Part shown: one piece after another, positions 1 through 64,000 of the stretch
How the letters are laid out: every line of letters starts with the position of its first letter
How positions within the stretch are numbered: the first letter of the stretch is position 1
Assembly: GCF_003977685.1 (NCBI RefSeq)
Contig: NZ_RYZH01000011.1
Span: forward strand, 1-64,000
DNA from: Tautonia sociabilis
GTDB taxonomy: Bacteria > Planctomycetota > Planctomycetia > Isosphaerales > Isosphaeraceae
Reading direction: 5' to 3'
Length of the DNA: 64,000 nucleotides
The notes under the pieces: model-generated
Databases searched by the model: none
What the model saw: the letters and a program-made list of their open reading frames with translations, nothing else
What the model was told of the DNA's origin: nothing
Made by a program: the position numbers and the translations under genes

Positions 1-96
1 GGCAAGAAGGCGATCGTGGCGGTGGCGCGTCGGCTGCTGGGGGTGATGGTCGCCCTGCTGCGGACGATGACGCCGTACCGCCTGGCCGCGACCTGA
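1..96 (+). CDS. C-terminal end of an IS110-like transposase (partial)
   Basis: The window opens inside a reading frame that gives 31 residues and then a TGA stop. The segment KKAIVAVARRLL resembles the end of IS110/IS116/IS902 transposases, where a basic helix of the type KKAIVAVARKL precedes a short variable tail. Members of this family are DEDD-type recombinases that move circular intermediates and usually lack terminal inverted repeats, so no inverted repeat is expected just downstream and I see none. The rest of the gene lies outside the window, so whether it is intact cannot be judged. The family call rests on about a dozen residues and is moderate only. A (GCCGAA)5 repeat follows directly. 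Confidence 0.5.
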   Translation, partial: GKKAIVAVARRLLGVMVALLRTMTPYRLAAT

Positions 97-126
97 GCCG
101 AAGCCGAAGCCGAAGCCGAAGCCGAA
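97..126. repeat. Hexanucleotide tandem repeat (GCCGAA)x5
   Basis: Five perfect copies of GCCGAA begin at the base after the stop codon of the transposase fragment. They may mark the insertion end or be a simple slippage tract. Confidence 0.9.
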
Positions 127-888
127 GGGACGATCCATCACCAAGAGCCGGAGACCTGTCGAGCCACCGCCCGGTGGGCGTGACGACCTGAGGGATGACC
201 CCGGAGCGAACCCCGGCGGCGGCCCCGCCGCTGACCGCCGAGACATTGAGTGGCGGCGTCCCTCGGAATCCTCTTTCCTGGCGACGTCCGGCCTGGCCGG
301 ACGATCCCGCATAGATGGTTGAGCGTCCACGTCACGTCGGCCGAGCCTCGTGGAGAAGGATGCGGGCCGGGGCCTCCCCTCGGCCTGTGGCTCAGGGGAG
401 GTGTGCCGGGGTGCACCGCCGCATCGCTGGTGGGCGTGGTCTGGGACGGGCAGGCCGACCGACGCCGACGGCGAGGGGGAGGTGCCGGGGCCCCGAGCCC
501 ACCGAACCTGCACCGGCAGCTTGACAGTCCCCCTCTCATAGATGGGTTCGTTTCGTCGCGAGCGTGCGGGAGCGGGGACGGCTCTGCCGCCGGTACCTCG
601 ATTCTCGGGCCGGGAGGCTCCCGGTCGGCCCGCTCGGTGGGAACGGGGATCGGGGGGGCCCATCGCCCTGCTCGCTCGGAGCGAGGGAGGGAGAACGGCG
701 GGAAGGTCCTGGGAGGGGAATCCAATGGTCCTCGATTCGCTGGGAAGGTGTTCTGGAAGGCAGGGGAGCGCGGGGGATCGACCGGCCTCGAAGCGCTGGG
801 CGAGCGGCCTTCGGGGGGAGGATCGGACGGCGATCGTCCCCTCCGACCCGGATCGGAGTGAGGTCCGTCTGCGATTCAGGAGGCGGGC

Positions 889-918
889 GACGACGGTTCA
901 TGGGACGACGGTTCATGG
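889..918. repeat. Perfect 15-bp tandem duplication
   Basis: The unit GACGACGGTTCATGG occurs at 889-903 and again immediately at 904-918, inside the gene-poor stretch upstream of folD. Confidence 0.85.
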
Positions 919-1062
919 TTCGAGGCGAAGCGACGACGATCCGGCCGGACAAACCCCCGGGTTCGAGGGCCCCACAGGGAGATCATCGGGAGATCGGGGG
1001 GGGGGGCGCAGTGCGAATCCAAGGGGAGAGGGGCGGGGTCGCGGGGGAGGGTGGGGGAGGGC

Positions 1063-1068
1063 TATACT
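1063..1068 (+). promoter_or_regulatory. Possible -10 element of folD
   Basis: TATACT lies 78 bases upstream of the folD GTG start, in DNA otherwise almost free of A and T. No good -35 is visible at the expected distance, so this is a weak call. Confidence 0.35.
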
Positions 1069-1145
1069 CTTGGATCGACGCCGGCCGGAGGGAGCGACGG
1101 GGTGCTGTCTCGGGTCCGGCGAGGCGAGAGAGGAAAGGAGCGGTC

Positions 1146-2027
1146 GTGCCGGCTCGCATCCTGGATGGGAAGCAGACGGCCCGGGAGATCCGGGGAGAGC
1201 TGGCCGCTCGCGTGGCGGTCGTCCGGGATCGGCTGGGGAGGCCGCCGGGCCTGGTGGCCGTGCTGGTCGGGGACGACCCGGCCAGCGCCCTCTATGTGAA
1301 GAACAAGGAGAAGGCCGCCACAGGAGCCGGCTTCTCGGGCGAGGTGCTCCGGCTGCCGGGGACGACCTCGGAAGCCGAGCTGCTCGGGGTGGTGGACCGG
1401 CTGAACGAGGAGGAGCGGGTCGACGGCATCCTCGTGCAGTTGCCGCTGCCGAAGCAGATCGACAGCGACCGGGTGATCGACCGGATCCGGCCGGAGAAGG
1501 ATGTGGACGGCTTCCATCCGGAGAACGTCGGCCTGCTGGCGATCGGTCGGCCGAGGTTCGCGTCGTGCACTCCCCTGGGGGTGGTGGAACTGCTCCGGAG
1601 GCACGGGGTCGAGACGAGGGGGAAGCGGGCCGTCGTGCTGGGGAGGTCGAACATCGTGGGCAAGCCGATGGCGCTGCTGCTCTTGCGGAAGGGGGCGGTC
1701 GGCGACGCCACGGTCACGGTCTGCCACTCGGCCAGCGAGGGCCTTCCGGAGATTGTCGGAGAGGCGGATCTCCTGGTGGCGGCGGTCGGCCGGCCGGAGT
1801 TCGTGAAGGGGAGTTGGATCAAGCCGGGGGCGGTGGTGGTGGATGTCGGCATTCACCGTCGGCCGGACGGGTCCCTTTGCGGGGACGTGGCGTTCGACGA
1901 GGCGGCCGAGGTGGCGTCCTGGATCTCGCCGGTGCCAGGGGGCGTGGGGCCAATGACCATCGCGATGCTGCTGGCCAACACGGTGGCGTCGGCCGAGCGG
2001 AGGGGGGGGTGGACGGCCGAGGGTTGA
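1146..2027 (+). CDS. folD: Bifunctional methylenetetrahydrofolate dehydrogenase / methenyltetrahydrofolate cyclohydrolase
   Basis: FolD interconverts 5,10-methylene-, methenyl- and 10-formyl-tetrahydrofolate with NADP+ in the cytoplasm, supplying one-carbon units for purine and formyl-methionine synthesis. The 293-residue product has the usual length. Visible signatures are YVKNK at 50-54 (the catalytic lysine of the YxxxK motif is K54), QLPLPKQ near 98-104, EKDVDGFHPENVG near 117-129, and the nucleotide-binding stretch GRSNIVGKPMA near 166-176. The GTG start is chosen because AAAGGAG ends five bases before it and the protein then begins exactly as the family does; the frame is open further upstream but codes for low-complexity sequence. 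About 200 bases separate it from the next gene, so it is probably its own transcription unit. Confidence 0.95.
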   Translation: MPARILDGKQTAREIRGELAARVAVVRDRLGRPPGLVAVLVGDDPASALYVKNKEKAATGAGFSGEVLRLPGTTSEAELLGVVDRLNEEERVDGILVQLPLPKQIDSDRVIDRIRPEKDVDGFHPENVGLLAIGRPRFASCTPLGVVELLRRHGVETRGKRAVVLGRSNIVGKPMALLLLRKGAVGDATVTVCHSASEGLPEIVGEADLLVAAVGRPEFVKGSWIKPGAVVVDVGIHRRPDGSLCGDVAFDEAAEVASWISPVPGGVGPMTIAMLLANTVASAERRGGWTAEG

Positions 2028-2225
2028 GGTCGGAAGGCGGAAGGCCGATGACGGTCGGGACCGGGACCGGGAGGCGAAGGGGGAGCGTCGAGGGCTGGGC
2101 ACCCGGACGATCGCCCCGGAGAACCGCGTTTCGCCCCGGGAGGCCGACCGGAGGGCATCCGATCCGGGAGGGCGGGAGATCGCCCGCGTCGAGCAAGAAT
2201 TCTCTTTCTGGAAGGGGATCGGGCG

Positions 2226-3059
2226 ATGATTCGATTCGGGATCTGCAACGAGCTGTTCGAGGGCTGGGACCTCGCCCGGACCTGCGCCAGCGTGAAGCGG
2301 CTGGGGTACGAGGGGATCGAATTGGCGCCGTTCACGCTGGCGCCGCTGATCACGGACCTGGGCAAGGATCGCCGGGAGCAGATGCGGCGGACGATCGCCG
2401 ACTCGGGATTGGAGACGATTGGCCTGCACTGGCTGCTGGCGAAGACGGAAGGGTACCACCTGACGAGCCCGGACCCGTTCGTGAGGGCGAGGACCCAGGA
2501 CTATCTGAAGGCGCTGATCGAGGCGACGAGGGACCTGGGGGGATCGCTGATGGTCTTCGGCTCGCCGAAGCAGCGGGACATCGCCCCGGACCTCGCGCCG
2601 GAGGAGGGGATGCGGCTGGCGGCGGAGGTGATTTCCGGCGTCTCGGACGACCTGGAGGCGGCGGGGGTCGACCTGTGCCTGGAGCCGCTGTCGACCGCGG
2701 AGACGAACTTCCTGACCAGCATCGCCGAGACGAGGACGCTGATCGATCGGGTCGGCCACCCGAGGGTGACGCTGCACCTGGACGTGAAGGCGATGTCCTC
2801 CGATCCGGGCGGGACGGTCCCCGATCTGATCCGGGCCCATGGCGGCGTCGCCGGGCACTTCCACGCGAACGACCCGAACCTCCGGGGCCCGGGGATGGGA
2901 GCGGTGGACTTCGGCCCGATCATGCAGGCCCTCGTCGCGTCGGGGTACGACCGTTGGGTGTCGGTCGAGGTCTTTGACTTCTCCCCCGGCGCCGAGGAGA
3001 CGGCGAGGCAGAGCATCGAGACGCTCCGTCGGACGCTCGAGGCCGCCCGGGGAGCGTGA
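2226..3059 (+). CDS. Sugar phosphate isomerase/epimerase, xylose isomerase-like TIM barrel
   Basis: The 277-residue product belongs to the AP endonuclease family 2 / xylose-isomerase-like TIM-barrel superfamily, which contains ketose 3-epimerases, inosose dehydratases and similar enzymes. The four metal ligands of a ketose-epimerase-type site can be placed: E153 (LCLEPLS), D186 (HLDVKA), H213 (HFHAND) and E248 (SVEVFDF). There is no signal peptide, so it should be cytoplasmic. The ATG follows GGAAGGGG at a good distance. The substrate cannot be told from sequence; planctomycetes carry many paralogues used in breakdown of unusual sugars and polyols. It stands between folD and tpx without an obvious functional link to either. 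Confidence 0.85.
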   Translation: MIRFGICNELFEGWDLARTCASVKRLGYEGIELAPFTLAPLITDLGKDRREQMRRTIADSGLETIGLHWLLAKTEGYHLTSPDPFVRARTQDYLKALIEATRDLGGSLMVFGSPKQRDIAPDLAPEEGMRLAAEVISGVSDDLEAAGVDLCLEPLSTAETNFLTSIAETRTLIDRVGHPRVTLHLDVKAMSSDPGGTVPDLIRAHGGVAGHFHANDPNLRGPGMGAVDFGPIMQALVASGYDRWVSVEVFDFSPGAEETARQSIETLRRTLEAARGA

Positions 3060-3181
3060 CTGGGGAAAGCGATCGCTTGCGGGAGGAGCGGCGTCGGGAC
3101 TATCCTCGGGCCGGGGCAGCCCGGGGCCCGGGGTTCGATCCGGTCCCGGAGGGATCGCCGTGCCGGGTCGATGCGATGCGC

Positions 3182-3201
3182 TCCGATCCGATCCGATCCG
3201 A
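3182..3201. repeat. TCCGA pentamer repeat x4 upstream of tpx
   Basis: Four perfect TCCGA units end 15 bases before the Shine-Dalgarno of tpx. A longer array of TCCGA/TTCGA units lies at 14723-14763 in front of another gene. Confidence 0.85.
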
Positions 3202-3230
3202 GAGCGACAACCAGCCAAGGAGCTTAGACG

Positions 3231-3770
3231 ATGGCCGAGATCCGCAAGGGCGAGGTGACGATGAAGGGGAACCCGGTCGATCTGATCGGGCCCCGGTTGA
3301 AGGCGGGGGATCAGGCGCCGGACTTCTCCTGCGCGACCAAGGGGGAGGCCGGCCTGGCGGTGCTGTCGCTGAAGGACACGGCCGGCAAGGCGAGGCTGTT
3401 CAGCGTGGTGCCGTCGCTGGACACGCCGGTTTGCAGCGTCCAGACGAAGACGCTCTCGAAGACGCTGGCCGAGCTGGGGGACAAGGTCGGCGCGTATACG
3501 ATCAGCATGGACCTGCCCTTCGCGATGGCCCGGTTCTGCGCCGACGCCGGCGTCGTGAACATGACGAACCTCTCGGACCTGCACAACCACAGCTTCGGCG
3601 AGCATTACGGCGTGCTCATGCACGGGACCCCGGTTCCGCTGCTGACCCGGGCCCTGTTTGTGGTGGATCCGAGCGGCACGATCGTGCACGCGGAGTACGT
3701 CAAGGAGGTGACGAACGAGCCGGATTACGGGCCGGCGATCGAGGCGCTGAAGAAGGCCGCGGGGGCCTGA
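3231..3770 (+). CDS. tpx: Thiol peroxidase, atypical 2-Cys peroxiredoxin
   Basis: Tpx reduces hydrogen peroxide and alkyl hydroperoxides at the expense of thioredoxin. The 179-residue protein has the family signature VPSLDTPVCSVQ with the peroxidatic cysteine C68, and the resolving cysteine C103 in the DLPFAMARFC segment, the spacing expected for the intramolecular disulphide. The start is supported by AAGGAG at 3217-3222, eight bases upstream. About ten residues precede the usual family start (KGNPVDLIG), so the second ATG at residue 11 would also be possible but has no clear ribosome binding site. The gene appears monocistronic, with a hairpin after it and an opposed gene beyond. Confidence 0.95.
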   Translation: MAEIRKGEVTMKGNPVDLIGPRLKAGDQAPDFSCATKGEAGLAVLSLKDTAGKARLFSVVPSLDTPVCSVQTKTLSKTLAELGDKVGAYTISMDLPFAMARFCADAGVVNMTNLSDLHNHSFGEHYGVLMHGTPVPLLTRALFVVDPSGTIVHAEYVKEVTNEPDYGPAIEALKKAAGA

Positions 3771-3814
3771 GGGACCGGGAAGTCGGACGGATTCGAGCTT
3801 CCGGACGCTCTTGA

Positions 3815-3869
3815 CCGGATCCCGGCGATCGACGGACGGGGAAGGCCCCGGAGGGGAGCCGGGATCCGG
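3815..3869. terminator. Hairpin between convergent tpx and membrane protein gene
   Basis: CCGGATCCCGG at 3815-3825 is a perfect inverted copy of 3859-3869. The 33-base loop itself holds a smaller GGGG/CCCC stem. There is no T-tract, so function as a two-way terminator is inferred from position. Confidence 0.45.
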
Positions 3870-3879
3870 GCTCGAGGGG

Positions 3880-4527
3880 TCAGGGGAGCGGGGTGATGAG
3901 GGGGGCGTTGCCGTTGGGGGAGGGATCGGACCAGTACGAGGAGGGGGAGCCGCTCCGACAGGGGTCGGCAGCGCCTTCGGGCCAGGGGAGGTAGGCGATC
4001 TCGGCGCCGCGGACGATGACGTGGACGCGGCACTCGGGGGCGCAGATCAGGGCGGTTCGGCGATCGAGGCGGCGGTAGAAGAGGGCTCGCCCGTCGGCGT
4101 CGCCGCGGTGGGGGAGGCGGTCGGAGGAGCGGGACAGGGCGTCGTCGAAGAGGACGGGCATGCGATCGCGGCGGTCGAAGTCCTCGGCGACGATGCGGGC
4201 GACCCGGAGCAGGTGGGCGCGCTGTCGGGCGGCGGCGGCGGCCTCGGACTCGAAGGACATGGCCACGAGCAGGAGCATCGTCACGGCCGGGACAAGCAGC
4301 AGGGCGGAGACGATCCGACCGGGAGTGCGGTCGTCGGGCAGTCGTCGGAGCAGCGGCAGCCAGCAGATGAGGGCCACGGTCATCATGATCGCGGCGATGA
4401 AGAAGAGCAGTCCGAGGATCAACTGGTCCTGCACGTGGAAGCTGCCGTCGTACCGGACCCAGGCCCCGAGGGCGAGCAGGGTGAGGCTCGTGGCGATCCA
4501 GGCGGCCAGGGGGACGTGATAGAGCAT
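3880..4527 (-). CDS. Hypothetical membrane protein with three N-terminal helices
   Basis: I do not recognise the family. The 215-residue product begins with three hydrophobic segments, roughly residues 5-24, 35-58 and 72-92. A soluble region of about 120 residues follows, with an arginine- and aspartate-rich middle (for example DFDRRDRMPVLFDDAL) and a segment CAPECRVHVIVRGAEIAYLPWPEG. A start at the ATG at 4527 puts the first helix at the very N-terminus. It lies about 60 bases downstream of the fetB-like gene on the same strand and could be co-transcribed with it, but nothing in the protein suggests a transport role. Confidence 0.7.
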   Translation of the reverse strand: MLYHVPLAAWIATSLTLLALGAWVRYDGSFHVQDQLILGLLFFIAAIMMTVALICWLPLLRRLPDDRTPGRIVSALLLVPAVTMLLLVAMSFESEAAAAARQRAHLLRVARIVAEDFDRRDRMPVLFDDALSRSSDRLPHRGDADGRALFYRRLDRRTALICAPECRVHVIVRGAEIAYLPWPEGAADPCRSGSPSSYWSDPSPNGNAPLITPLP

Positions 4528-4588
4528 CGTCGGCCGACGGGCTCGAAGGCGCTGGCTCGGCGGAGAGGAGAGCGTCCGTGCCCCCAGT

Positions 4589-5401
4589 CTACTGAAGGCC
4601 CCCGTCGGGAGGAAGGCGGGGGCGTCGGAGCTGGTGGTCGGGGGTGAAGGCGCGTCGGGTCCGCAGGGAGAGCAGGACGAGGATGGCCAGGCCGACCGAG
4701 CCGCTGATGGCCAAGTAGATGAGGATCTGATAGCGGAAGGCGGCGGTCGGCTCGGCGCCGGCGAGCAACTGGCCGGTCATCATGCCGGGAATGGAGACGA
4801 TGCCGGCGACCATCATGCCGTTGATCGTCGGGGTCAGGCCCGCCGCGACCGCGGCGCGAAGTGCCGGCAGGGCCGCTTGTCGGGCAGAGGCGCCGAGGGA
4901 GAGGCGGCGCTCGATCAGGTCGGCCCCGGAGCGCAGCTCCGACTCCAGCCGCTCGGCGGCGAGAGCCACGCCGTTGACGCTGTTGCCCAGAATCATACCC
5001 AGTAGGGGGATGACCACCGGAGGGTCGTACCAGGGAGCGACGCCGAGGGCCAGCCGAGTGGACACCACCACGGCCAGGCCGGCGCCGACGGTCATGGCGG
5101 CGGCCGCCTCGAGGCGGAGCGACCAGCTCGGCCGGGACTGGCGGGCCCCGACCGCCTGGGCGGAGGCCGACAGCATGACCAGGCCGGCCGCGCCGACGAC
5201 CCAGGGATGATCGACCGCGAAGGCCGCCTTCAAGACCATCCCGAGCAGGAGCAATTGCCCGGCCATCCGGGCCGAGCCGACCAGCAGCGGACGGGCCTGG
5301 CCGAGCCTCCTCGATCGGAGAACGGCGGCGAGCAGGACCACCGGGATCGCCGCCCAGGCCAGCCCGGCCCAAGAGGGGATGGGGACCGGAGGCTCGGTCA
5401 T
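4589..5401 (-). CDS. fetB: FetB-type ABC transporter permease (iron/metal export)
   Basis: The 270-residue protein is the UPF0014/YbbM-type permease that, with its ATPase FetA, exports iron in Escherichia coli and raises resistance to oxidative stress. Seven or so hydrophobic helices can be seen. The family's conserved central region is present: GMILGNSVNGVALAAERL near residues 136-153, followed by ERRLSLGAS and the TPTINGMMVAGIVSIPGMMTG segment near 190-210. Its ATG overlaps the TGA of the ATPase gene (ATGA), so the two are translationally coupled. The metal specificity is inferred from the family only. Confidence 0.88.
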   Translation of the reverse strand: MTEPPVPIPSWAGLAWAAIPVVLLAAVLRSRRLGQARPLLVGSARMAGQLLLLGMVLKAAFAVDHPWVVGAAGLVMLSASAQAVGARQSRPSWSLRLEAAAAMTVGAGLAVVVSTRLALGVAPWYDPPVVIPLLGMILGNSVNGVALAAERLESELRSGADLIERRLSLGASARQAALPALRAAVAAGLTPTINGMMVAGIVSIPGMMTGQLLAGAEPTAAFRYQILIYLAISGSVGLAILVLLSLRTRRAFTPDHQLRRPRLPPDGGLQ

Positions 5402-6216
5402 GGGAGGGGCTCCTGACCATCGAGGGGGGCGTCCGATCCCCAGGCGAGGGGATCGGCCCGGCGGAGGACATCGAGCGTGGGGCCGAGGTCGACGACCCGT
5501 CCGGCATCGAGCACGACCGCGACGTCGCCGAGGATCGGAGCGAGGCGGCGGTCGTGGGTGACAACGATCGTTCGCAGGGCGTCGGCACGCACCCGGCGGT
5601 CGATGGCCTCGACGAGTCTTCGGGAGGAGGCTGGGTCGAGCGCGGCGGTCGGCTCGTCGAGGGCGAGGATCTCGGGGGAGGTCTGGAGGGAGACGGCGAT
5701 CGCGAGCCTCCGGCGTTCTCCTCCAGAGAGGGCGGAGGCGTCTCGGTCGAGCCAGGAGGGGTTGAGGCCGAACTCGTCGAGGGCGAGGGCGAGCTCGGCG
5801 TCGGGGGGCGGCTTGAGGCCGGCGAACTCCGAAGGGGCGAGGAGGTTGTCCCGGATCGAGCCGGGAAGGGGGAGGGGGTCCTGGGGGACAACGGCGATGG
5901 CTCGGCGGAGGAGCCGCACCGGGAGGCTCGGGAGTGGGAGGTCTCCCAGGAGGATGCGGCCGGAGTCGGGGTCGTCCAACCGGTTGAGGAGGCGGAGGAG
6001 CGTCGACTTGCCGGCGCCGGAGGGGCCGAGCAGGAGGAGTCGACGATCGGCGGGGATGTCCAGATCAACCCCGTTGAGGATCGTGGTCGCCCCTCGGGAG
6101 AGGCGGACCCCCTCAAGCCGGAGGGGGAGACCGCGAGGCCAGGGGAGTCGGGACGGTGAGAGGAGGGGGCGGGTCACAGGGGAGATCCGGTCGGCCGCTG
6201 GGTAGGGGATGGTCAT
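5398..6216 (-). CDS. fetA: ABC transporter ATP-binding protein, FetA-type partner of FetB
   Basis: This is the ATPase of the pair. Counting from the ATG at 6216 (272 residues) it has the Walker A GPSGAGKST, a Q-loop region AVVPQDPLPLPGSIRDN, the signature LSGGERRRLAIA, Walker B ILALDEPTAALD and the switch histidine in VVTHD. About 25 residues precede the usual start of the ABC domain. The frame stays open far upstream, but that part is low-complexity Ser/Arg sequence and I leave it out. A GTG at residue 14 is an alternative. The gene overlaps fetB by four bases and the pair should form one operon read leftward, with the promoter between 6216 and the divergent GTPase gene. Confidence 0.85.
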   Translation of the reverse strand: MTIPYPAADRISPVTRPLLSPSRLPWPRGLPLRLEGVRLSRGATTILNGVDLDIPADRRLLLLGPSGAGKSTLLRLLNRLDDPDSGRILLGDLPLPSLPVRLLRRAIAVVPQDPLPLPGSIRDNLLAPSEFAGLKPPPDAELALALDEFGLNPSWLDRDASALSGGERRRLAIAVSLQTSPEILALDEPTAALDPASSRRLVEAIDRRVRADALRTIVVTHDRRLAPILGDVAVVLDAGRVVDLGPTLDVLRRADPLAWGSDAPLDGQEPLP

Positions 6217-6367
6217 TCTGGCAGATCCGGCCGCCGGGTGCGAGGAAGGAGGCCGCGGAGGTTGATTGGCCGAGGGGATTCGGGGACGATGGATCGGGAT
6301 TCCCCACCGGCAGGCGGTTGCCGAGGGAGAGCCGCCCGGTGACGACCCAATCCGACGCAATCCGCCG

Positions 6368-7642
6368 ATGCCGCTGGACCTGCTGACCCGACTCGATCCG
6401 CTGCGCCGCGTCCAGTGCCCGTTCTGCTTCGAGCGGTTCGCGGCGTTCGAACTGCACGTCAAATGTGACGGCCCGGGATGCGAGTCGGACTTCAGCCGAC
6501 AGGTCGAAGACCCGATCCTCACCCGGACCTTCTTCGGCTCGGGCGCGGACTCGATGATTCGGAGCCCGTGGTGGGTCGACCCGAGGAGGGACCAGCGGCG
6601 GGGGGTTCGGAGGCACCTCGATTGGCTGGTGCTGCCGGGATCCCTCGACTGCCCGAACTGCGGCCGGGAGACCGACTGCCGTCTCTGCCCGAGGTGCCAT
6701 CAGCGAATGCCCGAGGCGGCCATCGCCAGGAGGCCGGGGCACATCACGGTCTTCGGGCCGCAATCGGTGGGCAAGACGACGTACATGACCGTCGTGCTCA
6801 ACGAGTTCGACCAGCACGTCGGCCCCGAGCGCGGCCTGCTGCTGGAGCCGATCGACGAGGAGGTGCGCCGCCGCTATCGTCAGGAATACCGGGACGTGAC
6901 CTACGGGTCGGCGCTCCAGGGGGTCGGCGTCGGCCACTGGGGCGAGGTGACTCGCCAGGCGCACATGCCGACGCCTCCGCTGGAGGTCAACCGCCGGGTG
7001 CTCCAGCCGCTGGTGTACAAGGTGAAGCGGCGGGGGAAGACCGGCAGCGAGCCCCTGCTGTCGTTCTCGGACATGGCCGGGGAAGACTGGGAGATGAACT
7101 TCTCCGTCCTCCGCCGGGAGGCCGGGCACCTGATCCGGCGGGCGAAGGGGCTGCTCCTGCTGATCGACCCGATGCGGCTGCCCCAGGTGGCGTCGGACCC
7201 GAGGATGCGGCTCTCCCCCAAGGAGGCGATCGCTCCCCCGGCCGACTATCGGGAGGACCTGTCGAAGCTCGCCGGCTTCTTCGACCGGGTGCCCGTTCGC
7301 GTGCCGCTGGCGATTTGCCTGAACAAGCTCGACCGCTGGGGGCCGCTCATGGCGCCCGGGACGACGCTGCATGAAGTCGCCACCGGGGTGCCGGGCAAGC
7401 CGATCGAAGGGGACCTGGACGTCCTCGTCCACGAGGAGGTCCGAGCGGCGATGAGGCGGTGGGACCAGCTTTCGTTCCTGGAGCACCTGGGCATCGACTT
7501 CCCCCGTCACCGCTTCTTCGCCTGCTCGGCCCTGGGAGACGCCGCCCAGGAGGACGAGGAGGCCCCCCAGCCGCTGCCGACCCCGCTGCTGGTGGAGCGC
7601 CCGCTGCTCTGGCTGCTCCGGCAACAGGGGCTGCTTCGCTGA
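6368..7642 (+). CDS. Zinc-ribbon TRAFAC-type GTPase (double-GTPase-like)
   Basis: A 424-residue protein. The N-terminal third has paired cysteines of zinc ribbons (C17/C20, C33/C38, C95/C98, C104, C107/C110). A P-loop GTPase follows, with Walker A GPQSVGKTT at 130-138, a G3-like DMAGED at 235-240 and a G4 NKLD at 319-322, so GTP rather than ATP is the likely nucleotide. There are no membrane segments. The family resembles the bacterial GTPase-domain proteins annotated as double-GTPase or TRAFAC-clade, which are often found with chaperone-like and vWA genes. The gene directly downstream codes for a GrpE-like protein, 39 bases away. The ATG at 6368 is taken because the zinc ribbon starts just after it; no strong ribosome site is visible. 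Function unknown. Confidence 0.8.
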   Translation: MPLDLLTRLDPLRRVQCPFCFERFAAFELHVKCDGPGCESDFSRQVEDPILTRTFFGSGADSMIRSPWWVDPRRDQRRGVRRHLDWLVLPGSLDCPNCGRETDCRLCPRCHQRMPEAAIARRPGHITVFGPQSVGKTTYMTVVLNEFDQHVGPERGLLLEPIDEEVRRRYRQEYRDVTYGSALQGVGVGHWGEVTRQAHMPTPPLEVNRRVLQPLVYKVKRRGKTGSEPLLSFSDMAGEDWEMNFSVLRREAGHLIRRAKGLLLLIDPMRLPQVASDPRMRLSPKEAIAPPADYREDLSKLAGFFDRVPVRVPLAICLNKLDRWGPLMAPGTTLHEVATGVPGKPIEGDLDVLVHEEVRAAMRRWDQLSFLEHLGIDFPRHRFFACSALGDAAQEDEEAPQPLPTPLLVERPLLWLLRQQGLLR

Positions 7643-7681
7643 TCGAACCGCCGAGCCATTCTTCCCCCCGCCCCCGAGCTA

Positions 7682-8446
7682 ATGATGAGCGACGACGACC
7701 GGCCCGATGTGACCGAAGAGCCCCGGGAGGACGAGCAGGAGGCGGGGCCTCCCCCGGAGGAGACTCCCGATCGAATCGAGGAGGAACTGGTCGCGTCGGC
7801 CTCGTCGTTCGAGTCGATCGCGACGATCGGCCCGCCGGGATGGCCGGACGCTGCCTCCGAGGACGCCAGCGTCGAGCCGACCGGCATCAGCATCGCCCCG
7901 CCGGCCGATCCGATGACGCCCGTGCTGGAGGCGATCGCCGGACTCGGGGACCTGCTCGGAGGGCGGCTCGACCGGCTCCAGGCTCAGTTTGACCGGGAAC
8001 TGAGGGCGGAGTCGACCCGGGAGAAAGTGGTGGATCGGCTCCATGCGGAGCTGCAGGAGTACAAGAACGATCTGCTCCTGAAGGTCACCAAGCCGATCTT
8101 CCTCGACCTGATCGTGTTGCACGACGACATGGGGAAGATGGCCGATTCGGTCGGCGACGATCGGGCCGCGGGCCTGCTGAGGGACTTTCAGCGGGGGGTG
8201 GAGGATGTGCTCTATCGCCAGGGGGTGGAGCCCTTCCGGGTCGATGGGGAAACGTTCGACCCGAGGCGGCAGCGGGCGATTTCGACCGTCTCGACGGAGG
8301 ACCCGGCGCGGAACAAGACGATCGCCGCCCGGCTCCGGCCGGGGTTCGCGAGCGGAGACCTGGTGATCCGGCCGGAGCTGGTCTCGGTGTTCGCCCTCCG
8401 GAAGGCTCCCGCGACCGGGGAGCAGTCCGGGGCCCAGGAGCCGTGA
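7682..8446 (+). CDS. GrpE-like nucleotide exchange factor
   Basis: A 254-residue protein with an acidic, disordered N-terminal region (residues 1-75), a helical middle (about 80-185) that includes a putative coiled coil around LHAELQEYKNDLLLK, and a C-terminal part ending in FASGDLVIRPELVSVFA, which matches the GrpE beta domain (typical RPAMVxV). GrpE proteins eject ADP from Hsp70. This one is more divergent than a housekeeping GrpE, is not beside dnaK or dnaJ, and follows a GTPase gene at 39 bases. I infer that it serves the two unusual Hsp70 proteins encoded 5-9 kb downstream. Confidence 0.75.
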   Translation: MMSDDDRPDVTEEPREDEQEAGPPPEETPDRIEEELVASASSFESIATIGPPGWPDAASEDASVEPTGISIAPPADPMTPVLEAIAGLGDLLGGRLDRLQAQFDRELRAESTREKVVDRLHAELQEYKNDLLLKVTKPIFLDLIVLHDDMGKMADSVGDDRAAGLLRDFQRGVEDVLYRQGVEPFRVDGETFDPRRQRAISTVSTEDPARNKTIAARLRPGFASGDLVIRPELVSVFALRKAPATGEQSGAQEP

Positions 8447-8483
8447 GCGAACGACCGCCCCCGGATCGGTTGAGGAGCCCTCG

Positions 8484-9569
8484 ATGGCGACCGCGCTGAT
8501 GTTCCTGGCCGGGCTGACCCTGCTGATCGTCGGGGCCGAGGCGTTCGTCCGGGGGGCCTCGGCGCTGGCCCGCGCGTTGGGGATCGCTCCGCTGGTGATC
8601 GGCCTGACGGTGGTGGCCTTCGGCACCAGCGCCCCGGAGCTGGCGATCTCGCTCTACGCGGGATGGCGGGGGAACGCGGAGATCGCGTTGGGGAACGTGG
8701 TCGGGAGCAACATCTTCAACGTGCTGTTCATCCTGGGGGTTTCCTCGCTCGTCGCTCCGCTGGTGGTGGCCGGCCGACTGGTCCGGCTGGACGTGCCGCT
8801 GGTGATCCTGGCCTCGGTGCTGACGCTGGTGCTGGGGATCGACGGCGAGATCGGCCGGCTCGATGGGCTTGGGCTGTTCGCCGGCATTGTCGCGTACACC
8901 ACCTGGCTGATCCGCCAGGGGAGGTCGGCGGTCCGGGAGCAGAGTGCTCTGGCCGGGGAGGGGGACGATCTCGGATTGGGTCGGGGGTGGCTGGCGGTTG
9001 ACCTGACGATCATCGCGGCGGGGCTGGGGCTGCTGGTGGTGGGGTCGAGGCTGCTGGTGTCGGCGTCGGTGGCGATCGCCACCGGTCTGGGGGTGAGTGA
9101 GCGGATCGTCGGGCTGACGATCGTGGCGGCGGGGACGTCGCTGCCGGAGGTGGCGACGTCGGTGGTGGCGAGCCTGAGGGGGGAGCGGGACATCGCGGTC
9201 GGCAACGTGGTGGGCAGCAACCTGTTCAACCTGCTCTGCGTGCTGGGACTGACCGCGGCCGTGTCCGGGGGCGTGGCCGTCCGGCCGGATGCGATGCGGT
9301 TCGACCTGCCGTTGATGATCGCCTCGGCGGTCGCCTGCATGCCGATCTTCTTCAGCGGGCATCGGATCTCCCGGTGGGAGGGCCTGCTGTTCCTGGGGTA
9401 CTATTTCGCGTACACGGCCGACATCGTGCTCGTGGCGACCGGCAACGCGGCGCTCGGGACCTTCCGGGTGGTGATGGCGGCGTTCGTGACGCCGCTGACG
9501 GTGGTCACGCTGGCGGTGGTGACCGCCCGGGAAGTCCGGGCGAGACGGCCTTCCCGGTCGTCTCGCTGA
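8484..9569 (+). CDS. Calcium/sodium antiporter, CaCA family (YrbG-like)
   Basis: A 361-residue membrane protein with about ten hydrophobic helices in two homologous halves. Each half holds the family's alpha repeat: AFGTSAPELAISLYAG with GNVVGSNIFNVLF near residues 44-80, and AAGTSLPEVATSVVASLRG with GNVVGSNLFNLL near 212-252. These repeats carry the acidic residues that coordinate the cation. Members exchange Ca2+ or K+ for Na+ or H+ at the inner membrane. GAGGAG lies about eight bases before the ATG. It lies 37 bases after the GrpE-like gene and could be in one transcript with it. Confidence 0.92.
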   Translation: MATALMFLAGLTLLIVGAEAFVRGASALARALGIAPLVIGLTVVAFGTSAPELAISLYAGWRGNAEIALGNVVGSNIFNVLFILGVSSLVAPLVVAGRLVRLDVPLVILASVLTLVLGIDGEIGRLDGLGLFAGIVAYTTWLIRQGRSAVREQSALAGEGDDLGLGRGWLAVDLTIIAAGLGLLVVGSRLLVSASVAIATGLGVSERIVGLTIVAAGTSLPEVATSVVASLRGERDIAVGNVVGSNLFNLLCVLGLTAAVSGGVAVRPDAMRFDLPLMIASAVACMPIFFSGHRISRWEGLLFLGYYFAYTADIVLVATGNAALGTFRVVMAAFVTPLTVVTLAVVTAREVRARRPSRSSR

Positions 9570-9695
9570 GCGTGCGGAACGGTTCCGGTCCGGACAGGGG
9601 AGCCGGAACTGTCGCTTTCTGAGAGAAGGGGAGGCAGGGGCGGGCGTCCCCGGACGGGCCGGGAGGGGCTCGCCGCCACCGAGGAGGATTGATCG

Positions 9696-10361
9696 ATGGA
9701 CCATGGGAATCGTCGCCACCTCTCGCGCCGGGGGATGCTCGGCGGGCTCGCGTTCGGGGCCGCCGCGTTCGCGACGCGGGGGGCATTCGCCGAGGAGCTC
9801 GTCCGGACGCCTCCCCAGACCGAGGGGCCGTTCTACCCGGACCACCTGCCGCTGGACACGGATAACGACCTGCTCATCATCAACGATGAGATCACTCCGG
9901 CTGTCGGCGAGGTGACGCACCTCTCCGGCCGCATCCTCGACGCCAGGGGAGAGCCGGTCCGCAATGCCGTGGTGGAGATCTGGCAGGTCGACAACCAGGG
10001 CGCCTACCTGCACTCGGGGAGCGACAACCGGTCGGCCCGAGATGCGAACTTCCAGGGGTTCGGCCGCTTCCTGACCGGATCGACCGGCGAGTACTACTTC
10101 CGGACGATCAAGCCCGTCCCCTATCCCGGCCGGACTCCCCACATCCACTTCAAGATCTGGAAGGGCCGCGAGGCGCTGCTGACGACCCAGTGCTACATCA
10201 ACGGCCACCCCGGCAACGAGCGGGACGGCATTCTTCGCCGGATCACCGACCCCGCCTCCCGGAAGGCGGTGCTGGTCGATTTCAACCCGGTCGCGGGCTC
10301 TCGCATCGGGGAACTCGCCGCGAAGTTCGACGTGGTGCTCGGGTTCACGCCGGAGGCGTGA
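9696..10361 (+). CDS. Tat-exported intradiol ring-cleavage dioxygenase (protocatechuate 3,4-dioxygenase beta-like)
   Basis: The 221-residue protein starts with a twin-arginine signal (SRRGMLGG at 10-17, then a hydrophobic stretch to AFA near 32). The intradiol dioxygenase fold follows. The Fe(III) ligands of the family can be placed as Y104 (GAYLHS), Y143 (KPVPYPGRTP) and H149/H151 (PHIHFK). Family members open catechol-type rings between the two hydroxyls, but small exported planctomycete forms have uncertain substrates. GAGGAGG sits about eight bases before the ATG. No aromatic-degradation genes surround it, so a pathway cannot be assigned. A strong hairpin follows its stop. Confidence 0.85.
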   Translation: MDHGNRRHLSRRGMLGGLAFGAAAFATRGAFAEELVRTPPQTEGPFYPDHLPLDTDNDLLIINDEITPAVGEVTHLSGRILDARGEPVRNAVVEIWQVDNQGAYLHSGSDNRSARDANFQGFGRFLTGSTGEYYFRTIKPVPYPGRTPHIHFKIWKGREALLTTQCYINGHPGNERDGILRRITDPASRKAVLVDFNPVAGSRIGELAAKFDVVLGFTPEA

Positions 10362-10389
10362 CTCGGGATCCCCCGCGTTTCGGATCATC

Positions 10390-10440
10390 CGAGGATCGGG
10401 GTGGCTGAGCCCGACTCGATGCCAGCCACCCCGATCTCGG
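10390..10440. terminator. Two-way hairpin between dioxygenase and VIT-vWA genes
   Basis: GATCGGGGTGGCTG at 10394-10407 pairs perfectly with 10423-10436, and with a single bulge the stem grows to about 18 bp. It lies between two converging genes. There is no T-run. Confidence 0.6.
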
Positions 10441-10483
10441 ATCGTCTCGCCTCGAAGGGCGCCGGAATCCGATCGCTCCGAGA

Positions 10484-12763
10484 TCAGCGCTCGTCGGCCG
10501 GCGGTGCGGGCTCGATCCGGTAGACCTCCTCCCCGATGGCGACGACCAGCGGCTGGGAGAAGGAGAGGTAGGCATTCTCCTTCGCGGAGAGGCGTCTCGA
10601 GAGTGCGAAGTAAGGCTCGGTGAACTGGGTGATCGTGGTCGCTCCCCGCTCGTCCTCGGGGGAGACGGCGGAGTCGATCCAGCGCCCGTCGCGGAAGAAG
10701 AAGGTCTTCGGGCCGACCTTGCGGACCGTGGCGACGGGGACGACGTTCCCCTCGAAGTCCCGGGCGACCGCCATCGTGCCCCCGGCCGGCGCCATGCCCA
10801 TGCCTCCCCGGCCCATCCGGCTCGAGCTGAGATCAGACTCGGGGGCAGAGGCGGCTGCGGCGAGCGTTTCGGGGGTCAGGAGCCGATCGTTCCGCTGGTA
10901 GTAGGCCTTGTTGGCCCGCTGGCCGACGCCGGCGGCGCCCTGGACCTCGCTGAGTCGATCGAGCTGGTCTCGGGCGCGTCGGGTGTTCAGCCCAATGGCG
11001 AAGTGGTCGGTCTCCTCGTCGGCGAGGAAGGAGGTGTACGGCGTGAGGATGCCGTACTGGGTGCTGAGCCGGACGAGCTCCTCGGTCAGCTCGGGGTTCG
11101 CTCCGTGCAGGTCGATCTGGTCGATGATCTCGCCAATGCGTCGGGAGGCCCAGAGGGGCTCGACGAAGTCGTAGCGGGTTCCCGCGCCGGGCTGCGCGAG
11201 GTCGGCCTCGAACGAGAAGGTCCGGCGCTCCTCGCCGACGGTGCCGGTGAGGCGGACGGTCGCCTTGCCGGATCGGGTGTAGCGGCCGACCCAGGTGAGC
11301 TGGCCGCCCTCGAAGAGGTCGGGGAGCGATCGGGGGTAGGTGCGGTTCAGGTCGGTGCCGTCGACCTCGACGCGGAGGCCGGCGAGGACCGGGCTGGTGA
11401 GCTTGGAGAAGAAGCGGGAGACGACGGCCTCGATGTGCTCGTCGGGCTTGACGTAGGCGCTGGCTCCGCCGTGGTCGGCCGAGAGGCGGTCGAGCAGGCG
11501 GGCGTTGACATCGAAGCCGACGCCGAAGGGGAAGATCCGGGCATCGGTGCGGTTGGCTTCTCGGGCTCGATCGGCGATGCGAAGCTCGTCGGTCTCCCCG
11601 ACGGTGGGGAGCCCGTCGGTCAGGAAGATGACGTAGCGGGGGCGGCCGTCGTCTTGGAGCATCTCCAGGGCGGTGCGCAGGGCGGCGTCGAGGTTCGTGC
11701 TGCCGCCGGCCCGGATGGTGTCGACGAAGGCGAGGGCGTCCCGGCGGGAATCGGGGGAGTAGCGCTGCAGCTCGGGCCTGTAGGTTTCGACGAGGTCGTC
11801 ATAGACGACGATGTTGAAGGTGTCGTCCTCGTTGAGGTGATTCAGAACGAACGTCAGGGCGTCCCGGGCCTGCTCGATCTTCTCTCCGGTCATGGAGCCG
11901 GAGCGGTCGAGCACGAAGACGACGGTCTTGGGGGCCGGGTGGCGGTCCCGGCGGTCGGAGGAGACGTCGGGGCTGGCCAGGAGGAGGAAGTACCCGTCCT
12001 CGTCGCCGTCCGGGCGAACGCTGAGGACCGAGGCGCCGAGGCCTCCCTCGGCGAGGGTGTAGAAGACGCGGAAGTCGGCGGCGGGGACGACCTGGTGGGC
12101 CCGGTAGGAGACGTGGGCCTCGTGGTCGGAGCGGGACAGGTGGTCGAGATCGTGGCTGGGGCTGTAGAGGGACTTGATCGGGGTCCGGCTCTCGACGCGG
12201 AGGGAGAGCTCGAGCGTCTCGATCGGCTTGGCGGTGAACTTCTGAGTGCCGAAGGGATAGGAGAACTCGACGACCTCGCGATCCCGGTGCAGGAGCTGGG
12301 TGTAGGTCATCGTGACCGTGCGCTCGGCCTGGGGAGGGATGGGGAAGACGCTCGTTTTGATCAGGCCGCGGCCCATGTACTCGAGCAGGGCGGGGTCGCG
12401 CTTGCGACGGACGATCTCCTCGTAGATGCGTCGGGCCTTCTCGGCGTCCATCAGCTCGCCGGGGAGCTCCTTGCCGTCAACAAGCAGGACGACGTCCTGA
12501 ATCGTGCCGGCGTCGGGCACAGGGAAGAGGTACTCGGCCTCAATGGTGCCGGAGGAGGGGTTGCTGAGGGTCTGCGAGACGCGGACCCGGGCCACCTGCT
12601 CTCGGACCAGGGCATCGACGACGACCGACTTGACCTCGAACGAGCCGGCCACGGGACGATCCGGGATCCGGTCGACGAGGATCCCCTGTCCGGAGGCGGG
12701 CGGGCCGACCGCGAGCAGCCAAGGGAGCGCGAGGACGAGGAGGCGGGGACGCGTCGGAGACAT
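10484..12763 (-). CDS. Exported VIT and vWA domain protein
   Basis: A 759-residue protein with a signal peptide (residues 1-26, cleavage after ASG). A VIT domain follows (about 30-160, with the typical NPSSGTIEAEYLFPVPDAGTI region and an EKARRIYEEIV helix), then a vWA domain at about 278-455 with an intact MIDAS start DRSGSM (286-291). A C-terminal part of about 300 residues contains alanine- and glycine-rich linkers. The architecture is that of inter-alpha-trypsin-inhibitor heavy-chain-like bacterial proteins, thought to act outside the cell in protein binding. I see no C-terminal membrane anchor or sorting signal. It runs opposite to the Hsp70 cluster and shares a 281-base divergent region with it. 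Confidence 0.88.
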   Translation of the reverse strand: MSPTRPRLLVLALPWLLAVGPPASGQGILVDRIPDRPVAGSFEVKSVVVDALVREQVARVRVSQTLSNPSSGTIEAEYLFPVPDAGTIQDVVLLVDGKELPGELMDAEKARRIYEEIVRRKRDPALLEYMGRGLIKTSVFPIPPQAERTVTMTYTQLLHRDREVVEFSYPFGTQKFTAKPIETLELSLRVESRTPIKSLYSPSHDLDHLSRSDHEAHVSYRAHQVVPAADFRVFYTLAEGGLGASVLSVRPDGDEDGYFLLLASPDVSSDRRDRHPAPKTVVFVLDRSGSMTGEKIEQARDALTFVLNHLNEDDTFNIVVYDDLVETYRPELQRYSPDSRRDALAFVDTIRAGGSTNLDAALRTALEMLQDDGRPRYVIFLTDGLPTVGETDELRIADRAREANRTDARIFPFGVGFDVNARLLDRLSADHGGASAYVKPDEHIEAVVSRFFSKLTSPVLAGLRVEVDGTDLNRTYPRSLPDLFEGGQLTWVGRYTRSGKATVRLTGTVGEERRTFSFEADLAQPGAGTRYDFVEPLWASRRIGEIIDQIDLHGANPELTEELVRLSTQYGILTPYTSFLADEETDHFAIGLNTRRARDQLDRLSEVQGAAGVGQRANKAYYQRNDRLLTPETLAAAASAPESDLSSSRMGRGGMGMAPAGGTMAVARDFEGNVVPVATVRKVGPKTFFFRDGRWIDSAVSPEDERGATTITQFTEPYFALSRRLSAKENAYLSFSQPLVVAIGEEVYRIEPAPPADER

Positions 12764-12944
12764 GGCGGACCGGTCCTTTCTCCGGGAGGATTCCCGGATC
12801 GCTGGCTCAGGGGTCCGAAGGGGCCTATCCCGATGACGATCCCGCGGGGCTGGTTCTTAGGACGACGGCCGGGAGAGGGCGGTTCCCGGGGCTTGCTCTG
12901 GGCCTGGGGCGGGGTCGGGTGCTGAATCGCTGGGGCGGTCCCTC

Positions 12945-12950
12945 TAGAAT
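12945..12950 (+). promoter_or_regulatory. Possible -10 element for the Hsp70/vWA gene run
   Basis: TAGAAT occurs in an AT-rich island (CTAGAATATT) about 95 bases before the first Hsp70 gene. The same hexamer is seen before queF (28039) and before the exported protein gene at 62739. No good -35 is seen. Confidence 0.35.
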
Positions 12951-13044
12951 ATTGGCGAGACGTGGGACGAAGACCCTAAAGTGGCTGGCGGCCCGGGGCG
13001 ATCGCCCGGCGCGCTGATCTTCCTACCGAGTGAGGGCCTCCGTC

Positions 13045-14709
13045 GTGAGCGAGCCGATGAAGCGGGTCTACGGCATCGACCTGGGGACGACGTACTCGGC
13101 GATCGCCTATGTCGACGAGCACGGCAAGCCGGTGATCGTGCCGAACCAGGAGAGCGATCGGATCACCCCGTCGGTCGTGCTGTTCGACGGCGACGCGATC
13201 ATTGTTGGCAACACCGCGAAGGAGTCGGCCAAGGTCGAGCCCGATCGGGTCGTCAGCCGGGTCAAGCAGCACATGGGGGACCCGCACTTCGTGTTCGAGT
13301 ACGAGGGGCAGTCGTACAGCCCGGAGGACATCAGCTCGTTCATCCTCCGCAAGGTGGTGGGAGACGCGGAGGTTGCTCTCGGCCTGTCCGACGACGAGAA
13401 GATCACCGATGTCGTCATCACCTGCCCCGCCTACTTCGGCACCTCCGAGCGCGAGGCGACCGCCAACGCCGGCGTGCTGGCCGGCCTGAACGTCCGGGCC
13501 GTGCTCAACGAGCCGACGGCGGCGGCGATCGCCTACGGGTTGGAGCAGGACCGCGACCAGGTGGTCCTGGTCTACGACCTCGGCGGCGGCACGTTCGACG
13601 TGACGATGATCGAGATCAAGGACCGCCTGATCCGGGTCATCTGCACCGGCGGCGATCATCGCCTGGGCGGGACGCTCTGGGATGAGGCCATCGTCATGCA
13701 TCTGGCCGACCAGTTCCGGGAGCAAACCGGGCTGGACAGCGACCCGATGGACGACCCGGAGGTGCTCAACGACCTGTTCCTCCAGGCCGAGCGCGGCAAG
13801 AAGACGCTCACCCAGCGCGACAAGGCCCCGTTCCGGGTGACTCACGCCGGGCAGTCGGCTCGGGTCGAACTGGACCGTTCGACCTTCGAGGAGATCACTC
13901 GACACCTGATGGACCGGACGCTCGAGCTCACCCGGGAAATGCTGGCCGACGCGAAGGAAAAAGGCTACGAGGGCTTCGATTCGTTGATCCTCGTCGGCGG
14001 CGCCACGAGGATGCCTCAGGTCCGCGACCGCCTCGTGGCCGAGTTCGGCATCGAGCCGATCAGCTTCGACCCGGACGAGGCGGTCGCCAAGGGGGCGGCC
14101 CTCTACGGCTTCAAGGAGTCGATCCAGCAGCAGGTGGTGCAATACCTCCCCGGGGCCGAGGGGGAGGGCGGGCGGTTCGACCCTTCGGCCGTGACCGAGG
14201 AACAACTGGAGAAGGCGCTGGACGCGATCGAATCGCAGACCGGCTTCACGCTCAGCGGCCCGGTGCGGGAACTGGTGGGGACGCAGATCGTCAACGTGCT
14301 GTCCAAGAGCCTGGGGGTGATCGCCCGGAACGACGAGGGGAGGGACGTGGTCGTCTACCTGCTCCCCCGCAACGGCGAGGTGCCGATGGAGCGCACTCAG
14401 GACTTCGGCACCGACCAGCCGAATCAGTCGGGGGTGGACATCCGCGTCATGGCGGGAGAGCGGGACAGCCCGGAGCCAATGGACTGCCAGGAGGTCGGCG
14501 TCGCGCAGCTTCACCTCCCCGAGGGTCTGCCGGCGAGGAGCCCGATCCGGGTCACGTTCGGCATCACCCGGGACGGCCGCCTGACCGTGACCGCCACGGA
14601 TCTGACCGGAGGCGGCTCGATCGACGTGGAGTTCGAGACCGAGTCGGTGATGAGCGCCGAGAAGCTCGCCGACCGGTCGACGGCCCTGCGACTGATGGAG
14701 GTTTCCTGA
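13045..14709 (+). CDS. Hsp70-family (DnaK-like) protein lacking the C-terminal lid
   Basis: The N-terminal ATPase domain is complete: phosphate-1 loop YGIDLGTTYSA at about residues 9-19, the VPAYF-like stretch VITCPAYFGTSERE, NEPTAAAIAYGLE, phosphate-2 loop VYDLGGGTFDV, and LVGGATRMPQV with the adenosine-binding motif. A substrate-binding beta domain follows to the end, and the helical lid of DnaK is missing (554 residues against about 640). The product is therefore a lidless Hsp70 relative, probably not the housekeeping DnaK. GTG at 13045 is favoured by TGAGGG eight bases upstream; ATG at 13057 and GTG at 13030 are alternatives. It opens a same-strand run of seven genes. Confidence 0.88.
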   Translation: MSEPMKRVYGIDLGTTYSAIAYVDEHGKPVIVPNQESDRITPSVVLFDGDAIIVGNTAKESAKVEPDRVVSRVKQHMGDPHFVFEYEGQSYSPEDISSFILRKVVGDAEVALGLSDDEKITDVVITCPAYFGTSEREATANAGVLAGLNVRAVLNEPTAAAIAYGLEQDRDQVVLVYDLGGGTFDVTMIEIKDRLIRVICTGGDHRLGGTLWDEAIVMHLADQFREQTGLDSDPMDDPEVLNDLFLQAERGKKTLTQRDKAPFRVTHAGQSARVELDRSTFEEITRHLMDRTLELTREMLADAKEKGYEGFDSLILVGGATRMPQVRDRLVAEFGIEPISFDPDEAVAKGAALYGFKESIQQQVVQYLPGAEGEGGRFDPSAVTEEQLEKALDAIESQTGFTLSGPVRELVGTQIVNVLSKSLGVIARNDEGRDVVVYLLPRNGEVPMERTQDFGTDQPNQSGVDIRVMAGERDSPEPMDCQEVGVAQLHLPEGLPARSPIRVTFGITRDGRLTVTATDLTGGGSIDVEFETESVMSAEKLADRSTALRLMEVS

Positions 14710-14722
14710 ACCGACCCGGCCG

Positions 14723-14763
14723 CCGATCCGATCCAATTCGATTCGATCCGATCCGATCCGAAC
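14723..14763. repeat. Array of TCCGA/TTCGA pentamers
   Basis: Imperfect pentamer repeats (TCCGA and TTCGA variants) fill most of the 75 bases between the first Hsp70 gene and the zinc-ribbon membrane protein gene. They resemble the array before tpx. Confidence 0.75.
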
Positions 14764-14784
14764 CGGGATGGGAGGGCCCCGGCC

Positions 14785-15453
14785 ATGTCGTCGGAATCGT
14801 TCGCCTTCGCCTGCCCCTCCTGCGCCGCTCCGGGGCGCGCCCGGACCGAGTGGGCGGGCCGATCGGTGCGCTGCCGCCACTGCAAGGCGACCTTCACGCT
14901 CCCGACCCGCGGCGAGGCGATGGCTGACACCTACGAGCTGGCCGAGCCGGTTTCCGTTGCGGCCGGGCCGGCCCCGCTGTCGGCCGGGCCGGGCGAGGGG
15001 GCGTCAACCTTCTCCCCGTCGTTCCGGGATGCCCCGCTGTCGGACGTGCCCCGCGATCGGCCCCCTCGTGGGAAGACTCGTCGGCGACAGAGCCTCCGGG
15101 AGGCGCTGCTCGAAGCGGGGAAGGATGGAAGGGTCCGGATCCTGCTCGGGTTGGGGATCGTCGCCGCGGCGCTCTCGGCGCTAGCGTTCGTGCCGGGAGT
15201 CGGGCCGATCCCCGGGTGGGTCCTCTCCGGCTTCGGGATGCTGCTCGTCGCGATCGGTTCCGGGGCCGGCGCCTATGCCGCCTTCCGGGAAGACCTGCTG
15301 TACGGTATTGCATATATCGTCTGCCCGATCTATACGGGATACTACCTCGTCTCTCGGTTCGACGACCTGTGGCCGTGGTTCTCGGCCTCGACGATCGGGT
15401 TTGTCTCCTTGCTCATCGGGACGAAGGCCCTGGAGCTGGTCGGGGCGCTCTGA
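14785..15453 (+). CDS. Zinc-ribbon membrane protein of the Hsp70/vWA run
   Basis: A 222-residue protein with an N-terminal zinc ribbon of the form CPSC (residues 10-13) and CRHC (30-33). A disordered linker rich in Ala, Pro and Arg follows (about 45-115), then three or four hydrophobic segments (about 117-140, 145-165, 170-185 and 198-220). The form suggests a ribbon domain held at the inner face of the membrane, a common arrangement in planctomycete proteins of unknown role. It sits between the two Hsp70 genes, so it may be a docking partner for them. The ATG at 14785 is used; no better start is visible. Confidence 0.7.
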   Translation: MSSESFAFACPSCAAPGRARTEWAGRSVRCRHCKATFTLPTRGEAMADTYELAEPVSVAAGPAPLSAGPGEGASTFSPSFRDAPLSDVPRDRPPRGKTRRRQSLREALLEAGKDGRVRILLGLGIVAAALSALAFVPGVGPIPGWVLSGFGMLLVAIGSGAGAYAAFREDLLYGIAYIVCPIYTGYYLVSRFDDLWPWFSASTIGFVSLLIGTKALELVGAL

Positions 15454-15491
15454 TTGGCCGGAGGATCGGCCTCGCGCCGAGGGGAATCGCC

Positions 15492-17582
15492 ATGTCCGCG
15501 TTCGTCGGGATCGACCTGGGGACGACCAACTCCGTCGTGGCCCGCCGCAATGAGTACGGCCGGCCGGAGGTTGTGCCGAACCGGGACGGGGCGCCGATCA
15601 CGCCGTCGGTGATCTACTTCGGCACCGACCCGCCCAGCGTCGGTCAGGAGGCGAAGGAGTATGCGAGGCTGGGAGACGACCAGATCGCCAGCTTCTTCAA
15701 GCCCCAGATGGGCAACCCACTCTTCTCGCTCCGGTTCGGGGGCAAGGACTATGGGGCAACCGAGCTGTCGGCCCTCGTTCTCGCTCGCCTGAAGGCGGAT
15801 GCCGAGGCGGCGATGGGGGAGGAAGTCGACCGCGCCGTCATCACCGTGCCGGCCTACTTCGCCGACGCGCAGCGCAAGGCGACGATCGAGGCGGGGAGGC
15901 TGGCCGGCCTGGAGGTGATGGGGATCATCAACGAGCCGACGGCGGCCGCGCTGGCCTATGGGCTGCAAAACGCAGGGGCCGACGAAACCGTCCTGATCTA
16001 CGACCTTGGCGGCGGCACGTTCGACGTGACCGTGGCCCGGATCACTGCCGAGGAGATCACCGTGCGGGCGACCGCCGGCGACCACGACCTCGGGGGCAAG
16101 AACTGGGACGACCGGATCGCGACCCTCCTGGCCGAACGGTTCGCCGCCGAGACCGGGTTCGACCCGCTGGACGAACCGGTGGCGCTGAACGAGGTGCTCG
16201 TCCGCAGCGAGCAGGCGAAGTGGCAGCTCTCCGAGCGGTCGTCGACCCGGGTCACGCTCCAGCTCGGCACCGAACGCCGCAGCTACGAACTCACCCGGGA
16301 GGAATTCGAGGGAATGACCTTCCCGCTGATGGACCGGACCCGGAAGCTCACCGAGGAGGCGCTGGAGGAGGCGGGGCTGCGCTGGAAGGACCTGACCGGA
16401 GTGCTCCTGGTGGGCGGGTCGACCCGGATGCCGATGGTCCGTCGCTTCGTGACCGAGATGAGCGGCCAGCAGCCCCGGGCGGGGGTCAACGTCGATGAGG
16501 TGGTGGCACTGGGCGCGGTGATCCGGGCGGCGATGCTCGTCGGGGAGCAACCGGAGGACGCCCGGCCGAGGTTCACGCTCGCAGGGGCGACATCGCCGCG
16601 GTTCACGCTGCCCGGCCCGTCCCGGATCAGCGACGTGATGTCGCACAGCCTGGGGACGGTGGCCGTCAGCCCGGACGGCTCGGCGTATGTCAATGATGTG
16701 GTCGTCCGACGGAACGTGGCGATCCCGGCCAGGGGGACACGGTCGTACCGACTGGCGACGCACGGCGGGAGGAACGACCGGATGGAGGTCTACCTCACGC
16801 AGGGAGAGAGCGCGGCGCCGCTGGATTGCACGATCCTGGGCAAGTATGTGTTCACGGGAATCGAGGCGACCGACGCCGAGGTGGACGTGGACGTGTCGCT
16901 CTCCTACGACCAGGACGGGGTCGTGCAGGTTTCGGGCATGCAGCGCGATACGGGGCACCGGCTGGCGATGCACGTGGAGCCGGTGCCGGACGATCTGTCG
17001 TGGCTTGGCCGGCCTCCCGAGGGGGGGGCCGTCGAGGGGGAACCGGCGCCAATCACGCTGTTCCTGCTCATCGACGTGTCGTCGAGCATGGCCGGCGAGC
17101 CGCTGGCCGAGGCGCAGGAGGCGGCCCGGGCGTTCCTGGACCGCTGCGATTTCACGCACACCGAGGTTGGACTGATCTCCTTCTCCGATCAGGTCGAGCT
17201 GCAGTCCGACGCGACCGACAATGCTCGCCGGCTGATCGCGGCGATCAATCGCCTCGACGCCGACGGAACAACCAATCTGACCGACGCGATCGCCCTGGCC
17301 CGGTCGCACCTGACGGAGCTGGACCGGACGCGATACATCGTCCTGCTGACCGACGGCTATCCGGACTCGGCCGACTCGGCCGTGGAGGAGGCGGACGCGG
17401 CGAAGCGGGAGGGGGTGGAGATCGTCGCGATCGGCACCGGAGAAGCGGACCTGGACTACCTGCGCCGGCTCTCGAGCACCGAGGAGGGGTCGATCTTCGC
17501 CCGACGAGGGGAGCTGGTGCAAACCTTCGGGCACATCGCCCGGGTGATCGCCGAGGGCGGCCGCGCCCTCCGCCTGACCTGA
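15492..17582 (+). CDS. Hsp70-vWA fusion protein
   Basis: Of the 696 residues, the first 375 or so form an intact Hsp70 ATPase (FVGIDLGTTNSVVARR at 4-19, VITVPAYFADAQR, NEPTAAALAYGLQ, IYDLGGGTFDVTVA, LLVGGSTRMPMV). A beta substrate-binding region follows (about 390-510). In place of the helical lid there is a vWA domain from about 518, with MIDAS residues DVSSS at 528-532, TTN near 592-595 and a TDGYPD loop. There is no signal peptide or membrane segment. GAGGGG lies just before the ATG. The fusion suggests ATP-driven control of metal-dependent protein binding. It is 38 bases from the gene before and 19 from the gene after. Confidence 0.9.
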   Translation: MSAFVGIDLGTTNSVVARRNEYGRPEVVPNRDGAPITPSVIYFGTDPPSVGQEAKEYARLGDDQIASFFKPQMGNPLFSLRFGGKDYGATELSALVLARLKADAEAAMGEEVDRAVITVPAYFADAQRKATIEAGRLAGLEVMGIINEPTAAALAYGLQNAGADETVLIYDLGGGTFDVTVARITAEEITVRATAGDHDLGGKNWDDRIATLLAERFAAETGFDPLDEPVALNEVLVRSEQAKWQLSERSSTRVTLQLGTERRSYELTREEFEGMTFPLMDRTRKLTEEALEEAGLRWKDLTGVLLVGGSTRMPMVRRFVTEMSGQQPRAGVNVDEVVALGAVIRAAMLVGEQPEDARPRFTLAGATSPRFTLPGPSRISDVMSHSLGTVAVSPDGSAYVNDVVVRRNVAIPARGTRSYRLATHGGRNDRMEVYLTQGESAAPLDCTILGKYVFTGIEATDAEVDVDVSLSYDQDGVVQVSGMQRDTGHRLAMHVEPVPDDLSWLGRPPEGGAVEGEPAPITLFLLIDVSSSMAGEPLAEAQEAARAFLDRCDFTHTEVGLISFSDQVELQSDATDNARRLIAAINRLDADGTTNLTDAIALARSHLTELDRTRYIVLLTDGYPDSADSAVEEADAAKREGVEIVAIGTGEADLDYLRRLSSTEEGSIFARRGELVQTFGHIARVIAEGGRALRLT

Positions 17583-17601
17583 TCGAGAGGGGCCCCGAAC
17601 C

Positions 17602-18522
17602 ATGTCCACCACCGCGCCGACCGACCCCCGATCCCTTGCCCGGGCCCTGGCGAGCAACGCGAGGCAAGCCTACGCGCTGGCGGTGGCCGGGGCGCTGGGA
17701 GCGGTCATCGGCCTGTTCTCGTATGCCGAGCTGATCCGGCCGTTCGACGGGCTCCGGCAGGCCGACGCGCTCTGGTGGGCCAGGAACCTGATGGCCGGGG
17801 CGGCGCTGGGGGGCTCGATCGGCTTCTTCCTGAACGCGGTCGACCCGCTTCGCGATGGCGCCCCGCTGAAACTGGCGAGGACGACGACCTGGGGGGCGAT
17901 CGCCGGCGCGGCGGGGGGAATGGTCGGCCTGGTGCTCGGCGAGCTGGTGCTCGGGGGCCTGCGCGGGGGGCCGATCGGCCGGTCGGTGGCGTGGGCGATC
18001 CTGGGGCTGGGGATCGGCCTGAGCCAGGGGCTCGCGGATCGATCCCGGCAACGGTTGATCTACGGCCTGATCGGCGGCGGCCTGGGAGGGCTGGTCGGCG
18101 GCTTCCTCTTTGAGGTGCTCCGGGAAGGCCTGGGCAACCGCTACGATCTGAGCCAGGGGCTCGGCGTGGCGATTCTCGGCGCCGGGCTGGGCCTGTTCCT
18201 CGCCCTGGTCGAGCAGGTGCTCCGGAGGGCCTGGGTGATGGTCCTCAACGGCCGGCAGGAAGGGCGGTCGTACCTCCTGGCGACCCGGCTGGCCCGGCTC
18301 GGGCTGGACGAGCGGGCCGAGGTCGGCCTGTTCGGCGACGCGACCGTGGCCCGTCAGCACGCCGAGATCGAACGGCGGGGCGAGGGTTACGTCCTCCGCA
18401 ACCTGGACGAGAAGGGCCGGACTCGCCTCAACGGGCGGCCCGTCTCGGGCGAGCAGCGGCTTTCCGACGGCGACCGAATCGAACTGGGGCGCACGGCCCT
18501 CGTGTTCCGGAGCCGGTCTTGA
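17602..18522 (+). CDS. Membrane protein with C-terminal FHA domain
   Basis: A 306-residue protein. Hydrophobic, glycine-rich helices fill about residues 22-215 (roughly five to six segments). A cytoplasmic FHA domain follows at about 230-306, with the pattern VGLFGDATVARQHAEIERRGEGY and LNGRPVSGEQRLSDGDRIELG. FHA domains bind phosphothreonine peptides, so the protein may recruit phosphorylated partners to the membrane. The conserved Arg-His of FHA is present (ARQHAEI). No kinase gene lies in this run; the nearest Ser/Thr kinase gene is about 14 kb away. It starts 19 bases after the Hsp70-vWA gene and is surely in its operon. Confidence 0.82.
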   Translation: MSTTAPTDPRSLARALASNARQAYALAVAGALGAVIGLFSYAELIRPFDGLRQADALWWARNLMAGAALGGSIGFFLNAVDPLRDGAPLKLARTTTWGAIAGAAGGMVGLVLGELVLGGLRGGPIGRSVAWAILGLGIGLSQGLADRSRQRLIYGLIGGGLGGLVGGFLFEVLREGLGNRYDLSQGLGVAILGAGLGLFLALVEQVLRRAWVMVLNGRQEGRSYLLATRLARLGLDERAEVGLFGDATVARQHAEIERRGEGYVLRNLDEKGRTRLNGRPVSGEQRLSDGDRIELGRTALVFRSRS

Positions 18523-18605
18523 CGTAGGATGGAAGGGAGCGCGCGCGGACGGGACGGATCGACCTCGTTATTGATTCGAAGCGTGTTGATGCGAGTGGTC
18601 GCCCC

Positions 18606-20171
18606 ATGAATCGGCAATCGGGAGGCATCGGCTGGTCGCTGGAGGTCATCCGGGGCCGGGAGGTGGGGCGTCGGTTCCCGCTGCTCAAGGGGCGGTCGAT
18701 CCTGGGCAACGGGGTTGGCGATGGGGATGGCATCGATCTCTCGGGCCAGGAGGGGGACTCTCCCCGCCGGATGGCCGCGAGGCAGGCCGTGGTCGAGCTC
18801 GGAGCGGACGGGCCGAGCATCCGGGACCTGGACAGCCCCGGTGGGACCTTCGTCAACAAGCGGAGGCTCCTCCCCGATCAATCGCAACCCCTCCGGGACG
18901 GGGATCTGCTCCAACTCGGCGGCGTGCAGCTCCGGGTGGTGGGCGCTCCAGCGGGACGGGAGACGGCGGAGCCTTCCGCCGGCCCGACGCCCACTCGAGC
19001 CGCCTCGGTGAGGAGACCGGGCGCCTCGGCGACGGCGCGGCCCGTCGTCCGATCCGTTTCCAGGCCAAACCCGCGACCGACGCCGACGCCGAGCCCGGCG
19101 CCGAGCCCGAGCCCGACGCCGACCACGACGAGCCCGATGGCGTTCGCCCTCAAGGGCGGGCCGGTCTGCCGGAGCTGGGATGACTTCCTGACCGTGTCGG
19201 CCCAGCGTTGGGGGGAGCTCCGGGAGGAGCTGACCTCGGGCCGGCTGGCGGCGTACCTCGTCTCGACCGGCAGGGGGGACCTCGCTCCGAGGGCGGACGC
19301 TCCCGGGGCGCCGGATGAGCGGCTGGATGCCTGGCTCGGATCGCTGCCGGTCGGCCGGCCGGCGAGGCCCGAACTGGAGGTGCACCCGAGGTCGATCACT
19401 GTCCGGGCGACGCCCGGAGCCCGGACGAGGAGGACGATCCGGGTGTCGAACGTCGGCTTCCGGCTGCTGCGATCGACGGCCCGGGTCGAGCCGGCCGGGG
19501 CGGCCTGGCTGGCCGTCGCGTCGGAGTTCTCGCATCCGTTCACCACAGTGGAGGAGACCGAGGTCGTTGTGGAGGTGACTGTGCCGGATCCGTTCCCCGG
19601 GAAGATGACGGGGGCCGTGGTCATCGACGGCAACGGCGGCTCGGCCCGCGTGGCGATCGTGCTCGAGGCCCCGGAGGCGAGGGGGGCGGAGCCGTTCGGC
19701 GAATCGGCTGAGGCGATGGTCGGGGGGGCGGGGCTCGACGAGATCGGGGAACGCTGGGCCGGCTGGTTGGCTCGATTCGGGATGGCACGCCGAGTGATCG
19801 GTGGCGCGGTGCTGGGTCTGGGCGTCCGGCTCGGGATCGGGGCGGCGAGCGGGCTGTCGGGGCTGGCGACCCTGCCGGGGCCGGCGGTGGTGCTGGCGGC
19901 GACGGGGGCGGTGGCCGGGGCGATCGCCGCGGGGCGGCGGGGGGGGCCGCGCGACGTGCCGGCCGGCGGCTTCGCGGGAGGCTTCGCCGGGCTCGTCGTG
20001 GCGGCGGTGGCGGTGGCTGCGTGTCAGGCGATCGAGCCCATCTTGGGGACGGCGCTGTCGGGAAATCTCGTCGCGGTGTCGGTCCTGTGGACGGCGATCG
20101 GGGCGGTGCTGGGCGCGGCCTCGATCCTCGCGGTTCCGGAACGGTCGGCGGGGCAGGGGGGAACACCATGA
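18606..20171 (+). CDS. FHA domain, Ig-like and membrane protein
   Basis: A 521-residue protein. The N-terminal FHA domain spans about 12-112 (motifs ARQAVVELGADGPSIRDLDS and GTFVNKRRLL). A Pro/Ser/Thr-rich linker follows (about 120-172), then a helical region (175-265), a segment like an Ig-type beta domain with VHPRSITVRATPGARTRR and ASEFSHPFTTVEETEVVVEV (255-355), and hydrophobic helices from about 395 to the end. Two FHA membrane proteins in a row suggest a phosphothreonine-dependent assembly. The gene's stop overlaps the next gene's ATG (ATGA). The start ATG at 18606 directly precedes the FHA domain; a ribosome site is not obvious. Confidence 0.78.
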   Translation: MNRQSGGIGWSLEVIRGREVGRRFPLLKGRSILGNGVGDGDGIDLSGQEGDSPRRMAARQAVVELGADGPSIRDLDSPGGTFVNKRRLLPDQSQPLRDGDLLQLGGVQLRVVGAPAGRETAEPSAGPTPTRAASVRRPGASATARPVVRSVSRPNPRPTPTPSPAPSPSPTPTTTSPMAFALKGGPVCRSWDDFLTVSAQRWGELREELTSGRLAAYLVSTGRGDLAPRADAPGAPDERLDAWLGSLPVGRPARPELEVHPRSITVRATPGARTRRTIRVSNVGFRLLRSTARVEPAGAAWLAVASEFSHPFTTVEETEVVVEVTVPDPFPGKMTGAVVIDGNGGSARVAIVLEAPEARGAEPFGESAEAMVGGAGLDEIGERWAGWLARFGMARRVIGGAVLGLGVRLGIGAASGLSGLATLPGPAVVLAATGAVAGAIAAGRRGGPRDVPAGGFAGGFAGLVVAAVAVAACQAIEPILGTALSGNLVAVSVLWTAIGAVLGAASILAVPERSAGQGGTP

Positions 20172-22258
20172 CCCGGGCGATCCTGGCGGCGGCGGCTGTG
20201 CTGGCGATGATCCCTCCGACCGCGATCGGTCAGGGAGACGACCTCGACAAGAGAGTTGAGGAGGCGATCGCGAGCGGGGTGGAGTACCTGCGCCGAGAGC
20301 AAGCCCGGGAGGGGCACTGGGATTATCGGCTTGCGCACAATCATCGGTTGGGGATGACGGCACTCTGCGGCCTCGCACTGCTGGAGAACGGGGTGCCGGC
20401 GGACGATGAGGCGATCCGGAAGGCCGCGGTCGTGGTGCGCGACTTGGCGGCGGTGTCAGACCAGACGTATGACCTGTCGCTCGCGATCCTGTTCCTGTCC
20501 CGGTTCCAGGGGACGACCCGAGGGGAGCTGGACGCGCTGATCGTCCGGCTGGCGAGGAGGCTGGAACGCGGCCACCACGAGGGGATCTGGTCGTACAAGG
20601 TGCCATCGGGGGAGGAGTCGTCGGTGGGCTCTTCGCGGTTCGCCGCCTTTTTTTCCGGGCCGGGAGATCATTCGAACACGCAATTCGCCTTGCTCGGCAT
20701 GTGGGCGGGGGGGCGGCACGGATTCGACTCGGACGGCGCCCTGGCCGAGCTGGATGCTCACTTCCGATCGACCGCGAACCCGGACGGGGGCTGGGGCTAT
20801 CAGCCGGGGGCGGGGAGCACGCCCTCGATGACCTGCGCCGGGCTGATGGCGCTGGCGATCTCGGCGGCTCGGCCTTCGCTGGCGGAGCGACGCTCGGCCC
20901 GGGCGAGGGGAGAGGCCCTGGCCTCGGATCCGGCCTTCCGGGAGGCCCTGGAGGCGGTGTCACGGCGGGCGAGGTCGATCGGAGGAAATGAGGATGTGTA
21001 TTATCTCTGGTCGCTGGAGCGGGTGTGCGTCGCCCTCGGGCTGAGGGACCTGGACGGACTCGACTGGTATCGATCTGGGGCGGAGTCGCTCCTTGCCCGG
21101 CAAATGCCCAACGGAGGATGGCCGCACGGCAGGTGGGGGGCGCTGCCAGAGTCGTGCCTGGCGATGCTGTTCCTGCGCAAGGCGAACCTGGCGTTCGAGC
21201 TGGACCGTGTGCTGAAGCTACCCGGACCGGCGATCGCCCAGGCCGACTCGATCGGCGCCACCCCGGTCGCCGAAGCGCCCGAGGTGGGGACGACCACGGG
21301 AGACGACGGGGTGGCGGTGACCGTCCGGCAGGTGGACGAGTCGGGCTTCCCGGAGATCGCGCTCGACTTCGAGGTGACGGGACCGGACGGCTCTCCTGTG
21401 CTGGACGCGACGATAGACGACTTCCGCGTCTCGGAATACGACCAGCCGGTGGAGATCCTGCGATTTGGCGCTCCCGCGTCCCGGGAGGCGGTGCAGACGA
21501 CCGTGGTGCTGGTGGTCGACCACAGCCGGAGCATGGAGGCGGAGGACCGGATCGGGGCGCTGAAGGAGTCGGTGCGCACGTTCCTGAAGGTGATGCCGAA
21601 CGGCTCCCGGGTGGCCGTGGTGGCGTTCAGTGACGAGATCCGGTTGATCTGTCCGTTCACCACGGACGCGAGACAGGTGCAGGAGGCGGTCGACGCGCTC
21701 CAGCCGATCGGGGGCACTCGGTACTACGACGCCGTGGTCGAGGCGCTGGAACTGCTCTCGGAGGAACCGGGGAGGCGGGCGGTGCTGGCGATGACCGACG
21801 GCGAGGACACGTTCAGTCAGTTCGCCGACCTGGGAACGGCGGTGCTGGCCGCCCGGCGATCGGGGTTGCCGGTGCATACGCTGGGGCTCGGCACCGAGGA
21901 CGAGATCGCCAGCGACGACCTGCGACGGCTGGCGGTCGAGACGCGAGGCCAGTACTTCCCGGCTCGGGACGCGGATCAATTGCTGGCGATCTATGAGGAA
22001 ATCGCCACTCGGCTGGGGCAGATGTATCGCCTCGTCTACCGGACCAAACGGCCGCTGCCTGACGGAACATTGCGGCCGGTCTCAGTGGCCTATCGCGCCT
22101 CGGCGGCGGTGGGGACGGCGGAGGTCTTCATCCGGGGGATGGTGGTGCCGGCCTCGGGATGGCCGAGGCTGTTCCTCGGCCTGGTTGTGGGGCTGGTCCT
22201 GCTGGCGATCTTGCCCGGCCGGCTGAGGCGTCGGGCCGGCCTCGGCCCGGGAGCGTGA
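20168..22258 (+). CDS. Exported terpene-cyclase-like toroid fused to vWA domain with C-terminal anchor
   Basis: The 696-residue product begins with a signal peptide (MTRAILAAAAVLAMIPPTAIG). An alpha-alpha toroid like squalene/prenyl cyclases and related repeat proteins follows (about 30-345), with toroid repeats such as GLALLENG, SNTQFALLGMWAG, NPDGGWGYQPG and MPNGGWPHGRWG. A beta linker (about 370-440), a vWA domain at about 443-625 with the MIDAS start DHSRSM (D451) and TDGED, and a transmembrane segment near 668-688 complete it. No catalytic DxDD motif of cyclases is seen, so the toroid is likely a binding module. The ATG overlaps the stop of the preceding gene. Placed outside the inner membrane. 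Confidence 0.82.
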   Translation: MTRAILAAAAVLAMIPPTAIGQGDDLDKRVEEAIASGVEYLRREQAREGHWDYRLAHNHRLGMTALCGLALLENGVPADDEAIRKAAVVVRDLAAVSDQTYDLSLAILFLSRFQGTTRGELDALIVRLARRLERGHHEGIWSYKVPSGEESSVGSSRFAAFFSGPGDHSNTQFALLGMWAGGRHGFDSDGALAELDAHFRSTANPDGGWGYQPGAGSTPSMTCAGLMALAISAARPSLAERRSARARGEALASDPAFREALEAVSRRARSIGGNEDVYYLWSLERVCVALGLRDLDGLDWYRSGAESLLARQMPNGGWPHGRWGALPESCLAMLFLRKANLAFELDRVLKLPGPAIAQADSIGATPVAEAPEVGTTTGDDGVAVTVRQVDESGFPEIALDFEVTGPDGSPVLDATIDDFRVSEYDQPVEILRFGAPASREAVQTTVVLVVDHSRSMEAEDRIGALKESVRTFLKVMPNGSRVAVVAFSDEIRLICPFTTDARQVQEAVDALQPIGGTRYYDAVVEALELLSEEPGRRAVLAMTDGEDTFSQFADLGTAVLAARRSGLPVHTLGLGTEDEIASDDLRRLAVETRGQYFPARDADQLLAIYEEIATRLGQMYRLVYRTKRPLPDGTLRPVSVAYRASAAVGTAEVFIRGMVVPASGWPRLFLGLVVGLVLLAILPGRLRRRAGLGPGA

Positions 22259-22266
22259 GCGAACCC

Positions 22267-23181
22267 ATGTCGCCACCTCCCATTCGCTATCCGCTGCCGA
22301 CCCTGGCGCTCCTGGTTCTGCTCGCCGTGCTCTCGTGGTGGGGGAGGGACTGGCTCTCCGCGGCCGGAGCGGCGGTCCGGTCGGGGATCGATCGCATCGC
22401 CTCCGGGCCGCCGGTGCCCAGCTCGAGCGACCCGATGCAGGGGGACGGAGGGATCGTCCGGAAAGTCCTGCTGCTCCGGGACGGCGTCGAGGCGACCGAC
22501 CGGCCCGATGGGACGACGGTCGAGACGATCGGCCGTCGGATCTTCGCCGACGTGTACGACGTCTGGCCGCTGACGGGAGAGCCGACGCATTACCGGATCG
22601 GCAACCGCCGGCCGATCGGATGGGTCCCGGCCGAGGAGGTGCTGCCCTGGGATACCCGGATCGTCCTCATCCCGGAGCCCGGTCGGATTGCCCTGGCAGA
22701 CGAGCCGGGCGGCTCCGATCGGGCCCTGGTCGAGGTCGATGGCACTCCTCTGCCGGTGGTTGATTGGCGAGGGGGCGACTTGAGGATCGTTGCCTGGGAG
22801 CTCGGGAAGGGCTGGGAACGCGTCTCCCGATCGGGATGGGTCCGGGTCGGACAGGTCAACGGCACCCTCGGAGCCCTGGTCAGCCGGACCGAGCTGCTGG
22901 AGCTGTTGCGACGATCGCTCGACGTCTCGCCGGCCGAGGCACGGGCCCTGCGCGTGTTGACGCTCCTCGGGAGGATGGCCCCCGGCGAGTCGATCAGGGC
23001 GGAACAGGTCGAGGAGGTCGAACGAGCCCTGTCCGGGGGGGGCGAACTGGGCGGTTCCCCCTCGATCGACCGGGAAGCGCTCTCCGATCGGTTGGGGAGA
23101 CTCAACGACGAATGGGAGGCGGATGCGACCTGGTCCGGGATCGAGTACCGGGCGATCCCGCTGAACGATCTGTCGGGGTGA
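22267..23181 (+). CDS. Membrane-anchored protein with SH3b-like domains
   Basis: A 304-residue protein with one N-terminal membrane anchor (about residues 10-28) and a mainly soluble remainder. Residues about 63-185 look like two small beta-barrel, SH3b-type repeats (KVLLLRDGVEATDRPDGTT and WVPAEEVLPWDTRIV in the first). A helical C-terminal half follows (SPAEARALRVLTLLGRMAPG). SH3b domains usually bind peptides or cell-wall material. ATG at 22267 gives the anchor at the very N-terminus; a GTG at 22255, overlapping the stop of the toroid-vWA gene, would add four residues. It closes the seven-gene run, with a strong terminator hairpin after it. Confidence 0.72.
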   Translation: MSPPPIRYPLPTLALLVLLAVLSWWGRDWLSAAGAAVRSGIDRIASGPPVPSSSDPMQGDGGIVRKVLLLRDGVEATDRPDGTTVETIGRRIFADVYDVWPLTGEPTHYRIGNRRPIGWVPAEEVLPWDTRIVLIPEPGRIALADEPGGSDRALVEVDGTPLPVVDWRGGDLRIVAWELGKGWERVSRSGWVRVGQVNGTLGALVSRTELLELLRRSLDVSPAEARALRVLTLLGRMAPGESIRAEQVEEVERALSGGGELGGSPSIDREALSDRLGRLNDEWEADATWSGIEYRAIPLNDLSG

Positions 23182-23206
23182 GGGGGGATTCCGAGGTCGA
23201 GGGGAT

Positions 23207-23235
23207 GCCTCCCCCGCCCCAGGGGCGGGGGAGGC
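23207..23235. terminator. Two-way terminator hairpin, 14-bp perfect stem
   Basis: GCCTCCCCCGCCCC at 23207-23220 is matched perfectly by 23222-23235, with a single base between. It separates the end of the Hsp70/vWA run from the converging amidohydrolase gene. Confidence 0.65.
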
Positions 23236-23253
23236 GATCGCTCGGCAGGAGGC

Positions 23254-26200
23254 TCAACGCTCGGAGGCGTCGGCCGAAGCCTCATTGGGCTCGGGGGAGT
23301 TGGCCGCATCGACCGACCCACGGGTGACGTGGGGCGGCTCGCGGTCGAGGCCGAGGGGGCTGGAGCCCTCCCGGATCTCGGCGAGTCGGCGGCGGTAGCG
23401 TTCGTAGAGCTCGGTCTGCCGGCTCTCAGGGGGGACGGGTTTGCCGCCGATGAAGAGGTACTTGATCTCGTTCGTCGGCTGGAGCAGGTGTCCGGCGGCG
23501 ATGACGAGGTTGGCCCGCTTGCCGGGCTCGATGGAGCCGATCGAGTCGGCCACACCGAGGATCTGAGCCGGGTAGAGGGTGACGGCCTTCACGGCCTCAT
23601 CGACCGGCAGGCCGAAGGCGGCGGCCATGGCGGCCTCGAAGGGGAGGTTGCGGACCTCGGAGGCGTCGCCGTTGGAGCTGATGGCGAAGGTGACGCCGGC
23701 CTCGTGGAGGCGGGCGGGGTTGGTGTAGGAGGCGTCGTAGGGCTCATCGCGGCCGGGGTTGTGGTGGGTGCCGGTGACGAGCACGGGGATGCCGGCTTCC
23801 TTCAGGCGGTCGGCGACCTTCCAGGCGTCGGCGCCTCCGGAGATGATCGCCTTGAGCCCGAGCTCCTCGGCCAGTTCGATCGCGGTGAGGATCTCTCCTC
23901 GGCCGGAGGCGGAGAGAATGACGGGCTTCTCGCCGAGGGCATAGGGGGCGAGGGCCTCCAGCCTCGGGTCGACGGGGGGACGCTCCCCCCGCTCCTGGGC
24001 GGCCCGGACGACCTCGGCGAAGCTCCGGGCCTTGCGGAAGGCGTCCTTCAGCTCGGTGAGGCGCTTGTCTCGGTCGCTGAAGCGGGCTCGGAAGCGCTCG
24101 GCGAACTGGGAGGGGACCTGGCTGAGGCGCTGCTCCAGGTCGGAGGGCGGGGCGGGCGGGACATTGACGTGGAGGGCGAGTTCGTCGGCCTGGACCAGCT
24201 CGGACCAGATCCAGCCATTGAGGTCGATCAGGGCCCCCTGGCCGGAGATGGTGCCTCCGGTGGGGCGGACGAGACCGGAGAGGACGCCGCCGAGTCGATT
24301 GGCGCCGATCAGGGCGGAGTCGGCGTTGATGGCGACGCTGGCGCGAAGCTCGGGCTGGTAGGGGGCCAGCTCCCGGGCATCCTGGGTGGCCGAGATGCTG
24401 CCGATCTCGTTCAGGCCGAGGTCGCTGCCGCCGTCGATCATGCCGGGCCAGACGTCGAGGCCGCCGAGGTCGACCGTGGTCGCCCCCTCGGGAACGGCGG
24501 TCTCGCCACCGCCCAGCTCGGCGATCAGGCCGTCCTGAATGATGATCGTGCCCCCCTCGATCGTCGGGCCCGAGACGGTATGGATCCGGCCGTTGACCAG
24601 GGCGTAGGTTCCCTCAGGGTTCGGCGTGACCTCGACGGTTCGGCCGCGGAGGTCGTCGCTGGCGACCGGCATGGTGACGTGGTCGCCGGGGCGGGGGCGG
24701 AGCAGGGGGCCGTCCTCTCCGGAGTAACGCTGGAAGGCGACCTCGCCGTCGATGAGCGTAAGCTGGCACTGGGCGAAGCCGTCAAGCGGGTGGGCGTCGA
24801 AAAGCGCGATGTCGGCATCCTTGCCGACCTCGATCGAGCCGAGCCGGTAATCGAGGCCCAGTTCCCGGGCGGGATTGATGGTGACCATGGCCAGCGCCTC
24901 TTGCTCGGAGACGCCGCCGTAGCGGACCATCTTGGCGGCCTCCATGGAGAGGTGGCGGACCTCCTCGCCGCTGTCGCTCTTGATGCAGACGTTGGCGCCG
25001 GCCTCGGTGAGCAGGGCGGCGTTGTGGGGGATCGCGTCGTAGGCCTCGACCTTGTAGGCATACCAGTCGGAGAAGGTCGAGTTGCTGGCGCCGTGGGCGG
25101 CGATCTCGGCGGCGACCTTGTAGCCTTCCAGGACGTGCTGAAGCGACTGGACGCGGATGCCGTAGGACTCCGCGGTGCGGAGGAGCATCAGGATCTCATC
25201 GGCCCGGTAGCAGTGGCTGTGGATCTTGATCTTGCCGTCGAGGATCTCGGCCAGGGCCTCGAGCCGGAGGTCTCGGCGGAAGGGGGGAAGGTCCTCGCCG
25301 GAGGCGATCGCGTCGGCATAGGCTCGGCGGCGGGCCTGGTATTGCCTCGCCTCGTCGAAGGCGCGGACGAGGACGGCCTCGACGCCGGGGCGGGTGAAGG
25401 GGAAGCGGTCGGGGTCGTCGGAGCGCTTCCGGGTGACGTTCTCACCGAGGGCGAACTTGATGCCCTGGGGGCCGTCTCGGAGGATGAGGTCTCGGGCCGC
25501 CTGGCCGTACTTCAGCTTGATGACGGCGTCCTGACCGCCGATGGTGTTGGCCGAGCCGTGGAGCAGGCGGGCGGCGGTGACGCCGCCAGCGGCGGCCTGG
25601 TAGATGGTCACGTCGTCTCCGGTCACGACGTCCTTGACGCGGACCTCGGCGACGATCGACAGCGACCCCTCGTTGACGCCGCCGCTGATCGCCATGTGCG
25701 AGTGCGTGTCGATGATGCCGGGCATGGCGACCATGCCGTCGGCCTCGATGACGGTTACGCCCTCCGGGGCCTCGATAGACTCGCCGATCTCGGCGATCTT
25801 GCCATTCCGGACGAGGATCGAGCCGTGCGGGATGGTGCCGTTGGTGACGGTGAGGATGGTGGCCCCCGTGATCAGGACGTCGCCTCCCGTCTTCAACGAG
25901 GGGATGCGGTCCTCGTCGAATTCGGTCGCCTCGTCGACGAAGGGCTCGGCGGGCTCATTTTCCGCGTCCTCGGCCTCGGCGACCTCGGGGCGGTCGGGGC
26001 GACGGTCGGGCTCCCCGGCCTGGAGTTCGGGCGGGGTGATGTCCTCGGGAAGCTCGTCTCGGAGGTTCTCCAGGGCGACTCGGACCTGTTCCCAGGCGGC
26101 CTCCGCGTCGGCGTCCTCGTCCAGGGTGACGACGAGGCGGACCTCACCTTCGGTGCCGATCGAGCGGATGGAGGACACCCCGTCGATGGCCATGACCGCA

Positions 26201-27873
26201 TCCTCGATGGGAGTGGTGAGGCGCTGGGCGATCTCCTCGGGGGAGGCTCCGGTCCATCGGGTCAGGATCGTGGCCTTCGAGCCGCTGGCGACCTCGGGGC
26301 GCCCGTTCCCGGGACGTCCACCGGAGGGGCGGGATCGCTCGGACGATTCCTCGATCTCGAACTTCAGGCCGTCGACGAGCACGAACCGGGGAGTGGCGTC
26401 CTTCGACTCGAAGGCCCCTTTGAAGGCGACGAGGTGGCCGAGCTTGCCGGGCTCGAGGGTGCCGAGGCGGTCATCCACGCCAGCGATCCGGGCGGCGCCG
26501 ATGGTGAGGGCCTCGATTGCGTCGGCCGCGGGGAGGCCGGCCGTGATCACCTCGCGGACCTTGGCGGGAAAGTCATCAACCCGGGAGAGGCCGTCGCTGG
26601 AGAAGGCGAAGGGGATTCCGGCCTCGGCCAGGGTCCGGGCAAGGGCGACGCGACGGTCCCAGTCCTGCTTCGCGTGTTGGAGGGCGCGAAGCGGGCGGTC
26701 TCGGTCCTTCAGCGGCTTCTTGGCGTACTCCTCCTCGGAGGGGACCTCGGGGGAGCGGGGAAAGTTGACGCGGAGGATGACGGGGGTCTTCGACTCCTTC
26801 AGCCGGTCGATCACCTGATCGGCCTCGAGGCCGCCGACGATCACGGTGCCGGAGGTGCCGAACTCGGCGGCGAGGTCGAGAACGCGGTGGATCTCGTCTC
26901 GGGCATCGGCCTGCCACCAGGAGGGGATGACTCCGGTGCGGGCGTCGTGGAGGGCCTCAAGGGCCGGGTCGTAGGAGGGCCGGGGTCCGCCCTTCTCTCG
27001 GGCGAATTCAAGGAGCTTGTGGTGGTAATCGGCGTCGAGCATGGCCTGGCGGAGGTGGGCGATCACCCCCATCAGGGCGCCTGGGAAGCCTCCGGAGTCG
27101 GGCGGGCCGGCCTCGGCCATGGCCTCCTCGATCAGACCGAGGAGGGCCTGGTCGCTGGGGCTGTGAGTGTGGCCGGCGCAGTGTTCGTCGTGGTGGATCC
27201 CGAGGGCCTGGAGCAGGCCGTATTGCCTGCCCCGGGGGCTGGCGAGATTGAGATGCAGTGCGACGCGGTCGCTCAGCATCGACTCGCGACGGCCGAGGCC
27301 GCCGAGCGAGACCAGCGCGCTTTGGCCGGTGGCAATGGCGCCGTTGGGAGCGGAGAGCAGGGCGGTGAAGCCGAGCGAGCGACGGGACGAGAGGGCGTCG
27401 TCCTCGAGCCTGATGGCCTCGGCGACCCGGAACTCGGGGGTGAGGCCGTTGCGGTTGTCGGGCGGAGTACTGGCCTGGGCGAACTGGCTCAGCGGGATTG
27501 GTCGGCTCAGGCCGGTCGCGGATCGGGGGACGTTCTCGTCCTGACCGATCGTGGTGTAGAGGTCGATGAAGCCGGGGTAGACGGTCAGCCCCTCGCCCTC
27601 GATCCGCTCCGCGTCGTAAGGGACCTCGACCTCGGCATCCGGACCGACGGCCTCGATCACACCGTCTCGGACGACGACGGTGCCGACCTCGATGGTGCGG
27701 TCGGGAGAGGCCACGACCGTGGCTCCGGTGATGGCATAGGCGGCCGGCACGTAGTCGGGGCGTCGTTCGGTGCCCTGAGCGGCAGCGATCGCCGGGAGGA
27801 TCAGGGCGATGAGGGCGAGCCCGGGCGCCCTCTTGGCGCGCCCGGAAGCGAATCGCGGCGAGGTTCGGGTCAT
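23254..27873 (-). CDS. Giant exported amidohydrolase with three related domains and an RND-porter-like insert
   Basis: The ATG at 27873 gives 1539 residues beginning with a signal peptide (Ala-rich, to AQG near 34). Three amidohydrolase-type segments can be seen. The first (about 45-505) and third (about 1090-1470) have VYPGFIDLYTTIG and VWPGMIDGGSDLG where the metal-binding HxH should be, so both look inactive. The second (about 665-1050) has PGIIDTHSHMA and IHSHCYRADEI and looks active. Between the first and second, residues about 533-618 resemble the PN1 porter segment of RND efflux pumps: GASPEEIAQRLTTPIED, then IRSIGTEGEV, then ALENLRDELPE. Family members cleave cyclic amides, imidazolones or peptides. 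It looks like a stand-alone transcription unit. Confidence 0.85.
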   Translation of the reverse strand: MTRTSPRFASGRAKRAPGLALIALILPAIAAAQGTERRPDYVPAAYAITGATVVASPDRTIEVGTVVVRDGVIEAVGPDAEVEVPYDAERIEGEGLTVYPGFIDLYTTIGQDENVPRSATGLSRPIPLSQFAQASTPPDNRNGLTPEFRVAEAIRLEDDALSSRRSLGFTALLSAPNGAIATGQSALVSLGGLGRRESMLSDRVALHLNLASPRGRQYGLLQALGIHHDEHCAGHTHSPSDQALLGLIEEAMAEAGPPDSGGFPGALMGVIAHLRQAMLDADYHHKLLEFAREKGGPRPSYDPALEALHDARTGVIPSWWQADARDEIHRVLDLAAEFGTSGTVIVGGLEADQVIDRLKESKTPVILRVNFPRSPEVPSEEEYAKKPLKDRDRPLRALQHAKQDWDRRVALARTLAEAGIPFAFSSDGLSRVDDFPAKVREVITAGLPAADAIEALTIGAARIAGVDDRLGTLEPGKLGHLVAFKGAFESKDATPRFVLVDGLKFEIEESSERSRPSGGRPGNGRPEVASGSKATILTRWTGASPEEIAQRLTTPIEDAVMAIDGVSSIRSIGTEGEVRLVVTLDEDADAEAAWEQVRVALENLRDELPEDITPPELQAGEPDRRPDRPEVAEAEDAENEPAEPFVDEATEFDEDRIPSLKTGGDVLITGATILTVTNGTIPHGSILVRNGKIAEIGESIEAPEGVTVIEADGMVAMPGIIDTHSHMAISGGVNEGSLSIVAEVRVKDVVTGDDVTIYQAAAGGVTAARLLHGSANTIGGQDAVIKLKYGQAARDLILRDGPQGIKFALGENVTRKRSDDPDRFPFTRPGVEAVLVRAFDEARQYQARRRAYADAIASGEDLPPFRRDLRLEALAEILDGKIKIHSHCYRADEILMLLRTAESYGIRVQSLQHVLEGYKVAAEIAAHGASNSTFSDWYAYKVEAYDAIPHNAALLTEAGANVCIKSDSGEEVRHLSMEAAKMVRYGGVSEQEALAMVTINPARELGLDYRLGSIEVGKDADIALFDAHPLDGFAQCQLTLIDGEVAFQRYSGEDGPLLRPRPGDHVTMPVASDDLRGRTVEVTPNPEGTYALVNGRIHTVSGPTIEGGTIIIQDGLIAELGGGETAVPEGATTVDLGGLDVWPGMIDGGSDLGLNEIGSISATQDARELAPYQPELRASVAINADSALIGANRLGGVLSGLVRPTGGTISGQGALIDLNGWIWSELVQADELALHVNVPPAPPSDLEQRLSQVPSQFAERFRARFSDRDKRLTELKDAFRKARSFAEVVRAAQERGERPPVDPRLEALAPYALGEKPVILSASGRGEILTAIELAEELGLKAIISGGADAWKVADRLKEAGIPVLVTGTHHNPGRDEPYDASYTNPARLHEAGVTFAISSNGDASEVRNLPFEAAMAAAFGLPVDEAVKAVTLYPAQILGVADSIGSIEPGKRANLVIAAGHLLQPTNEIKYLFIGGKPVPPESRQTELYERYRRRLAEIREGSSPLGLDREPPHVTRGSVDAANSPEPNEASADASER

Positions 27874-28038
27874 GGTGGGAGTCCCTGGGGTCGTCGATCG
27901 AGGGGCGAGCGGTCGGGACACCGGGAGAGGGGGCGCGGGTGCCCATCCGGTACGAGTCTCGGCATCACCTTATCCGCGCCCGGGAGGCACCCGCAAGTCG
28001 CGGCAAGCGCAGGGGAGACGGCCGTTGCCCGCTTCGGA

Positions 28039-28044
28039 TAGAAT
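28039..28044 (+). promoter_or_regulatory. Possible -10 element of the queF operon
   Basis: TAGAAT stands 79 bases before queF in a short A/T-rich island (GGATAGAATAACC). No matching -35 is visible. Confidence 0.35.
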
Positions 28045-28123
28045 AACCGTCCGCCGATCGCGGAATTCGAAGCAGAGCCGTCCACCAGCCCCAGGTTGGG
28101 CCCGGAGCTTGAGGGATCCGAGC

Positions 28124-28471
28124 ATGTCCCTGGAGACGTTCCCGAACCAGTTCCCCGGGCGCGAGTACGAGATCGAGATCGTCTGCCCCGAATTCACGGC
28201 CGTCTGCCCGAAGACCGGCCAGCCCGACTTCGGGACGATCACCATTACCTATGTGCCGGCCGACCTGTGCGTCGAGTTGAAGTCGCTGAAGCTGTACTTG
28301 CAGGGGTATCGGAACCGCGGCATCTATTACGAACACTCGATCAATGTCATCCTCGACGACCTCGTGGCCGCCTGCCAGCCGAGGCGGATGACCGTGGTCG
28401 GCCAGTTCACGCCTCGGGGGGGGATCTCGTCCCGAATCACGTCCCGCTTCGAGGACGCCAGGCCGCGCTGA
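28124..28471 (+). CDS. queF: NADPH-dependent 7-cyano-7-deazaguanine reductase
   Basis: QueF reduces preQ0 to preQ1 in queuosine biosynthesis. The 115-residue product is of the short, one-domain type. Visible motifs are EFTAVCPKTGQPDFG, holding the cysteine that forms the thioimide and the nearby aspartate, then VELKSLKLYLQGYRNRGIYYEH with the E(S/L)KSxK pattern, and NVILDDLVAAC. GAGGGA lies about ten bases before the ATG. Three bases separate its stop from the next start, so it forms an operon with the SAM hydrolase, with bioA following. Confidence 0.95.
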   Translation: MSLETFPNQFPGREYEIEIVCPEFTAVCPKTGQPDFGTITITYVPADLCVELKSLKLYLQGYRNRGIYYEHSINVILDDLVAACQPRRMTVVGQFTPRGGISSRITSRFEDARPR

Positions 28472-28474
28472 GTC

Positions 28475-29305
28475 ATGAGCCGGATCGACGACGACGCCTC
28501 GGGAGTCCGGACCATGCCCCCTCGAATCCTGACCATGACCACCGACTTCGGCGGCGACGGCCCGTATGTGGCCGCGATGAAGGGGGTCGTCCTCGCTCGG
28601 GTGCCCGACGCCCGGATCGTCGACGTCAGCCACCGAATCGGTCCGCAGAACATCCTGGAGGCGGCCTTCGTGCTGGCCTGCGTCGTTGAGGCGTTCCCGC
28701 CGGGGACGGTCCACCTGGGGGTGGTCGACCCCGGAGTCGGCACGCAGCGCCGGCTGGTGGCGGCCCGGATCGCCGAGCAGTGGTTCGTTCTGCCGGACAA
28801 CGGGTTTTTGACCTACGTCGCTCGGGATCGGTCGGTGGACGAGGTCTACGAGCTGGACAACCCGGCCATCGCCCGAACGCCAGTCTCGAACACCTTCCAC
28901 GGGAGGGACCTGCTGGCGCCGGCGGCGGCGCACCTGTTGCTCGGCCAGCCGGCCTCGGCCCTCGGGCCTCCCCGGCACGGGATCGTCCGGCTGCCGGCCG
29001 CGGAGCCGAGGAAGGAGGACAGCGGAGTTGTGGGCGAGGTCATCTTCCGGGACGGGTTCGGGAACCTGATCACTAACGTCCCGGAGTCGATGCTCACCGA
29101 GGCCCCGGGCGACTGCTGGACGGTCGAGATCGGCGATCACCGGATCGACGGCCTGACCCGGACCTACGGGCTGCACGCGCCCGGGACGCTCGTGAGCCTG
29201 GTCGGCAGCTCCGGATGGCTCGAGGTTTCCCTGGTCAACGGCGACGCCTCCCGGTTTCTCAACTGCGGCCCGGGGACCACCGTCTGGTTCCGCCGGAAGG
29301 GATGA
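28475..29305 (+). CDS. SAM hydrolase (SAM hydroxide adenosyltransferase family, DUF62)
   Basis: The 276-residue protein belongs to the fluorinase/chlorinase/SAM-hydroxide-adenosyltransferase family. It has MTTDFGGDGPYVAAMKG near residues 21-37, IVDVSHRIGPQNI (the Asp-x-x-His region), VVDPGVGT, LPDNGFLTYV and SNTFHGRDLLAPAAAHL, all expected for SAM-binding and hydrolysis to adenosine and methionine. No fluorinase-specific loop is apparent, so hydrolase is the better call. Its place between queF and bioA is of interest, since BioA uses SAM as amino donor. ATG at 28475 overlaps closely with queF; an inner ATG at 28514 is also possible. Confidence 0.9.
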   Translation: MSRIDDDASGVRTMPPRILTMTTDFGGDGPYVAAMKGVVLARVPDARIVDVSHRIGPQNILEAAFVLACVVEAFPPGTVHLGVVDPGVGTQRRLVAARIAEQWFVLPDNGFLTYVARDRSVDEVYELDNPAIARTPVSNTFHGRDLLAPAAAHLLLGQPASALGPPRHGIVRLPAAEPRKEDSGVVGEVIFRDGFGNLITNVPESMLTEAPGDCWTVEIGDHRIDGLTRTYGLHAPGTLVSLVGSSGWLEVSLVNGDASRFLNCGPGTTVWFRRKG

Positions 29306-29333
29306 ACCGCCCCCACCCCCCTTTGGAAGACCG

Positions 29334-30713
29334 ATGCCCGACGCACCGATCGACGCGGCGACGCTCCGGCGCTGGGACAAGGACCATCTCTGGCACCCCT
29401 TCACCGCCCAGAAGGACTGGTACGCCGTCGAGCCGCTGGTCATCGATCGGGCCGAGGGAGCCGAGCTGATCGACACCGAGGGCCGGCGCTACCTTGATGG
29501 CGTCAGCTCGCTGTGGTGCAACGTTCACGGACATCGGCATCCGACGATCGACGCGGCGATCCGAGGGCAACTCGAGAAGCTCGCCCACTCGACCCTGCTC
29601 GGCCTGACGCACCCGACAGCGGCGGAACTGGCCCGGCGGCTGGTGGAGCTGGCCCCGGAGGGCCTGACCCGCGTCTTCTTCTCGGACGACGGGGCGACGG
29701 CGGTCGAGGTCGCCTTGAAGATGGCGTTCCAGTACTGGAGGCAGAAACCCGATCCCGAGCCGGATCGGACCGCGTTCGTGGCCCTGGGGGGGGCCTACCA
29801 CGGCGACACGATCGGGGACGTGAGCCTCGGCGGCGTCGACCGATTCCACACGATGTTCCGGCCCTTGCTGTTCCCGGTGCTTCGGGCGCCGATCCCGTTC
29901 TGCTATCGCTGTCCCCTGGGCCTGGAGCGGCCGGGATGCGGCATGGCGTGCCTGGAGGAGGTCGACCGCCTGCTGGCATCCCATCCGGGGACGGTGGCCG
30001 GTGTGGTGGTCGAGCCGATCGTGCAGGGGGCGGCGGGAATGGTCGTCCACCCCGAAGGCTACCTGAGGGGGCTACGGGAGATCACCAGGACGCATGGGAC
30101 GCTGCTGATCGCCGACGAGGTGGCCGTCGGCTTCGGTCGCACCGGTCGAATGTTCGCGAGCGAGCTGGAAGGGGTCTCGCCGGACTTCCTCTGCCTGGCG
30201 AAGGGGATCACCGGCGGCTATCTCCCGCTGGCCGCGACCCTGACGACGGAGGAGGTCTACTCCGCCTTCTTCGCCACCACCGCTGAAGGGAAGACCTTCC
30301 AGCATGGGCATACCTACGGCGGGAACCCGCTCGGCGCCGCGGCGGCGTTGGCGACCCTTCGCGTCTTCGAGGAGGAGCGGACGCTGGATCGGCTCCGGCC
30401 GAAGGTCGCCTTGCTTTCCCGCCGGCTGGAGGAGTTCGCCGCGCTGAAACACGTCGGCGATGTGCGGCAGAAGGGGCTGATGGCCGGGATCGAGCTCGTG
30501 CGCGACCGGGAATCGAAGAGGGAGTTCGCCTGGCATGAACAGGTGGGCAACCGCGTCTGCCGACGAGCCCGGGATTACGGCGTACTGATCCGTCCGCTGG
30601 GAGACGTGCTGGTGGTGATGCCTCCGCTGAGCATCTCGGAGGAGCAGCTCGACCGCTTGCTGGACGTGATGCTGCGCTGTGTCCGAGAGGTCACGGAGGG
30701 GACGGCCGGCTGA
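29334..30713 (+). CDS. bioA: Adenosylmethionine-8-amino-7-oxononanoate aminotransferase
   Basis: BioA transfers the amino group of SAM to KAPA to give DAPA in biotin synthesis. The 459-residue product begins with the BioA-specific [15 protein letters not shown] and has [13 protein letters not shown], the PLP-site glycines [32 protein letters not shown], and the PLP lysine K290 in [12 protein letters not shown]. The length is usual (about 430-460). It follows the SAM hydrolase by 28 bases. No other bio gene is in the window. A hairpin with a GC-rich stem ends the operon. Confidence 0.94.
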
Positions 30714-30724
30714 GGGTGTCGAGC

Positions 30725-30752
30725 CCCCGCCCCCCGAGATCGGGGGACGGGG
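30725..30752. terminator. Two-way terminator hairpin after bioA
   Basis: CCCCGCCCCCCGA and TCGGGGGACGGGG form a 13-bp stem with one mismatch, in the 49 bases between converging bioA and the lactonase gene. Confidence 0.55.
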
Positions 30753-30762
30753 AGCGGTGCCG

Positions 30763-31923
30763 TCATTCACCGGGGCGGTAGAACTTGATGCAGACCGGCA
30801 TCGGAACCTCGGCGCGGTGGCCGGTCGGTTCGAGGGCTCCGGTGTCGGGGTCGATTCGGAAGACGACCACGGTATCGGTTCCCTGGTTGGCGGCAAGCAG
30901 GAAGCGGCCGGAGGGGTCGATGCCGAAGTTGCGCGGGGTTTTGCCGCCGGTCTCCTGGTGCCCGAGGGGCTCGAGGGTGCCGTCGGCCTCGTCGATCCGG
31001 AAGATGGCGATGCTGTCGTGCCCTCGGTTGGAGCCGTAAAGGAAGCGGCCCGAGGGGTGAACGTGGATGTCGGCGGTGGAGTTCCGCGAGGAGTCGAATC
31101 CCTCGGGGAGGGTGGAGATGGTCTGGATCTCGGTGAGCGAGCCCGCCTCGGGGTCGTAGCGGAAGGCGGTGATGGTGGAGGCGATCTCGTTGATGACGAA
31201 GGCGAGTCGGCCGTTGGGGTGGAAGTCGAAGTGTCGAGGGCCGGCGCCGGGGGAGACCGAGGCCGAGGGCGGGTCATTGGGGGTCAGGGAGCCGGCCTCG
31301 GGATCGAAGCGGTAGACGAGGAGCTTGTCGAGGCCGAGGTCGGCGGCGACGGCGAATCGGTTGGCGGCGTCGAGGTTGATGGAGTGCCCGTGCGGCCCCT
31401 CCTGGCGGCGGGGATTGACGCTCGAACCGACGTGCTGTTCCACGTCGCTCGCTGGGGAGAGCGCTCCGTCGGGCTCGATCGGCAGCACGGCGACGCTGCC
31501 GCCAACATAGTTGGCCACGAGGACGTTCTTGCCGGTCGCGTCGACGACGAGATGGCAAGGGGCGCCTCCTCGGGAGGACTGCTCGTTGATCGGGGCGAGC
31601 GCGGCGCCGTCGTCGGCGATGCGGTAAGCACTGACGTAGCCGCTCGGCTCCCCCTCGTACTGGACGACCTCGTTGACGGCGTAGAGGAAGCGGCCGGACG
31701 GGTGGATGGCCAGGAAGGAGGGGTTCTCGGTCCGGGCGACGACCCCCCGGGATTCGAGCCGTCCGGTGTCGGGGTCCATCGCCAGCAGGTTGATCCCCTG
31801 GTCGTCGGCCCGGGTGTAGGTCCCGACGAAGACAAGCACGTTGTCATCCTCCTGGGAGGCCGCCGCGCCGAAGGCGGCCGAGGTGGTCAGTAGCGCGATG
31901 AGGGTCGTGGCTCGCAGGCCCAT
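30763..31923 (-). CDS. Exported lactonase-type seven-bladed beta-propeller
   Basis: A 386-residue protein with a signal peptide (MGLRATTLIALLTTSAAFGAA). It is a propeller of the 6-phosphogluconolactonase/YbhE type, with blade motifs such as LVFVGTYTRADDQGINLL, NPSFLAIHPSGRFLYAVNE, GAGPRHFDFHPNGRLAFVINE and TPRNFGIDPSGRFLLAANQ. Family enzymes hydrolyse 6-phosphogluconolactone in the cytoplasm, but the signal peptide places this one outside the inner membrane. I therefore treat it as a propeller of uncertain substrate rather than a pgl gene. It is likely monocistronic. Confidence 0.85.
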   Translation of the reverse strand: MGLRATTLIALLTTSAAFGAAASQEDDNVLVFVGTYTRADDQGINLLAMDPDTGRLESRGVVARTENPSFLAIHPSGRFLYAVNEVVQYEGEPSGYVSAYRIADDGAALAPINEQSSRGGAPCHLVVDATGKNVLVANYVGGSVAVLPIEPDGALSPASDVEQHVGSSVNPRRQEGPHGHSINLDAANRFAVAADLGLDKLLVYRFDPEAGSLTPNDPPSASVSPGAGPRHFDFHPNGRLAFVINEIASTITAFRYDPEAGSLTEIQTISTLPEGFDSSRNSTADIHVHPSGRFLYGSNRGHDSIAIFRIDEADGTLEPLGHQETGGKTPRNFGIDPSGRFLLAANQGTDTVVVFRIDPDTGALEPTGHRAEVPMPVCIKFYRPGE

Positions 31924-32176
31924 GCGGTGACTCCCCGGGTTGGTGCGACGGCGGGAGGTCGGCCGCGGGCATCGCCTCGATCGACGCGCCGCGGGAGGCG
32001 AACGATCAGCTTACCGGGCCGGACCGGGCGTTGCGAGTCAATGCCGGTGGGGGTAAGCCGCCCGGGGGCTCAGACCGACCTTCGCCGATCGTCGGTCCAT
32101 CGAGTGCCAGCGAGGCCGGGCTCGCCCCGACCTTGGCGTCCCTGGCTCAATCCTCCGACACCGAGGACGACTACGA

Positions 32177-33631
32177 TCAGAGGTTGGCGACCATGAGCGC
32201 AAGGAAGATCGCGATGACGACCACGGCGAGGGTGGCGAAGATTGCTCGAATGATCCAGTCGTCGTCGGAAGGGGAGCGATGGCGGATGAGATGAGCGATT
32301 GGACTGGCCTCGGGCCCGATCCGGAGTTCGGGCTCGGAGGAGAGTTCGGGATCGTCGTCCGGATCGGCGGCGGGGGGGGCGTCCGGCTCGTCGCCGTCGT
32401 CGTCTTGGATGATGATGGCGGCGCGAGGCTCGATCGGGGGGCGGCTGAGGGGGGCGGTGATCTCGGCCTCTCCCAGGTCGCGCAAGCCGCCGAGGGAGGA
32501 GAACTGACTTGGGTCGAGGTCGAGCCGGATGTCGTCGTCGTCGAGCTCGGGGGGAGGGGGCCGGAAGCCTCGGGCGGGGCCGGCCCGGCGACCGGAGGAA
32601 GGCTGGATCCGGCCGAGGTCGCACCAGCGGAGCAGGTCGGCCCGGAACTCCCGAGCCGACTGGTAGCGGTCTTCGGGCTGCTTGGCCATCGCCTTGCGGA
32701 CGATCGCGGCGAAGGCGGGGGGGACGTCGGGGCAGAGCTTCTCCAGCGGATCGGGATCTTCCATGCGGTGGCGGAAGATCTTGCTGACAATATCGCCCCC
32801 CTCGAACGGAGGCCGGCCGGCGAGGGCGAAGTAGAGCGTGCAGCCAGTGGAGTAGACGTCGCTTCGGAAGTCGGCGCGGGAGGCGTCGGCGAGCTGCTCG
32901 GGGCTGGCGTAGTCGAGGGTGCCGACGACGGAGTTCGGGTGCGTGAGGATCCCCTCCTCCCCCATCGACTTGGCCAGGCCGAGGTCGAGAATCTTGGCGT
33001 CTCCCTCGGGCGTCACCATCAGGTTCGAGGGCTTCAGGTCGCGGTGAACCAGGCCCGCGTCGTGGGCGGCCTGGAGGCCGGAGAGGACTCGGACGAAGTA
33101 GCGCGCCGCCTCGTCGAAGCGGAGGGGGCCGGAGCCGTCGTGGATTCCCTTGACGAGGTTATAGAGGCTGTCGCCGGGGACGTACTCCATGACCATGTAG
33201 TGGGCGTCTCCCAGGGCGCCGACCTCCAAGGTCCGGGTGACGTTCGGGTGCCGGACTCGTCGGGAGAGCTCCATCTCTCGATAGAAGCGCCGAAGGGCCT
33301 GCTCGTCCTCGAGCGCCTTCTTCGGGGGGAGGACCTTGATGGCGACGCGCCGGTTGTCGGATTCCCGGCGGGCGAGATAGACCTTGCCCATGCCCCCGGC
33401 GCCGAGCCGCTTGAGGATGCGGTAGTCGCCGAGGAAGAAGCCCCAGGTCCGGCCGTTGAGCAGTTTGTTGGCCTGGTAGGTGGTCAGCAGTCCGCGGTCG
33501 ACCAGGGCGCGGGCGAACGGGACGGCGTCGTCGGGGAGGGGCTCCAGCTCGGCCCGGATACGGGCGACCTGCTCGGAGCCCAGCAGCCGGCTTTTGAGAA
33601 GGCAGTGGATGAACGGGTCGAGCCGGGGCAT
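32177..33631 (-). CDS. Membrane-anchored Ser/Thr protein kinase
   Basis: From the ATG at 33631 the product has 484 residues. The N-terminal 65 residues contain LVDRGLLTTYQANKLLNGR, a region common before planctomycete kinases. The kinase domain spans about 70-336, with GAGGMGKVY (glycine loop), the catalytic K99 in VAIKV, HRDLKPSN at 196-203, DLG instead of DFG at 216-218, and the SPEQ activation-loop motif. A long acidic and Pro-rich linker leads to one membrane segment at about 461-483. The catalytic domain should lie in the cytoplasm with the anchor at the C-terminus. The PP2C phosphatase gene precedes it by about 60 bases, suggesting a kinase-phosphatase pair. Confidence 0.88.
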   Translation of the reverse strand: MPRLDPFIHCLLKSRLLGSEQVARIRAELEPLPDDAVPFARALVDRGLLTTYQANKLLNGRTWGFFLGDYRILKRLGAGGMGKVYLARRESDNRRVAIKVLPPKKALEDEQALRRFYREMELSRRVRHPNVTRTLEVGALGDAHYMVMEYVPGDSLYNLVKGIHDGSGPLRFDEAARYFVRVLSGLQAAHDAGLVHRDLKPSNLMVTPEGDAKILDLGLAKSMGEEGILTHPNSVVGTLDYASPEQLADASRADFRSDVYSTGCTLYFALAGRPPFEGGDIVSKIFRHRMEDPDPLEKLCPDVPPAFAAIVRKAMAKQPEDRYQSAREFRADLLRWCDLGRIQPSSGRRAGPARGFRPPPPELDDDDIRLDLDPSQFSSLGGLRDLGEAEITAPLSRPPIEPRAAIIIQDDDGDEPDAPPAADPDDDPELSSEPELRIGPEASPIAHLIRHRSPSDDDWIIRAIFATLAVVVIAIFLALMVANL

Positions 33632-33690
33632 GGACCTGGAGGACCTCTCGGTAGGCCGGGGGAGCGGCCGCGGACGGGGCAGGGACCGGC

Positions 33691-34719
33691 TCAGGACGGG
33701 AGCTCGGCCGGCGCCTCGTCCCGGGGGTCGCCGGGTAGGCCGTCGACCGAGACGACCAGGCAGGTCACGTTGTCCCGGGAGTCGTTGCGCAGCGCGAGCC
33801 GGACGAGATCCCGGGCCGTGCGCTGGGGGTCGTCGCCCGTGCGGAGATGCTCGGCCAGGGCGTCGTCCGTGACGACGCCGGTCAGGCCGTCGGAGGCGAG
33901 CAGGAAGCGATCGCCGGGCAGCAGGCCCTCGACACGGACATCCTCGGGGCCGTCGCTGGCCTCGGGACTGCCGAGGTAGAGATAGAGGACGTGGCGGAAT
34001 TGGTGACGCTCGGCCTCCTCGGGGCGGATGGTGCCGGCGGTGATCAGCGCGGTGGCCAGGTCGTGATCTCGGGTCAGGCGATCGAGGCGCCCGTCCCGGA
34101 AGCGGTAGGCGCGGGAGTCTCCGATGCCGGCGATCGCCACCCGGCCGGGGCGAAACAGCGCCAGCACGACGGTCGTGCCCATGTTGGTGCACTCGGGCAC
34201 GACGTGCGATTGGGCGATGATCTCCCGGTTGGCGGCGGCGATGGCCCCCCGGATGGCGGTGGCGTCGTCTTCTCCGGCGCCGAGGCGCTGGGCGAGGTCC
34301 TTGGGAATGAGCTCGACGGCGATCCGGCTGGCCTGCTCGCCGGCGAGCTGGCCCCCCATGCCGTCGGCGACAATAAAGGGGCCGGCCACATTCGGGCGGA
34401 TGCATCCCGGGGGAGGGGCCTTCGGAGTAGAACCGTTGTCGACGGCCCCCTCCGACGCCTCCGGGGGGCGGAGGATCACCTCGGTCGAGGAGGACGGCCC
34501 CTCGGGCAGCGAGGCCACCGTCCCGACTCCGGGGATGAAGAAATTATCCTCGTTGTGTTCGCGATAGTTGCCCACGGTCGTCGCGACGCCGACCCGGAGG
34601 CGAAGGCGAACCGCGGGCCGGGAGTCGTGCCGGTCCGACGGCGAGACGCCAGCGCTCGAGGGCCCCGCGCGCGCCCTCGATGGATTCCAGAGTCGCTTCA
34701 GCCAGTTCTTCCAGGACAC
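33691..34719 (-). CDS. PP2C-type protein phosphatase
   Basis: A 342-residue PPM/PP2C phosphatase with the metal-binding aspartates in REHNEDNFF, ADGMGGQLAGEQAS, GDSRAYRF, LLASDGLTGVV and RDNVTCLVV. The N-terminal 40 residues are basic, and an extra loop of about 55 residues sits between NEDNFF and ADGMGG. Family members dephosphorylate Ser/Thr in a Mn2+- or Mg2+-dependent way and often reset the kinase encoded next to them, here the kinase gene 59 bases downstream. There is no membrane segment or signal peptide. Confidence 0.9.
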   Translation of the reverse strand: MSWKNWLKRLWNPSRARAGPSSAGVSPSDRHDSRPAVRLRLRVGVATTVGNYREHNEDNFFIPGVGTVASLPEGPSSSTEVILRPPEASEGAVDNGSTPKAPPPGCIRPNVAGPFIVADGMGGQLAGEQASRIAVELIPKDLAQRLGAGEDDATAIRGAIAAANREIIAQSHVVPECTNMGTTVVLALFRPGRVAIAGIGDSRAYRFRDGRLDRLTRDHDLATALITAGTIRPEEAERHQFRHVLYLYLGSPEASDGPEDVRVEGLLPGDRFLLASDGLTGVVTDDALAEHLRTGDDPQRTARDLVRLALRNDSRDNVTCLVVSVDGLPGDPRDEAPAELPS

Positions 34720-34795
34720 CGCTTTTCCTTCGCGAACTCGCGGCGAGGGCTCGATCGCCGGGCGGCCGGGGCGGTCGGGGGGAGGGGCCGGCCGG

Positions 34796-35566
34796 TCAGG
34801 AACCGCCCCCGGGGCGGTCGTCGCCGCCGATCGGGGGAGGAGCGGCCCATCGGATCAGGTCGTCGACGCCGAATGATCGGTAGTTCATGAACAGCTCACC
34901 CGCCTCGAAACCGGCGGTCAACCCGAAGTAACGATTCATCATCTCCACGGTCTGGAACAGCCGCGACTTCGAGGGGGGGAACTGGGAACCATACGCCCTG
35001 ATGGCCTCCAGCTTCCTCTCCAGCGTGTGCCCGATATCAGCCACAATGTAACCGGAGGATTCCGGCATATCCAGGCGATGCAAGGCGATCGGGAAGCTCA
35101 ACTGGTTGGTGATCGTGTGTGGGGGCAGGCCGCCGAAATGCTCGTCCCACTTGGACAGGCGGCTGTAGAAGACGGCCGCGTCGGTGATGAGCATCGCCTG
35201 GTAGTGGTCCGGCGAGGCGAGGATCGTCTTGCCGCCAAACCCCAGGACGATCCGGGGGCGGTAGCGGCGGAAAACTCGGGCGAGGGCCACCCGGGCCTCG
35301 AAGCTGTCGAACAGCCGGCGGTTGGGCAGGTTCAACGAGACTCGGACGTGGACCCCGAGGATCTCCCGGGCACGCTCGGCCTCGTTGGCCCGGACATCGG
35401 GGCCGGGAGAGCCGGGAGTCGGCTCGCCATCAGTCAGGTCGACCATCCCGACCCGGTAACCCAGGTCCGAGAGCCGGGCGAGCGTGCCGCCGCAGGCGAT
35501 CTCCAGATCATCGGGATGGGCGCCGACGGCAATCAGATCCAGCGGGGCGTCTTCCGACTCGGCCAT
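34796..35566 (-). CDS. PIG-L family deacetylase, BshB1-like
   Basis: The ATG at 35566 gives 256 residues with the zinc motif VGAHPDDLEIACGGTLARL near residues 13-31, NLPNRRLFDS and SPDHYQAMLITDAAVFYSR (the third zinc ligand histidine), and LLFMNY-like GELFMNYRSFGVDDL at the end. The overall form matches the N-acetyl-alpha-D-glucosaminyl-L-malate deacetylase of bacillithiol synthesis, but many PIG-L enzymes act on other GlcNAc compounds. No other bsh gene is in the window. A promoter match at 35608-35636 gives a short leader. Confidence 0.8.
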   Translation of the reverse strand: MAESEDAPLDLIAVGAHPDDLEIACGGTLARLSDLGYRVGMVDLTDGEPTPGSPGPDVRANEAERAREILGVHVRVSLNLPNRRLFDSFEARVALARVFRRYRPRIVLGFGGKTILASPDHYQAMLITDAAVFYSRLSKWDEHFGGLPPHTITNQLSFPIALHRLDMPESSGYIVADIGHTLERKLEAIRAYGSQFPPSKSRLFQTVEMMNRYFGLTAGFEAGELFMNYRSFGVDDLIRWAAPPPIGGDDRPGGGS

Positions 35567-35943
35567 GGCGTTGATCCGGGCGTTCCGGGGGGCGGTCCTT
35601 GCGCACAACTATACCGTTCGTCCGACGCAAGGTCAACTGAACACAATCATTACGGCTCGCTCCCTCCGGCCGGTCCTCCCGCCTGACGGGCCTGGAGGCG
35701 TCCCGGTCCGGGAGGGTCCGAGGCGGCCCCGAGGGGCCTGGGGAGACGAAGCGGCCGCCAGGCCGGGCCGGTCGGCTCGACGACGGGGGAGGCAGGATCG
35801 GCCCGATCGGGACCCGGACCCCGCCGCGTCGGGCATCGCCGCCATCGCCGGGGCCCGCACAGCGCCCTTGAATTTCGGCGGATGGGGGAGCCACGCTAAA
35901 GGGGTTCACCATCTGGATCCCGCCCTCCCTCAGGACGACTCCC
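35567..35943. other. Divergent intergenic region between deacetylase and floA
   Basis: About 380 bases without a gene. The left part holds the promoter for the deacetylase gene on the minus strand. I see no convincing promoter for floA on the plus strand and no repeat. Confidence 0.6.
35608..35636 (-). promoter_or_regulatory. Sigma70-like promoter of the deacetylase gene
   Basis: Read on the minus strand, TTGACC is followed after 17 bases by TATAGT. The -10 lies about 42 bases before the ATG, fitting a short leader. Confidence 0.6.
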
Positions 35944-37017
35944 ATGATCACTCCCCTGATCGCGCAGCTCCAGGAAGGCAACAACCTGGCCGTCTTCCTG
36001 GTCTTGCTGCTGGTCTTCATCGCCTTTGTCAGTCTGTTTGCCTTCATCCTCTTCGCGAAGTACTTCAACCTTTGGATCCAGTCGAAGACGACCAACGCGA
36101 ACATTGGGCTGATCGAGCTGATCGGGATGACCTTCCGCAAGGTCAACCCGAACATCATCGTGCGGTCGAAGATCATGGCCGTGCAGGCGGGCCTGACGGA
36201 TCGGGACGGCGTGACCCGGCAGAACTTGGAGGCACACTACCTGGCCGGCGGGAACGTGCCGAACGTCATCCGGGCGCTGATCGCCGCGCAGCGGGCGGAC
36301 ATCCCGCTGACCTACAAGCGCGCCGCGGCGATCGACCTGGCCGGGCGGAACGTCCTGGAGGCGATCCAGACCAGCGTCAACCCGAAGGTGATCGACTGTC
36401 CCGACCCGGCCAAGGGCCGACAGACGGTTGACGCGGTGGCCAAGGACGGCATCCAGCTCAAGGCCAAGGCCCGAGTGACCGTACGCACGAACATCGACCG
36501 GTTGGTCGGCGGTGCGACCGAGGAGACGATCATCGCCCGGGTGGGGGAGGGGATCGTGACCACGATCGGCTCGGCGGAGTCGCACAAGATCGTGCTCGAG
36601 AACCCGGACATGATCTCCAAGCGGGTCCTGGAGAAGGGGCTCGACGCGGGGACGGCGTTCGAGATCCTCTCGATCGACATCGCCGACATCGACGTCGGCG
36701 ACAACATTGGCGCCCGATTGCAGGCCGACCAGGCCGAGGCGGACATGCGCGTCGCCCGGGCGAAGGCCGAGGAGCGCCGGGCCGCCGCCATCGCCTCGGA
36801 GCAGGAGAACCTGGCGTTGGTTCAGGAGAACCGAGCGAAGGTGGTCGCCGCCGAGGCCGAAGTCCCGCTGGCGATCGCCGAGGCCTTCCGCCGCGGCCAG
36901 CTGGGGATTGGCGACTATTACTCGCTAAGGAACCTGCAGGCGGATACGGAGATGCGGTCCTCGATCGCCGGCGGCGCGGCCAACTCGCGCCGGAACGCCG
37001 ACACCATGAACGGCTGA
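35944..37017 (+). CDS. floA: Flotillin-like protein FloA
   Basis: A 357-residue protein. One membrane helix near the N-terminus (about residues 15-38) is followed by the FloA/YqfA-type SPFH-like domain, with [46 protein letters not shown] and [23 protein letters not shown]-terminal coiled-coil and Ala/Glu-rich region, [19 protein letters not shown], follows. Flotillins organise membrane microdomains and assist assembly of membrane protein complexes. The sequence fits FloA throughout, with a slightly longer C-terminus. CAGGA lies about eight bases before the ATG. Confidence 0.92.
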
Positions 37018-37058
37018 GCCGGCCTCGAGACGCCCCGCCTGTGCGGTCCCCTGGTCGG

Positions 37059-37086
37059 TTGCTCTCGCCCGGCCAGGGGTTATAGT
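37059..37086 (+). promoter_or_regulatory. Weak promoter candidate of the phosphodiesterase gene
   Basis: TTGCTC, 16 bases, then TATAGT, ending 33 bases before the GTG start. The -35 is a poor match (three of six), the -10 is good. Confidence 0.4.
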
Positions 37087-37119
37087 GAATGAAACGATGT
37101 CCCCGGGGGGCGAACCGTC

Positions 37120-37908
37120 GTGAAGATAACCCTGGTCCCGTCGACCGTCTCCGGGGTGGTGGGCGACCCGCTCCAGTTCGGGACGTCCTACGTCGTCAAC
37201 GAGTCCCTGGCGATCGACGCGGGGACGTTGGGGTTCTACCGAGGCCCCGCGGAACAGAGCAAAATCAAGCACGTCCTGATCTCTCACTCGCACGCCGATC
37301 ACATCGCGTCGCTGCCGATCTTCGTCGAGAACGTCTTCGAAGCGAAGTCCGATTGCGTCCGGATCTACGGCAACTCCGACGTGATCGAGTGCCTCCGATC
37401 CGACGTCTTCAACGACCGAGTCTGGCCCGACTTCGAGAAGCTCTCCGAAGGCCCGATGAAGCAGACCCCCCTGGTGAAGTTCATCGAGATCGAGGCCGGG
37501 CAGACGCTGCACTTCGACGGGGTCGAGGTCCGCACCGTGGCGGTCGATCACCTGGTGCCGACCCTCGGGTTCATCCTGAAGGAAGGGGACACGCACGTTG
37601 TCATCCCCTCCGACACCGGGCCGACACAGCGCATCTGGGACCTGGTCAACGAGTTGCCCGGCGTCTCGGCTGTCTTCCTCGAGGTCTGTTTCCCGGACCA
37701 CATGTCCGCCCTGGCCGACTCGTCTCGGCACCTGGTGCCGGCGACCTTCAAGCAGGAAGTGCTGAAGGTCAATTCCCAGGGCGTCAAGTGCCCCTTCTAC
37801 GCCGTCCATATCAAGGCCCGCTACCGGGACCAGGTGCTCCAGGAACTGGAGGCACACGAGATCCCCGGGCTCCGGATCGCCCGCTTCGGCGTCCCGTACG
37901 TCTTCTGA
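37120..37908 (+). CDS. Class II 3',5'-cyclic-nucleotide phosphodiesterase (MBL fold)
   Basis: A 262-residue metallo-beta-lactamase-fold protein. The class II cyclic nucleotide phosphodiesterase pattern is visible: FGTSYVVNESLAIDAGTLGF at the N-terminus, SHSHADHIASLPIFVENVF (HxHxDH metal site), IYGNSDVIECLRSDVFNDRVWPDF, VDHLVPTLGFIL and PSDTGPTQRIWDLVN. It begins with GTG. No signal peptide is seen, so it should be cytoplasmic. It could degrade the cyclic nucleotide made by a cyclase such as the one encoded at 57538-59466, which is an inference from family membership only. Confidence 0.85.
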   Translation: MKITLVPSTVSGVVGDPLQFGTSYVVNESLAIDAGTLGFYRGPAEQSKIKHVLISHSHADHIASLPIFVENVFEAKSDCVRIYGNSDVIECLRSDVFNDRVWPDFEKLSEGPMKQTPLVKFIEIEAGQTLHFDGVEVRTVAVDHLVPTLGFILKEGDTHVVIPSDTGPTQRIWDLVNELPGVSAVFLEVCFPDHMSALADSSRHLVPATFKQEVLKVNSQGVKCPFYAVHIKARYRDQVLQELEAHEIPGLRIARFGVPYVF

Positions 37909-38172
37909 GGGGAGCGGCGAGCGCCAGGGACCCCTTGCGGGCTCCAGGAGCTAGGGCCGAAGCGTCGGTTCTCCCTCGAGCGTCCCCCACCTCCGGCTCA
38001 TTGGTTCGATTCCGCTTCCGGGAGACGACCCGGAGAATCGCGGCGACCCGATCCGAACGGCCGATCGGCCCCGGGATCGATTGGGTCCGGATCCGTCGAT
38101 CCGACGATGATTCCGATCGAGGACCGTCCCGACCGGGCCGCAGCCGAACACCCAACCGCCGGACCCGATGCC

Positions 38173-39696
38173 ATGCCCCCTCTTCGCCCCCGGATCGCAC
38201 TCGCCCCGGCGCTGCTGGCCAGCGCCGGGCTGATCGCCGGCTGGTTTCCCGGAGCGACCGCGGCCGACGACCTCGCCCGGCCAGCCCGCGGCGAGACTCC
38301 CTCCGGCACCCCCATCCGATTCCTCGGCGCCAACTCGTGCAGTGCCAACGCCTGCCACAACCGAGGCAATTTCCGAGGGGCCTCCGAGTTGAGCGTCTTC
38401 GAGCCGAAGCGCTTCTGGGAGCACCAGTACTGGCAGCGGTTCGACCCTCACGTTCGGGCCTTCGAGGTGCTGGAGGGGGAGGAATCGAGGCGGATCGAGC
38501 AAAACCTCCGCAGGCTTTCCTCGATCGAGCTGGCCTTCCCGGAGCGAGACGGGCTCTGCCTGAGTTGCCACGTCCATCAGAATTTCAGCGGCTCGGAGCA
38601 CGGGCCCGCCTTTGCCGAGGCCGACGGCGTCTCTTGCGAGGGCTGCCACGGCGCCTCGGAGCTCTGGAACTCGGCACACTACCAGGACGGCTGGAAATTG
38701 CTTTCCCCCGAGCGGAAGGCGTCCTATGGTTTCGTGCCGCTCGACGCGATGGCCGATCGAGCACGGTCGTGCACCCCGTGCCACGTCGGTTCGTCGTACG
38801 AGGATCCGGAGCACGGCCTGGTGGACGTCAATCACGACCTGATCGCTGCCGGCCATCCCCGCCTGAACTTCGAGTTCGCGTCGTACCACGCCCAGTATCC
38901 GAGGCACTGGAACGACCTGGCCGAACGGGGGGAGGACCCGGCCTACGAGGCGAGGGCCTGGGTGGTCGGGCAGCTCGTCACGGCGGAGTCCGCCTTGCGG
39001 CTGCTCAAGGCCAGGGGGATGCGATCGGGAGCCCGGCCGGGCGATCCGGGGCCCCTCCCGCTGCGAGGCACCCTGGATTCCAACCCCCACGCCGGTCCCT
39101 GGCCCGAGTTCGCCGAGTACAACTGCTACGCCTGCCACCACGACCTCCGGGGAGGCGTTCCTCTCGCCGTGGGGATCGCCTCCGCCGTGCCGGGACAACT
39201 GCCGTGGGGGTCCTGGTCCATGCCGATGGTCGAGGTGATCGGCCAGGAGCTCCCTCCTCGAGGGAAGGACTGGTCGGCGATCCGGTCGGCGATCGAGTCC
39301 GAGATGACCCTGCCGCTACCCGACCCCGCTCGGGTGTCCAGCCGGGTGGACGAGGCCCTGGCGACGATTGACGCGTGGCTGGCCGAGTGGGACGACCGTC
39401 CGATCGACTCGGAGACGGTCGAACGGCTGATCGCCACCGCCGTCGAGCAGCTTCGCGAGTCGGCGGATCCGACCTGGGACCGGAATGCCCAGGTGTACCT
39501 GGCGATGGCCGCCCTGTACGCCGCCCAAGGGGATCTCGACCCCGCTCGCCGGGACCCGGCGATGGCCCAGACCCTCGACGCGATGCTCAACCGGCTCCGG
39601 TTCCAACCCGGCATGAACAGCCCTCACGAGTACCGCGTCGAGAGCCTGGAGGGCGTGCGTTCGGCGATCCGGCCCCGAGCTTCGATCGAGGAGTGA
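38173..39696 (+). CDS. Exported pentahaem cytochrome c (c554-like)
   Basis: A 507-residue protein with a signal peptide (to about residue 31) and five haem c sites: CSANACH at 56-62 (a CX4CH site), CLSCH at 129-133, CEGCH at 155-159, CTPCH at 200-204 and CYACH at 318-322. Conserved histidines such as AGHPRLNFEFASYHAQYPRHW between the sites could be distal ligands. The C-terminal third is helical with no haem site. The form is that of cytochrome c554-related multihaem proteins. ATG at 38173 gives the signal peptide directly. It ends four bases before the next cytochrome gene. Confidence 0.9.
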   Translation: MPPLRPRIALAPALLASAGLIAGWFPGATAADDLARPARGETPSGTPIRFLGANSCSANACHNRGNFRGASELSVFEPKRFWEHQYWQRFDPHVRAFEVLEGEESRRIEQNLRRLSSIELAFPERDGLCLSCHVHQNFSGSEHGPAFAEADGVSCEGCHGASELWNSAHYQDGWKLLSPERKASYGFVPLDAMADRARSCTPCHVGSSYEDPEHGLVDVNHDLIAAGHPRLNFEFASYHAQYPRHWNDLAERGEDPAYEARAWVVGQLVTAESALRLLKARGMRSGARPGDPGPLPLRGTLDSNPHAGPWPEFAEYNCYACHHDLRGGVPLAVGIASAVPGQLPWGSWSMPMVEVIGQELPPRGKDWSAIRSAIESEMTLPLPDPARVSSRVDEALATIDAWLAEWDDRPIDSETVERLIATAVEQLRESADPTWDRNAQVYLAMAALYAAQGDLDPARRDPAMAQTLDAMLNRLRFQPGMNSPHEYRVESLEGVRSAIRPRASIEE

Positions 39697-39700
39697 ACCC

Positions 39701-41557
39701 ATGGCGTTTCTCGGCGTTCGAGTCCCCGCGAAGGCGTCGGTCGCGCTGCTGGCGGCGCTGGTCCTTCCCGCGGTCGGACGGGCCCAGGACGAACCGGGGG
39801 CGGCCACCCGGATGGCGGCCGCGGGACGCTATCAGGGCGCGAATTACTGCCACCAGTGCCACGCCCAGCCCATCGCCGTGAACCAGGCGAACGGGGTGCT
39901 CGACTGGTGCCTGATGACCGAGTTCTCCACCTGGAGAACCGTCGACAAGCACTCGATGGCGTTCGCCGTGCTCGAAGGCCCCCGGGGGAGGGAGATGGGG
40001 GAGAAGCTGGGCGTTGATGTCACCCAACCGGAGTCGGGGTGCCTCAGCTGCCATGCCCAGAACTTCGATCAGCAGGAGCTCACCGCCGGCTTCAGCTTCC
40101 AGGACGGGGTCAACTGCGAGGTTTGCCACGGTCCTTCCGGCAACTGGGCGGCGCCTCACGTGCTCGCCACCTGGAGGGAGAACACCCCGGAACAGAAGGC
40201 GGAACTCGGGATGTGGGACCTCCGCAATCCCGAGGTCCAGAGCGAGCTCTGCCTGTCGTGCCACGTGGGCAACGCCCAGCTTGGCCGAGTCGTCACGCAC
40301 CCGATGTACGCCGCCGGGCACCCGCCGCTGCCGAGCGTCGATGTCGCCCGGTTCGTCCGGAACATCCCCCAGCACTGGCGGTCGAAGGACGACATCCCCT
40401 GGTGGAAGCAGGCCCCGGAGCCGATCCGGCAGGCCAACGGCATCGCGGAGGCGAAACTCTACGGGGTCGAGTTGACGATGGTCGGCAACGTGATCGCCCT
40501 CCGCGAATCGATGAGGCTGCTGGCCGATCGGGCCGACCTGGATGCCGCATCGCCGGATCGGCTGCACCGCTGGCCGGAGCTGTACCTGAACGAGACGGTC
40601 AAGGACGATCCTCGGTTCGAGGACCCCGGGCAGTTGCCCTCCCTGGCCGAGAGCCGATGGCCCGAGATGGCCATGACCCATGCCGATTGCCTCTCCTGTC
40701 ACCACGACCTGCGCTTCCCGGGCTGGAGGCAGCGCCGGGGGTATGAGCATGCCCCTCCCGGGAGGCCGCTCCCAAGGTCGTTCCCCTTGGCCCTGATCGA
40801 CCTGAATATCGAGCGGTTCGGCGACGAATCGGACCGCTCCGAGTTCGATCGGCGCCTCGACCGTCTGTACGACGCCTTCGCCTCCCGGCCCTTCGGGAGG
40901 GCCGACGAGGTCCGGGACGCGGCCCGGGAGCTGGAACGCTGGGCGGATACGTTCCACTCCCGTCGGCTGGCCTCGGCCCAGTTCGACAAGGAGACGGCAA
41001 CCGGACTGATCCGAAGGCTCTGCGAACAGAACCAATCGGCCATCCCCGATTACGACACGGCCCGCCAGATCGCCTCGGCGATCCAGGTCATCTACTGGGA
41101 CCTTGCCGACCAGGGAGCCGACTCCTCCGACGGGCACGACCAAATCCTGGGCATCCTCGATCACTGGGACAAAGTGCTCAATCTCGGCCGTTATCCCAAG
41201 AGCGAGGATCGAGACGCCCTCTCCCTGGAGATCATCCGGAGGCTGGCGAATGACCCGGATCTGGCGGGCTTCGGGGCCTGGACCCCGCTGGCTCTGGGGT
41301 TCCCGGACGATCCCGATGTGTACTGGAACGCCTCCCGACCCGACGCGAACGAGTTGCTCGACACGATTCGGGGCAAGCTGATCCCGGACAACGTGCGGCA
41401 GAAATACGTCTCCCCGGAGTTCAAGGAACCGCTCCAGGAGATTAACAACGCCGGGCTCAAGATTGCGCTCGAGCGGGCCAGTCAGTACGACCCCTATCGG
41501 TTCCAGGCCGAGTTGGTCCAGCTCGGCCAGCTTCTCATGGGCCTCGCCGCCGAGTGA
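39701..41557 (+). CDS. Exported pentahaem cytochrome c (c554-like), second
   Basis: A 618-residue protein with a signal peptide (to about residue 28) and five CXXCH sites: CHQCH at 50-54, CLSCH at 114-118, CEVCH at 139-143, CLSCH at 184-188 and CLSCH at 330-334. It shares the AGHPPLPS-like stretch and the general order with the preceding gene, so the two are paralogues or partners. GAGGAG lies shortly before the ATG. A 16-bp perfect hairpin follows the stop. The C-terminal half is helical and without haem. Confidence 0.9.
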   Translation: MAFLGVRVPAKASVALLAALVLPAVGRAQDEPGAATRMAAAGRYQGANYCHQCHAQPIAVNQANGVLDWCLMTEFSTWRTVDKHSMAFAVLEGPRGREMGEKLGVDVTQPESGCLSCHAQNFDQQELTAGFSFQDGVNCEVCHGPSGNWAAPHVLATWRENTPEQKAELGMWDLRNPEVQSELCLSCHVGNAQLGRVVTHPMYAAGHPPLPSVDVARFVRNIPQHWRSKDDIPWWKQAPEPIRQANGIAEAKLYGVELTMVGNVIALRESMRLLADRADLDAASPDRLHRWPELYLNETVKDDPRFEDPGQLPSLAESRWPEMAMTHADCLSCHHDLRFPGWRQRRGYEHAPPGRPLPRSFPLALIDLNIERFGDESDRSEFDRRLDRLYDAFASRPFGRADEVRDAARELERWADTFHSRRLASAQFDKETATGLIRRLCEQNQSAIPDYDTARQIASAIQVIYWDLADQGADSSDGHDQILGILDHWDKVLNLGRYPKSEDRDALSLEIIRRLANDPDLAGFGAWTPLALGFPDDPDVYWNASRPDANELLDTIRGKLIPDNVRQKYVSPEFKEPLQEINNAGLKIALERASQYDPYRFQAELVQLGQLLMGLAAE

Positions 41558-41585
41558 TCGGGGAGGCGGACGCCTCCCAACGACA

Positions 41586-41626
41586 ACGGGGAGCCGCCGG
41601 GCGGTTGGGCCCCGGCGGCTCCCCGT
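41586..41626. terminator. Two-way terminator hairpin, 16-bp perfect stem
   Basis: ACGGGGAGCCGCCGGG at 41586-41601 is perfectly complementary to 41611-41626, with a nine-base loop. It separates two converging cytochrome genes. Confidence 0.7.
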
Positions 41627-41660
41627 CTCATTGGAGCGGTTCTCGGGTTCCCGAGGAAGC

Positions 41661-44600
41661 TCAGCGCCTCGGCCGATCGGCCGCATCCGGCCGGGCGATG
41701 TTGGCCGGGAAGCGGGGCCGGGGGGAGCCGAAGTCGAGCGGGTCGTCGGTGACCGTGTAGAGCTGTCCGTTGCGCAGATAGAGCCGGCGCTGCTCCTCCA
41801 GGTTGAGCGGCCGGGCGCCGATCCGACCGAAGACCGAGAGCTGGTTGCCGCTCTCGTCGACGGCGCGATCGCGGTCGAGCGTGTCGGCGATCGCGATGGC
41901 GTGCCCTTCCTCGGCGAGCTTGTGCGAGGCGACAAGGTGAGGCGTGGGCCTGGGGCTGAAGCCGTCGTTGCCGGAAGTGTAGGGCGAGGTGAGCTGGACC
42001 ACGCGAAGGCCATTCTTGCCGTCGGCGAGGTAGGCGAAGAGGCTGTTGTAGGTGATGGCGACCTTCACGTCGTGCAGGTCGTTGATCTCACCCTCGGCGT
42101 TGTACACCTGGTCGATGAACGCCTCCCGGGGACGCTCGATGTCCACGATGACGAGGCCCTGCTCACCGGCCGCGACATAGGCGTAGGTCCGGACGAGGAA
42201 GGCCTTGTGGGCGTCGTGGATGGGGACCTCGTGAACGAAGGTCGGCCGGGTCGGGTCGGTGATGTCGAAGACCTTCAACCCGTCCTCGTCGCAGGCGAAG
42301 CCGTAGCGGAACTGGGCCTGGAAGTCGGTGGGGTGCTGGACCACGTCGGGCCCGATGACGGTGACGACCTTCGGGTCGAGCGGGTTGGCGAAGTCGACGA
42401 CGACGATTCCGGCGTCGCAGCAGACGTAGGCATAGGTGCCGTAGAAGGTGATCTTCCTCGTGCCGCAGAGGATGCCGCCGGGGTTGAAGGTGAGGTCTCG
42501 CTTGAGGAAGTTGTTCAGCGGGTTGCCGTCGAGCAGGGAGGCGGCACCGACGAGGATGATTCCCTCGTACTTGTCGCCGACGTAGAGGAAGGCGTACGGC
42601 AGGGGGACCGACGGCTCTCGGTTTTCGGGGAAGTGGTGCCGGGTGGGATCGGGGGCGAGCGTGGTCGGGGCGGTCACGCAGGTGGCGTACCGCGTGCGGA
42701 CGTAGAACCGCTGACCGAGCGGGGAGAACGGCGCCGTGAGAATCCGCTCGGAGAAGCCCTTGTTGTCGATGAACGCGATGTCGAAGACGCGGAGCCCGTT
42801 CGGACCGCAGGCGGCGTAGAGGAACTCGCCGCGGGCCTGGAGGTCGAGCACCTCGGGTTTGTTGTACTTCAGGCTGAGGTTCTCGCCCACGTCCTTACCC
42901 GGGTGCTCGTGGGCGACGACCAACTCTCGGCCCTCGGCGAGGTGCTCCTTGTAGCGATCGGGGTAGACGAGGGCGTGCATCGTGCTGCCGATGACCGCCT
43001 GGGGCTCGTCGCGCTCGGTCACCTCGATGGCGAACAACCCGTGCTCGCCGGCGGCGACCCAGGCGTATCGGCCCAGGAAGTTCATGAAGTTGGTCCCGTG
43101 CATCAAGAGCTGGGCCATGATGGCGTTGTTGTCGTCCGCTCGGGAGACGTGGCAGTCGGTGCACTGCTTCGTCTCACCGCGGCCGGGAAGGTAATTGGCC
43201 GGGTTGAGGGCGCGGCCGGTCGTGGGGTCGACCGGAGGTCCTCCTCGAACGGTGTGCGGGACGTTGGTGCTGAAGGCGATCCCGCTGAGGCCCTCGGAGG
43301 AGATGGTCTGCTGCTGAATGTAGATCGCCTCGCGCTGGGCGTTGTACGAGGTCACGTGGATGGCGCAGGACGATCGGGAGGGGTTGATGCGATTGCCGGT
43401 GACGTCGCCGTCTCGGGCGATCATGAAGGTGTCGTCGCGGAGGGTTTGCCAGTTATACGAGACGTAGTTCCGGGAGACATCGCCGCCGTTGTGCAGCTCG
43501 GGCATCTTCATGTTGGCCCGCTGCGGGAGGTGGCAGCCGTAGCAGCTTGGGTTCCACGAGGAGTGGCAGGCCTGACAGCTCATGTTGGTGCTGGAGTGGG
43601 GGCAGAGGTCCTCGTCGTTGCCGGGGAGGTCGCCCCAGACGAGGTTGTTCCCCTCGAAGCGGACGGTCTTGGCGAGGTGGGACTTCTGGTTGTAGTCCCG
43701 GTTGCCGGGAGTGGTCGTGTCGGCGGTCTGGACGACGCGCCACCAGAGGTCGGGCTCGACCATGGAATTCTGGATGAGCTGGCCGTCCTTGACCTCGAAC
43801 CGAGGCTTGCCGAACGGAGTGCGAAGGGCCTTGAGGTCGAGGCCGCCGTCGGGGGAGGCGGGGCCGGAGGTCATCAGCGTGGCGTAGCGGACGGCGGTGC
43901 CGTGGCAGTCGATGCACTGGATCTCAATCGCGTTGCGGACCTCGCCGTAGAGCTTGCCGTTGCCGTGGGCACTGACGAGGAAGTGGCAATCGACGCAGTG
44001 CATCCCCTTCTCCATGTGGATGTCCATCAGGTGGAGGGGGACGCCGTCCCGGTCGGCCTTGCTGCCGTCGGTCTGCCGCTCCTCTCGGCTGGGGGGCGCC
44101 ATCGCCGCCTGGAGGACGGCGTTGTCGACGTGGGGGACGATGTCGCCGTCGGCGTCGAGGAGGCGGCCCTTGCGGTCCTTCTTGAAGACGGCGTCGAAGA
44201 CCCAGCCGTGGCCGTGGAAGTCGGCGAACTGCTGCTTCTCGGCGACGGCGTTCAGCTCGGCGACTCGGCTCAGGAACTCGGGATCGCTCCAGAGCCCTCG
44301 GGCGCTGGCCTCATTAGGGTCCACCATCATCGCGCTGACGAATTGCTCGGCGGTTGGGTCGCGCTCTTCCTCCGGGTAGAGCAGCTCGCCGTCGGTTTCG
44401 AGGTCCCACCACATGTAGCCGACATAGCTGTTCATGACGGTCGTGCCGGGGTGGATATGGCAGACCATGCACTGGCTGGTGGGCGGGGCCCAGACGAACT
44501 CGTGGGCGATGGGGTGGCCGGGCTCATTCTTGGGGATGGTCGGGTCGGGGCTGGCCGAGGTGCCTCGGTTGCCGAAGACGGCGAAGGGGCCGGAGTGGAC

Positions 44601-45668
44601 CGGAGAGCGGTCATTCGCATAGACGACGTGGCAGGCGGTGCAGCCGCTGGAGCGGAAGTCGCCGGCCTTGTCGTTGGTGCCGAGGAAGTTGAGCGTCGGG
44701 TCGAGCAGCCGAGTCTTCTGCAGGCCGATGAGCACCGGGTCGGTGCGGTTCTTGGTGCCGAGCCCTCGGTTGCTCAGGCCGGAGACGGGTCGGCCTGGGG
44801 GATCGCCCCCGGCGTTGATGAGGCCGAGGTTGGTGACCGGGGCCGGGAACCCGATCTCGGCCGGCAGCAAGCGGCCGCGCTCGAAGATGCGGAGCACGTT
44901 GCCGGGCTGGGAGACCTCGAATCGGGGAAGGGGGTCGAGGAAGGGAAGCACCCCCTCGACCTTCATCTCGTACTCCGTCGGCGGCGGGACGGTCTGCACG
45001 CGCTGAGGGACGCCGTGCATGCTGTAGCTTTCGCCGAAGCGGGCCCGCTTGGCCGGGTAGGAGCCGTTGTTGTAGAGGGCGGCTTCCCAGAGCATGGCCC
45101 CGTGAGTCATCATGCTCTTGCGTACGTAATTGACGATTTCGCCGTGGCAGCCGGAGGTCCCGCAACTGATGTGGGCGACGCGGAGGTCGCCCGGATTGAC
45201 GAAACGGATGAACTCGGGGGACTCGTGGTTGAGCAGGGTGTAGGAGCGGGCCGGGTTGCCGGAGGTCGGCCAGGCGTCGGGGAAGCGCGGGCGGACGTGG
45301 GCGAGCTCCTTGAACTCAGCGGTGGGGTCGCCGCCGTGGCAGTCGATGCAGCCAAGGCGGACGGTGTCCTTCATGTGCGGATCGCCGACGTTCTGGTGGC
45401 AGGTGACGCAAGTGCCGCTCTTGCGAGCCACGTCGAAGTCGGTCTGACCGAGCAGGTTGACTTGCTCGTAACCGGGAGGGAAGGGGAAGCCGCCGGGTCT
45501 GGGCCCGTGTGCGACCGGGTGTCCGTGGTATGAGGCGGGCGGCTCCCCGTGGGGGAGGGGGGGGGCCTGGGCGGCCGCGGCCGACGTCAGGGCGGCCCCG
45601 AGCAGGGCGACCAGCCCGGCGACCGGCGGCGATCGGCGGGCGGTGCGACTCCGGTCTCGTCCCGTCAT
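41661..45668 (-). CDS. Exported decahaem cytochrome c with LVIVD-type propeller repeats
   Basis: A 1335-residue protein from the ATG at 45668 (GGAGG 11 bases upstream), with a signal peptide to about residue 34. Ten haem c sites were counted: CVTCH 87, CIDCH 107, CGTSGCH 169 (CX4CH), CTACH 343, CMVCH 400, CVDCH 558, CIDCH 585, CQACH 698, CYGCH 709 and CTDCH 836 (first residue given). From about 860 to 1240 there are LVIVD-type beta repeats, for example YAWVAAGEHGLFAIEV, YAYVCCDAGIVVVDFANP and YAYVAAGEQGLVIVDIERP. The combination points to an exported electron-transfer protein with a protein-binding propeller. ATG at 45686 is an alternative start. Confidence 0.9.
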   Translation of the reverse strand: MTGRDRSRTARRSPPVAGLVALLGAALTSAAAAQAPPLPHGEPPASYHGHPVAHGPRPGGFPFPPGYEQVNLLGQTDFDVARKSGTCVTCHQNVGDPHMKDTVRLGCIDCHGGDPTAEFKELAHVRPRFPDAWPTSGNPARSYTLLNHESPEFIRFVNPGDLRVAHISCGTSGCHGEIVNYVRKSMMTHGAMLWEAALYNNGSYPAKRARFGESYSMHGVPQRVQTVPPPTEYEMKVEGVLPFLDPLPRFEVSQPGNVLRIFERGRLLPAEIGFPAPVTNLGLINAGGDPPGRPVSGLSNRGLGTKNRTDPVLIGLQKTRLLDPTLNFLGTNDKAGDFRSSGCTACHVVYANDRSPVHSGPFAVFGNRGTSASPDPTIPKNEPGHPIAHEFVWAPPTSQCMVCHIHPGTTVMNSYVGYMWWDLETDGELLYPEEERDPTAEQFVSAMMVDPNEASARGLWSDPEFLSRVAELNAVAEKQQFADFHGHGWVFDAVFKKDRKGRLLDADGDIVPHVDNAVLQAAMAPPSREERQTDGSKADRDGVPLHLMDIHMEKGMHCVDCHFLVSAHGNGKLYGEVRNAIEIQCIDCHGTAVRYATLMTSGPASPDGGLDLKALRTPFGKPRFEVKDGQLIQNSMVEPDLWWRVVQTADTTTPGNRDYNQKSHLAKTVRFEGNNLVWGDLPGNDEDLCPHSSTNMSCQACHSSWNPSCYGCHLPQRANMKMPELHNGGDVSRNYVSYNWQTLRDDTFMIARDGDVTGNRINPSRSSCAIHVTSYNAQREAIYIQQQTISSEGLSGIAFSTNVPHTVRGGPPVDPTTGRALNPANYLPGRGETKQCTDCHVSRADDNNAIMAQLLMHGTNFMNFLGRYAWVAAGEHGLFAIEVTERDEPQAVIGSTMHALVYPDRYKEHLAEGRELVVAHEHPGKDVGENLSLKYNKPEVLDLQARGEFLYAACGPNGLRVFDIAFIDNKGFSERILTAPFSPLGQRFYVRTRYATCVTAPTTLAPDPTRHHFPENREPSVPLPYAFLYVGDKYEGIILVGAASLLDGNPLNNFLKRDLTFNPGGILCGTRKITFYGTYAYVCCDAGIVVVDFANPLDPKVVTVIGPDVVQHPTDFQAQFRYGFACDEDGLKVFDITDPTRPTFVHEVPIHDAHKAFLVRTYAYVAAGEQGLVIVDIERPREAFIDQVYNAEGEINDLHDVKVAITYNSLFAYLADGKNGLRVVQLTSPYTSGNDGFSPRPTPHLVASHKLAEEGHAIAIADTLDRDRAVDESGNQLSVFGRIGARPLNLEEQRRLYLRNGQLYTVTDDPLDFGSPRPRFPANIARPDAADRPRR

Positions 45669-45740
45669 GTGACTGGCGACCTCCATGTCTGCGGCGATCG
45701 ATTCCGAGAGCGGTTCCTCCGCCCAACAGAAATGACCGCC

Positions 45741-45769
45741 TTTCAATCAGAAGCGTCTGAGGCCGTCAA
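45741..45769 (-). promoter_or_regulatory. Weak promoter candidate for the decahaem cytochrome gene
   Basis: On the minus strand TTGACG, 17 bases, then TTGAAA. The -35 is good and the -10 poor. Confidence 0.3.
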
Positions 45770-45854
45770 GGCCGATCGGGCCGGCGGCGCTCGACGGAGT
45801 CGGCGCCTCCGGCCCGGGTGGGGGAGGGATCGGCACTCACGCCGTCGGAGCCGA

Positions 45855-47873
45855 TCAGTAGGTCAACACCAGCGTCCCAAACGCCTGGACAAAGGGGTCG
45901 ACCCGATCGTAGGTGTTGTTGTAGAGGTCGCGGAAGCCCTGGCCCGGGATCAGCGTGGCGGCACCGGCGAGGAAGACGATGTTCTCGCTCACCAGCGGGC
46001 GGTACTCGAACCCGATGCTCAGGTCGGCCCCAATGAAGTCGTGGATGTGGCCGTCGAAGAGGTACTGCTCGAGGACCGCGGTGTGGTCGAAGTAGAGCAG
46101 GTTCGCGTTGTTGAACATCTTCAGCTTGGGGGTCAGGTCGAGGTCCACCCCGAGGTTGCCCAGCAGCAGGCCGGGGTTGACGAAGTTGGCCTGACCCTTG
46201 ACCTTGCTCGACCGGAGGTCGTTCACGAAGCTGTTCCGCTGGGTCAGGAAGACGCCGAAGAGCGGGATGAACTGGCGCTGGTAGAAGCTGAACTGGCCGC
46301 CAGCGAAGACGGGGTTGTCCAGGATGGTGTCGAATCCGGTGGCGTGAGTGTCATTCGGGTTGGCGTCGCCGGACTGCCACAGGAACGAGATCTTGAAGCG
46401 GGCCCAGTCGCGGTCGTAGGAGCCCTCGATGGCGTAGAACTGGGCGTTGATCGTCTGGGCGCGGTTGGCGATCGGGTTGTTTGTGTCCCGGCCGAGGGCC
46501 CAGTAGAACTGGTGGCTGAGGTTGTACCGGCCGAAGTGCCCCTCGCCGCCGAGGCCGAGGTAGGCGACGTTCACCGCGTGGGGGCGGAAAATGCCGATCG
46601 GGTCGGGGCGGGCGAGGAAGTGGTTCTGGTCGAACTCGATGCCGCCGTTGTCGTTGTTGTAGGCGACGTTGAACAGAGCGGTGTAGCCGGGGACGATGAA
46701 GTCCTGGCGGAAGAGATTGGCGAAGAACAGGTTCTGGTTCCGGAAGTTGAACGCCTGGTTGAGGAAGCTGTTGATGTTCTTCTCTTGCTGGTGGAAGTAC
46801 ACCAGGTTGAATTGCGTGCGGTTGGAGTCGGCGTTGCCGAAGAGCCGGACGCCGGAGTTGATGTCGAAGAAGAGGAAGCCGCGGAAGTCGGAGATGAACG
46901 GCTGGGAGCCGACCCGCAGCGACATGAAGTCGTAGTACGGGCTGAGATCGCCGAGCTTCGTCTCGACGAACCACTCCTGGAGCGTCCAGTCGGTCCGGGT
47001 GCGCTGCGTCCCGGCCAGGACGTTCGGGTTGACGTTCGCCAGCTCCATCAAGTTCAGGTTATTGATGTTGAAGACCGGGGTGAGCTGGATCCTCCAGTCG
47101 GCGGGCTTGAAGGCGGCGTCGCCGTGGAAGAGGTTCGCCGTCAGGAAGAAGTTCTGGACGAAGAAGAACTGGTTCGGGCGGCCGAAGAACTGCTCCTCGA
47201 ACGGTCGGGAGGTGCTCTCGAAGGGGGTGGTGGCGGTGGGCAGCTCGCGGTACTCGTAGATGCCGATGGTTGAGGCGGTCATCTCGAGGAAGGTGTGCTG
47301 GCCGATGATCGGGTAGTCACCCTTGAGCACGTTCTGGTTGAAGGGGTCGAGCAGGTTGCCGGGGTCGTAGGGGTAGTCGTCGTCGAGTCGATTGCCGCGA
47401 TCGTAGCGGTCCCAGAACGGGTAGCCGATGCGCCAGCGGTCCTCGACCGGGACGAAGTCGTCAACGACCTGCACCTCGGACGGGATCACTCCCGACTTGC
47501 CGGCGAACCCCGGAGTGGGGAAGAACGGCCAGCTCAGTACGCCGGGCCCCCTTGGCGGGACGGGCTCCTCCCCGAGCAGACCGAACGGGGTCGACTCGAT
47601 GGGCCTGCCCAGCACATTCGGTCGGGGATCGAGGTCGGGGTCGTCCGTCGAGGGGGGAGGAGGCTCTCCCGGGATCAGGCCCGGGACGAACTGAGTAACC
47701 GATCCCGACCCGGCGGGGGGAGGGATCGCCGGGGACGCCGGCGGTTCGAATCCGGGGGGCAAGGGTGGCAATTCGATCGGTTCCTGAGCGGTCGACCATC
47801 CAGTCGGCTGCGCCAGCACGAGGGCGGCGGCCAGCGCCCATGCCCGTCGTCGGCGTGAGGAAGATTTCGACAT
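45855..47873 (-). CDS. Putative outer-membrane beta-barrel protein with Pro-rich N-terminus
   Basis: A 672-residue exported protein with a signal peptide (to about residue 30). A proline-rich segment follows (IELPPLPPGFEPPASPAIPP), then about 500 residues of alternating strands rich in Phe, Tyr, Asn and Gln (for example FFVQNFFLTANLFHG, FNLVYFHQQEKNINSF and RFKISFLWQSGDANPN). The chain ends in LVLTY, an aromatic last residue as in outer-membrane barrels. No known family is recognised. It lies beside the multihaem cytochrome genes, 186 bases upstream of the decahaem gene on the same strand, which suggests a porin-cytochrome conduit. The ATG at 47873 follows GGGGAG by about twelve bases. Confidence 0.75.
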   Translation of the reverse strand: MSKSSSRRRRAWALAAALVLAQPTGWSTAQEPIELPPLPPGFEPPASPAIPPPAGSGSVTQFVPGLIPGEPPPPSTDDPDLDPRPNVLGRPIESTPFGLLGEEPVPPRGPGVLSWPFFPTPGFAGKSGVIPSEVQVVDDFVPVEDRWRIGYPFWDRYDRGNRLDDDYPYDPGNLLDPFNQNVLKGDYPIIGQHTFLEMTASTIGIYEYRELPTATTPFESTSRPFEEQFFGRPNQFFFVQNFFLTANLFHGDAAFKPADWRIQLTPVFNINNLNLMELANVNPNVLAGTQRTRTDWTLQEWFVETKLGDLSPYYDFMSLRVGSQPFISDFRGFLFFDINSGVRLFGNADSNRTQFNLVYFHQQEKNINSFLNQAFNFRNQNLFFANLFRQDFIVPGYTALFNVAYNNDNGGIEFDQNHFLARPDPIGIFRPHAVNVAYLGLGGEGHFGRYNLSHQFYWALGRDTNNPIANRAQTINAQFYAIEGSYDRDWARFKISFLWQSGDANPNDTHATGFDTILDNPVFAGGQFSFYQRQFIPLFGVFLTQRNSFVNDLRSSKVKGQANFVNPGLLLGNLGVDLDLTPKLKMFNNANLLYFDHTAVLEQYLFDGHIHDFIGADLSIGFEYRPLVSENIVFLAGAATLIPGQGFRDLYNNTYDRVDPFVQAFGTLVLTY

Positions 47874-48406
47874 CTCGCTCTGCTCCCCCAACTTCGGGAC
47901 GGCGACCTGACCGACCCCCGACGGACACGCGAACCGGCGCCGGCCGTTCGATCCCGGCGACCGTGATGGCTCGGATCGGTGTCGAAGCCTCCCCGATCGT
48001 CGTCGCGGCCCGGCGAGGAACGATTGCGTAAGACGTGCGGGTCCGACCGATCTAGACGGTAGATCGGGTTGAGCGGGCCCGAGCATTACGATTTTTCTCC
48101 CTCATCGGATGCGCATCGGACGAACGAGGCCCCTCCGTTCGGGCGCTTGGCCCCTCCCCGGGAGGCCGGAAGCTACCGGCGAAGGTCCCGCCAACCGATT
48201 CCTCCCGGAAGATTGGTTGAAACGGAACACGCGATTCAGCCGATGCTGACGACGAGTTCCCGACGACCGAACCGGGACCAGACCTGACCCGAGGGTCGCC
48301 GCCTGGCCGCGCGATGCGGGCCGGGCGTTCGGAATCCAGCCCGAATGGTCGGGACCGGGCCCGCGGTCGGAGGGGCCGGCTCGACTCCACGGAAGGGGGT
48401 TCAGCC
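47874..48406. other. Divergent intergenic region between barrel and GlcG-like genes
   Basis: 533 bases without a convincing gene. It holds the inverted repeat at 48047-48067, a 10-bp palindrome GATGCGCATC at 48108-48117 and a short A/T-rich patch (ATTACGATTTTTCT) near 48084-48097. Some of these may be regulatory sites for one or both genes. Confidence 0.6.
48047..48067. promoter_or_regulatory. Inverted repeat, possible operator
   Basis: CCGATCTA, five bases (GACGG), then TAGATCGG: perfect 8-bp arms, the size and spacing of a dimeric repressor site, 174 bases before the barrel-protein start. Confidence 0.45.
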
Positions 48407-50962
48407 ATGTCGGACCGAGGTCCCTCCGCGATGAGGAGGCAGTGGGGTGATCGAGGCCGGGCTCCCCGGCGCCCGAGGCGGACGCCGATCGTCGAATCGC
48501 TCGAAGCGCGCACCCTGATGGCCGTCAATGTCCAGGTGGTCGACGGGATCCTCCAGGTCCAGGGCAGCAACGGCCCGGATCAGATCGAGGTCTTCCGGGT
48601 CGGCAACGAGGTCCTCGTCCGAGACGGCGGCGCGGACGCCGCCCGGGTGCCCTACCGGGGCCTCTCCTCGATCGACATCGAGTCCGGGGAGGGGGACGAC
48701 ACCGTCCGGGTGCTGGCGAACATCACGATCTCGGCGGCGATCGACGGCGGCCCGGGGAACGACTCGCTCTTCGGCGGCTCGGGCAGCGACGTGCTGATCG
48801 GCGGCGGAGGGGTCGACAAGCTCGTCGGCAACGAGGGGTTCAACGTCTACACCGGAGGAGAGAACAACGCGGCGGTCCCCGGGCTGAACCTCGACCTCGA
48901 CTCCGGCCTGTTCCTCGACAACCAGGTTCCCCCCTCGCCGACCACCGACATCAATGGCATGCCACTGACGCTGACCGCCGACGAGGTGAACCAGTTGCTC
49001 GACCGCGCCTCGGCCGCCTCGCCGAGCAACGACGCGATCATCGCCATCGTCGACCAGGGAGGACGGGTGCTCGGCGTCCGCGTCGAGGACGGGGTCTCGC
49101 CGACCATCCGCAACGATCCCGAAACGCTGACCTTCGCCATCGACGGAGCCCTGGCCAAGGCCCGCACCGGTGCCTTCTTCGCCAACAACACGGCACCCCT
49201 TACCAGCCGGACCGTTCAGGCGCTCAGCGAGTCGACGATCTTGCAGCGCGAGGTGGAGTCGGACCCGAACATCACCGACCCGAACTCGCCGCTGCGGGGG
49301 CCGGGCACCATGGCCCGAATCGGAGTCGGCGGCCACTTTCCCCGGAACGTGAACTTCACGCCGCAGGTCGACCTTGCGCAGATCGAGTACAGTAACCGGG
49401 ATACCACCTTCCACCCCGGCCCCGACCGGATCAAGGGAACGGCCGACGACGTTGAGCTGCCCAACCGGTTCAACATTCCTGACGAGGTGATCCCCAAGCG
49501 CATCCTGGACCAGGACCTGTTCATCCAGCCGCCCGACAGCTACGGCTTCGTCTCGGGCCTCTACCCGGGGGCCCAGCCGAGGGGGATCTCGACCCTTCCC
49601 GGCGGCCTGCCGATCCTGCGACTCTACAAAACCGAGATCAACGGACTGATCCGGACCCGGGCCAGCCTGATCGGCGGCATCGGCGTCTTCTTCCCCGGGG
49701 AGACGGGGTACGCGATCGAGGAAAACTCGATCCTCAACGGCCTGGCCTTCGACCCGAGCAAGCCGGATCGCTCGCAGGAGGCCGAGGCGATCGCAATCGC
49801 GGCCCTCGGCGGGGTCGTCGACGTGACGAAGATTCCCATGGATGGGCCTCTGATCGTCAACAACCTGGGAGGCGTGCCAAAGATCTCCAACATCGGCCTG
49901 CCGCTGGGCCGCATCGACCTGGTCGGCATCACGCTGCCGATCTACGGCGGCCACGGGCTCTCTGGCCTGAAGGCGGTGCAGCGGGAGTTGGCCCAGCTGG
50001 GAGTCACGGCGAAGGGCAGCCAGGGCACGGTCAATGGCGTGAACCTGCCCGTGACCCGAGGTCCCGACGGGATTCCTGGCACCGGCGACGAGGAGCACAC
50101 GATCGCGGGGCGGATCGTCCCCGAAGGCTTCCTCGTCGAGCCGCATGATGCCGCCGACGGCAGCCTGACCCGGGAGGATTTGATCCGGATCACGGCCCAG
50201 GCCGTGGTTCAGTCGAACCAGACCCGGTCGGCGATCCGACTGCCGCTCGACGAGTCGGCGCGAATGGTCATCGGGATCACCGACCTCGATGGCAACGTCC
50301 TGAGCCTCTACCGGATGCCGGGTGCCACCTACTTCTCGATCGACGTGGCGGTGGCCAAGGCCCGGAACGTCGCCTACTACGCCAACCCGGACAAGCTCCA
50401 GGAGGTCGACCACCTGCCCGGAGTCCCTCCCGGGGCGGCGTTCACCAGCCGGACGTTCCGGTTCGCCGCGTTGCCGTTCTTCCCGAGCGGCCAGGACAAC
50501 TACCCGCCGGGGCCGTTCTCGAAGCTCAACGATGGCCAGGTCTCGACGCAGAGCGCCCTGAACGACGGGCCCCCGCTGCCCGCCTCGGCCTTCCAGAGCG
50601 TCAACGGGTTCGACTCGTTCAACCCACAGACCAACTTCCGAGACCCGACGAACATCCTCAACCAGAACGGGGTCATCTTCTTCCCCGGCAGCGCGCCGCT
50701 GTACAAGGACGTCGACGGCGACGGTCTCCGGGACCTGGTCGGCGGGTTCGGCATCTCCGGCGACGGCGTCGACCAGGACGACGTGGTCACCTACTTCGGG
50801 GCCCAGGGCTACGAGCCTCCGTTCACGGTCCCGAGGGCCGACCAGACGTTCTTCCGGGGCGTCCGACTGCCCTATATCAAGTTCAACCGTCAGCCGTTGA
50901 ACCAGAAGGACCAGTTCCCCCAGAACTTCCCGGCGATGGAGGGGATCGGACCGCTGCCCTGA
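48407..50962 (+). CDS. Exported GlcG/HbpS-like protein with RTX-like and LEPR-xLL-type motifs
   Basis: The ATG at 48407 (GGAAGGGGG upstream) gives 851 residues. Near residue 30, VESLEARTLMA matches the planctomycete LEPR-xLL type signal. Residues about 113-146 have RTX-like glycine repeats (GGPGNDSLFGGSGSD). Two regions resemble GlcG/HbpS domains: about 188-260 (ADEVNQLLDRASAASPSNDAII) and about 591-665 (RMVIGITDLDGNVLSLYRMPG). HbpS-type domains bind haem or degradation products of it. A link to the cytochromes encoded upstream is plausible but not shown. The stop is followed by a 17-bp perfect hairpin. Confidence 0.78.
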   Translation: MSDRGPSAMRRQWGDRGRAPRRPRRTPIVESLEARTLMAVNVQVVDGILQVQGSNGPDQIEVFRVGNEVLVRDGGADAARVPYRGLSSIDIESGEGDDTVRVLANITISAAIDGGPGNDSLFGGSGSDVLIGGGGVDKLVGNEGFNVYTGGENNAAVPGLNLDLDSGLFLDNQVPPSPTTDINGMPLTLTADEVNQLLDRASAASPSNDAIIAIVDQGGRVLGVRVEDGVSPTIRNDPETLTFAIDGALAKARTGAFFANNTAPLTSRTVQALSESTILQREVESDPNITDPNSPLRGPGTMARIGVGGHFPRNVNFTPQVDLAQIEYSNRDTTFHPGPDRIKGTADDVELPNRFNIPDEVIPKRILDQDLFIQPPDSYGFVSGLYPGAQPRGISTLPGGLPILRLYKTEINGLIRTRASLIGGIGVFFPGETGYAIEENSILNGLAFDPSKPDRSQEAEAIAIAALGGVVDVTKIPMDGPLIVNNLGGVPKISNIGLPLGRIDLVGITLPIYGGHGLSGLKAVQRELAQLGVTAKGSQGTVNGVNLPVTRGPDGIPGTGDEEHTIAGRIVPEGFLVEPHDAADGSLTREDLIRITAQAVVQSNQTRSAIRLPLDESARMVIGITDLDGNVLSLYRMPGATYFSIDVAVAKARNVAYYANPDKLQEVDHLPGVPPGAAFTSRTFRFAALPFFPSGQDNYPPGPFSKLNDGQVSTQSALNDGPPLPASAFQSVNGFDSFNPQTNFRDPTNILNQNGVIFFPGSAPLYKDVDGDGLRDLVGGFGISGDGVDQDDVVTYFGAQGYEPPFTVPRADQTFFRGVRLPYIKFNRQPLNQKDQFPQNFPAMEGIGPLP

Positions 50963-50995
50963 CCCCGAGGGGGATCGCCCCACGGGCCGGTCGCG

Positions 50996-51032
50996 CGCCG
51001 GACCGGCCTCGATCGTCGAGGCCGGTCCGGCG
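50996..51032 (+). terminator. Terminator hairpin, 17-bp perfect stem
   Basis: CGCCGGACCGGCCTCGA at 50996-51012 is perfectly complementary to 51016-51032, with a three-base loop, just after the GlcG-like gene. No T-tract follows. Confidence 0.65.
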
Positions 51033-51102
51033 ACCCGGGCTCGCCGACCGTGCCGCGGACGGATCCCGGGACCGAGATCCGAGGAGGAGGAGGAGACCCA
51101 GC

Positions 51103-51789
51103 ATGCGAGTCGGAATGGTTCGGCTGGCCCTCGCGGCGGCGGTCGCGGCGGGAGGGACGGCAAGGGGGTCGGATCCGCAGCTCCCACCGCTGCCGGCACC
51201 GACGATCGGGGGAGGGCCGCCCACACACTCTCCCCCAATCGTCTCCCGGCCGATCATGTCCCCGCCGTCGCTCGCGCCGGAGATGCCCCTGCCGGTGATG
51301 CTCAGCGAGAGCGACTCCGGACTCGGGTATTCCCACCACCACCATCACCACGAGGGGCACGAGGAGGGCCACTGCATCCCGGGGGTCTACAAGACGGAAA
51401 TCTCGCGGTTTCCCGGCAACGGTTACGTCGCGCGGAAGCACCCGTATACCATCGATCAAAACACGATGGAACGAGCCGGTTTTCCGAAGGAGATCTCCCA
51501 CCTGGCGGTGCCATCCGACGGGCCGCATTACACCGGATACTTCGTGGGAGGCGGTGCGTCCCTTTTTCACAAGGGCGGGAGGAACCACCCCCTGCAGGAG
51601 GGGACCTGGGGCTGGGACTACGAGCACCTCGGCCTGAAGCGCCGGGTCCAGTTGCTGTTCTCGAAGGGAAGGCTGTACCAGGATGGCGACGGGCAATACG
51701 AACCCGACCCGCCGTTCGAGATCACCAACGTCTTCGCGATCCGGTACGGAGAGCGGCTGCATCGCTTCCTCGGCCACGAGGCTGAGTGA
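51103..51789 (+). CDS. Exported protein with Pro-rich N-terminus and histidine cluster
   Basis: I do not recognise the family. The 228-residue product has a signal peptide (to about residue 22), a proline-rich segment (about 26-66), and a histidine-rich stretch at about 76-90: SHHHHHHEGHEEGH, which could bind a transition metal. A C-terminal domain of about 135 residues includes WGWDYEHLGLKRRVQLLFS. A strong ribosome site (repeated GAGGAG) precedes the ATG. It lies between the GlcG-like gene and the second barrel gene on the same strand. Confidence 0.75.
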   Translation: MRVGMVRLALAAAVAAGGTARGSDPQLPPLPAPTIGGGPPTHSPPIVSRPIMSPPSLAPEMPLPVMLSESDSGLGYSHHHHHHEGHEEGHCIPGVYKTEISRFPGNGYVARKHPYTIDQNTMERAGFPKEISHLAVPSDGPHYTGYFVGGGASLFHKGGRNHPLQEGTWGWDYEHLGLKRRVQLLFSKGRLYQDGDGQYEPDPPFEITNVFAIRYGERLHRFLGHEAE

Positions 51790-51791
51790 CC

Positions 51792-51863
51792 CCGGGGCTC
51801 TCCCGAGGTCTTCCCCCGTTCGAGGGCCCGGTCTTTGGCCAAACGCCGGAGACCGAGCCCCGG
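51792..51863 (+). terminator. Possible hairpin after the His-rich protein gene
   Basis: CCGGGGCTC at 51792-51800 pairs with GAGCCCCGG at 51855-51863 across a long loop that itself contains the palindrome TTTGGCCAAA. Weak as a terminator. Confidence 0.3.
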
Positions 51864-51931
51864 TCCTCTCACTCGGAACGGACGAGCGGACGTCGGGTCG
51901 TCCCGACCGCTCCCGGATTGGGATCCCAGCC

Positions 51932-53551
51932 ATGAAGAGTCGTCGGTACCTGACCGTCGCCGGCCTTGGCCTCGCGTTGATCCGACCGGCGGGGGCCGAC
52001 GAGCCCCCCGAGATTCGGACCCAGGGGGCGCTGATCCGATCGTCAGCCCGAGCTTCCCGAGTGGTCGTCGAAGACGGCCCACCCCGCGATCCGGGCGTTC
52101 GGAAGGCCGTCGCTCAGGTGGTGACCGATTTTCCGCCGCCCAAGGCCCTCCCCCGGTACGGTGTGGGCCAGGCACCCGCCAGCGGCGGAAATCCTCTGGT
52201 CGTCCCGCCTCCCGGGGAGCTCCCTGGCATCCCCGCCCCGTCGGAGATCCCGGGAGCCCCTGAGCTGCCGCCTCCCTCGGATCTCCCCGGCGTTCCGGAA
52301 GCAGTCGTCCCCGTGCCGCCTCTGGAATCGGGGGAGATCCCCCCTCCGCTCGAGCAGCCGGCCCCCGAGCCCATCCTCCCGCCAGAACTTCCCTCGCCGC
52401 CGACCGGGTTTCCGGAAGAGGGGCTCCCCCAGCTTCCGACGGCTCCGGAGCCTCCCGCGACGGCGGTCCCGGACCTCTCCCCGATCCCAGAGGCGGCGGA
52501 GGCGATTCCGCCCGACGCCTTCTCCTCCGGAGGCCCCGGCGCCGGGGCGCTGACCGACCTGGCCTCGACCGCGGCCCTCGCCGCCTCGTCGGGATTCGCC
52601 ACGCCGGAAGTCTTCGGCGACTCGTTCGGGGCCTCGGGGATTCGCATCTTCCAGGGGCGTCCCCAGCCTCCTCCGCCGCTGCCGAGGCCGCCGATTCCCC
52701 CTCGTCCCCCCTCGCCGTTCGAGCCGGTCGTCTCCGCGGCGCTGGTGCCCACCATCCGGGCGATCAAGCTCTCGGAGAACCAGAGCCCGGCGCCGAGGAG
52801 CCGTTTGATCTACCAGTTCAACTTCTACAACGACGTGAACGGCACGGTCAACCAGCGGTTCGGGGCGCCGATCTCTGACATCCGTATCTATCGTCATGTT
52901 TTTGGCTTCGAGCGGGCTTTCCTTGACCAGATGGCCTCGTTTGGCATGCGATTGCCGTTGGATACCGTGACCGGGGATAGCCCGTTGCCGAACATCGGGC
53001 GCACCTCGACGGCGCTGGGGAACCTCGAGCTCTTCGCCAAGTACGTGCTTTACCGTGACCTGGAGGCGGGTCGATTGCTCTCGACCGGCCTGTCAGTCTC
53101 GCCGAACACCGGCCCCCGCCGCTTCGCCGGGGCCGACTACCTCCAACCGTCGAACAGCACAACGATCCAGCCGTTCGTCGGCGGCATCTTCACGGCCGGG
53201 AGGTTCTTCGCCCAGGGATTCCTGTCGATCCAGGTGCCCTTCGACACCAACGACGTGACGCTCCTCTACAACGACTACGCCTTCGGCTACTTCCTCTACC
53301 GGGCCCAGGAGCCCGGCCGGTGGCTCACCGCCATCACGCCGATCTTCGAGGTCCACGTGAACACGCCGTTGAACCACCGGGGGGTCCGGATTGACGATCC
53401 GGTCGGCATCCCGGACTTCGTGAACCTGACCTACGGCGCCGCGTTCGATCTCGGCCGCCGAGCCCGGTTCCTCGCCGCCATCGTCACCCCCGTCACCGGG
53501 CCGAGGCCGTTCGACTTGGAGGTGCTCGCTTCGCTGAATGTCTACTATTGA
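51932..53551 (+). CDS. Putative outer-membrane barrel protein with long Pro-rich region
   Basis: A 539-residue exported protein (signal peptide to about residue 23). Residues about 85-265 are proline-rich with repeated Pro-Glu-Leu-Pro elements (for example GELPGIPAPSEIPGAPELPP). The remaining 270 residues look like beta strands (RLIYQFNFYNDVNGTVN, FVGGIFTAGRFFAQGFLSI) and end in LNVYY, again an aromatic end. It may be a second barrel, or a related protein, of the cytochrome region. No family is recognised. A perfect 13-bp hairpin follows. Confidence 0.7.
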   Translation: MKSRRYLTVAGLGLALIRPAGADEPPEIRTQGALIRSSARASRVVVEDGPPRDPGVRKAVAQVVTDFPPPKALPRYGVGQAPASGGNPLVVPPPGELPGIPAPSEIPGAPELPPPSDLPGVPEAVVPVPPLESGEIPPPLEQPAPEPILPPELPSPPTGFPEEGLPQLPTAPEPPATAVPDLSPIPEAAEAIPPDAFSSGGPGAGALTDLASTAALAASSGFATPEVFGDSFGASGIRIFQGRPQPPPPLPRPPIPPRPPSPFEPVVSAALVPTIRAIKLSENQSPAPRSRLIYQFNFYNDVNGTVNQRFGAPISDIRIYRHVFGFERAFLDQMASFGMRLPLDTVTGDSPLPNIGRTSTALGNLELFAKYVLYRDLEAGRLLSTGLSVSPNTGPRRFAGADYLQPSNSTTIQPFVGGIFTAGRFFAQGFLSIQVPFDTNDVTLLYNDYAFGYFLYRAQEPGRWLTAITPIFEVHVNTPLNHRGVRIDDPVGIPDFVNLTYGAAFDLGRRARFLAAIVTPVTGPRPFDLEVLASLNVYY

Positions 53552-53579
53552 GGGCGGTTCCCCAGAGCCGCCCCCCGAA

Positions 53580-53612
53580 CGGGAACTCCCCCAACGCCGG
53601 GGGGAGTTCCCG
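53580..53612. terminator. Two-way terminator hairpin, 13-bp perfect stem
   Basis: CGGGAACTCCCCC at 53580-53592 pairs with 53600-53612 (loop of seven bases) between the converging barrel and kinase genes. Confidence 0.65.
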
Positions 53613-53623
53613 GTCCTCCTGGT

Positions 53624-56600
53624 TCAGTTATCGATCCGAGGAGCGGGCCCCTTGATCGTGTCGATCGCCTCGGCGACTCCGGGGCGATCGCGGTACGCTT
53701 CGAACCGGGAGAGCCCGACGTCGTTCGCGATCCGGTAGCCCGCCGCCGCGGCCTGGCGGAGGAAGCCGAGGGCGGTTTCCAGCTCGGACTCGAACCGCTC
53801 CGGGAAGGAGTCGGGTTGCTGTCTCCTTGCCTCGGCGGCACGGAGGGTGCTGACCGCCGCGAGGTAGAGGTCGAGGCCGCCACCCCGGGCGTCCTCGCCG
53901 AAGGCGATGGCCTGCCGCAAGGATTCGTCGTAGTGGTCCAATTCGCTCGCCAGGAAGCAGACCCGCTTGCGCAATTGCTGGACGGTGGACCAGTAGAGCA
54001 CGTCGTTGGGGCGGTCCCGAGCGGCCTCCTCCGCGAGTTCAAGGGCCTCTCGGAGCGATTCGAGCTCAGCCTCCCGGGCTTCTGGCGAGTCTGGTGACCA
54101 GTACCCGCGTTCATCGAGTGCGTTGGCCAGATCCTTCCGGTACTCGGGGACCTCGGGGTAGGCCTCGACGAGTCCTCGGAGCAGCTCGATCGCCGAATCG
54201 AGCAGGGCGAGTCCCTCGGCGGGCAAGCCCGAAGCCGGGGACTGGGTGAGGTTCCGCTTGCGGAGGAACGAGGCGATATTCTGGCGGATCAGGGCGAGCC
54301 GGTGGCGGTATTCGGGCCGATCGGGATAGGACGCGACCAGATCGGTCCGGATCGCTTCCGATCGTCGGTACGCCTGCTCGGCGCGGGAGAACAGCCCTTC
54401 GGCCTCGTCGGCCGATGCCTGGTCGTCCTTGCGTCGGCCGCGCTCCTGGAGAACCTGGCCGAGGTTGCTCAGATAGCCGGCCAGTTCCGACCAGTATTCG
54501 GGGACCATCGGGTAGTCGGTGGTGAGGCGATCGGCCAGGGCGATGGCGTTGCGGAGGGGCTCCTCGGCCGCGTCGGGGTCCGTGCCGATGGTCCGGGCGA
54601 CTCGGTTGTTGAGCGACCGGGCGAGTTCTCGGGAGAAATGGGGAATCTCGGAGTTCTCGTCGACCAGTTGCGACTGCAACCGGATGGCCTCGTCGAACGC
54701 GGCATCCGCGGCGTCGGGGTCGGTGCCCTGGAGCAGCAGGGCATAATTGTTGAGGTAGCGGGCCAGTTCGCGGCGGTCTTCCTGCCGATCGCCTCGGCCG
54801 TCGACCACTGCCCGTTGGAGGGCGATCGCGTCTCGGTAGAGGTCGAAGGCGTCTCCTTGACGGCCGACCAGCCGGGACAGCACCGCGCCGAGCTGGTAGA
54901 GCGTCGAGGCGAGGCCGCTCTGGGCATCGAGGTCGTCCGGGGAGGCAGCGGCCAGCGCCCGCCGGGAGTCCCTCGCCTGTTCGAGGAGGGCGATCGCCCC
55001 CTCGAAGTCGTTCATCTGCTTCAGGAGAATCCCGCAGTTGTGGCGGGTCCGCGCGAGGTCGGCTGCCAGGCTCCGGTCATCGGGAGCCTCTTCGGCCAGA
55101 CGTTCCTGGATCTCCAGGGCGGCTTCATAGGAGGAACGGGCCTGGGGATACTCGCCGAGGAGCTCCTGGATGTCGCCCAGTCGGGTCCGGGCCCGGCCGA
55201 CCGCCCGTCTGGTCTCGGGGGTCGAGTTCTGCTCGAGGAATTGCTCGTAGAAGGCTCGAGCCTTGGTGAGCAGCTCTCGTCGGGTTCGCTCCATCTGAGG
55301 GACATCGGCCAGGTCGATCTCTCCGACCTCGGTGAGCAGCGCGTCGACGGCGTCGTTGGCGATTCGGAAGTTCGCCTCGGCGATCGCCCGCTCGGCGTCG
55401 GCCCGCTGGCGCTCGGCCTCGGCCCGCTCGGCGTTGCGCTGGGCCTGCTCGGCGTTGCGCTGGGCCTGTTCGGCGTTGCGTCGGGCGAGCGTGGCATTGC
55501 GTTCGGCGCGTTCGGCATTTTCCTCGGCGATGGTCCGTTGTGCGACGGCCTCGCGGCGGGCACGCTCGGTGCGGGACCGCTCTCGCTCCAGCAGGACGGC
55601 GCCTGTTGAGAGGCCGACGACCGCCGCGACGAGCAGGACCGTCGCCGAGGTGACGAGCGTCCGGTGCCGCTTCGCCCAGCGGCCAAACCGGACGGTCCAC
55701 GGTTCTCGGTAGACGGAGACGGGTTCGTCGGCCAGCCAGTGCTCCAGGTCGTCGGCCAGGGCTCGGCAGGAGGGATAGCGGTCCTCGGGCTTGGTGGCCA
55801 TCGCCTTCAGGCAGATCGCCTCCAGCGGCTTCGGGACGCCCGACGCCACCTGGCTGGGAGGCGGGAACTCGCCGTTTCGAACTTTGATCAAAACCTGGAA
55901 CAGGTTGCGGTCGGTGAAGGCGGGGATGCCGGCCAGGATCTGGTAAAGGGTGGCGCCGAGACTGTAGACATCGCTGGCGGGGCCCATCCGGGCCAGGTCC
56001 CCCTCGGCCTGCTCGGGGCTCATGAAGGCGGGGGTGCCGATGGCCGAGCCGTCGAGTGTCGGCGTCGAGCCGGCGCTGGTCACGGGCCGGAGCGGGAGCT
56101 CCTGCGTGCGAGACGGGACCTCGACCGAGTCCAGCGCCTTGGCCAGTCCCCAGTCGACGATGAGGGTCTCGCCGTAGGGGCCGAGCATGATGTTGTCGGG
56201 CTTCAGGTCGCGGTGGATTACTCCCCGGCTGTGGGCGTATTCCATCGCGTTGCAGGCGTCGAGGAACCGGCGCAGTAGCGCTCGGAGCTGAAGGGCGCGC
56301 TCGCCGGGATCCTTCGGGCCGAGATCGGGGTCGTGGAACTGCTCGATCGCCTTGCGGAGGCTGTCGCCTCGGATGAACCGCATGGCGTAATAGGGCCGGC
56401 CGTCGGGGTTCTTGCCCAGCGAGTAGACGGGGACGACGCCGGGATGCTCCAGGCCGCCGGTGATCTCGGCTTCCAGGAGGAATCGGGCGCGGCTGTCAGG
56501 GTTGTCGGCGTGGCGCTCCTGGATCTCCTTGAGGGCGACCTCGCGGCGCAGCTCCTCGTCGAAGGCGACCATCACCGAGCCGAGGCCCCCCTTGGCGTGA

Positions 56601-57493
56601 GGCCGGACAACCCGGAAGCGGCTGCTCGAGGAGGTTGGGGGGAGGATGGACGATCCCGAGGGAGTGGGACCATGTCCCGCCTGGGTCTGGCCGAGGCTCG
56701 CGGCCTGGGTTGCCCCCGGGTCCGGGGAGGCGCCGACCTGGGCGGTGGCGAAGGGGTCCGCCTCGGTCGGGACGAGCGACTGGCCCTGGGGCGCCTGGGT
56801 CGCATCGTCGACCCTCGGGTCGTGGATGTCCACGTCGGCGGTCGCCATCGGATCGAACCGAGGCAAGTTGGAACCGGAGGAGGGGGATGGGCGGTTGATG
56901 GGCAGGTCCAGCGACGAGGGCGGGGAGAGATCGGGCGTCGGGACCGGGCCGGCTCCTGACGAGGCAGAGTCGGCGCCCAGGGCGCTGGGGATCGGGTTGA
57001 TGTCCGATCCGGGAGGGAGATCCCTGAGGCTGGGATAGGCGATCGGCCCGATCCGGGTCGCGTTGGGATCGTCCTCCTCGTCTTCCTCGTCCTCCTCGTC
57101 TTCCTCGGAGAGTGAGCCGGCGGGGGCAGTCGCGGAGGGGGGCGGGTCGAAGTCGGCGATCGTCTCGAATCCGGCGCTTCCACCGCCGGTCGAGGGGGCG
57201 GAGTCGAGATCGAGGGGAGGCACGGAGAGGAACCCGGCGACCGTTGCCACGGTGGAGAGCTCGGGCCGAGGCTCGTCGCTGTGCTGCTCGAGCACGATCC
57301 GGACGGCTTCGTCGATCTGGGCCCGGACGTCGGGATCCCGGATTCCTTGCTCGTCGAGGAATCCGGCGATCGGGCGAGAGGGGTCGCGCGCCCAGGCGTC
57401 GAGGGCACGAGCGAGGGCCGCGTGGTCGACGCTTCGGAGGGCCTCCCGAAGAGAGTCGGGGGGCCGAGGCTCCTCGCGGTGGGGACGGGCCAT
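53624..57493 (-). CDS. Large Ser/Thr protein kinase with coiled coil and TPR-like tail
   Basis: A 1289-residue protein from the ATG at 57493 (GAGGAGG upstream). The N-terminal 290 residues are acidic and Pro/Ser-rich, with the run EEDEEDEEDEEDD at 130-142. The kinase domain spans about 293-585, with K322 in VALKE, HRDLKPDN at 427-434, DWG instead of DFG at 447-449 and SPEQ. A membrane segment lies at about 613-635. A coiled coil follows (NAEQAQR heptads to about 710), then TPR-like helical repeats to the end. The form is typical of planctomycete kinases that join a cytoplasmic kinase to an exported TPR sensor. The cyclase gene lies upstream on the same strand, with a 44-base gap. Confidence 0.9.
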   Translation of the reverse strand: MARPHREEPRPPDSLREALRSVDHAALARALDAWARDPSRPIAGFLDEQGIRDPDVRAQIDEAVRIVLEQHSDEPRPELSTVATVAGFLSVPPLDLDSAPSTGGGSAGFETIADFDPPPSATAPAGSLSEEDEEDEEDEEDDPNATRIGPIAYPSLRDLPPGSDINPIPSALGADSASSGAGPVPTPDLSPPSSLDLPINRPSPSSGSNLPRFDPMATADVDIHDPRVDDATQAPQGQSLVPTEADPFATAQVGASPDPGATQAASLGQTQAGHGPTPSGSSILPPTSSSSRFRVVRPHAKGGLGSVMVAFDEELRREVALKEIQERHADNPDSRARFLLEAEITGGLEHPGVVPVYSLGKNPDGRPYYAMRFIRGDSLRKAIEQFHDPDLGPKDPGERALQLRALLRRFLDACNAMEYAHSRGVIHRDLKPDNIMLGPYGETLIVDWGLAKALDSVEVPSRTQELPLRPVTSAGSTPTLDGSAIGTPAFMSPEQAEGDLARMGPASDVYSLGATLYQILAGIPAFTDRNLFQVLIKVRNGEFPPPSQVASGVPKPLEAICLKAMATKPEDRYPSCRALADDLEHWLADEPVSVYREPWTVRFGRWAKRHRTLVTSATVLLVAAVVGLSTGAVLLERERSRTERARREAVAQRTIAEENAERAERNATLARRNAEQAQRNAEQAQRNAERAEAERQRADAERAIAEANFRIANDAVDALLTEVGEIDLADVPQMERTRRELLTKARAFYEQFLEQNSTPETRRAVGRARTRLGDIQELLGEYPQARSSYEAALEIQERLAEEAPDDRSLAADLARTRHNCGILLKQMNDFEGAIALLEQARDSRRALAAASPDDLDAQSGLASTLYQLGAVLSRLVGRQGDAFDLYRDAIALQRAVVDGRGDRQEDRRELARYLNNYALLLQGTDPDAADAAFDEAIRLQSQLVDENSEIPHFSRELARSLNNRVARTIGTDPDAAEEPLRNAIALADRLTTDYPMVPEYWSELAGYLSNLGQVLQERGRRKDDQASADEAEGLFSRAEQAYRRSEAIRTDLVASYPDRPEYRHRLALIRQNIASFLRKRNLTQSPASGLPAEGLALLDSAIELLRGLVEAYPEVPEYRKDLANALDERGYWSPDSPEAREAELESLREALELAEEAARDRPNDVLYWSTVQQLRKRVCFLASELDHYDESLRQAIAFGEDARGGGLDLYLAAVSTLRAAEARRQQPDSFPERFESELETALGFLRQAAAAGYRIANDVGLSRFEAYRDRPGVAEAIDTIKGPAPRIDN

Positions 57494-57537
57494 CGTGCTG
57501 CCTCCTCGGGAGGTTCCTCGGGGCCTGGGCTCGTGAC

Positions 57538-59466
57538 TCACTTGCCGGGCAGCTCCCAGACGGGATGCGCCTCGTCGGGCCCCTCGATGAGGCCGTTGAC
57601 GACACGCTTCATCAGGACGAGCGAGGGGCCGTCCTTGGGGAAATCGGTCAGGAGGTTCCCCAGGGTCTGGGCGGCGACATTGAACTGCTCGTCCTCGAAG
57701 GCGGTCAGGGCCCGGTCGTAGCGGGCCTGGAGGTCGGCCCAGTCCCCCTGATAGCGCTCTGGATCGAGCGCGACGAACCGCTCGGGGTCGACGATCTCGT
57801 AGAGGTTGACTGGGTCGTCGATATTGACAACACGGACGGAGCAAAGCCGCCGTGACAGGATTTTCGGATCGAGCAGTCGGTGGGTCATCTCGGTGACCAT
57901 GAGGTACGACTTCAGGTACTTCGTCGCCCCCTCGACCCGGCTGGCGAGGTTGACTGTCGTGCCAAGCGGCCCGTACTTGATCCGGTGGTGCGAGCCCGTG
58001 TTGCCGATCGAGGCCATGCCGGTGTTAATGCCGATCCCCAGCCCCATCCGCTCGGGAAGCTGCATCCAGGACTTGTTGATGGTGGGCACGGTGGCCAGCA
58101 TGTCGATCGCCGCCAGGCAGGCGCGGTTGGCGTGGTCGGGGTCGGGCTGGGGGGCGCCCCACATCGCCATGAGGGCGTCTCCGATGTAGTCGACGATCAC
58201 CCCCTGGTGCCGGGTGACGCACTCGGAGAGCTGTTGCATGACGTCGTTGATCCAGTCGAACGTCGCCTTGTGGCCGAGGAACCGGCTGATCTTGCTGAAG
58301 TTGCGGATGTCGGCGAAGAGGACGGTGATCTCGGCCTCTCGGCCAAGGGCCATGTCGGGGTTCTCGCGGACCCAGTCGGCCAGTTGGGGGCCGAGGATCA
58401 GCTCGATCTGGTTGACGGCATTGGCGTAGTTTCGCTCCTGCTCCAGCCGGGCCAGGCCGGTGGCGACGCCGCCGGCCAGCAACTCGACGAGCAGGGCTTC
58501 CACCTTGGAGAACTGGGCCTCGCCCCGGGCCCCCTGGCGGCGGTCGCCGTACAGCGCGCCGATGACCTGCCCGGAGCGGTCGAGGATCGGCGCGGCCACC
58601 GCCGCCTTGACCGGAAGCAGACTGCGGTTGGAGTCGGTCAGGTTCTGGTCCGGTGCGGTCCAACTTGTCTTCTTCAGCTCCCGGACCCGGTTGAGAAACT
58701 TGTTGCTCGGTCGGCGGTCCGACTCGTCGCCGACCTGGCCGCCATAGTGGCAGGCCCGCTCGATCCACTCCTGGTTCGGCTCCTCCCAGGTGAGGACCCA
58801 GCCGGTATCGAGGCCAATATTGTCGACCATCGCCTGCGCGGCCTTGAGGAAGAAGTCCGAGGCGTTGGCCGCGTCCTGGAGCACGCCGATGGTGGACTGG
58901 AGCCAGCGGACGAGCGTCTCGGGGTCGAGGGCCTCGTCCTGCAGTTGGACCGCAGGCTCCCGCAGACGCTTGATCCGATCGGCATTGACCCCCTGGAACG
59001 GGCCGGGGGGACGGGTCACCTCGGAGAGCGACTGGAGCGGTCCGTCGTTGATCCCGGGGTCGGGCTGCACGCGGACAGTCTTCGGGCCGAGGTGGAAGAT
59101 ACAGGGCAGCTCCACTTCCTGAGACGGCGGGCGTTCCTGCTCCCGGCGGTCCCAGCGAGGGAGCAGGACCTCGAAGGGGAGCTGGATCGGAATCATCAAC
59201 TTGGTGCTATAATTCGAGATCCGAACGCGATTGCCCGGCAGCGGCTCAACCAGGGCATGCTCACGCGACACGTTGTTCTCATCGTAGCGGGCAATCACCA
59301 GCCGCCATCGGTTCGCGTCCAGGCGGCGGGGGCGGAAGACCTCCTCCGACTCGTTCGCCCGTAGGTCATTTTGCCGGCCGAGGAGGACGGGGCCGGGGAA
59401 TTCCCCCTCATAGACGATCTGCTGGCGGTCGAACACCTTGTACTGCAGCGAATCGTTGACGGTCAT
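57538..59466 (-). CDS. FHA-GAF class III adenylate/guanylate cyclase
   Basis: A 642-residue protein: an FHA-like domain at about 20-135 (with SREHALVEPLPGNRVRISNYS), a GAF domain at about 190-350, and a class III cyclase domain from about 375 to 560. The two metal aspartates are D386 (LFADIRNFS) and D430 (DYIGDALMA). The dimer and transition-state residues N506 and R510 (VNLASR) are present. The position for the substrate-selecting residue lies in KYGPLGTTVN and differs from the classical types, so adenine or guanine choice cannot be decided. No membrane segment. Located upstream of the kinase gene on the same strand (44 bases), so both may form one signalling operon. Confidence 0.88.
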   Translation of the reverse strand: MTVNDSLQYKVFDRQQIVYEGEFPGPVLLGRQNDLRANESEEVFRPRRLDANRWRLVIARYDENNVSREHALVEPLPGNRVRISNYSTKLMIPIQLPFEVLLPRWDRREQERPPSQEVELPCIFHLGPKTVRVQPDPGINDGPLQSLSEVTRPPGPFQGVNADRIKRLREPAVQLQDEALDPETLVRWLQSTIGVLQDAANASDFFLKAAQAMVDNIGLDTGWVLTWEEPNQEWIERACHYGGQVGDESDRRPSNKFLNRVRELKKTSWTAPDQNLTDSNRSLLPVKAAVAAPILDRSGQVIGALYGDRRQGARGEAQFSKVEALLVELLAGGVATGLARLEQERNYANAVNQIELILGPQLADWVRENPDMALGREAEITVLFADIRNFSKISRFLGHKATFDWINDVMQQLSECVTRHQGVIVDYIGDALMAMWGAPQPDPDHANRACLAAIDMLATVPTINKSWMQLPERMGLGIGINTGMASIGNTGSHHRIKYGPLGTTVNLASRVEGATKYLKSYLMVTEMTHRLLDPKILSRRLCSVRVVNIDDPVNLYEIVDPERFVALDPERYQGDWADLQARYDRALTAFEDEQFNVAAQTLGNLLTDFPKDGPSLVLMKRVVNGLIEGPDEAHPVWELPGK

Positions 59467-59748
59467 CGCGGAGTTGTCCCCCGGATCCCGGAATTCTGAT
59501 CACGACGCCCGTCCCTTCCCTCCCCGGGCCTTGGCCCCCCGCGGGGGCCGGACGATCGCCGTCGGGAGGGGCCGGATGTCCCCCAGCCGGGGCCGCCACC
59601 CGAGCCCGGCTCGCAGGTCCTCGACGATCCGGCAGCCGGGATCCCGGCGCGGAGGCAGGCCGCGCCGCCTGCCCTCATGATACGCCACGGGGCCGAGCCC
59701 AAGAAACCTATCGCTCGCTCGATCGCCGCCTCCGGAGGGCCCGGGCGC

Positions 59749-61326
59749 TTACTCGTAGGCCCGAATTCCCCCTGATCCATTGGCGTGGACCGACTCCCCC
59801 TCCACCCCCAGCTCGAAGAGCCGCTGGCCGGCCGGAGTGGGATACTCTCCGGTCACGCAGGCCATGCAGAGGTGCCCTCGGGAGAGGCCGACCGATCGGG
59901 CGATCGCGTCGACCGGCAAGTAGCGGAGGCTATCGGCCCCCAACTCCTGGGCGAGCCGATTCTGCGCGAGGTCCGAGAGGCCGCCACCGGGCAGGTCGGC
60001 GAAGCGGGGAGCGATCAGCTCGGCCCTCGTGGACATGTCGATGCCGTAGAAGCAAGGAGCGATGATCGGAGGGCAGGCGACCCGGAGGTGGATCTCCCTC
60101 GCCCCGCCCCGGCGCCGGATCTCGTGCACCAGCGCCCGCATCGTGGTGGACCGGACGATGCTGTCCTCGACCAGCAGCACCCGCTTGCCCGAAAGCACCT
60201 CGGGCAGCGGGGTGTACTTCAGGCGGACCTTCGACTCGCGGTCGGCGGTGCCCTCGATGAACGTTCGGCCAAGGTATCGGTTGCGCATCAGGCCCTCGAC
60301 CGAGGGCAAGTTCAACTCGAAGGCCATCGCGTCGGCGGCGGCCTTGGCGGTGTCCGGCACGGGGACGACGATCGTCTCGGCGTCCCGGGGGACGTCCTCC
60401 AACCGGGCCAGCTCCTTGCCCAGTCGAGCCCGGCTCAGGTAGACCGAGCAGTCGTCAAGAGTGCTGGCGACGTTGGCGAAGTAGATCCACTCGAAGAAGC
60501 AGTGGGCTCGCCTCGGGCCCTCGGCGAACCTCGAGATGCGGACCCCCGAGCGGTCGACCACGGCCAGGTGCCCCGGCGGCAGGGAATCGATGTGGGAAAA
60601 CCCCAGGTTCGCCAGCGGGACGCTCTCGCTGGCCGCGGCGAAGAGCGAGCCCTCCCTCGCGACGCAGAGCGGCCGGAGGCCCAGGGGATCCCGGGCGACC
60701 ACCAGTTGACCCGTGGCCGAGAGCAGCACGACATTGTAGGCGCCGTCGAAGCGCCGGGAGAGCCGGGAGAACACCCCCTGCCAGTCGATCACCGGGCCCT
60801 CATCCTGCAGCTCGTAGCTGATCGAGTGCATGAGGATCTCGGTGTCGGTGTCCCGCTTCAGGTGGTAATCCCCCTGGGAGAGCAACTCCTCCTTCAGCTC
60901 CCGGAAATTGGTGAGCTGGCCGTTGAAGGCGACGGCGAACCACTTCGACTTGCGGCCGTGGGCCCGCTCGAAAGGCTGGGCGAGGCTCCGCTCGTTGCCG
61001 CCGCAGGTGGCGTAGCGGACGTGCCCGATGGCCGCCGGGCCGTCCATCTCCTTCATGATCGACTCGAACTTGGCGCGGTGGTTCAGGCGGAAGGCTTCGG
61101 CCACCGTCCCCAGTTGCTTGTACGTCTCGAGCATCGCATCCCGGCGGGGATGGTAGCTGGTCATGCCCGCGGCGAGCTGGCCGCGGTTCTGCATGTCCAG
61201 CAGCATCCTCGGGATCAGGCGGGCGGTCTGCTCGGGGACCGCCGGCGCCTGGGAGACGCGACGTCCCTCCTCGGCGTCGAGGAAGGCAACGGCGGCCACG
61301 CCACATTCGTGATGCAATTCGCCCAT
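59749..61326 (-). CDS. purF: Amidophosphoribosyltransferase, Fe-S type
   Basis: PurF makes phosphoribosylamine from PRPP and glutamine, the first step of purine synthesis. The ATG at 61326 gives 525 residues with a seven-residue propeptide ending in HE before the catalytic C8 (CGVAAVAF), as in the Bacillus type. The N-terminal nucleophile hydrolase domain and the PRPP loop [13 protein letters not shown] can be seen. Cysteines of the Fe-S cluster type are in [20 protein letters not shown] and [14 protein letters not shown] at 61350 is another possible start. A sigma70-like promoter lies at 61440-61467. Downstream 282 bases separate it from the cyclase gene. Confidence 0.94.
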
Positions 61327-61439
61327 GATCGCGATGACCCTGCCGAGCAAGGAAGGGGGGGGGCTGGCTCGGCTCGCCGAGCGATCGATGAGGAGGGAGC
61401 CCCCTCGAGCCGAGTGCGCTGGGCCCGAGCGGCCCAGGC

Positions 61440-61467
61440 ATTATAATCGGTTCCCGCGACGACTCAA
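61440..61467 (-). promoter_or_regulatory. Sigma70-like promoter of purF (with symmetric -10)
   Basis: On the minus strand TTGAGT, 16 bases, then TATAAT (perfect). The 8-bp core ATTATAAT is self-complementary, so it also shows TATAAT on the plus strand towards proB, although without a good -35 there. Confidence 0.6.
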
Positions 61468-61542
61468 TGCGCCGAGGTCGGGCCTCCGGAGCCGGGGGCA
61501 CCGTCCCGGGAAGGAATCAAGAGCCTGGGGGATCGCAAGCCG

Positions 61543-62685
61543 ATGGATCGGGATCTGGTGCGCGAGGACATCGCACATTCGTCGAGCACGTGGGTCATCA
61601 AGATCGGCACCAGCGTTCTCGCCGCGCCCGACGGGACCCTGGACGAAGGGCGGATCGCCCGCCTCTCGGACCAGATTTCCGACGTTCTCGAAACCGGCAG
61701 GAGGGTCGCCCTGGTCAGCTCCGGGGCGGTCGGCGCCGGGATCGGCCGCCTGGGACTCTCGAAGAGGCCCACCGACCTGAGGAGGCTTCAGGCCGCCGCC
61801 GCCGCCGGCCAGGCCTTCCTGATCCGGGCCTACGACGACGCGTTTCTCCGCCGGGGGCGCCACGCCGCCCAGATCCTGCTGACCCGAGCCGATTTCGACG
61901 ATCGGACGCGATACCTCAACGTCCGCAACACCTTGCTGACGCTCTTCGAGTATGGCGCCGTCCCGATTATCAACGAGAACGACACCGTCAGCGTCGACGA
62001 GATCCGCTTCGGCGACAACGACTTCCTCGCCGCCCAGGTGACCAATCTCCTCGGCGCCCCGCTGCTGCTGATCCTCAGTGTCGTCGATGGCCTTCTGCCC
62101 GGCGATCCGGCCGACAACGGGGCTCCCCAGGAGCCGATCCGGGTGATTAACGACGTCGACGACGCGATCGTCCGCTTCGTCGGCTCCGGCCGCAGCGCCC
62201 TCGGCTCAGGAGGGATGAAGAGCAAGCTGGAGGCGGCCCGCCTGGTTTCCCGGGCCGGGGGCTCGGTGATCATCTCCTCCGGTCGCAAGGAAGACACGAT
62301 CCGACACGTCCTGGAGGGGAAGCCGGTCGGGACCCTGATTCCGGCCCAGGGGGCGACGCAACAGGCCCGGAGGCGTTGGATCGGCTTGACGGCCCGCCCC
62401 CGGGGCTTTCTCGTGGTCGACGACGGTGCCCGGATCGCACTCGAGTCGGGCCGGGGAAGCCTGCTGGCGATCGGCGTCGTGGAGGTCGAGGGGGAGTTCG
62501 CCAAGGGGGAAGTCGTCGGGATCCGGGATCGTTCGGGGGCGGAGTTCGCCCGGGGGCTGTCCAACTACTCCTGGGACGAGGCGAGACGGATTCGGGGGCT
62601 CCGCACCGACCAGATCGCCGCCACGCTCGGCACAGCCCCGTATGACGAGGTCATCCACCGGGACAACCTGGCCGTCCTCGGCTGA
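61543..62685 (+). CDS. proB: Glutamate 5-kinase
   Basis: ProB phosphorylates glutamate in the first step of proline synthesis. The 380-residue protein has the amino-acid-kinase domain, with VIKIGTSVL (K20), LVSSGAVGAGIGRLGL, IINENDTVSVDE, FGDNDFLAA and GSGGMKSKLEAA, and a C-terminal PUA domain (about 285-375). The length is usual (about 370). It is divergent from purF. A partner proA is not in the window. Confidence 0.95.
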   Translation: MDRDLVREDIAHSSSTWVIKIGTSVLAAPDGTLDEGRIARLSDQISDVLETGRRVALVSSGAVGAGIGRLGLSKRPTDLRRLQAAAAAGQAFLIRAYDDAFLRRGRHAAQILLTRADFDDRTRYLNVRNTLLTLFEYGAVPIINENDTVSVDEIRFGDNDFLAAQVTNLLGAPLLLILSVVDGLLPGDPADNGAPQEPIRVINDVDDAIVRFVGSGRSALGSGGMKSKLEAARLVSRAGGSVIISSGRKEDTIRHVLEGKPVGTLIPAQGATQQARRRWIGLTARPRGFLVVDDGARIALESGRGSLLAIGVVEVEGEFAKGEVVGIRDRSGAEFARGLSNYSWDEARRIRGLRTDQIAATLGTAPYDEVIHRDNLAVLG

Positions 62686-62738
62686 GCGACCCGACCGGAG
62701 GGAGGAAGGGCTTCTCCCAACCCTCTGGCCCCCGATGT

Positions 62739-62744
62739 TAGAAT
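62739..62744 (+). promoter_or_regulatory. Possible -10 element of the small exported protein gene
   Basis: TAGAAT in a short A/T-rich patch about 90 bases before the ATG at 62835. No good -35. Confidence 0.3.
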
Positions 62745-62834
62745 TCGAGACGGTCGGGGCCGCGATCGTCGGCCTCGATCGGCGTCGAGGGATTCCGGAG
62801 CCGCTCGTCGATCGCCGGGTCGGAGGTACCACCC

Positions 62835-63515
62835 ATGTCGCGTCCTCGTCTCCTCGGTCCGTGCCTGCCGACGATGGTCGCGGTCGGGCTCGCCGGTTTC
62901 CTCGTCGACTCCCCCTGCCGGGCCCAGTTCAACGGCTCCCCGTTCGATCCCTTCCGGGCCGCGTATCGGACCTCCAGCTACCCGGTGGCCCCCTCGGTGG
63001 TGCCGGGCCAGGTCCGAACGGTCACACCCCCCGGCCTGGGCACCGTCCCCGGGATCGGCCAGCCCTACGACCTGAATTACACGATTCCCTCGTTCAGCGC
63101 TCCCCGAGGAGGGCGGTTCGACCGCCTCGACGAGGAGCTCTTCGGCCCCCTGGGCGATCCCTACAGCCGCTTCCGCCAGCCCGAGGGCAGCGAGCCCCAG
63201 GACGACGAATATTCCAACCTCCAGGAGCAACGGCGGCAAGTTTATCTGGAGGCCACCGACCCGAGAACGCCCCCCGAACGACGGGCCGAGCTGATGCGGG
63301 AGTATGAGCAACTCGGTCGGCGGGCCGATCTCCTCGGAGCGGGGATCTCACGGAGAATTCCGGGCGGTCGATCGGCACCCTCCAGGTCGCCCGGGGGCCT
63401 GGCCGCCGCTGGGCTGCCCTCCGAAGTCCGGTCCTTCGACGACCTGGTCCTGTGGGCCCGCCGGGTCAACCGGGAGGCGATTCGGGCCGGCGTCGTCCGC
63501 CCCGGATCGAACTGA
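62835..63515 (+). CDS. Hypothetical exported protein
   Basis: I do not recognise the family. The 226-residue product has a signal peptide (to about residue 31, CRAQF), a Pro/Ser-rich segment (about 45-95) and a Gln/Arg-rich helical part (EPQDDEYSNLQEQRRQVYLEA) that may form a short coiled coil. The C-terminal region contains FDDLVLWARRVNREAIRAG. GGAGGT precedes the ATG by about nine bases. It sits between proB and nuoA. Confidence 0.65.
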   Translation: MSRPRLLGPCLPTMVAVGLAGFLVDSPCRAQFNGSPFDPFRAAYRTSSYPVAPSVVPGQVRTVTPPGLGTVPGIGQPYDLNYTIPSFSAPRGGRFDRLDEELFGPLGDPYSRFRQPEGSEPQDDEYSNLQEQRRQVYLEATDPRTPPERRAELMREYEQLGRRADLLGAGISRRIPGGRSAPSRSPGGLAAAGLPSEVRSFDDLVLWARRVNREAIRAGVVRPGSN

Positions 63516-63529
63516 CGACCCCTGGACCC

Positions 63530-63557
63530 TTGACGGCCGGCCCCGCATTTTTACAAT
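63530..63557 (+). promoter_or_regulatory. Sigma70-like promoter upstream of nuoA
   Basis: TTGACG, 16 bases, then TACAAT. Both hexamers match the consensus at five of six positions. It lies about 200 bases before the nuoA GTG and upstream of the Rex-type site. Confidence 0.6.
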
Positions 63558-63682
63558 CAAACCGGTCAAGCCGAGGGGTGGGGGACGATCTCCGCCCGTC
63601 GGTGGCGGGCCGGCCCCCGAGGTGTCCCGCATCCCCGAGGCAGGCCTCTTCCGGCGCCATCCGGTTTTTTTTATCGTTTCCC

Positions 63683-63700
63683 TTGTGAAACCATTCACAA
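63683..63700 (+). promoter_or_regulatory. Rex-type operator upstream of nuoA
   Basis: TTGTGAAACCATTCACAA is TTGTGAA-N4-TTCACAA, a perfect match to the consensus for the redox repressor Rex, which senses the NADH/NAD+ ratio. The flanking bases extend the symmetry to C...G (8-bp arms). It lies 52 bases before nuoA, and Rex is known to control nuo operons in Streptomyces. Confidence 0.7.
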
Positions 63701-63752
63701 GCGGGGTGACCCCGTCGTCGCCGACGGCGGGCCGAGTCTACGGGAGCGTCGC

Positions 63753-64000
63753 GTGGGGATCGAATTCACGCCGATCTTCTTGATGATCCTGGTCGGCATT
63801 TCGGTGGCGGTCGGCATGCTCGTGTCGAGCTACCTGCTGAGCCCCGGTCGGGCGAAGACGCCCGGCAATCGGGTGAAGCAGATGCCCTACGAATCGGGCA
63901 TGGACCCGGTCGGCGACGCCCGGCAGCGGTTCGACGTCCGGTACTATCTCGTGGCGATCGAGTTTCTGATCTTCGACGTGGAATTGTTGTTGCTCTACCC
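63753..64000 (+). CDS. nuoA: NADH-quinone oxidoreductase subunit A (partial)
   Basis: The GTG at 63753 is preceded by GGGAG at six bases. The 82 residues visible before the window ends include the family's first membrane helix (IFLMILVGISVAVGMLVSSYLL), the conserved MPYESGMDPVGDARQRFDVRYY (whole loop, in which the Glu-Ser-Gly and the Arg-Phe are invariant) and the start of the second helix FLIFDVELLLLYP. NuoA is an integral membrane subunit of complex I. This is presumably the first gene of a nuo operon running to the right. Confidence 0.95.
   Translation, partial: MGIEFTPIFLMILVGISVAVGMLVSSYLLSPGRAKTPGNRVKQMPYESGMDPVGDARQRFDVRYYLVAIEFLIFDVELLLLY

Follow-up and report, generated by a model that had tools for sequence, protein, structure and literature searches.

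A Conserved Run of Seven Genes in Tautonia sociabilis

Seven open reading frames, here called g1 through g7, occupy positions 13045 to 23181 on the forward strand of Tautonia sociabilis contig NZ_RYZH01000011.1. All positions refer to the window, by which we mean the whole stretch of 64,000 nucleotides that was analyzed. An initial annotation of this DNA had described seven genes on one strand with small gaps and overlaps, and the ORF coordinates agree with that description, as do the intergenic distances of 75, 38, 19, 83, −4, and 8 bp encountered on passing from g1 to g7. The GTG start of g1 at position 13045 is common to the three genus relatives that were compared, and dN/dS values of 0.05 to 0.32 against these relatives reveal purifying selection on all seven genes. 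Scans for promoters and terminators at the cluster yielded nothing above chance. The seven-gene run is real and conserved.

Pfam searches also bear out the domains named in the initial annotation for Hsp70 (g1 and g3), vWA (g3 and g6), and FHA (g4 and g5). A Pfam scan of the seven proteins found no AAA+, McrBC GTPase, nuclease, or toxin domain.

Two Hsp70 Proteins without a Helical Lid

The first gene, g1 (13045 to 14709, + strand), encodes an Hsp70 protein (PF00012) that ends after the beta domain, such that the helical lid is missing. The third gene, g3 (15492 to 17582, + strand), encodes another lidless Hsp70 protein (PF00012) that is fused to a C-terminal vWA domain (PF00092), which sits where the lid would be. 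Both proteins have a beta substrate-binding domain, and the linker motif is altered in both. The organism's own DnaK is the product of a separate gene on contig C89, and it served as the reference for the ATPase positions equivalent to D8, T11, K70, E171, D194, and T199. These six positions are intact in all 18 rows of the g1 alignment and in all 21 rows of the g3 alignment (alignments A1 and A3, which start at conserved positions where some rows have no start codon).

The MIDAS residues (DxSxS, T, D) of the g3 vWA domain are likewise intact in 21 of 21 rows, and those of the vWA domain in g6 are intact in 12 of 12. Judged by these conserved residues, the ATP-driven Hsp70 modules and the metal-dependent vWA domains proposed in the initial annotation are both plausible.

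A further distinguishing position corresponds to the DnaK arginine that we take to be the J-protein contact. Every g1 row (18/18) has alanine or serine at this site. Arginine is present in 19 of the 21 g3 rows, and glycine occurs in the window and in locus L039. The g3 relatives found outside the family, in genomes G428 and G552 (see below), carry glutamine and glutamate, which indicates that loss of the arginine is not special to g1 in those genomes.

Membrane Proteins and Optional Parts

The product of g4 (17602 to 18522, + strand) is a glycine-rich protein with multiple transmembrane segments and a degenerate FHA domain at its C terminus (PF16697/PF00498). The product of g5 (18606 to 20171, + strand) joins a degenerate FHA domain to a small helical domain, a PapD-like domain, and C-terminal transmembrane helices. 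Its predicted structure (pLDDT 80, pTM 0.42) gives Foldseek matches to FHA and PapD-like folds. The degeneracy of both FHA domains had been overlooked previously.

We examined the FHA domains at the Arg, Ser, and Asn positions that we presume to matter for phosphothreonine binding, with the binding columns placed by eye against GarA/OdhI alignments. Leucine replaces the arginine in all 17 rows of g4, the serine is kept in one of 17, and the asparagine in none of 17. For g5, the arginine is kept in none of 16 rows (asparagine, alanine, or serine appears instead), the serine in one, and the asparagine in none. Because these binding residues are changed in both proteins, phosphothreonine recognition by g4 and g5 is unlikely. 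The initial annotation had assigned them this activity, a proposal that the altered residues speak against: no row retains the arginine or the asparagine, and a single row per FHA family retains the serine.

Three other proteins contribute parts that differ among genomes. The product of g6 (20168 to 22258, + strand) has an N-terminal hydrophobic, signal-like stretch, a toroid, a vWA domain, and a C-terminal transmembrane segment. The toroid noted in the initial annotation corresponds to a squalene-cyclase-like Pfam match, albeit a weak one (27.2 bits, cut-off 26.2). It is missing from many relatives and is present in genomes G012 and G024.

The g2 gene (14785 to 15453, + strand) encodes a zinc-ribbon-like membrane protein. 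Its assignment as a zinc ribbon is favored by cysteine pairs recognized by eye, whereas the MJ0042 match falls under the cut-off (13.9 versus 20.9 bits). Homologs of g2 were observed at four of 34 loci, some of which end at contig ends, and other genomes have a Uma2 protein or a transmembrane protein in the spacer between g1 and g3 instead. The g7 gene (22267 to 23181, + strand) encodes an N-terminal anchor followed by an SH3-type, beta-rich part. The SH3b-like label given to it earlier has no Pfam match behind it, but receives modest support from an AlphaFold model (pLDDT 84) whose structural matches include SH3-type wall-binding folds, at E-values of about 1e-4 and with low TM-scores. Homologs of g7 were observed at eight of 34 loci, again with some loci ending at contig ends. 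We count g2, g7, and the g6 toroid as optional parts of the cluster.

Core Genes Are Kept or Lost as a Set

We surveyed 45 genomes of the order, T. sociabilis included. Presence was counted from genome and HMM searches, given that the simple ORF caller missed genes in places. By this measure, g1 is present in 36 genomes, g3 in 35, g4 in 33, and g5 in 34, where the g4 and g5 tallies had been 35 each before low-scoring rows were dropped (G006 and G019 for g4; G003 for g5). Every genome with g3, g4, or g5 also has g1. All four core genes are absent from nine genomes (G003, G004, G005, G015, G022, and G034 through G037), among which are two incomplete assemblies (G036 at 64% and G037 at 77%). Partial sets were seen in G013, where g1 lies at a contig end and there is no g3; in G019, where g3 is cut by a contig end and there is no close g4 or g5; and in G006, which has no close g4 and for g6 shows the toroid part alone.

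Gene order is conserved in most genomes that carry the cluster. The g1 and g3 genes lie no more than 4 kb apart in 29 of the 35 genomes with g3, are separate in four (G012, G017, G018, and G019), and cannot be assigned in two. Adjoining g3 and g4 genes were found in 31 of these 35 genomes (one separate, one without a close g4, two not assignable), g4 and g5 adjoin in 30 of the 33 genomes with g4 (three separate), and g5 and g6 adjoin in 31 of the 34 with g5 (three not assignable). As called, 15 of 34 loci have a 4-bp overlap between g3 and g4; the window has a gap of 19 bp at this junction. The initial annotation had reasoned that scattered, unlinked genes in related genomes would speak against a joint function. 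Scattering does occur in a few genomes, but the set is still whole there. For example, g1, g3, g4, and a g5-g6 block are dispersed to four places over 3.4 Mb of one contig in G012 (two contigs), and all are retained. The g5-g6 block of G024 resides on another contig.

The history of these genes was evaluated on a tree built from the DnaK sequences of 40 genomes; G009, G013, G017, G027, and G043 were left out for having no full DnaK place. Cluster presence changes five times on this tree, and all five changes are forced by well-supported branches. The g1, g3, and g5 genes change together in five of five independent pairs, giving a sign-test p of 0.0625, the lowest value that five pairs can produce. 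For this comparison, each genome was given the same label for g3 as for g1 (their presence matches in the 40 genomes), G019 was uncounted for g4 and g5, and DnaK is an imperfect species marker.

Across one planctomycete family, the Isosphaeraceae, the block of chaperone and membrane genes tends to be retained whole or to be missing altogether, with g1, g3, g4, g5, and a g6-type neighbor being co-retained. The single joint function suggested by the initial annotation gains from this co-retention and co-loss, which extends to genomes where the genes are unlinked, and a shared function for the core genes is well supported.

GTPase-like and GrpE Genes Lie Upstream

Two genes upstream of the run had escaped the initial annotation. 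One (6368 to 7642, + strand, with an ATG at 6368 in a frame open from 6266) encodes a zinc-ribbon DO-GTPase2-like protein in which a P-loop, DxAGE and NKLD motifs, and cysteine pairs can be recognized by eye. Its score against PF19993 is 26.7 bits, just below the cut-off of 27, and it was not among the hits when the T. sociabilis genome was searched with the DO-GTPase2 family. The protein matches the DO-GTPase of G428 (tblastn E 8e-30) and is 60% identical to its Singulisphaera acidiphila counterpart at locus L161. The adjoining gene (7682 to 8446, + strand) encodes a GrpE-like protein (PF01025, 2.2e-11). It is the second of two GrpE matches in this genome, the stronger of which is on contig C11.

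The GrpE gene in the window is about 5 kb from g1 rather than adjacent to it. Genes for an exchanger and a dioxygenase lie in between, as does one divergent gene. When upstream stretches of 6 to 14.5 kb were compared in 22 relatives, a cluster-type GrpE was seen in seven and the GTPase in four. The divergent neighbor of g1 (10484 to 12763, − strand) encodes a VIT-vWA protein (PF08487, PF13768). Such a gene is also located upstream of g1 at loci L043, L044, L046, L047, L048, L056, and L057. It is therefore linked in several genera, and its membership in the cluster is uncertain. These arrangements are best read as a larger module, to which, in the genus and a number of its relatives, a zinc-ribbon DO-GTPase-like protein and a GrpE of its own belong along with the cluster.

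Relatives Outside the Family Neighbor GAP1-N2 Genes

Outside the family, G428 alone among the matches listed for a phylum sample of 392 genomes matches the whole g3 profile. A class sample of 397 genomes, drawn evenly from a larger group, has 37 genomes with a g3 match of E 1e-135 or better: the 35 order genomes, where some matches end at contig ends, plus G428 and G552. The g1 and g3 relatives of G428 adjoin genes for GrpE, an fn3 protein, a DO-GTPase, and GAP1-N2. G552 has GrpE, two Hsp70s, a zinc-ribbon protein, and GAP1-N2 in a row, and its GTPase match is weak. In a tree that includes G428 and not G552, the G428 pair joins g1 (100/99) and g3 (99/94), on long branches that drew a warning from the tree program about possibly false groupings.

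Seven other loci of the phylum with lidless Hsp70s have an adjoining GrpE gene in three cases (L138, L145, and L154) and a DnaJ-type match below the cut-off in four (L137, L139, L141, and L153). A scan of contigs with two strict patterns returned 23 loci, comprising 22 from planctomycetes and one acidobacterial vWA match. Taken together, the data support placing the chaperone core with the DO-GTPase/HSP70 systems.

Membership in GAP1-N2 systems proper can be rejected, because GAP1 is not linked to the cluster. GAP1-N2 matches are present in 29 of the 45 order genomes with a distribution that does not track the cluster: there is no match in the cluster-bearing genomes G029 through G032, and there is one in each of the cluster-free genomes G003 and G005. 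T. sociabilis itself has one match, on contig C110. We considered whether this locus might be a missing half of the system and rejected the idea. By eye, the genes around it encode coiled-coil proteins and proteins resembling response regulators, and the GTPase found there is distant from the GTPase-like protein of the window (42 bits by blastp, versus 119 bits by tblastn for the GTPase of G428).

Comparison with Known Systems

Kaur et al. (2020, eLife; PMC7159879) describe GAP1-N2 DO-GTPase systems with an HSP70/GrpE theme and call them conflict systems, which are predictions made from genome context. In the passages of that paper drawn on here, these systems feature GrpE, two Hsp70s, a GTPase, and GAP1-N2. 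Their marks also include N-terminal zinc ribbons on the DO-GTPase and an FNIII protein fused to DnaJ or TPR. The second Hsp70 is without a peptide-binding domain, and these same passages mention no Hsp70-vWA fusion. The T. sociabilis cluster resembles this arrangement in having a GrpE and two Hsp70s, along with a candidate zinc-ribbon DO-GTPase. Unlike the systems portrayed there, it adds FHA-transmembrane, toroid-vWA, and SH3 membrane proteins and is a trait of one family. Among the window proteins scanned (the cluster and the upstream proteins), there was no match to GAP1-N2, fn3, DnaJ, or an FNIII-DnaJ/TPR fusion, and the DnaJ matches of this genome sit on other contigs.

The initial annotation knew of no described pathway with this set of genes. 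That view must be relaxed for the chaperone core, given that relatives of g1 and g3 occur with GrpE and GAP1-N2 in the manner of Kaur et al. and that the window has its own DO-GTPase-like and GrpE proteins. The membrane part (FHA, toroid-vWA, and SH3 proteins) has no counterpart in the cited passages of PMC7159879. A search of the open-license literature found no printed description of the full gene set. The cluster seems to be less an entirely new pathway than a membrane-bound branch of a GTPase-and-chaperone system that had been described before.

Other systems share more limited features. MoxR-vWA pairs of the RavA-ViaA type, as outlined in PMC7159879, similarly couple an ATPase chaperone to a vWA domain, for which a peptide-gripping role has been proposed. 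However, the ATPase of the cluster is an Hsp70 that is fused to its vWA domain, and the seven proteins have no AAA+ match. The CoCoNuT systems, according to the portion of PMC11090510 used here, also place Hsp70-like NBD/SBD proteins together with vWA proteins in a single predicted operon, whereas the seven proteins of the cluster have no McrBC GTPase or nuclease match and include membrane proteins instead. Finally, the cluster shares with the canonical DnaK/DnaJ/GrpE machinery an NBD with all six ATPase positions, a beta substrate-binding domain, and a GrpE, but departs from canonical DnaK in the missing lid, the changed linker, and the J-contact residue replaced in g1.

Possible Functions of the Cluster

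We propose that the cluster encodes a membrane-tethered derivative of the DO-GTPase/HSP70 systems that has no GAP1, wherein Hsp70s controlled by the GTPase and GrpE would remodel an envelope complex. We assign this reading a probability of roughly 0.4 and regard it as the most likely of those considered. Several observations weigh against it: the GTPase and GrpE lie near the cluster in only 4 and 7 of the 22 relatives compared, three genes separate GrpE from g1 in the window, the GTPase-like protein scores below its Pfam cut-off, the GTPase match of G552 is weak, the G428 branches are long, and among the 397 class genomes only G428 and G552 have g3 relatives of comparable strength outside the family. 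In the cytosol, the GTPase and GrpE would control which nucleotide the two lidless Hsp70s carry. The vWA domain of g3 may provide a metal-dependent grip on the client in place of a lid, and g1, which lacks the J-contact arginine, may act as a regulatory partner of g3. The g4 and g5 proteins would hold the client or the chaperone at the inner membrane through contacts made by their FHA folds, for which phosphothreonine would not be needed. The extracytoplasmic end would be taken by g6, along with g7 where it is present. Such a machine would serve to build or rearrange a complex in the envelope, and the GAP1 of related systems is not linked to it. We infer the clients, the direction of signaling, and the sides of the membrane in this scheme.

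A more elaborate version can be imagined that we put forward only tentatively. Two lidless Hsp70s, one of them with a vWA domain where the lid would be, might form a heteromeric pair driven by the DO-GTPase and the dedicated GrpE, and via the FHA-fold membrane scaffolds this pair would act on a vWA/toroid receptor beyond the membrane. This trans-envelope arrangement is possible, though doubtful.

Defense is a real rival to membrane-tethered remodeling, even if a rather improbable one. By analogy with GAP1-N2 systems, the GTPase and Hsp70s would set a threshold and the membrane proteins would serve as effectors. The closest relatives outside the family do lie in GAP1-N2 neighborhoods of the kind that Kaur et al. 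(PMC7159879) treat, in the passages cited above, as conflict systems. However, 35 of the 36 genomes with g1 have a single match to it (the remaining match is in two pieces), g1 identity is high (74 to 89% in the alignment and 91% for two genus relatives), and the cluster genes are under purifying selection. PADLOC returned one match with an E-value of 0.047, and nuclease and toxin domains are absent from the Pfam results for the seven proteins. When the C-terminal part of g3 was searched, 10 plasmid records gave vWA-type matches alone, covering at most 54% of the query, and there was no match to a phage. These observations weigh against a defensive role.

Alternatively, the Hsp70s might be dedicated to folding g4, g5, g6, or other membrane proteins without having any role in signaling. 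The occurrence of Hsp70, GrpE, and membrane proteins together fits this explanation. It accords less well with the presence of g4 and g5, which is almost as conserved as that of the Hsp70s, and with the vWA fusion and GTPase-like neighbor, which point to regulated assembly. We therefore judge a simple membrane-protein chaperone to be improbable.

Still less likely is phosphothreonine signaling, wherein the FHA proteins would recruit kinase substrates to the Hsp70s. Although two membrane proteins have the FHA fold, the Arg, Ser, and Asn residues for binding are changed in both g4 and g5. That the genes are neighbors merely by chance or common descent with no shared function, as the variation in g2, g7, and the g1-g3 spacer might suggest, is rejected as highly improbable on the strength of the five joint losses or gains on the DnaK tree and the retention of the set when unlinked (G012, G024, and G018).

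Implications

If membrane-tethered remodeling is the correct reading, then the cluster would exemplify an Hsp70 system that is wired to the envelope via a vWA domain and FHA-fold scaffolds. This would constitute a second principle for joining a chaperone to vWA proteins, beside that of the MoxR-vWA pairs. Should the trans-envelope version prove true, the cluster would represent a separate class, with Hsp70 taking the part that MoxR AAA+ rings play alongside their vWA partners. Carriers of the cluster such as S. acidiphila DSM 18658 open a way to test these ideas. If the model holds, the cluster would also provide a relative of the DO-GTPase/HSP70 conflict systems that is spread throughout this planctomycete family.

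Gene linkage and neighborhoods of the cluster and its relatives

The complete set of core genes, encoding the lidless Hsp70 (g1), the Hsp70-vWA protein (g3), the multi-TM protein with a C-terminal FHA domain (g4), and the FHA-TM protein (g5), is retained in the two-contig genome G012, where these genes are dispersed across 3.4 Mb of a single contig (loci L205, L206, L210, and L065). There, g5 still adjoins g6, the gene for the anchored toroid-vWA protein.

Two minus-strand genes flank the cluster in the window. The first (10484-12763), divergent to g1, encodes a VIT-vWA protein and stays adjacent to the cluster across several genera. In the 1555-aa product of the second (23254-27921), three stretches are of amidohydrolase type and one, roughly 90 aa long, is AcrB-like.

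Outside Isosphaeraceae, a ubiquitin-like cluster in genome G343 (L142) includes a g4-type TM-FHA protein, whose neighbors there, by Pfam, are YukD-like Ubl, ThiF, JAB, UQ_con, and RING-trypsin proteins. Judging from sequence alone, the g4 homologues at L147, L148, L149, and L151, also outside the family, appear to occupy a similar setting.

Close to the G428 locus, which carries g1 and g3 relatives, the stretch 6678-10603 of L204 has an ORF with a P-loop-like start that looks MoxR-like by eye, accompanied by a 510-aa neighbor. An acidobacterial match to vWA (38% identity) lies close to a contig edge at L180. Within several Isosphaeraceae, a short GAP1-N2 protein and a small zinc-ribbon GTPase form a recurring pair (L286, L288, L289, L291, L292, and L293), adjoined by proteins that, on visual inspection, resemble response regulators and coiled coils.
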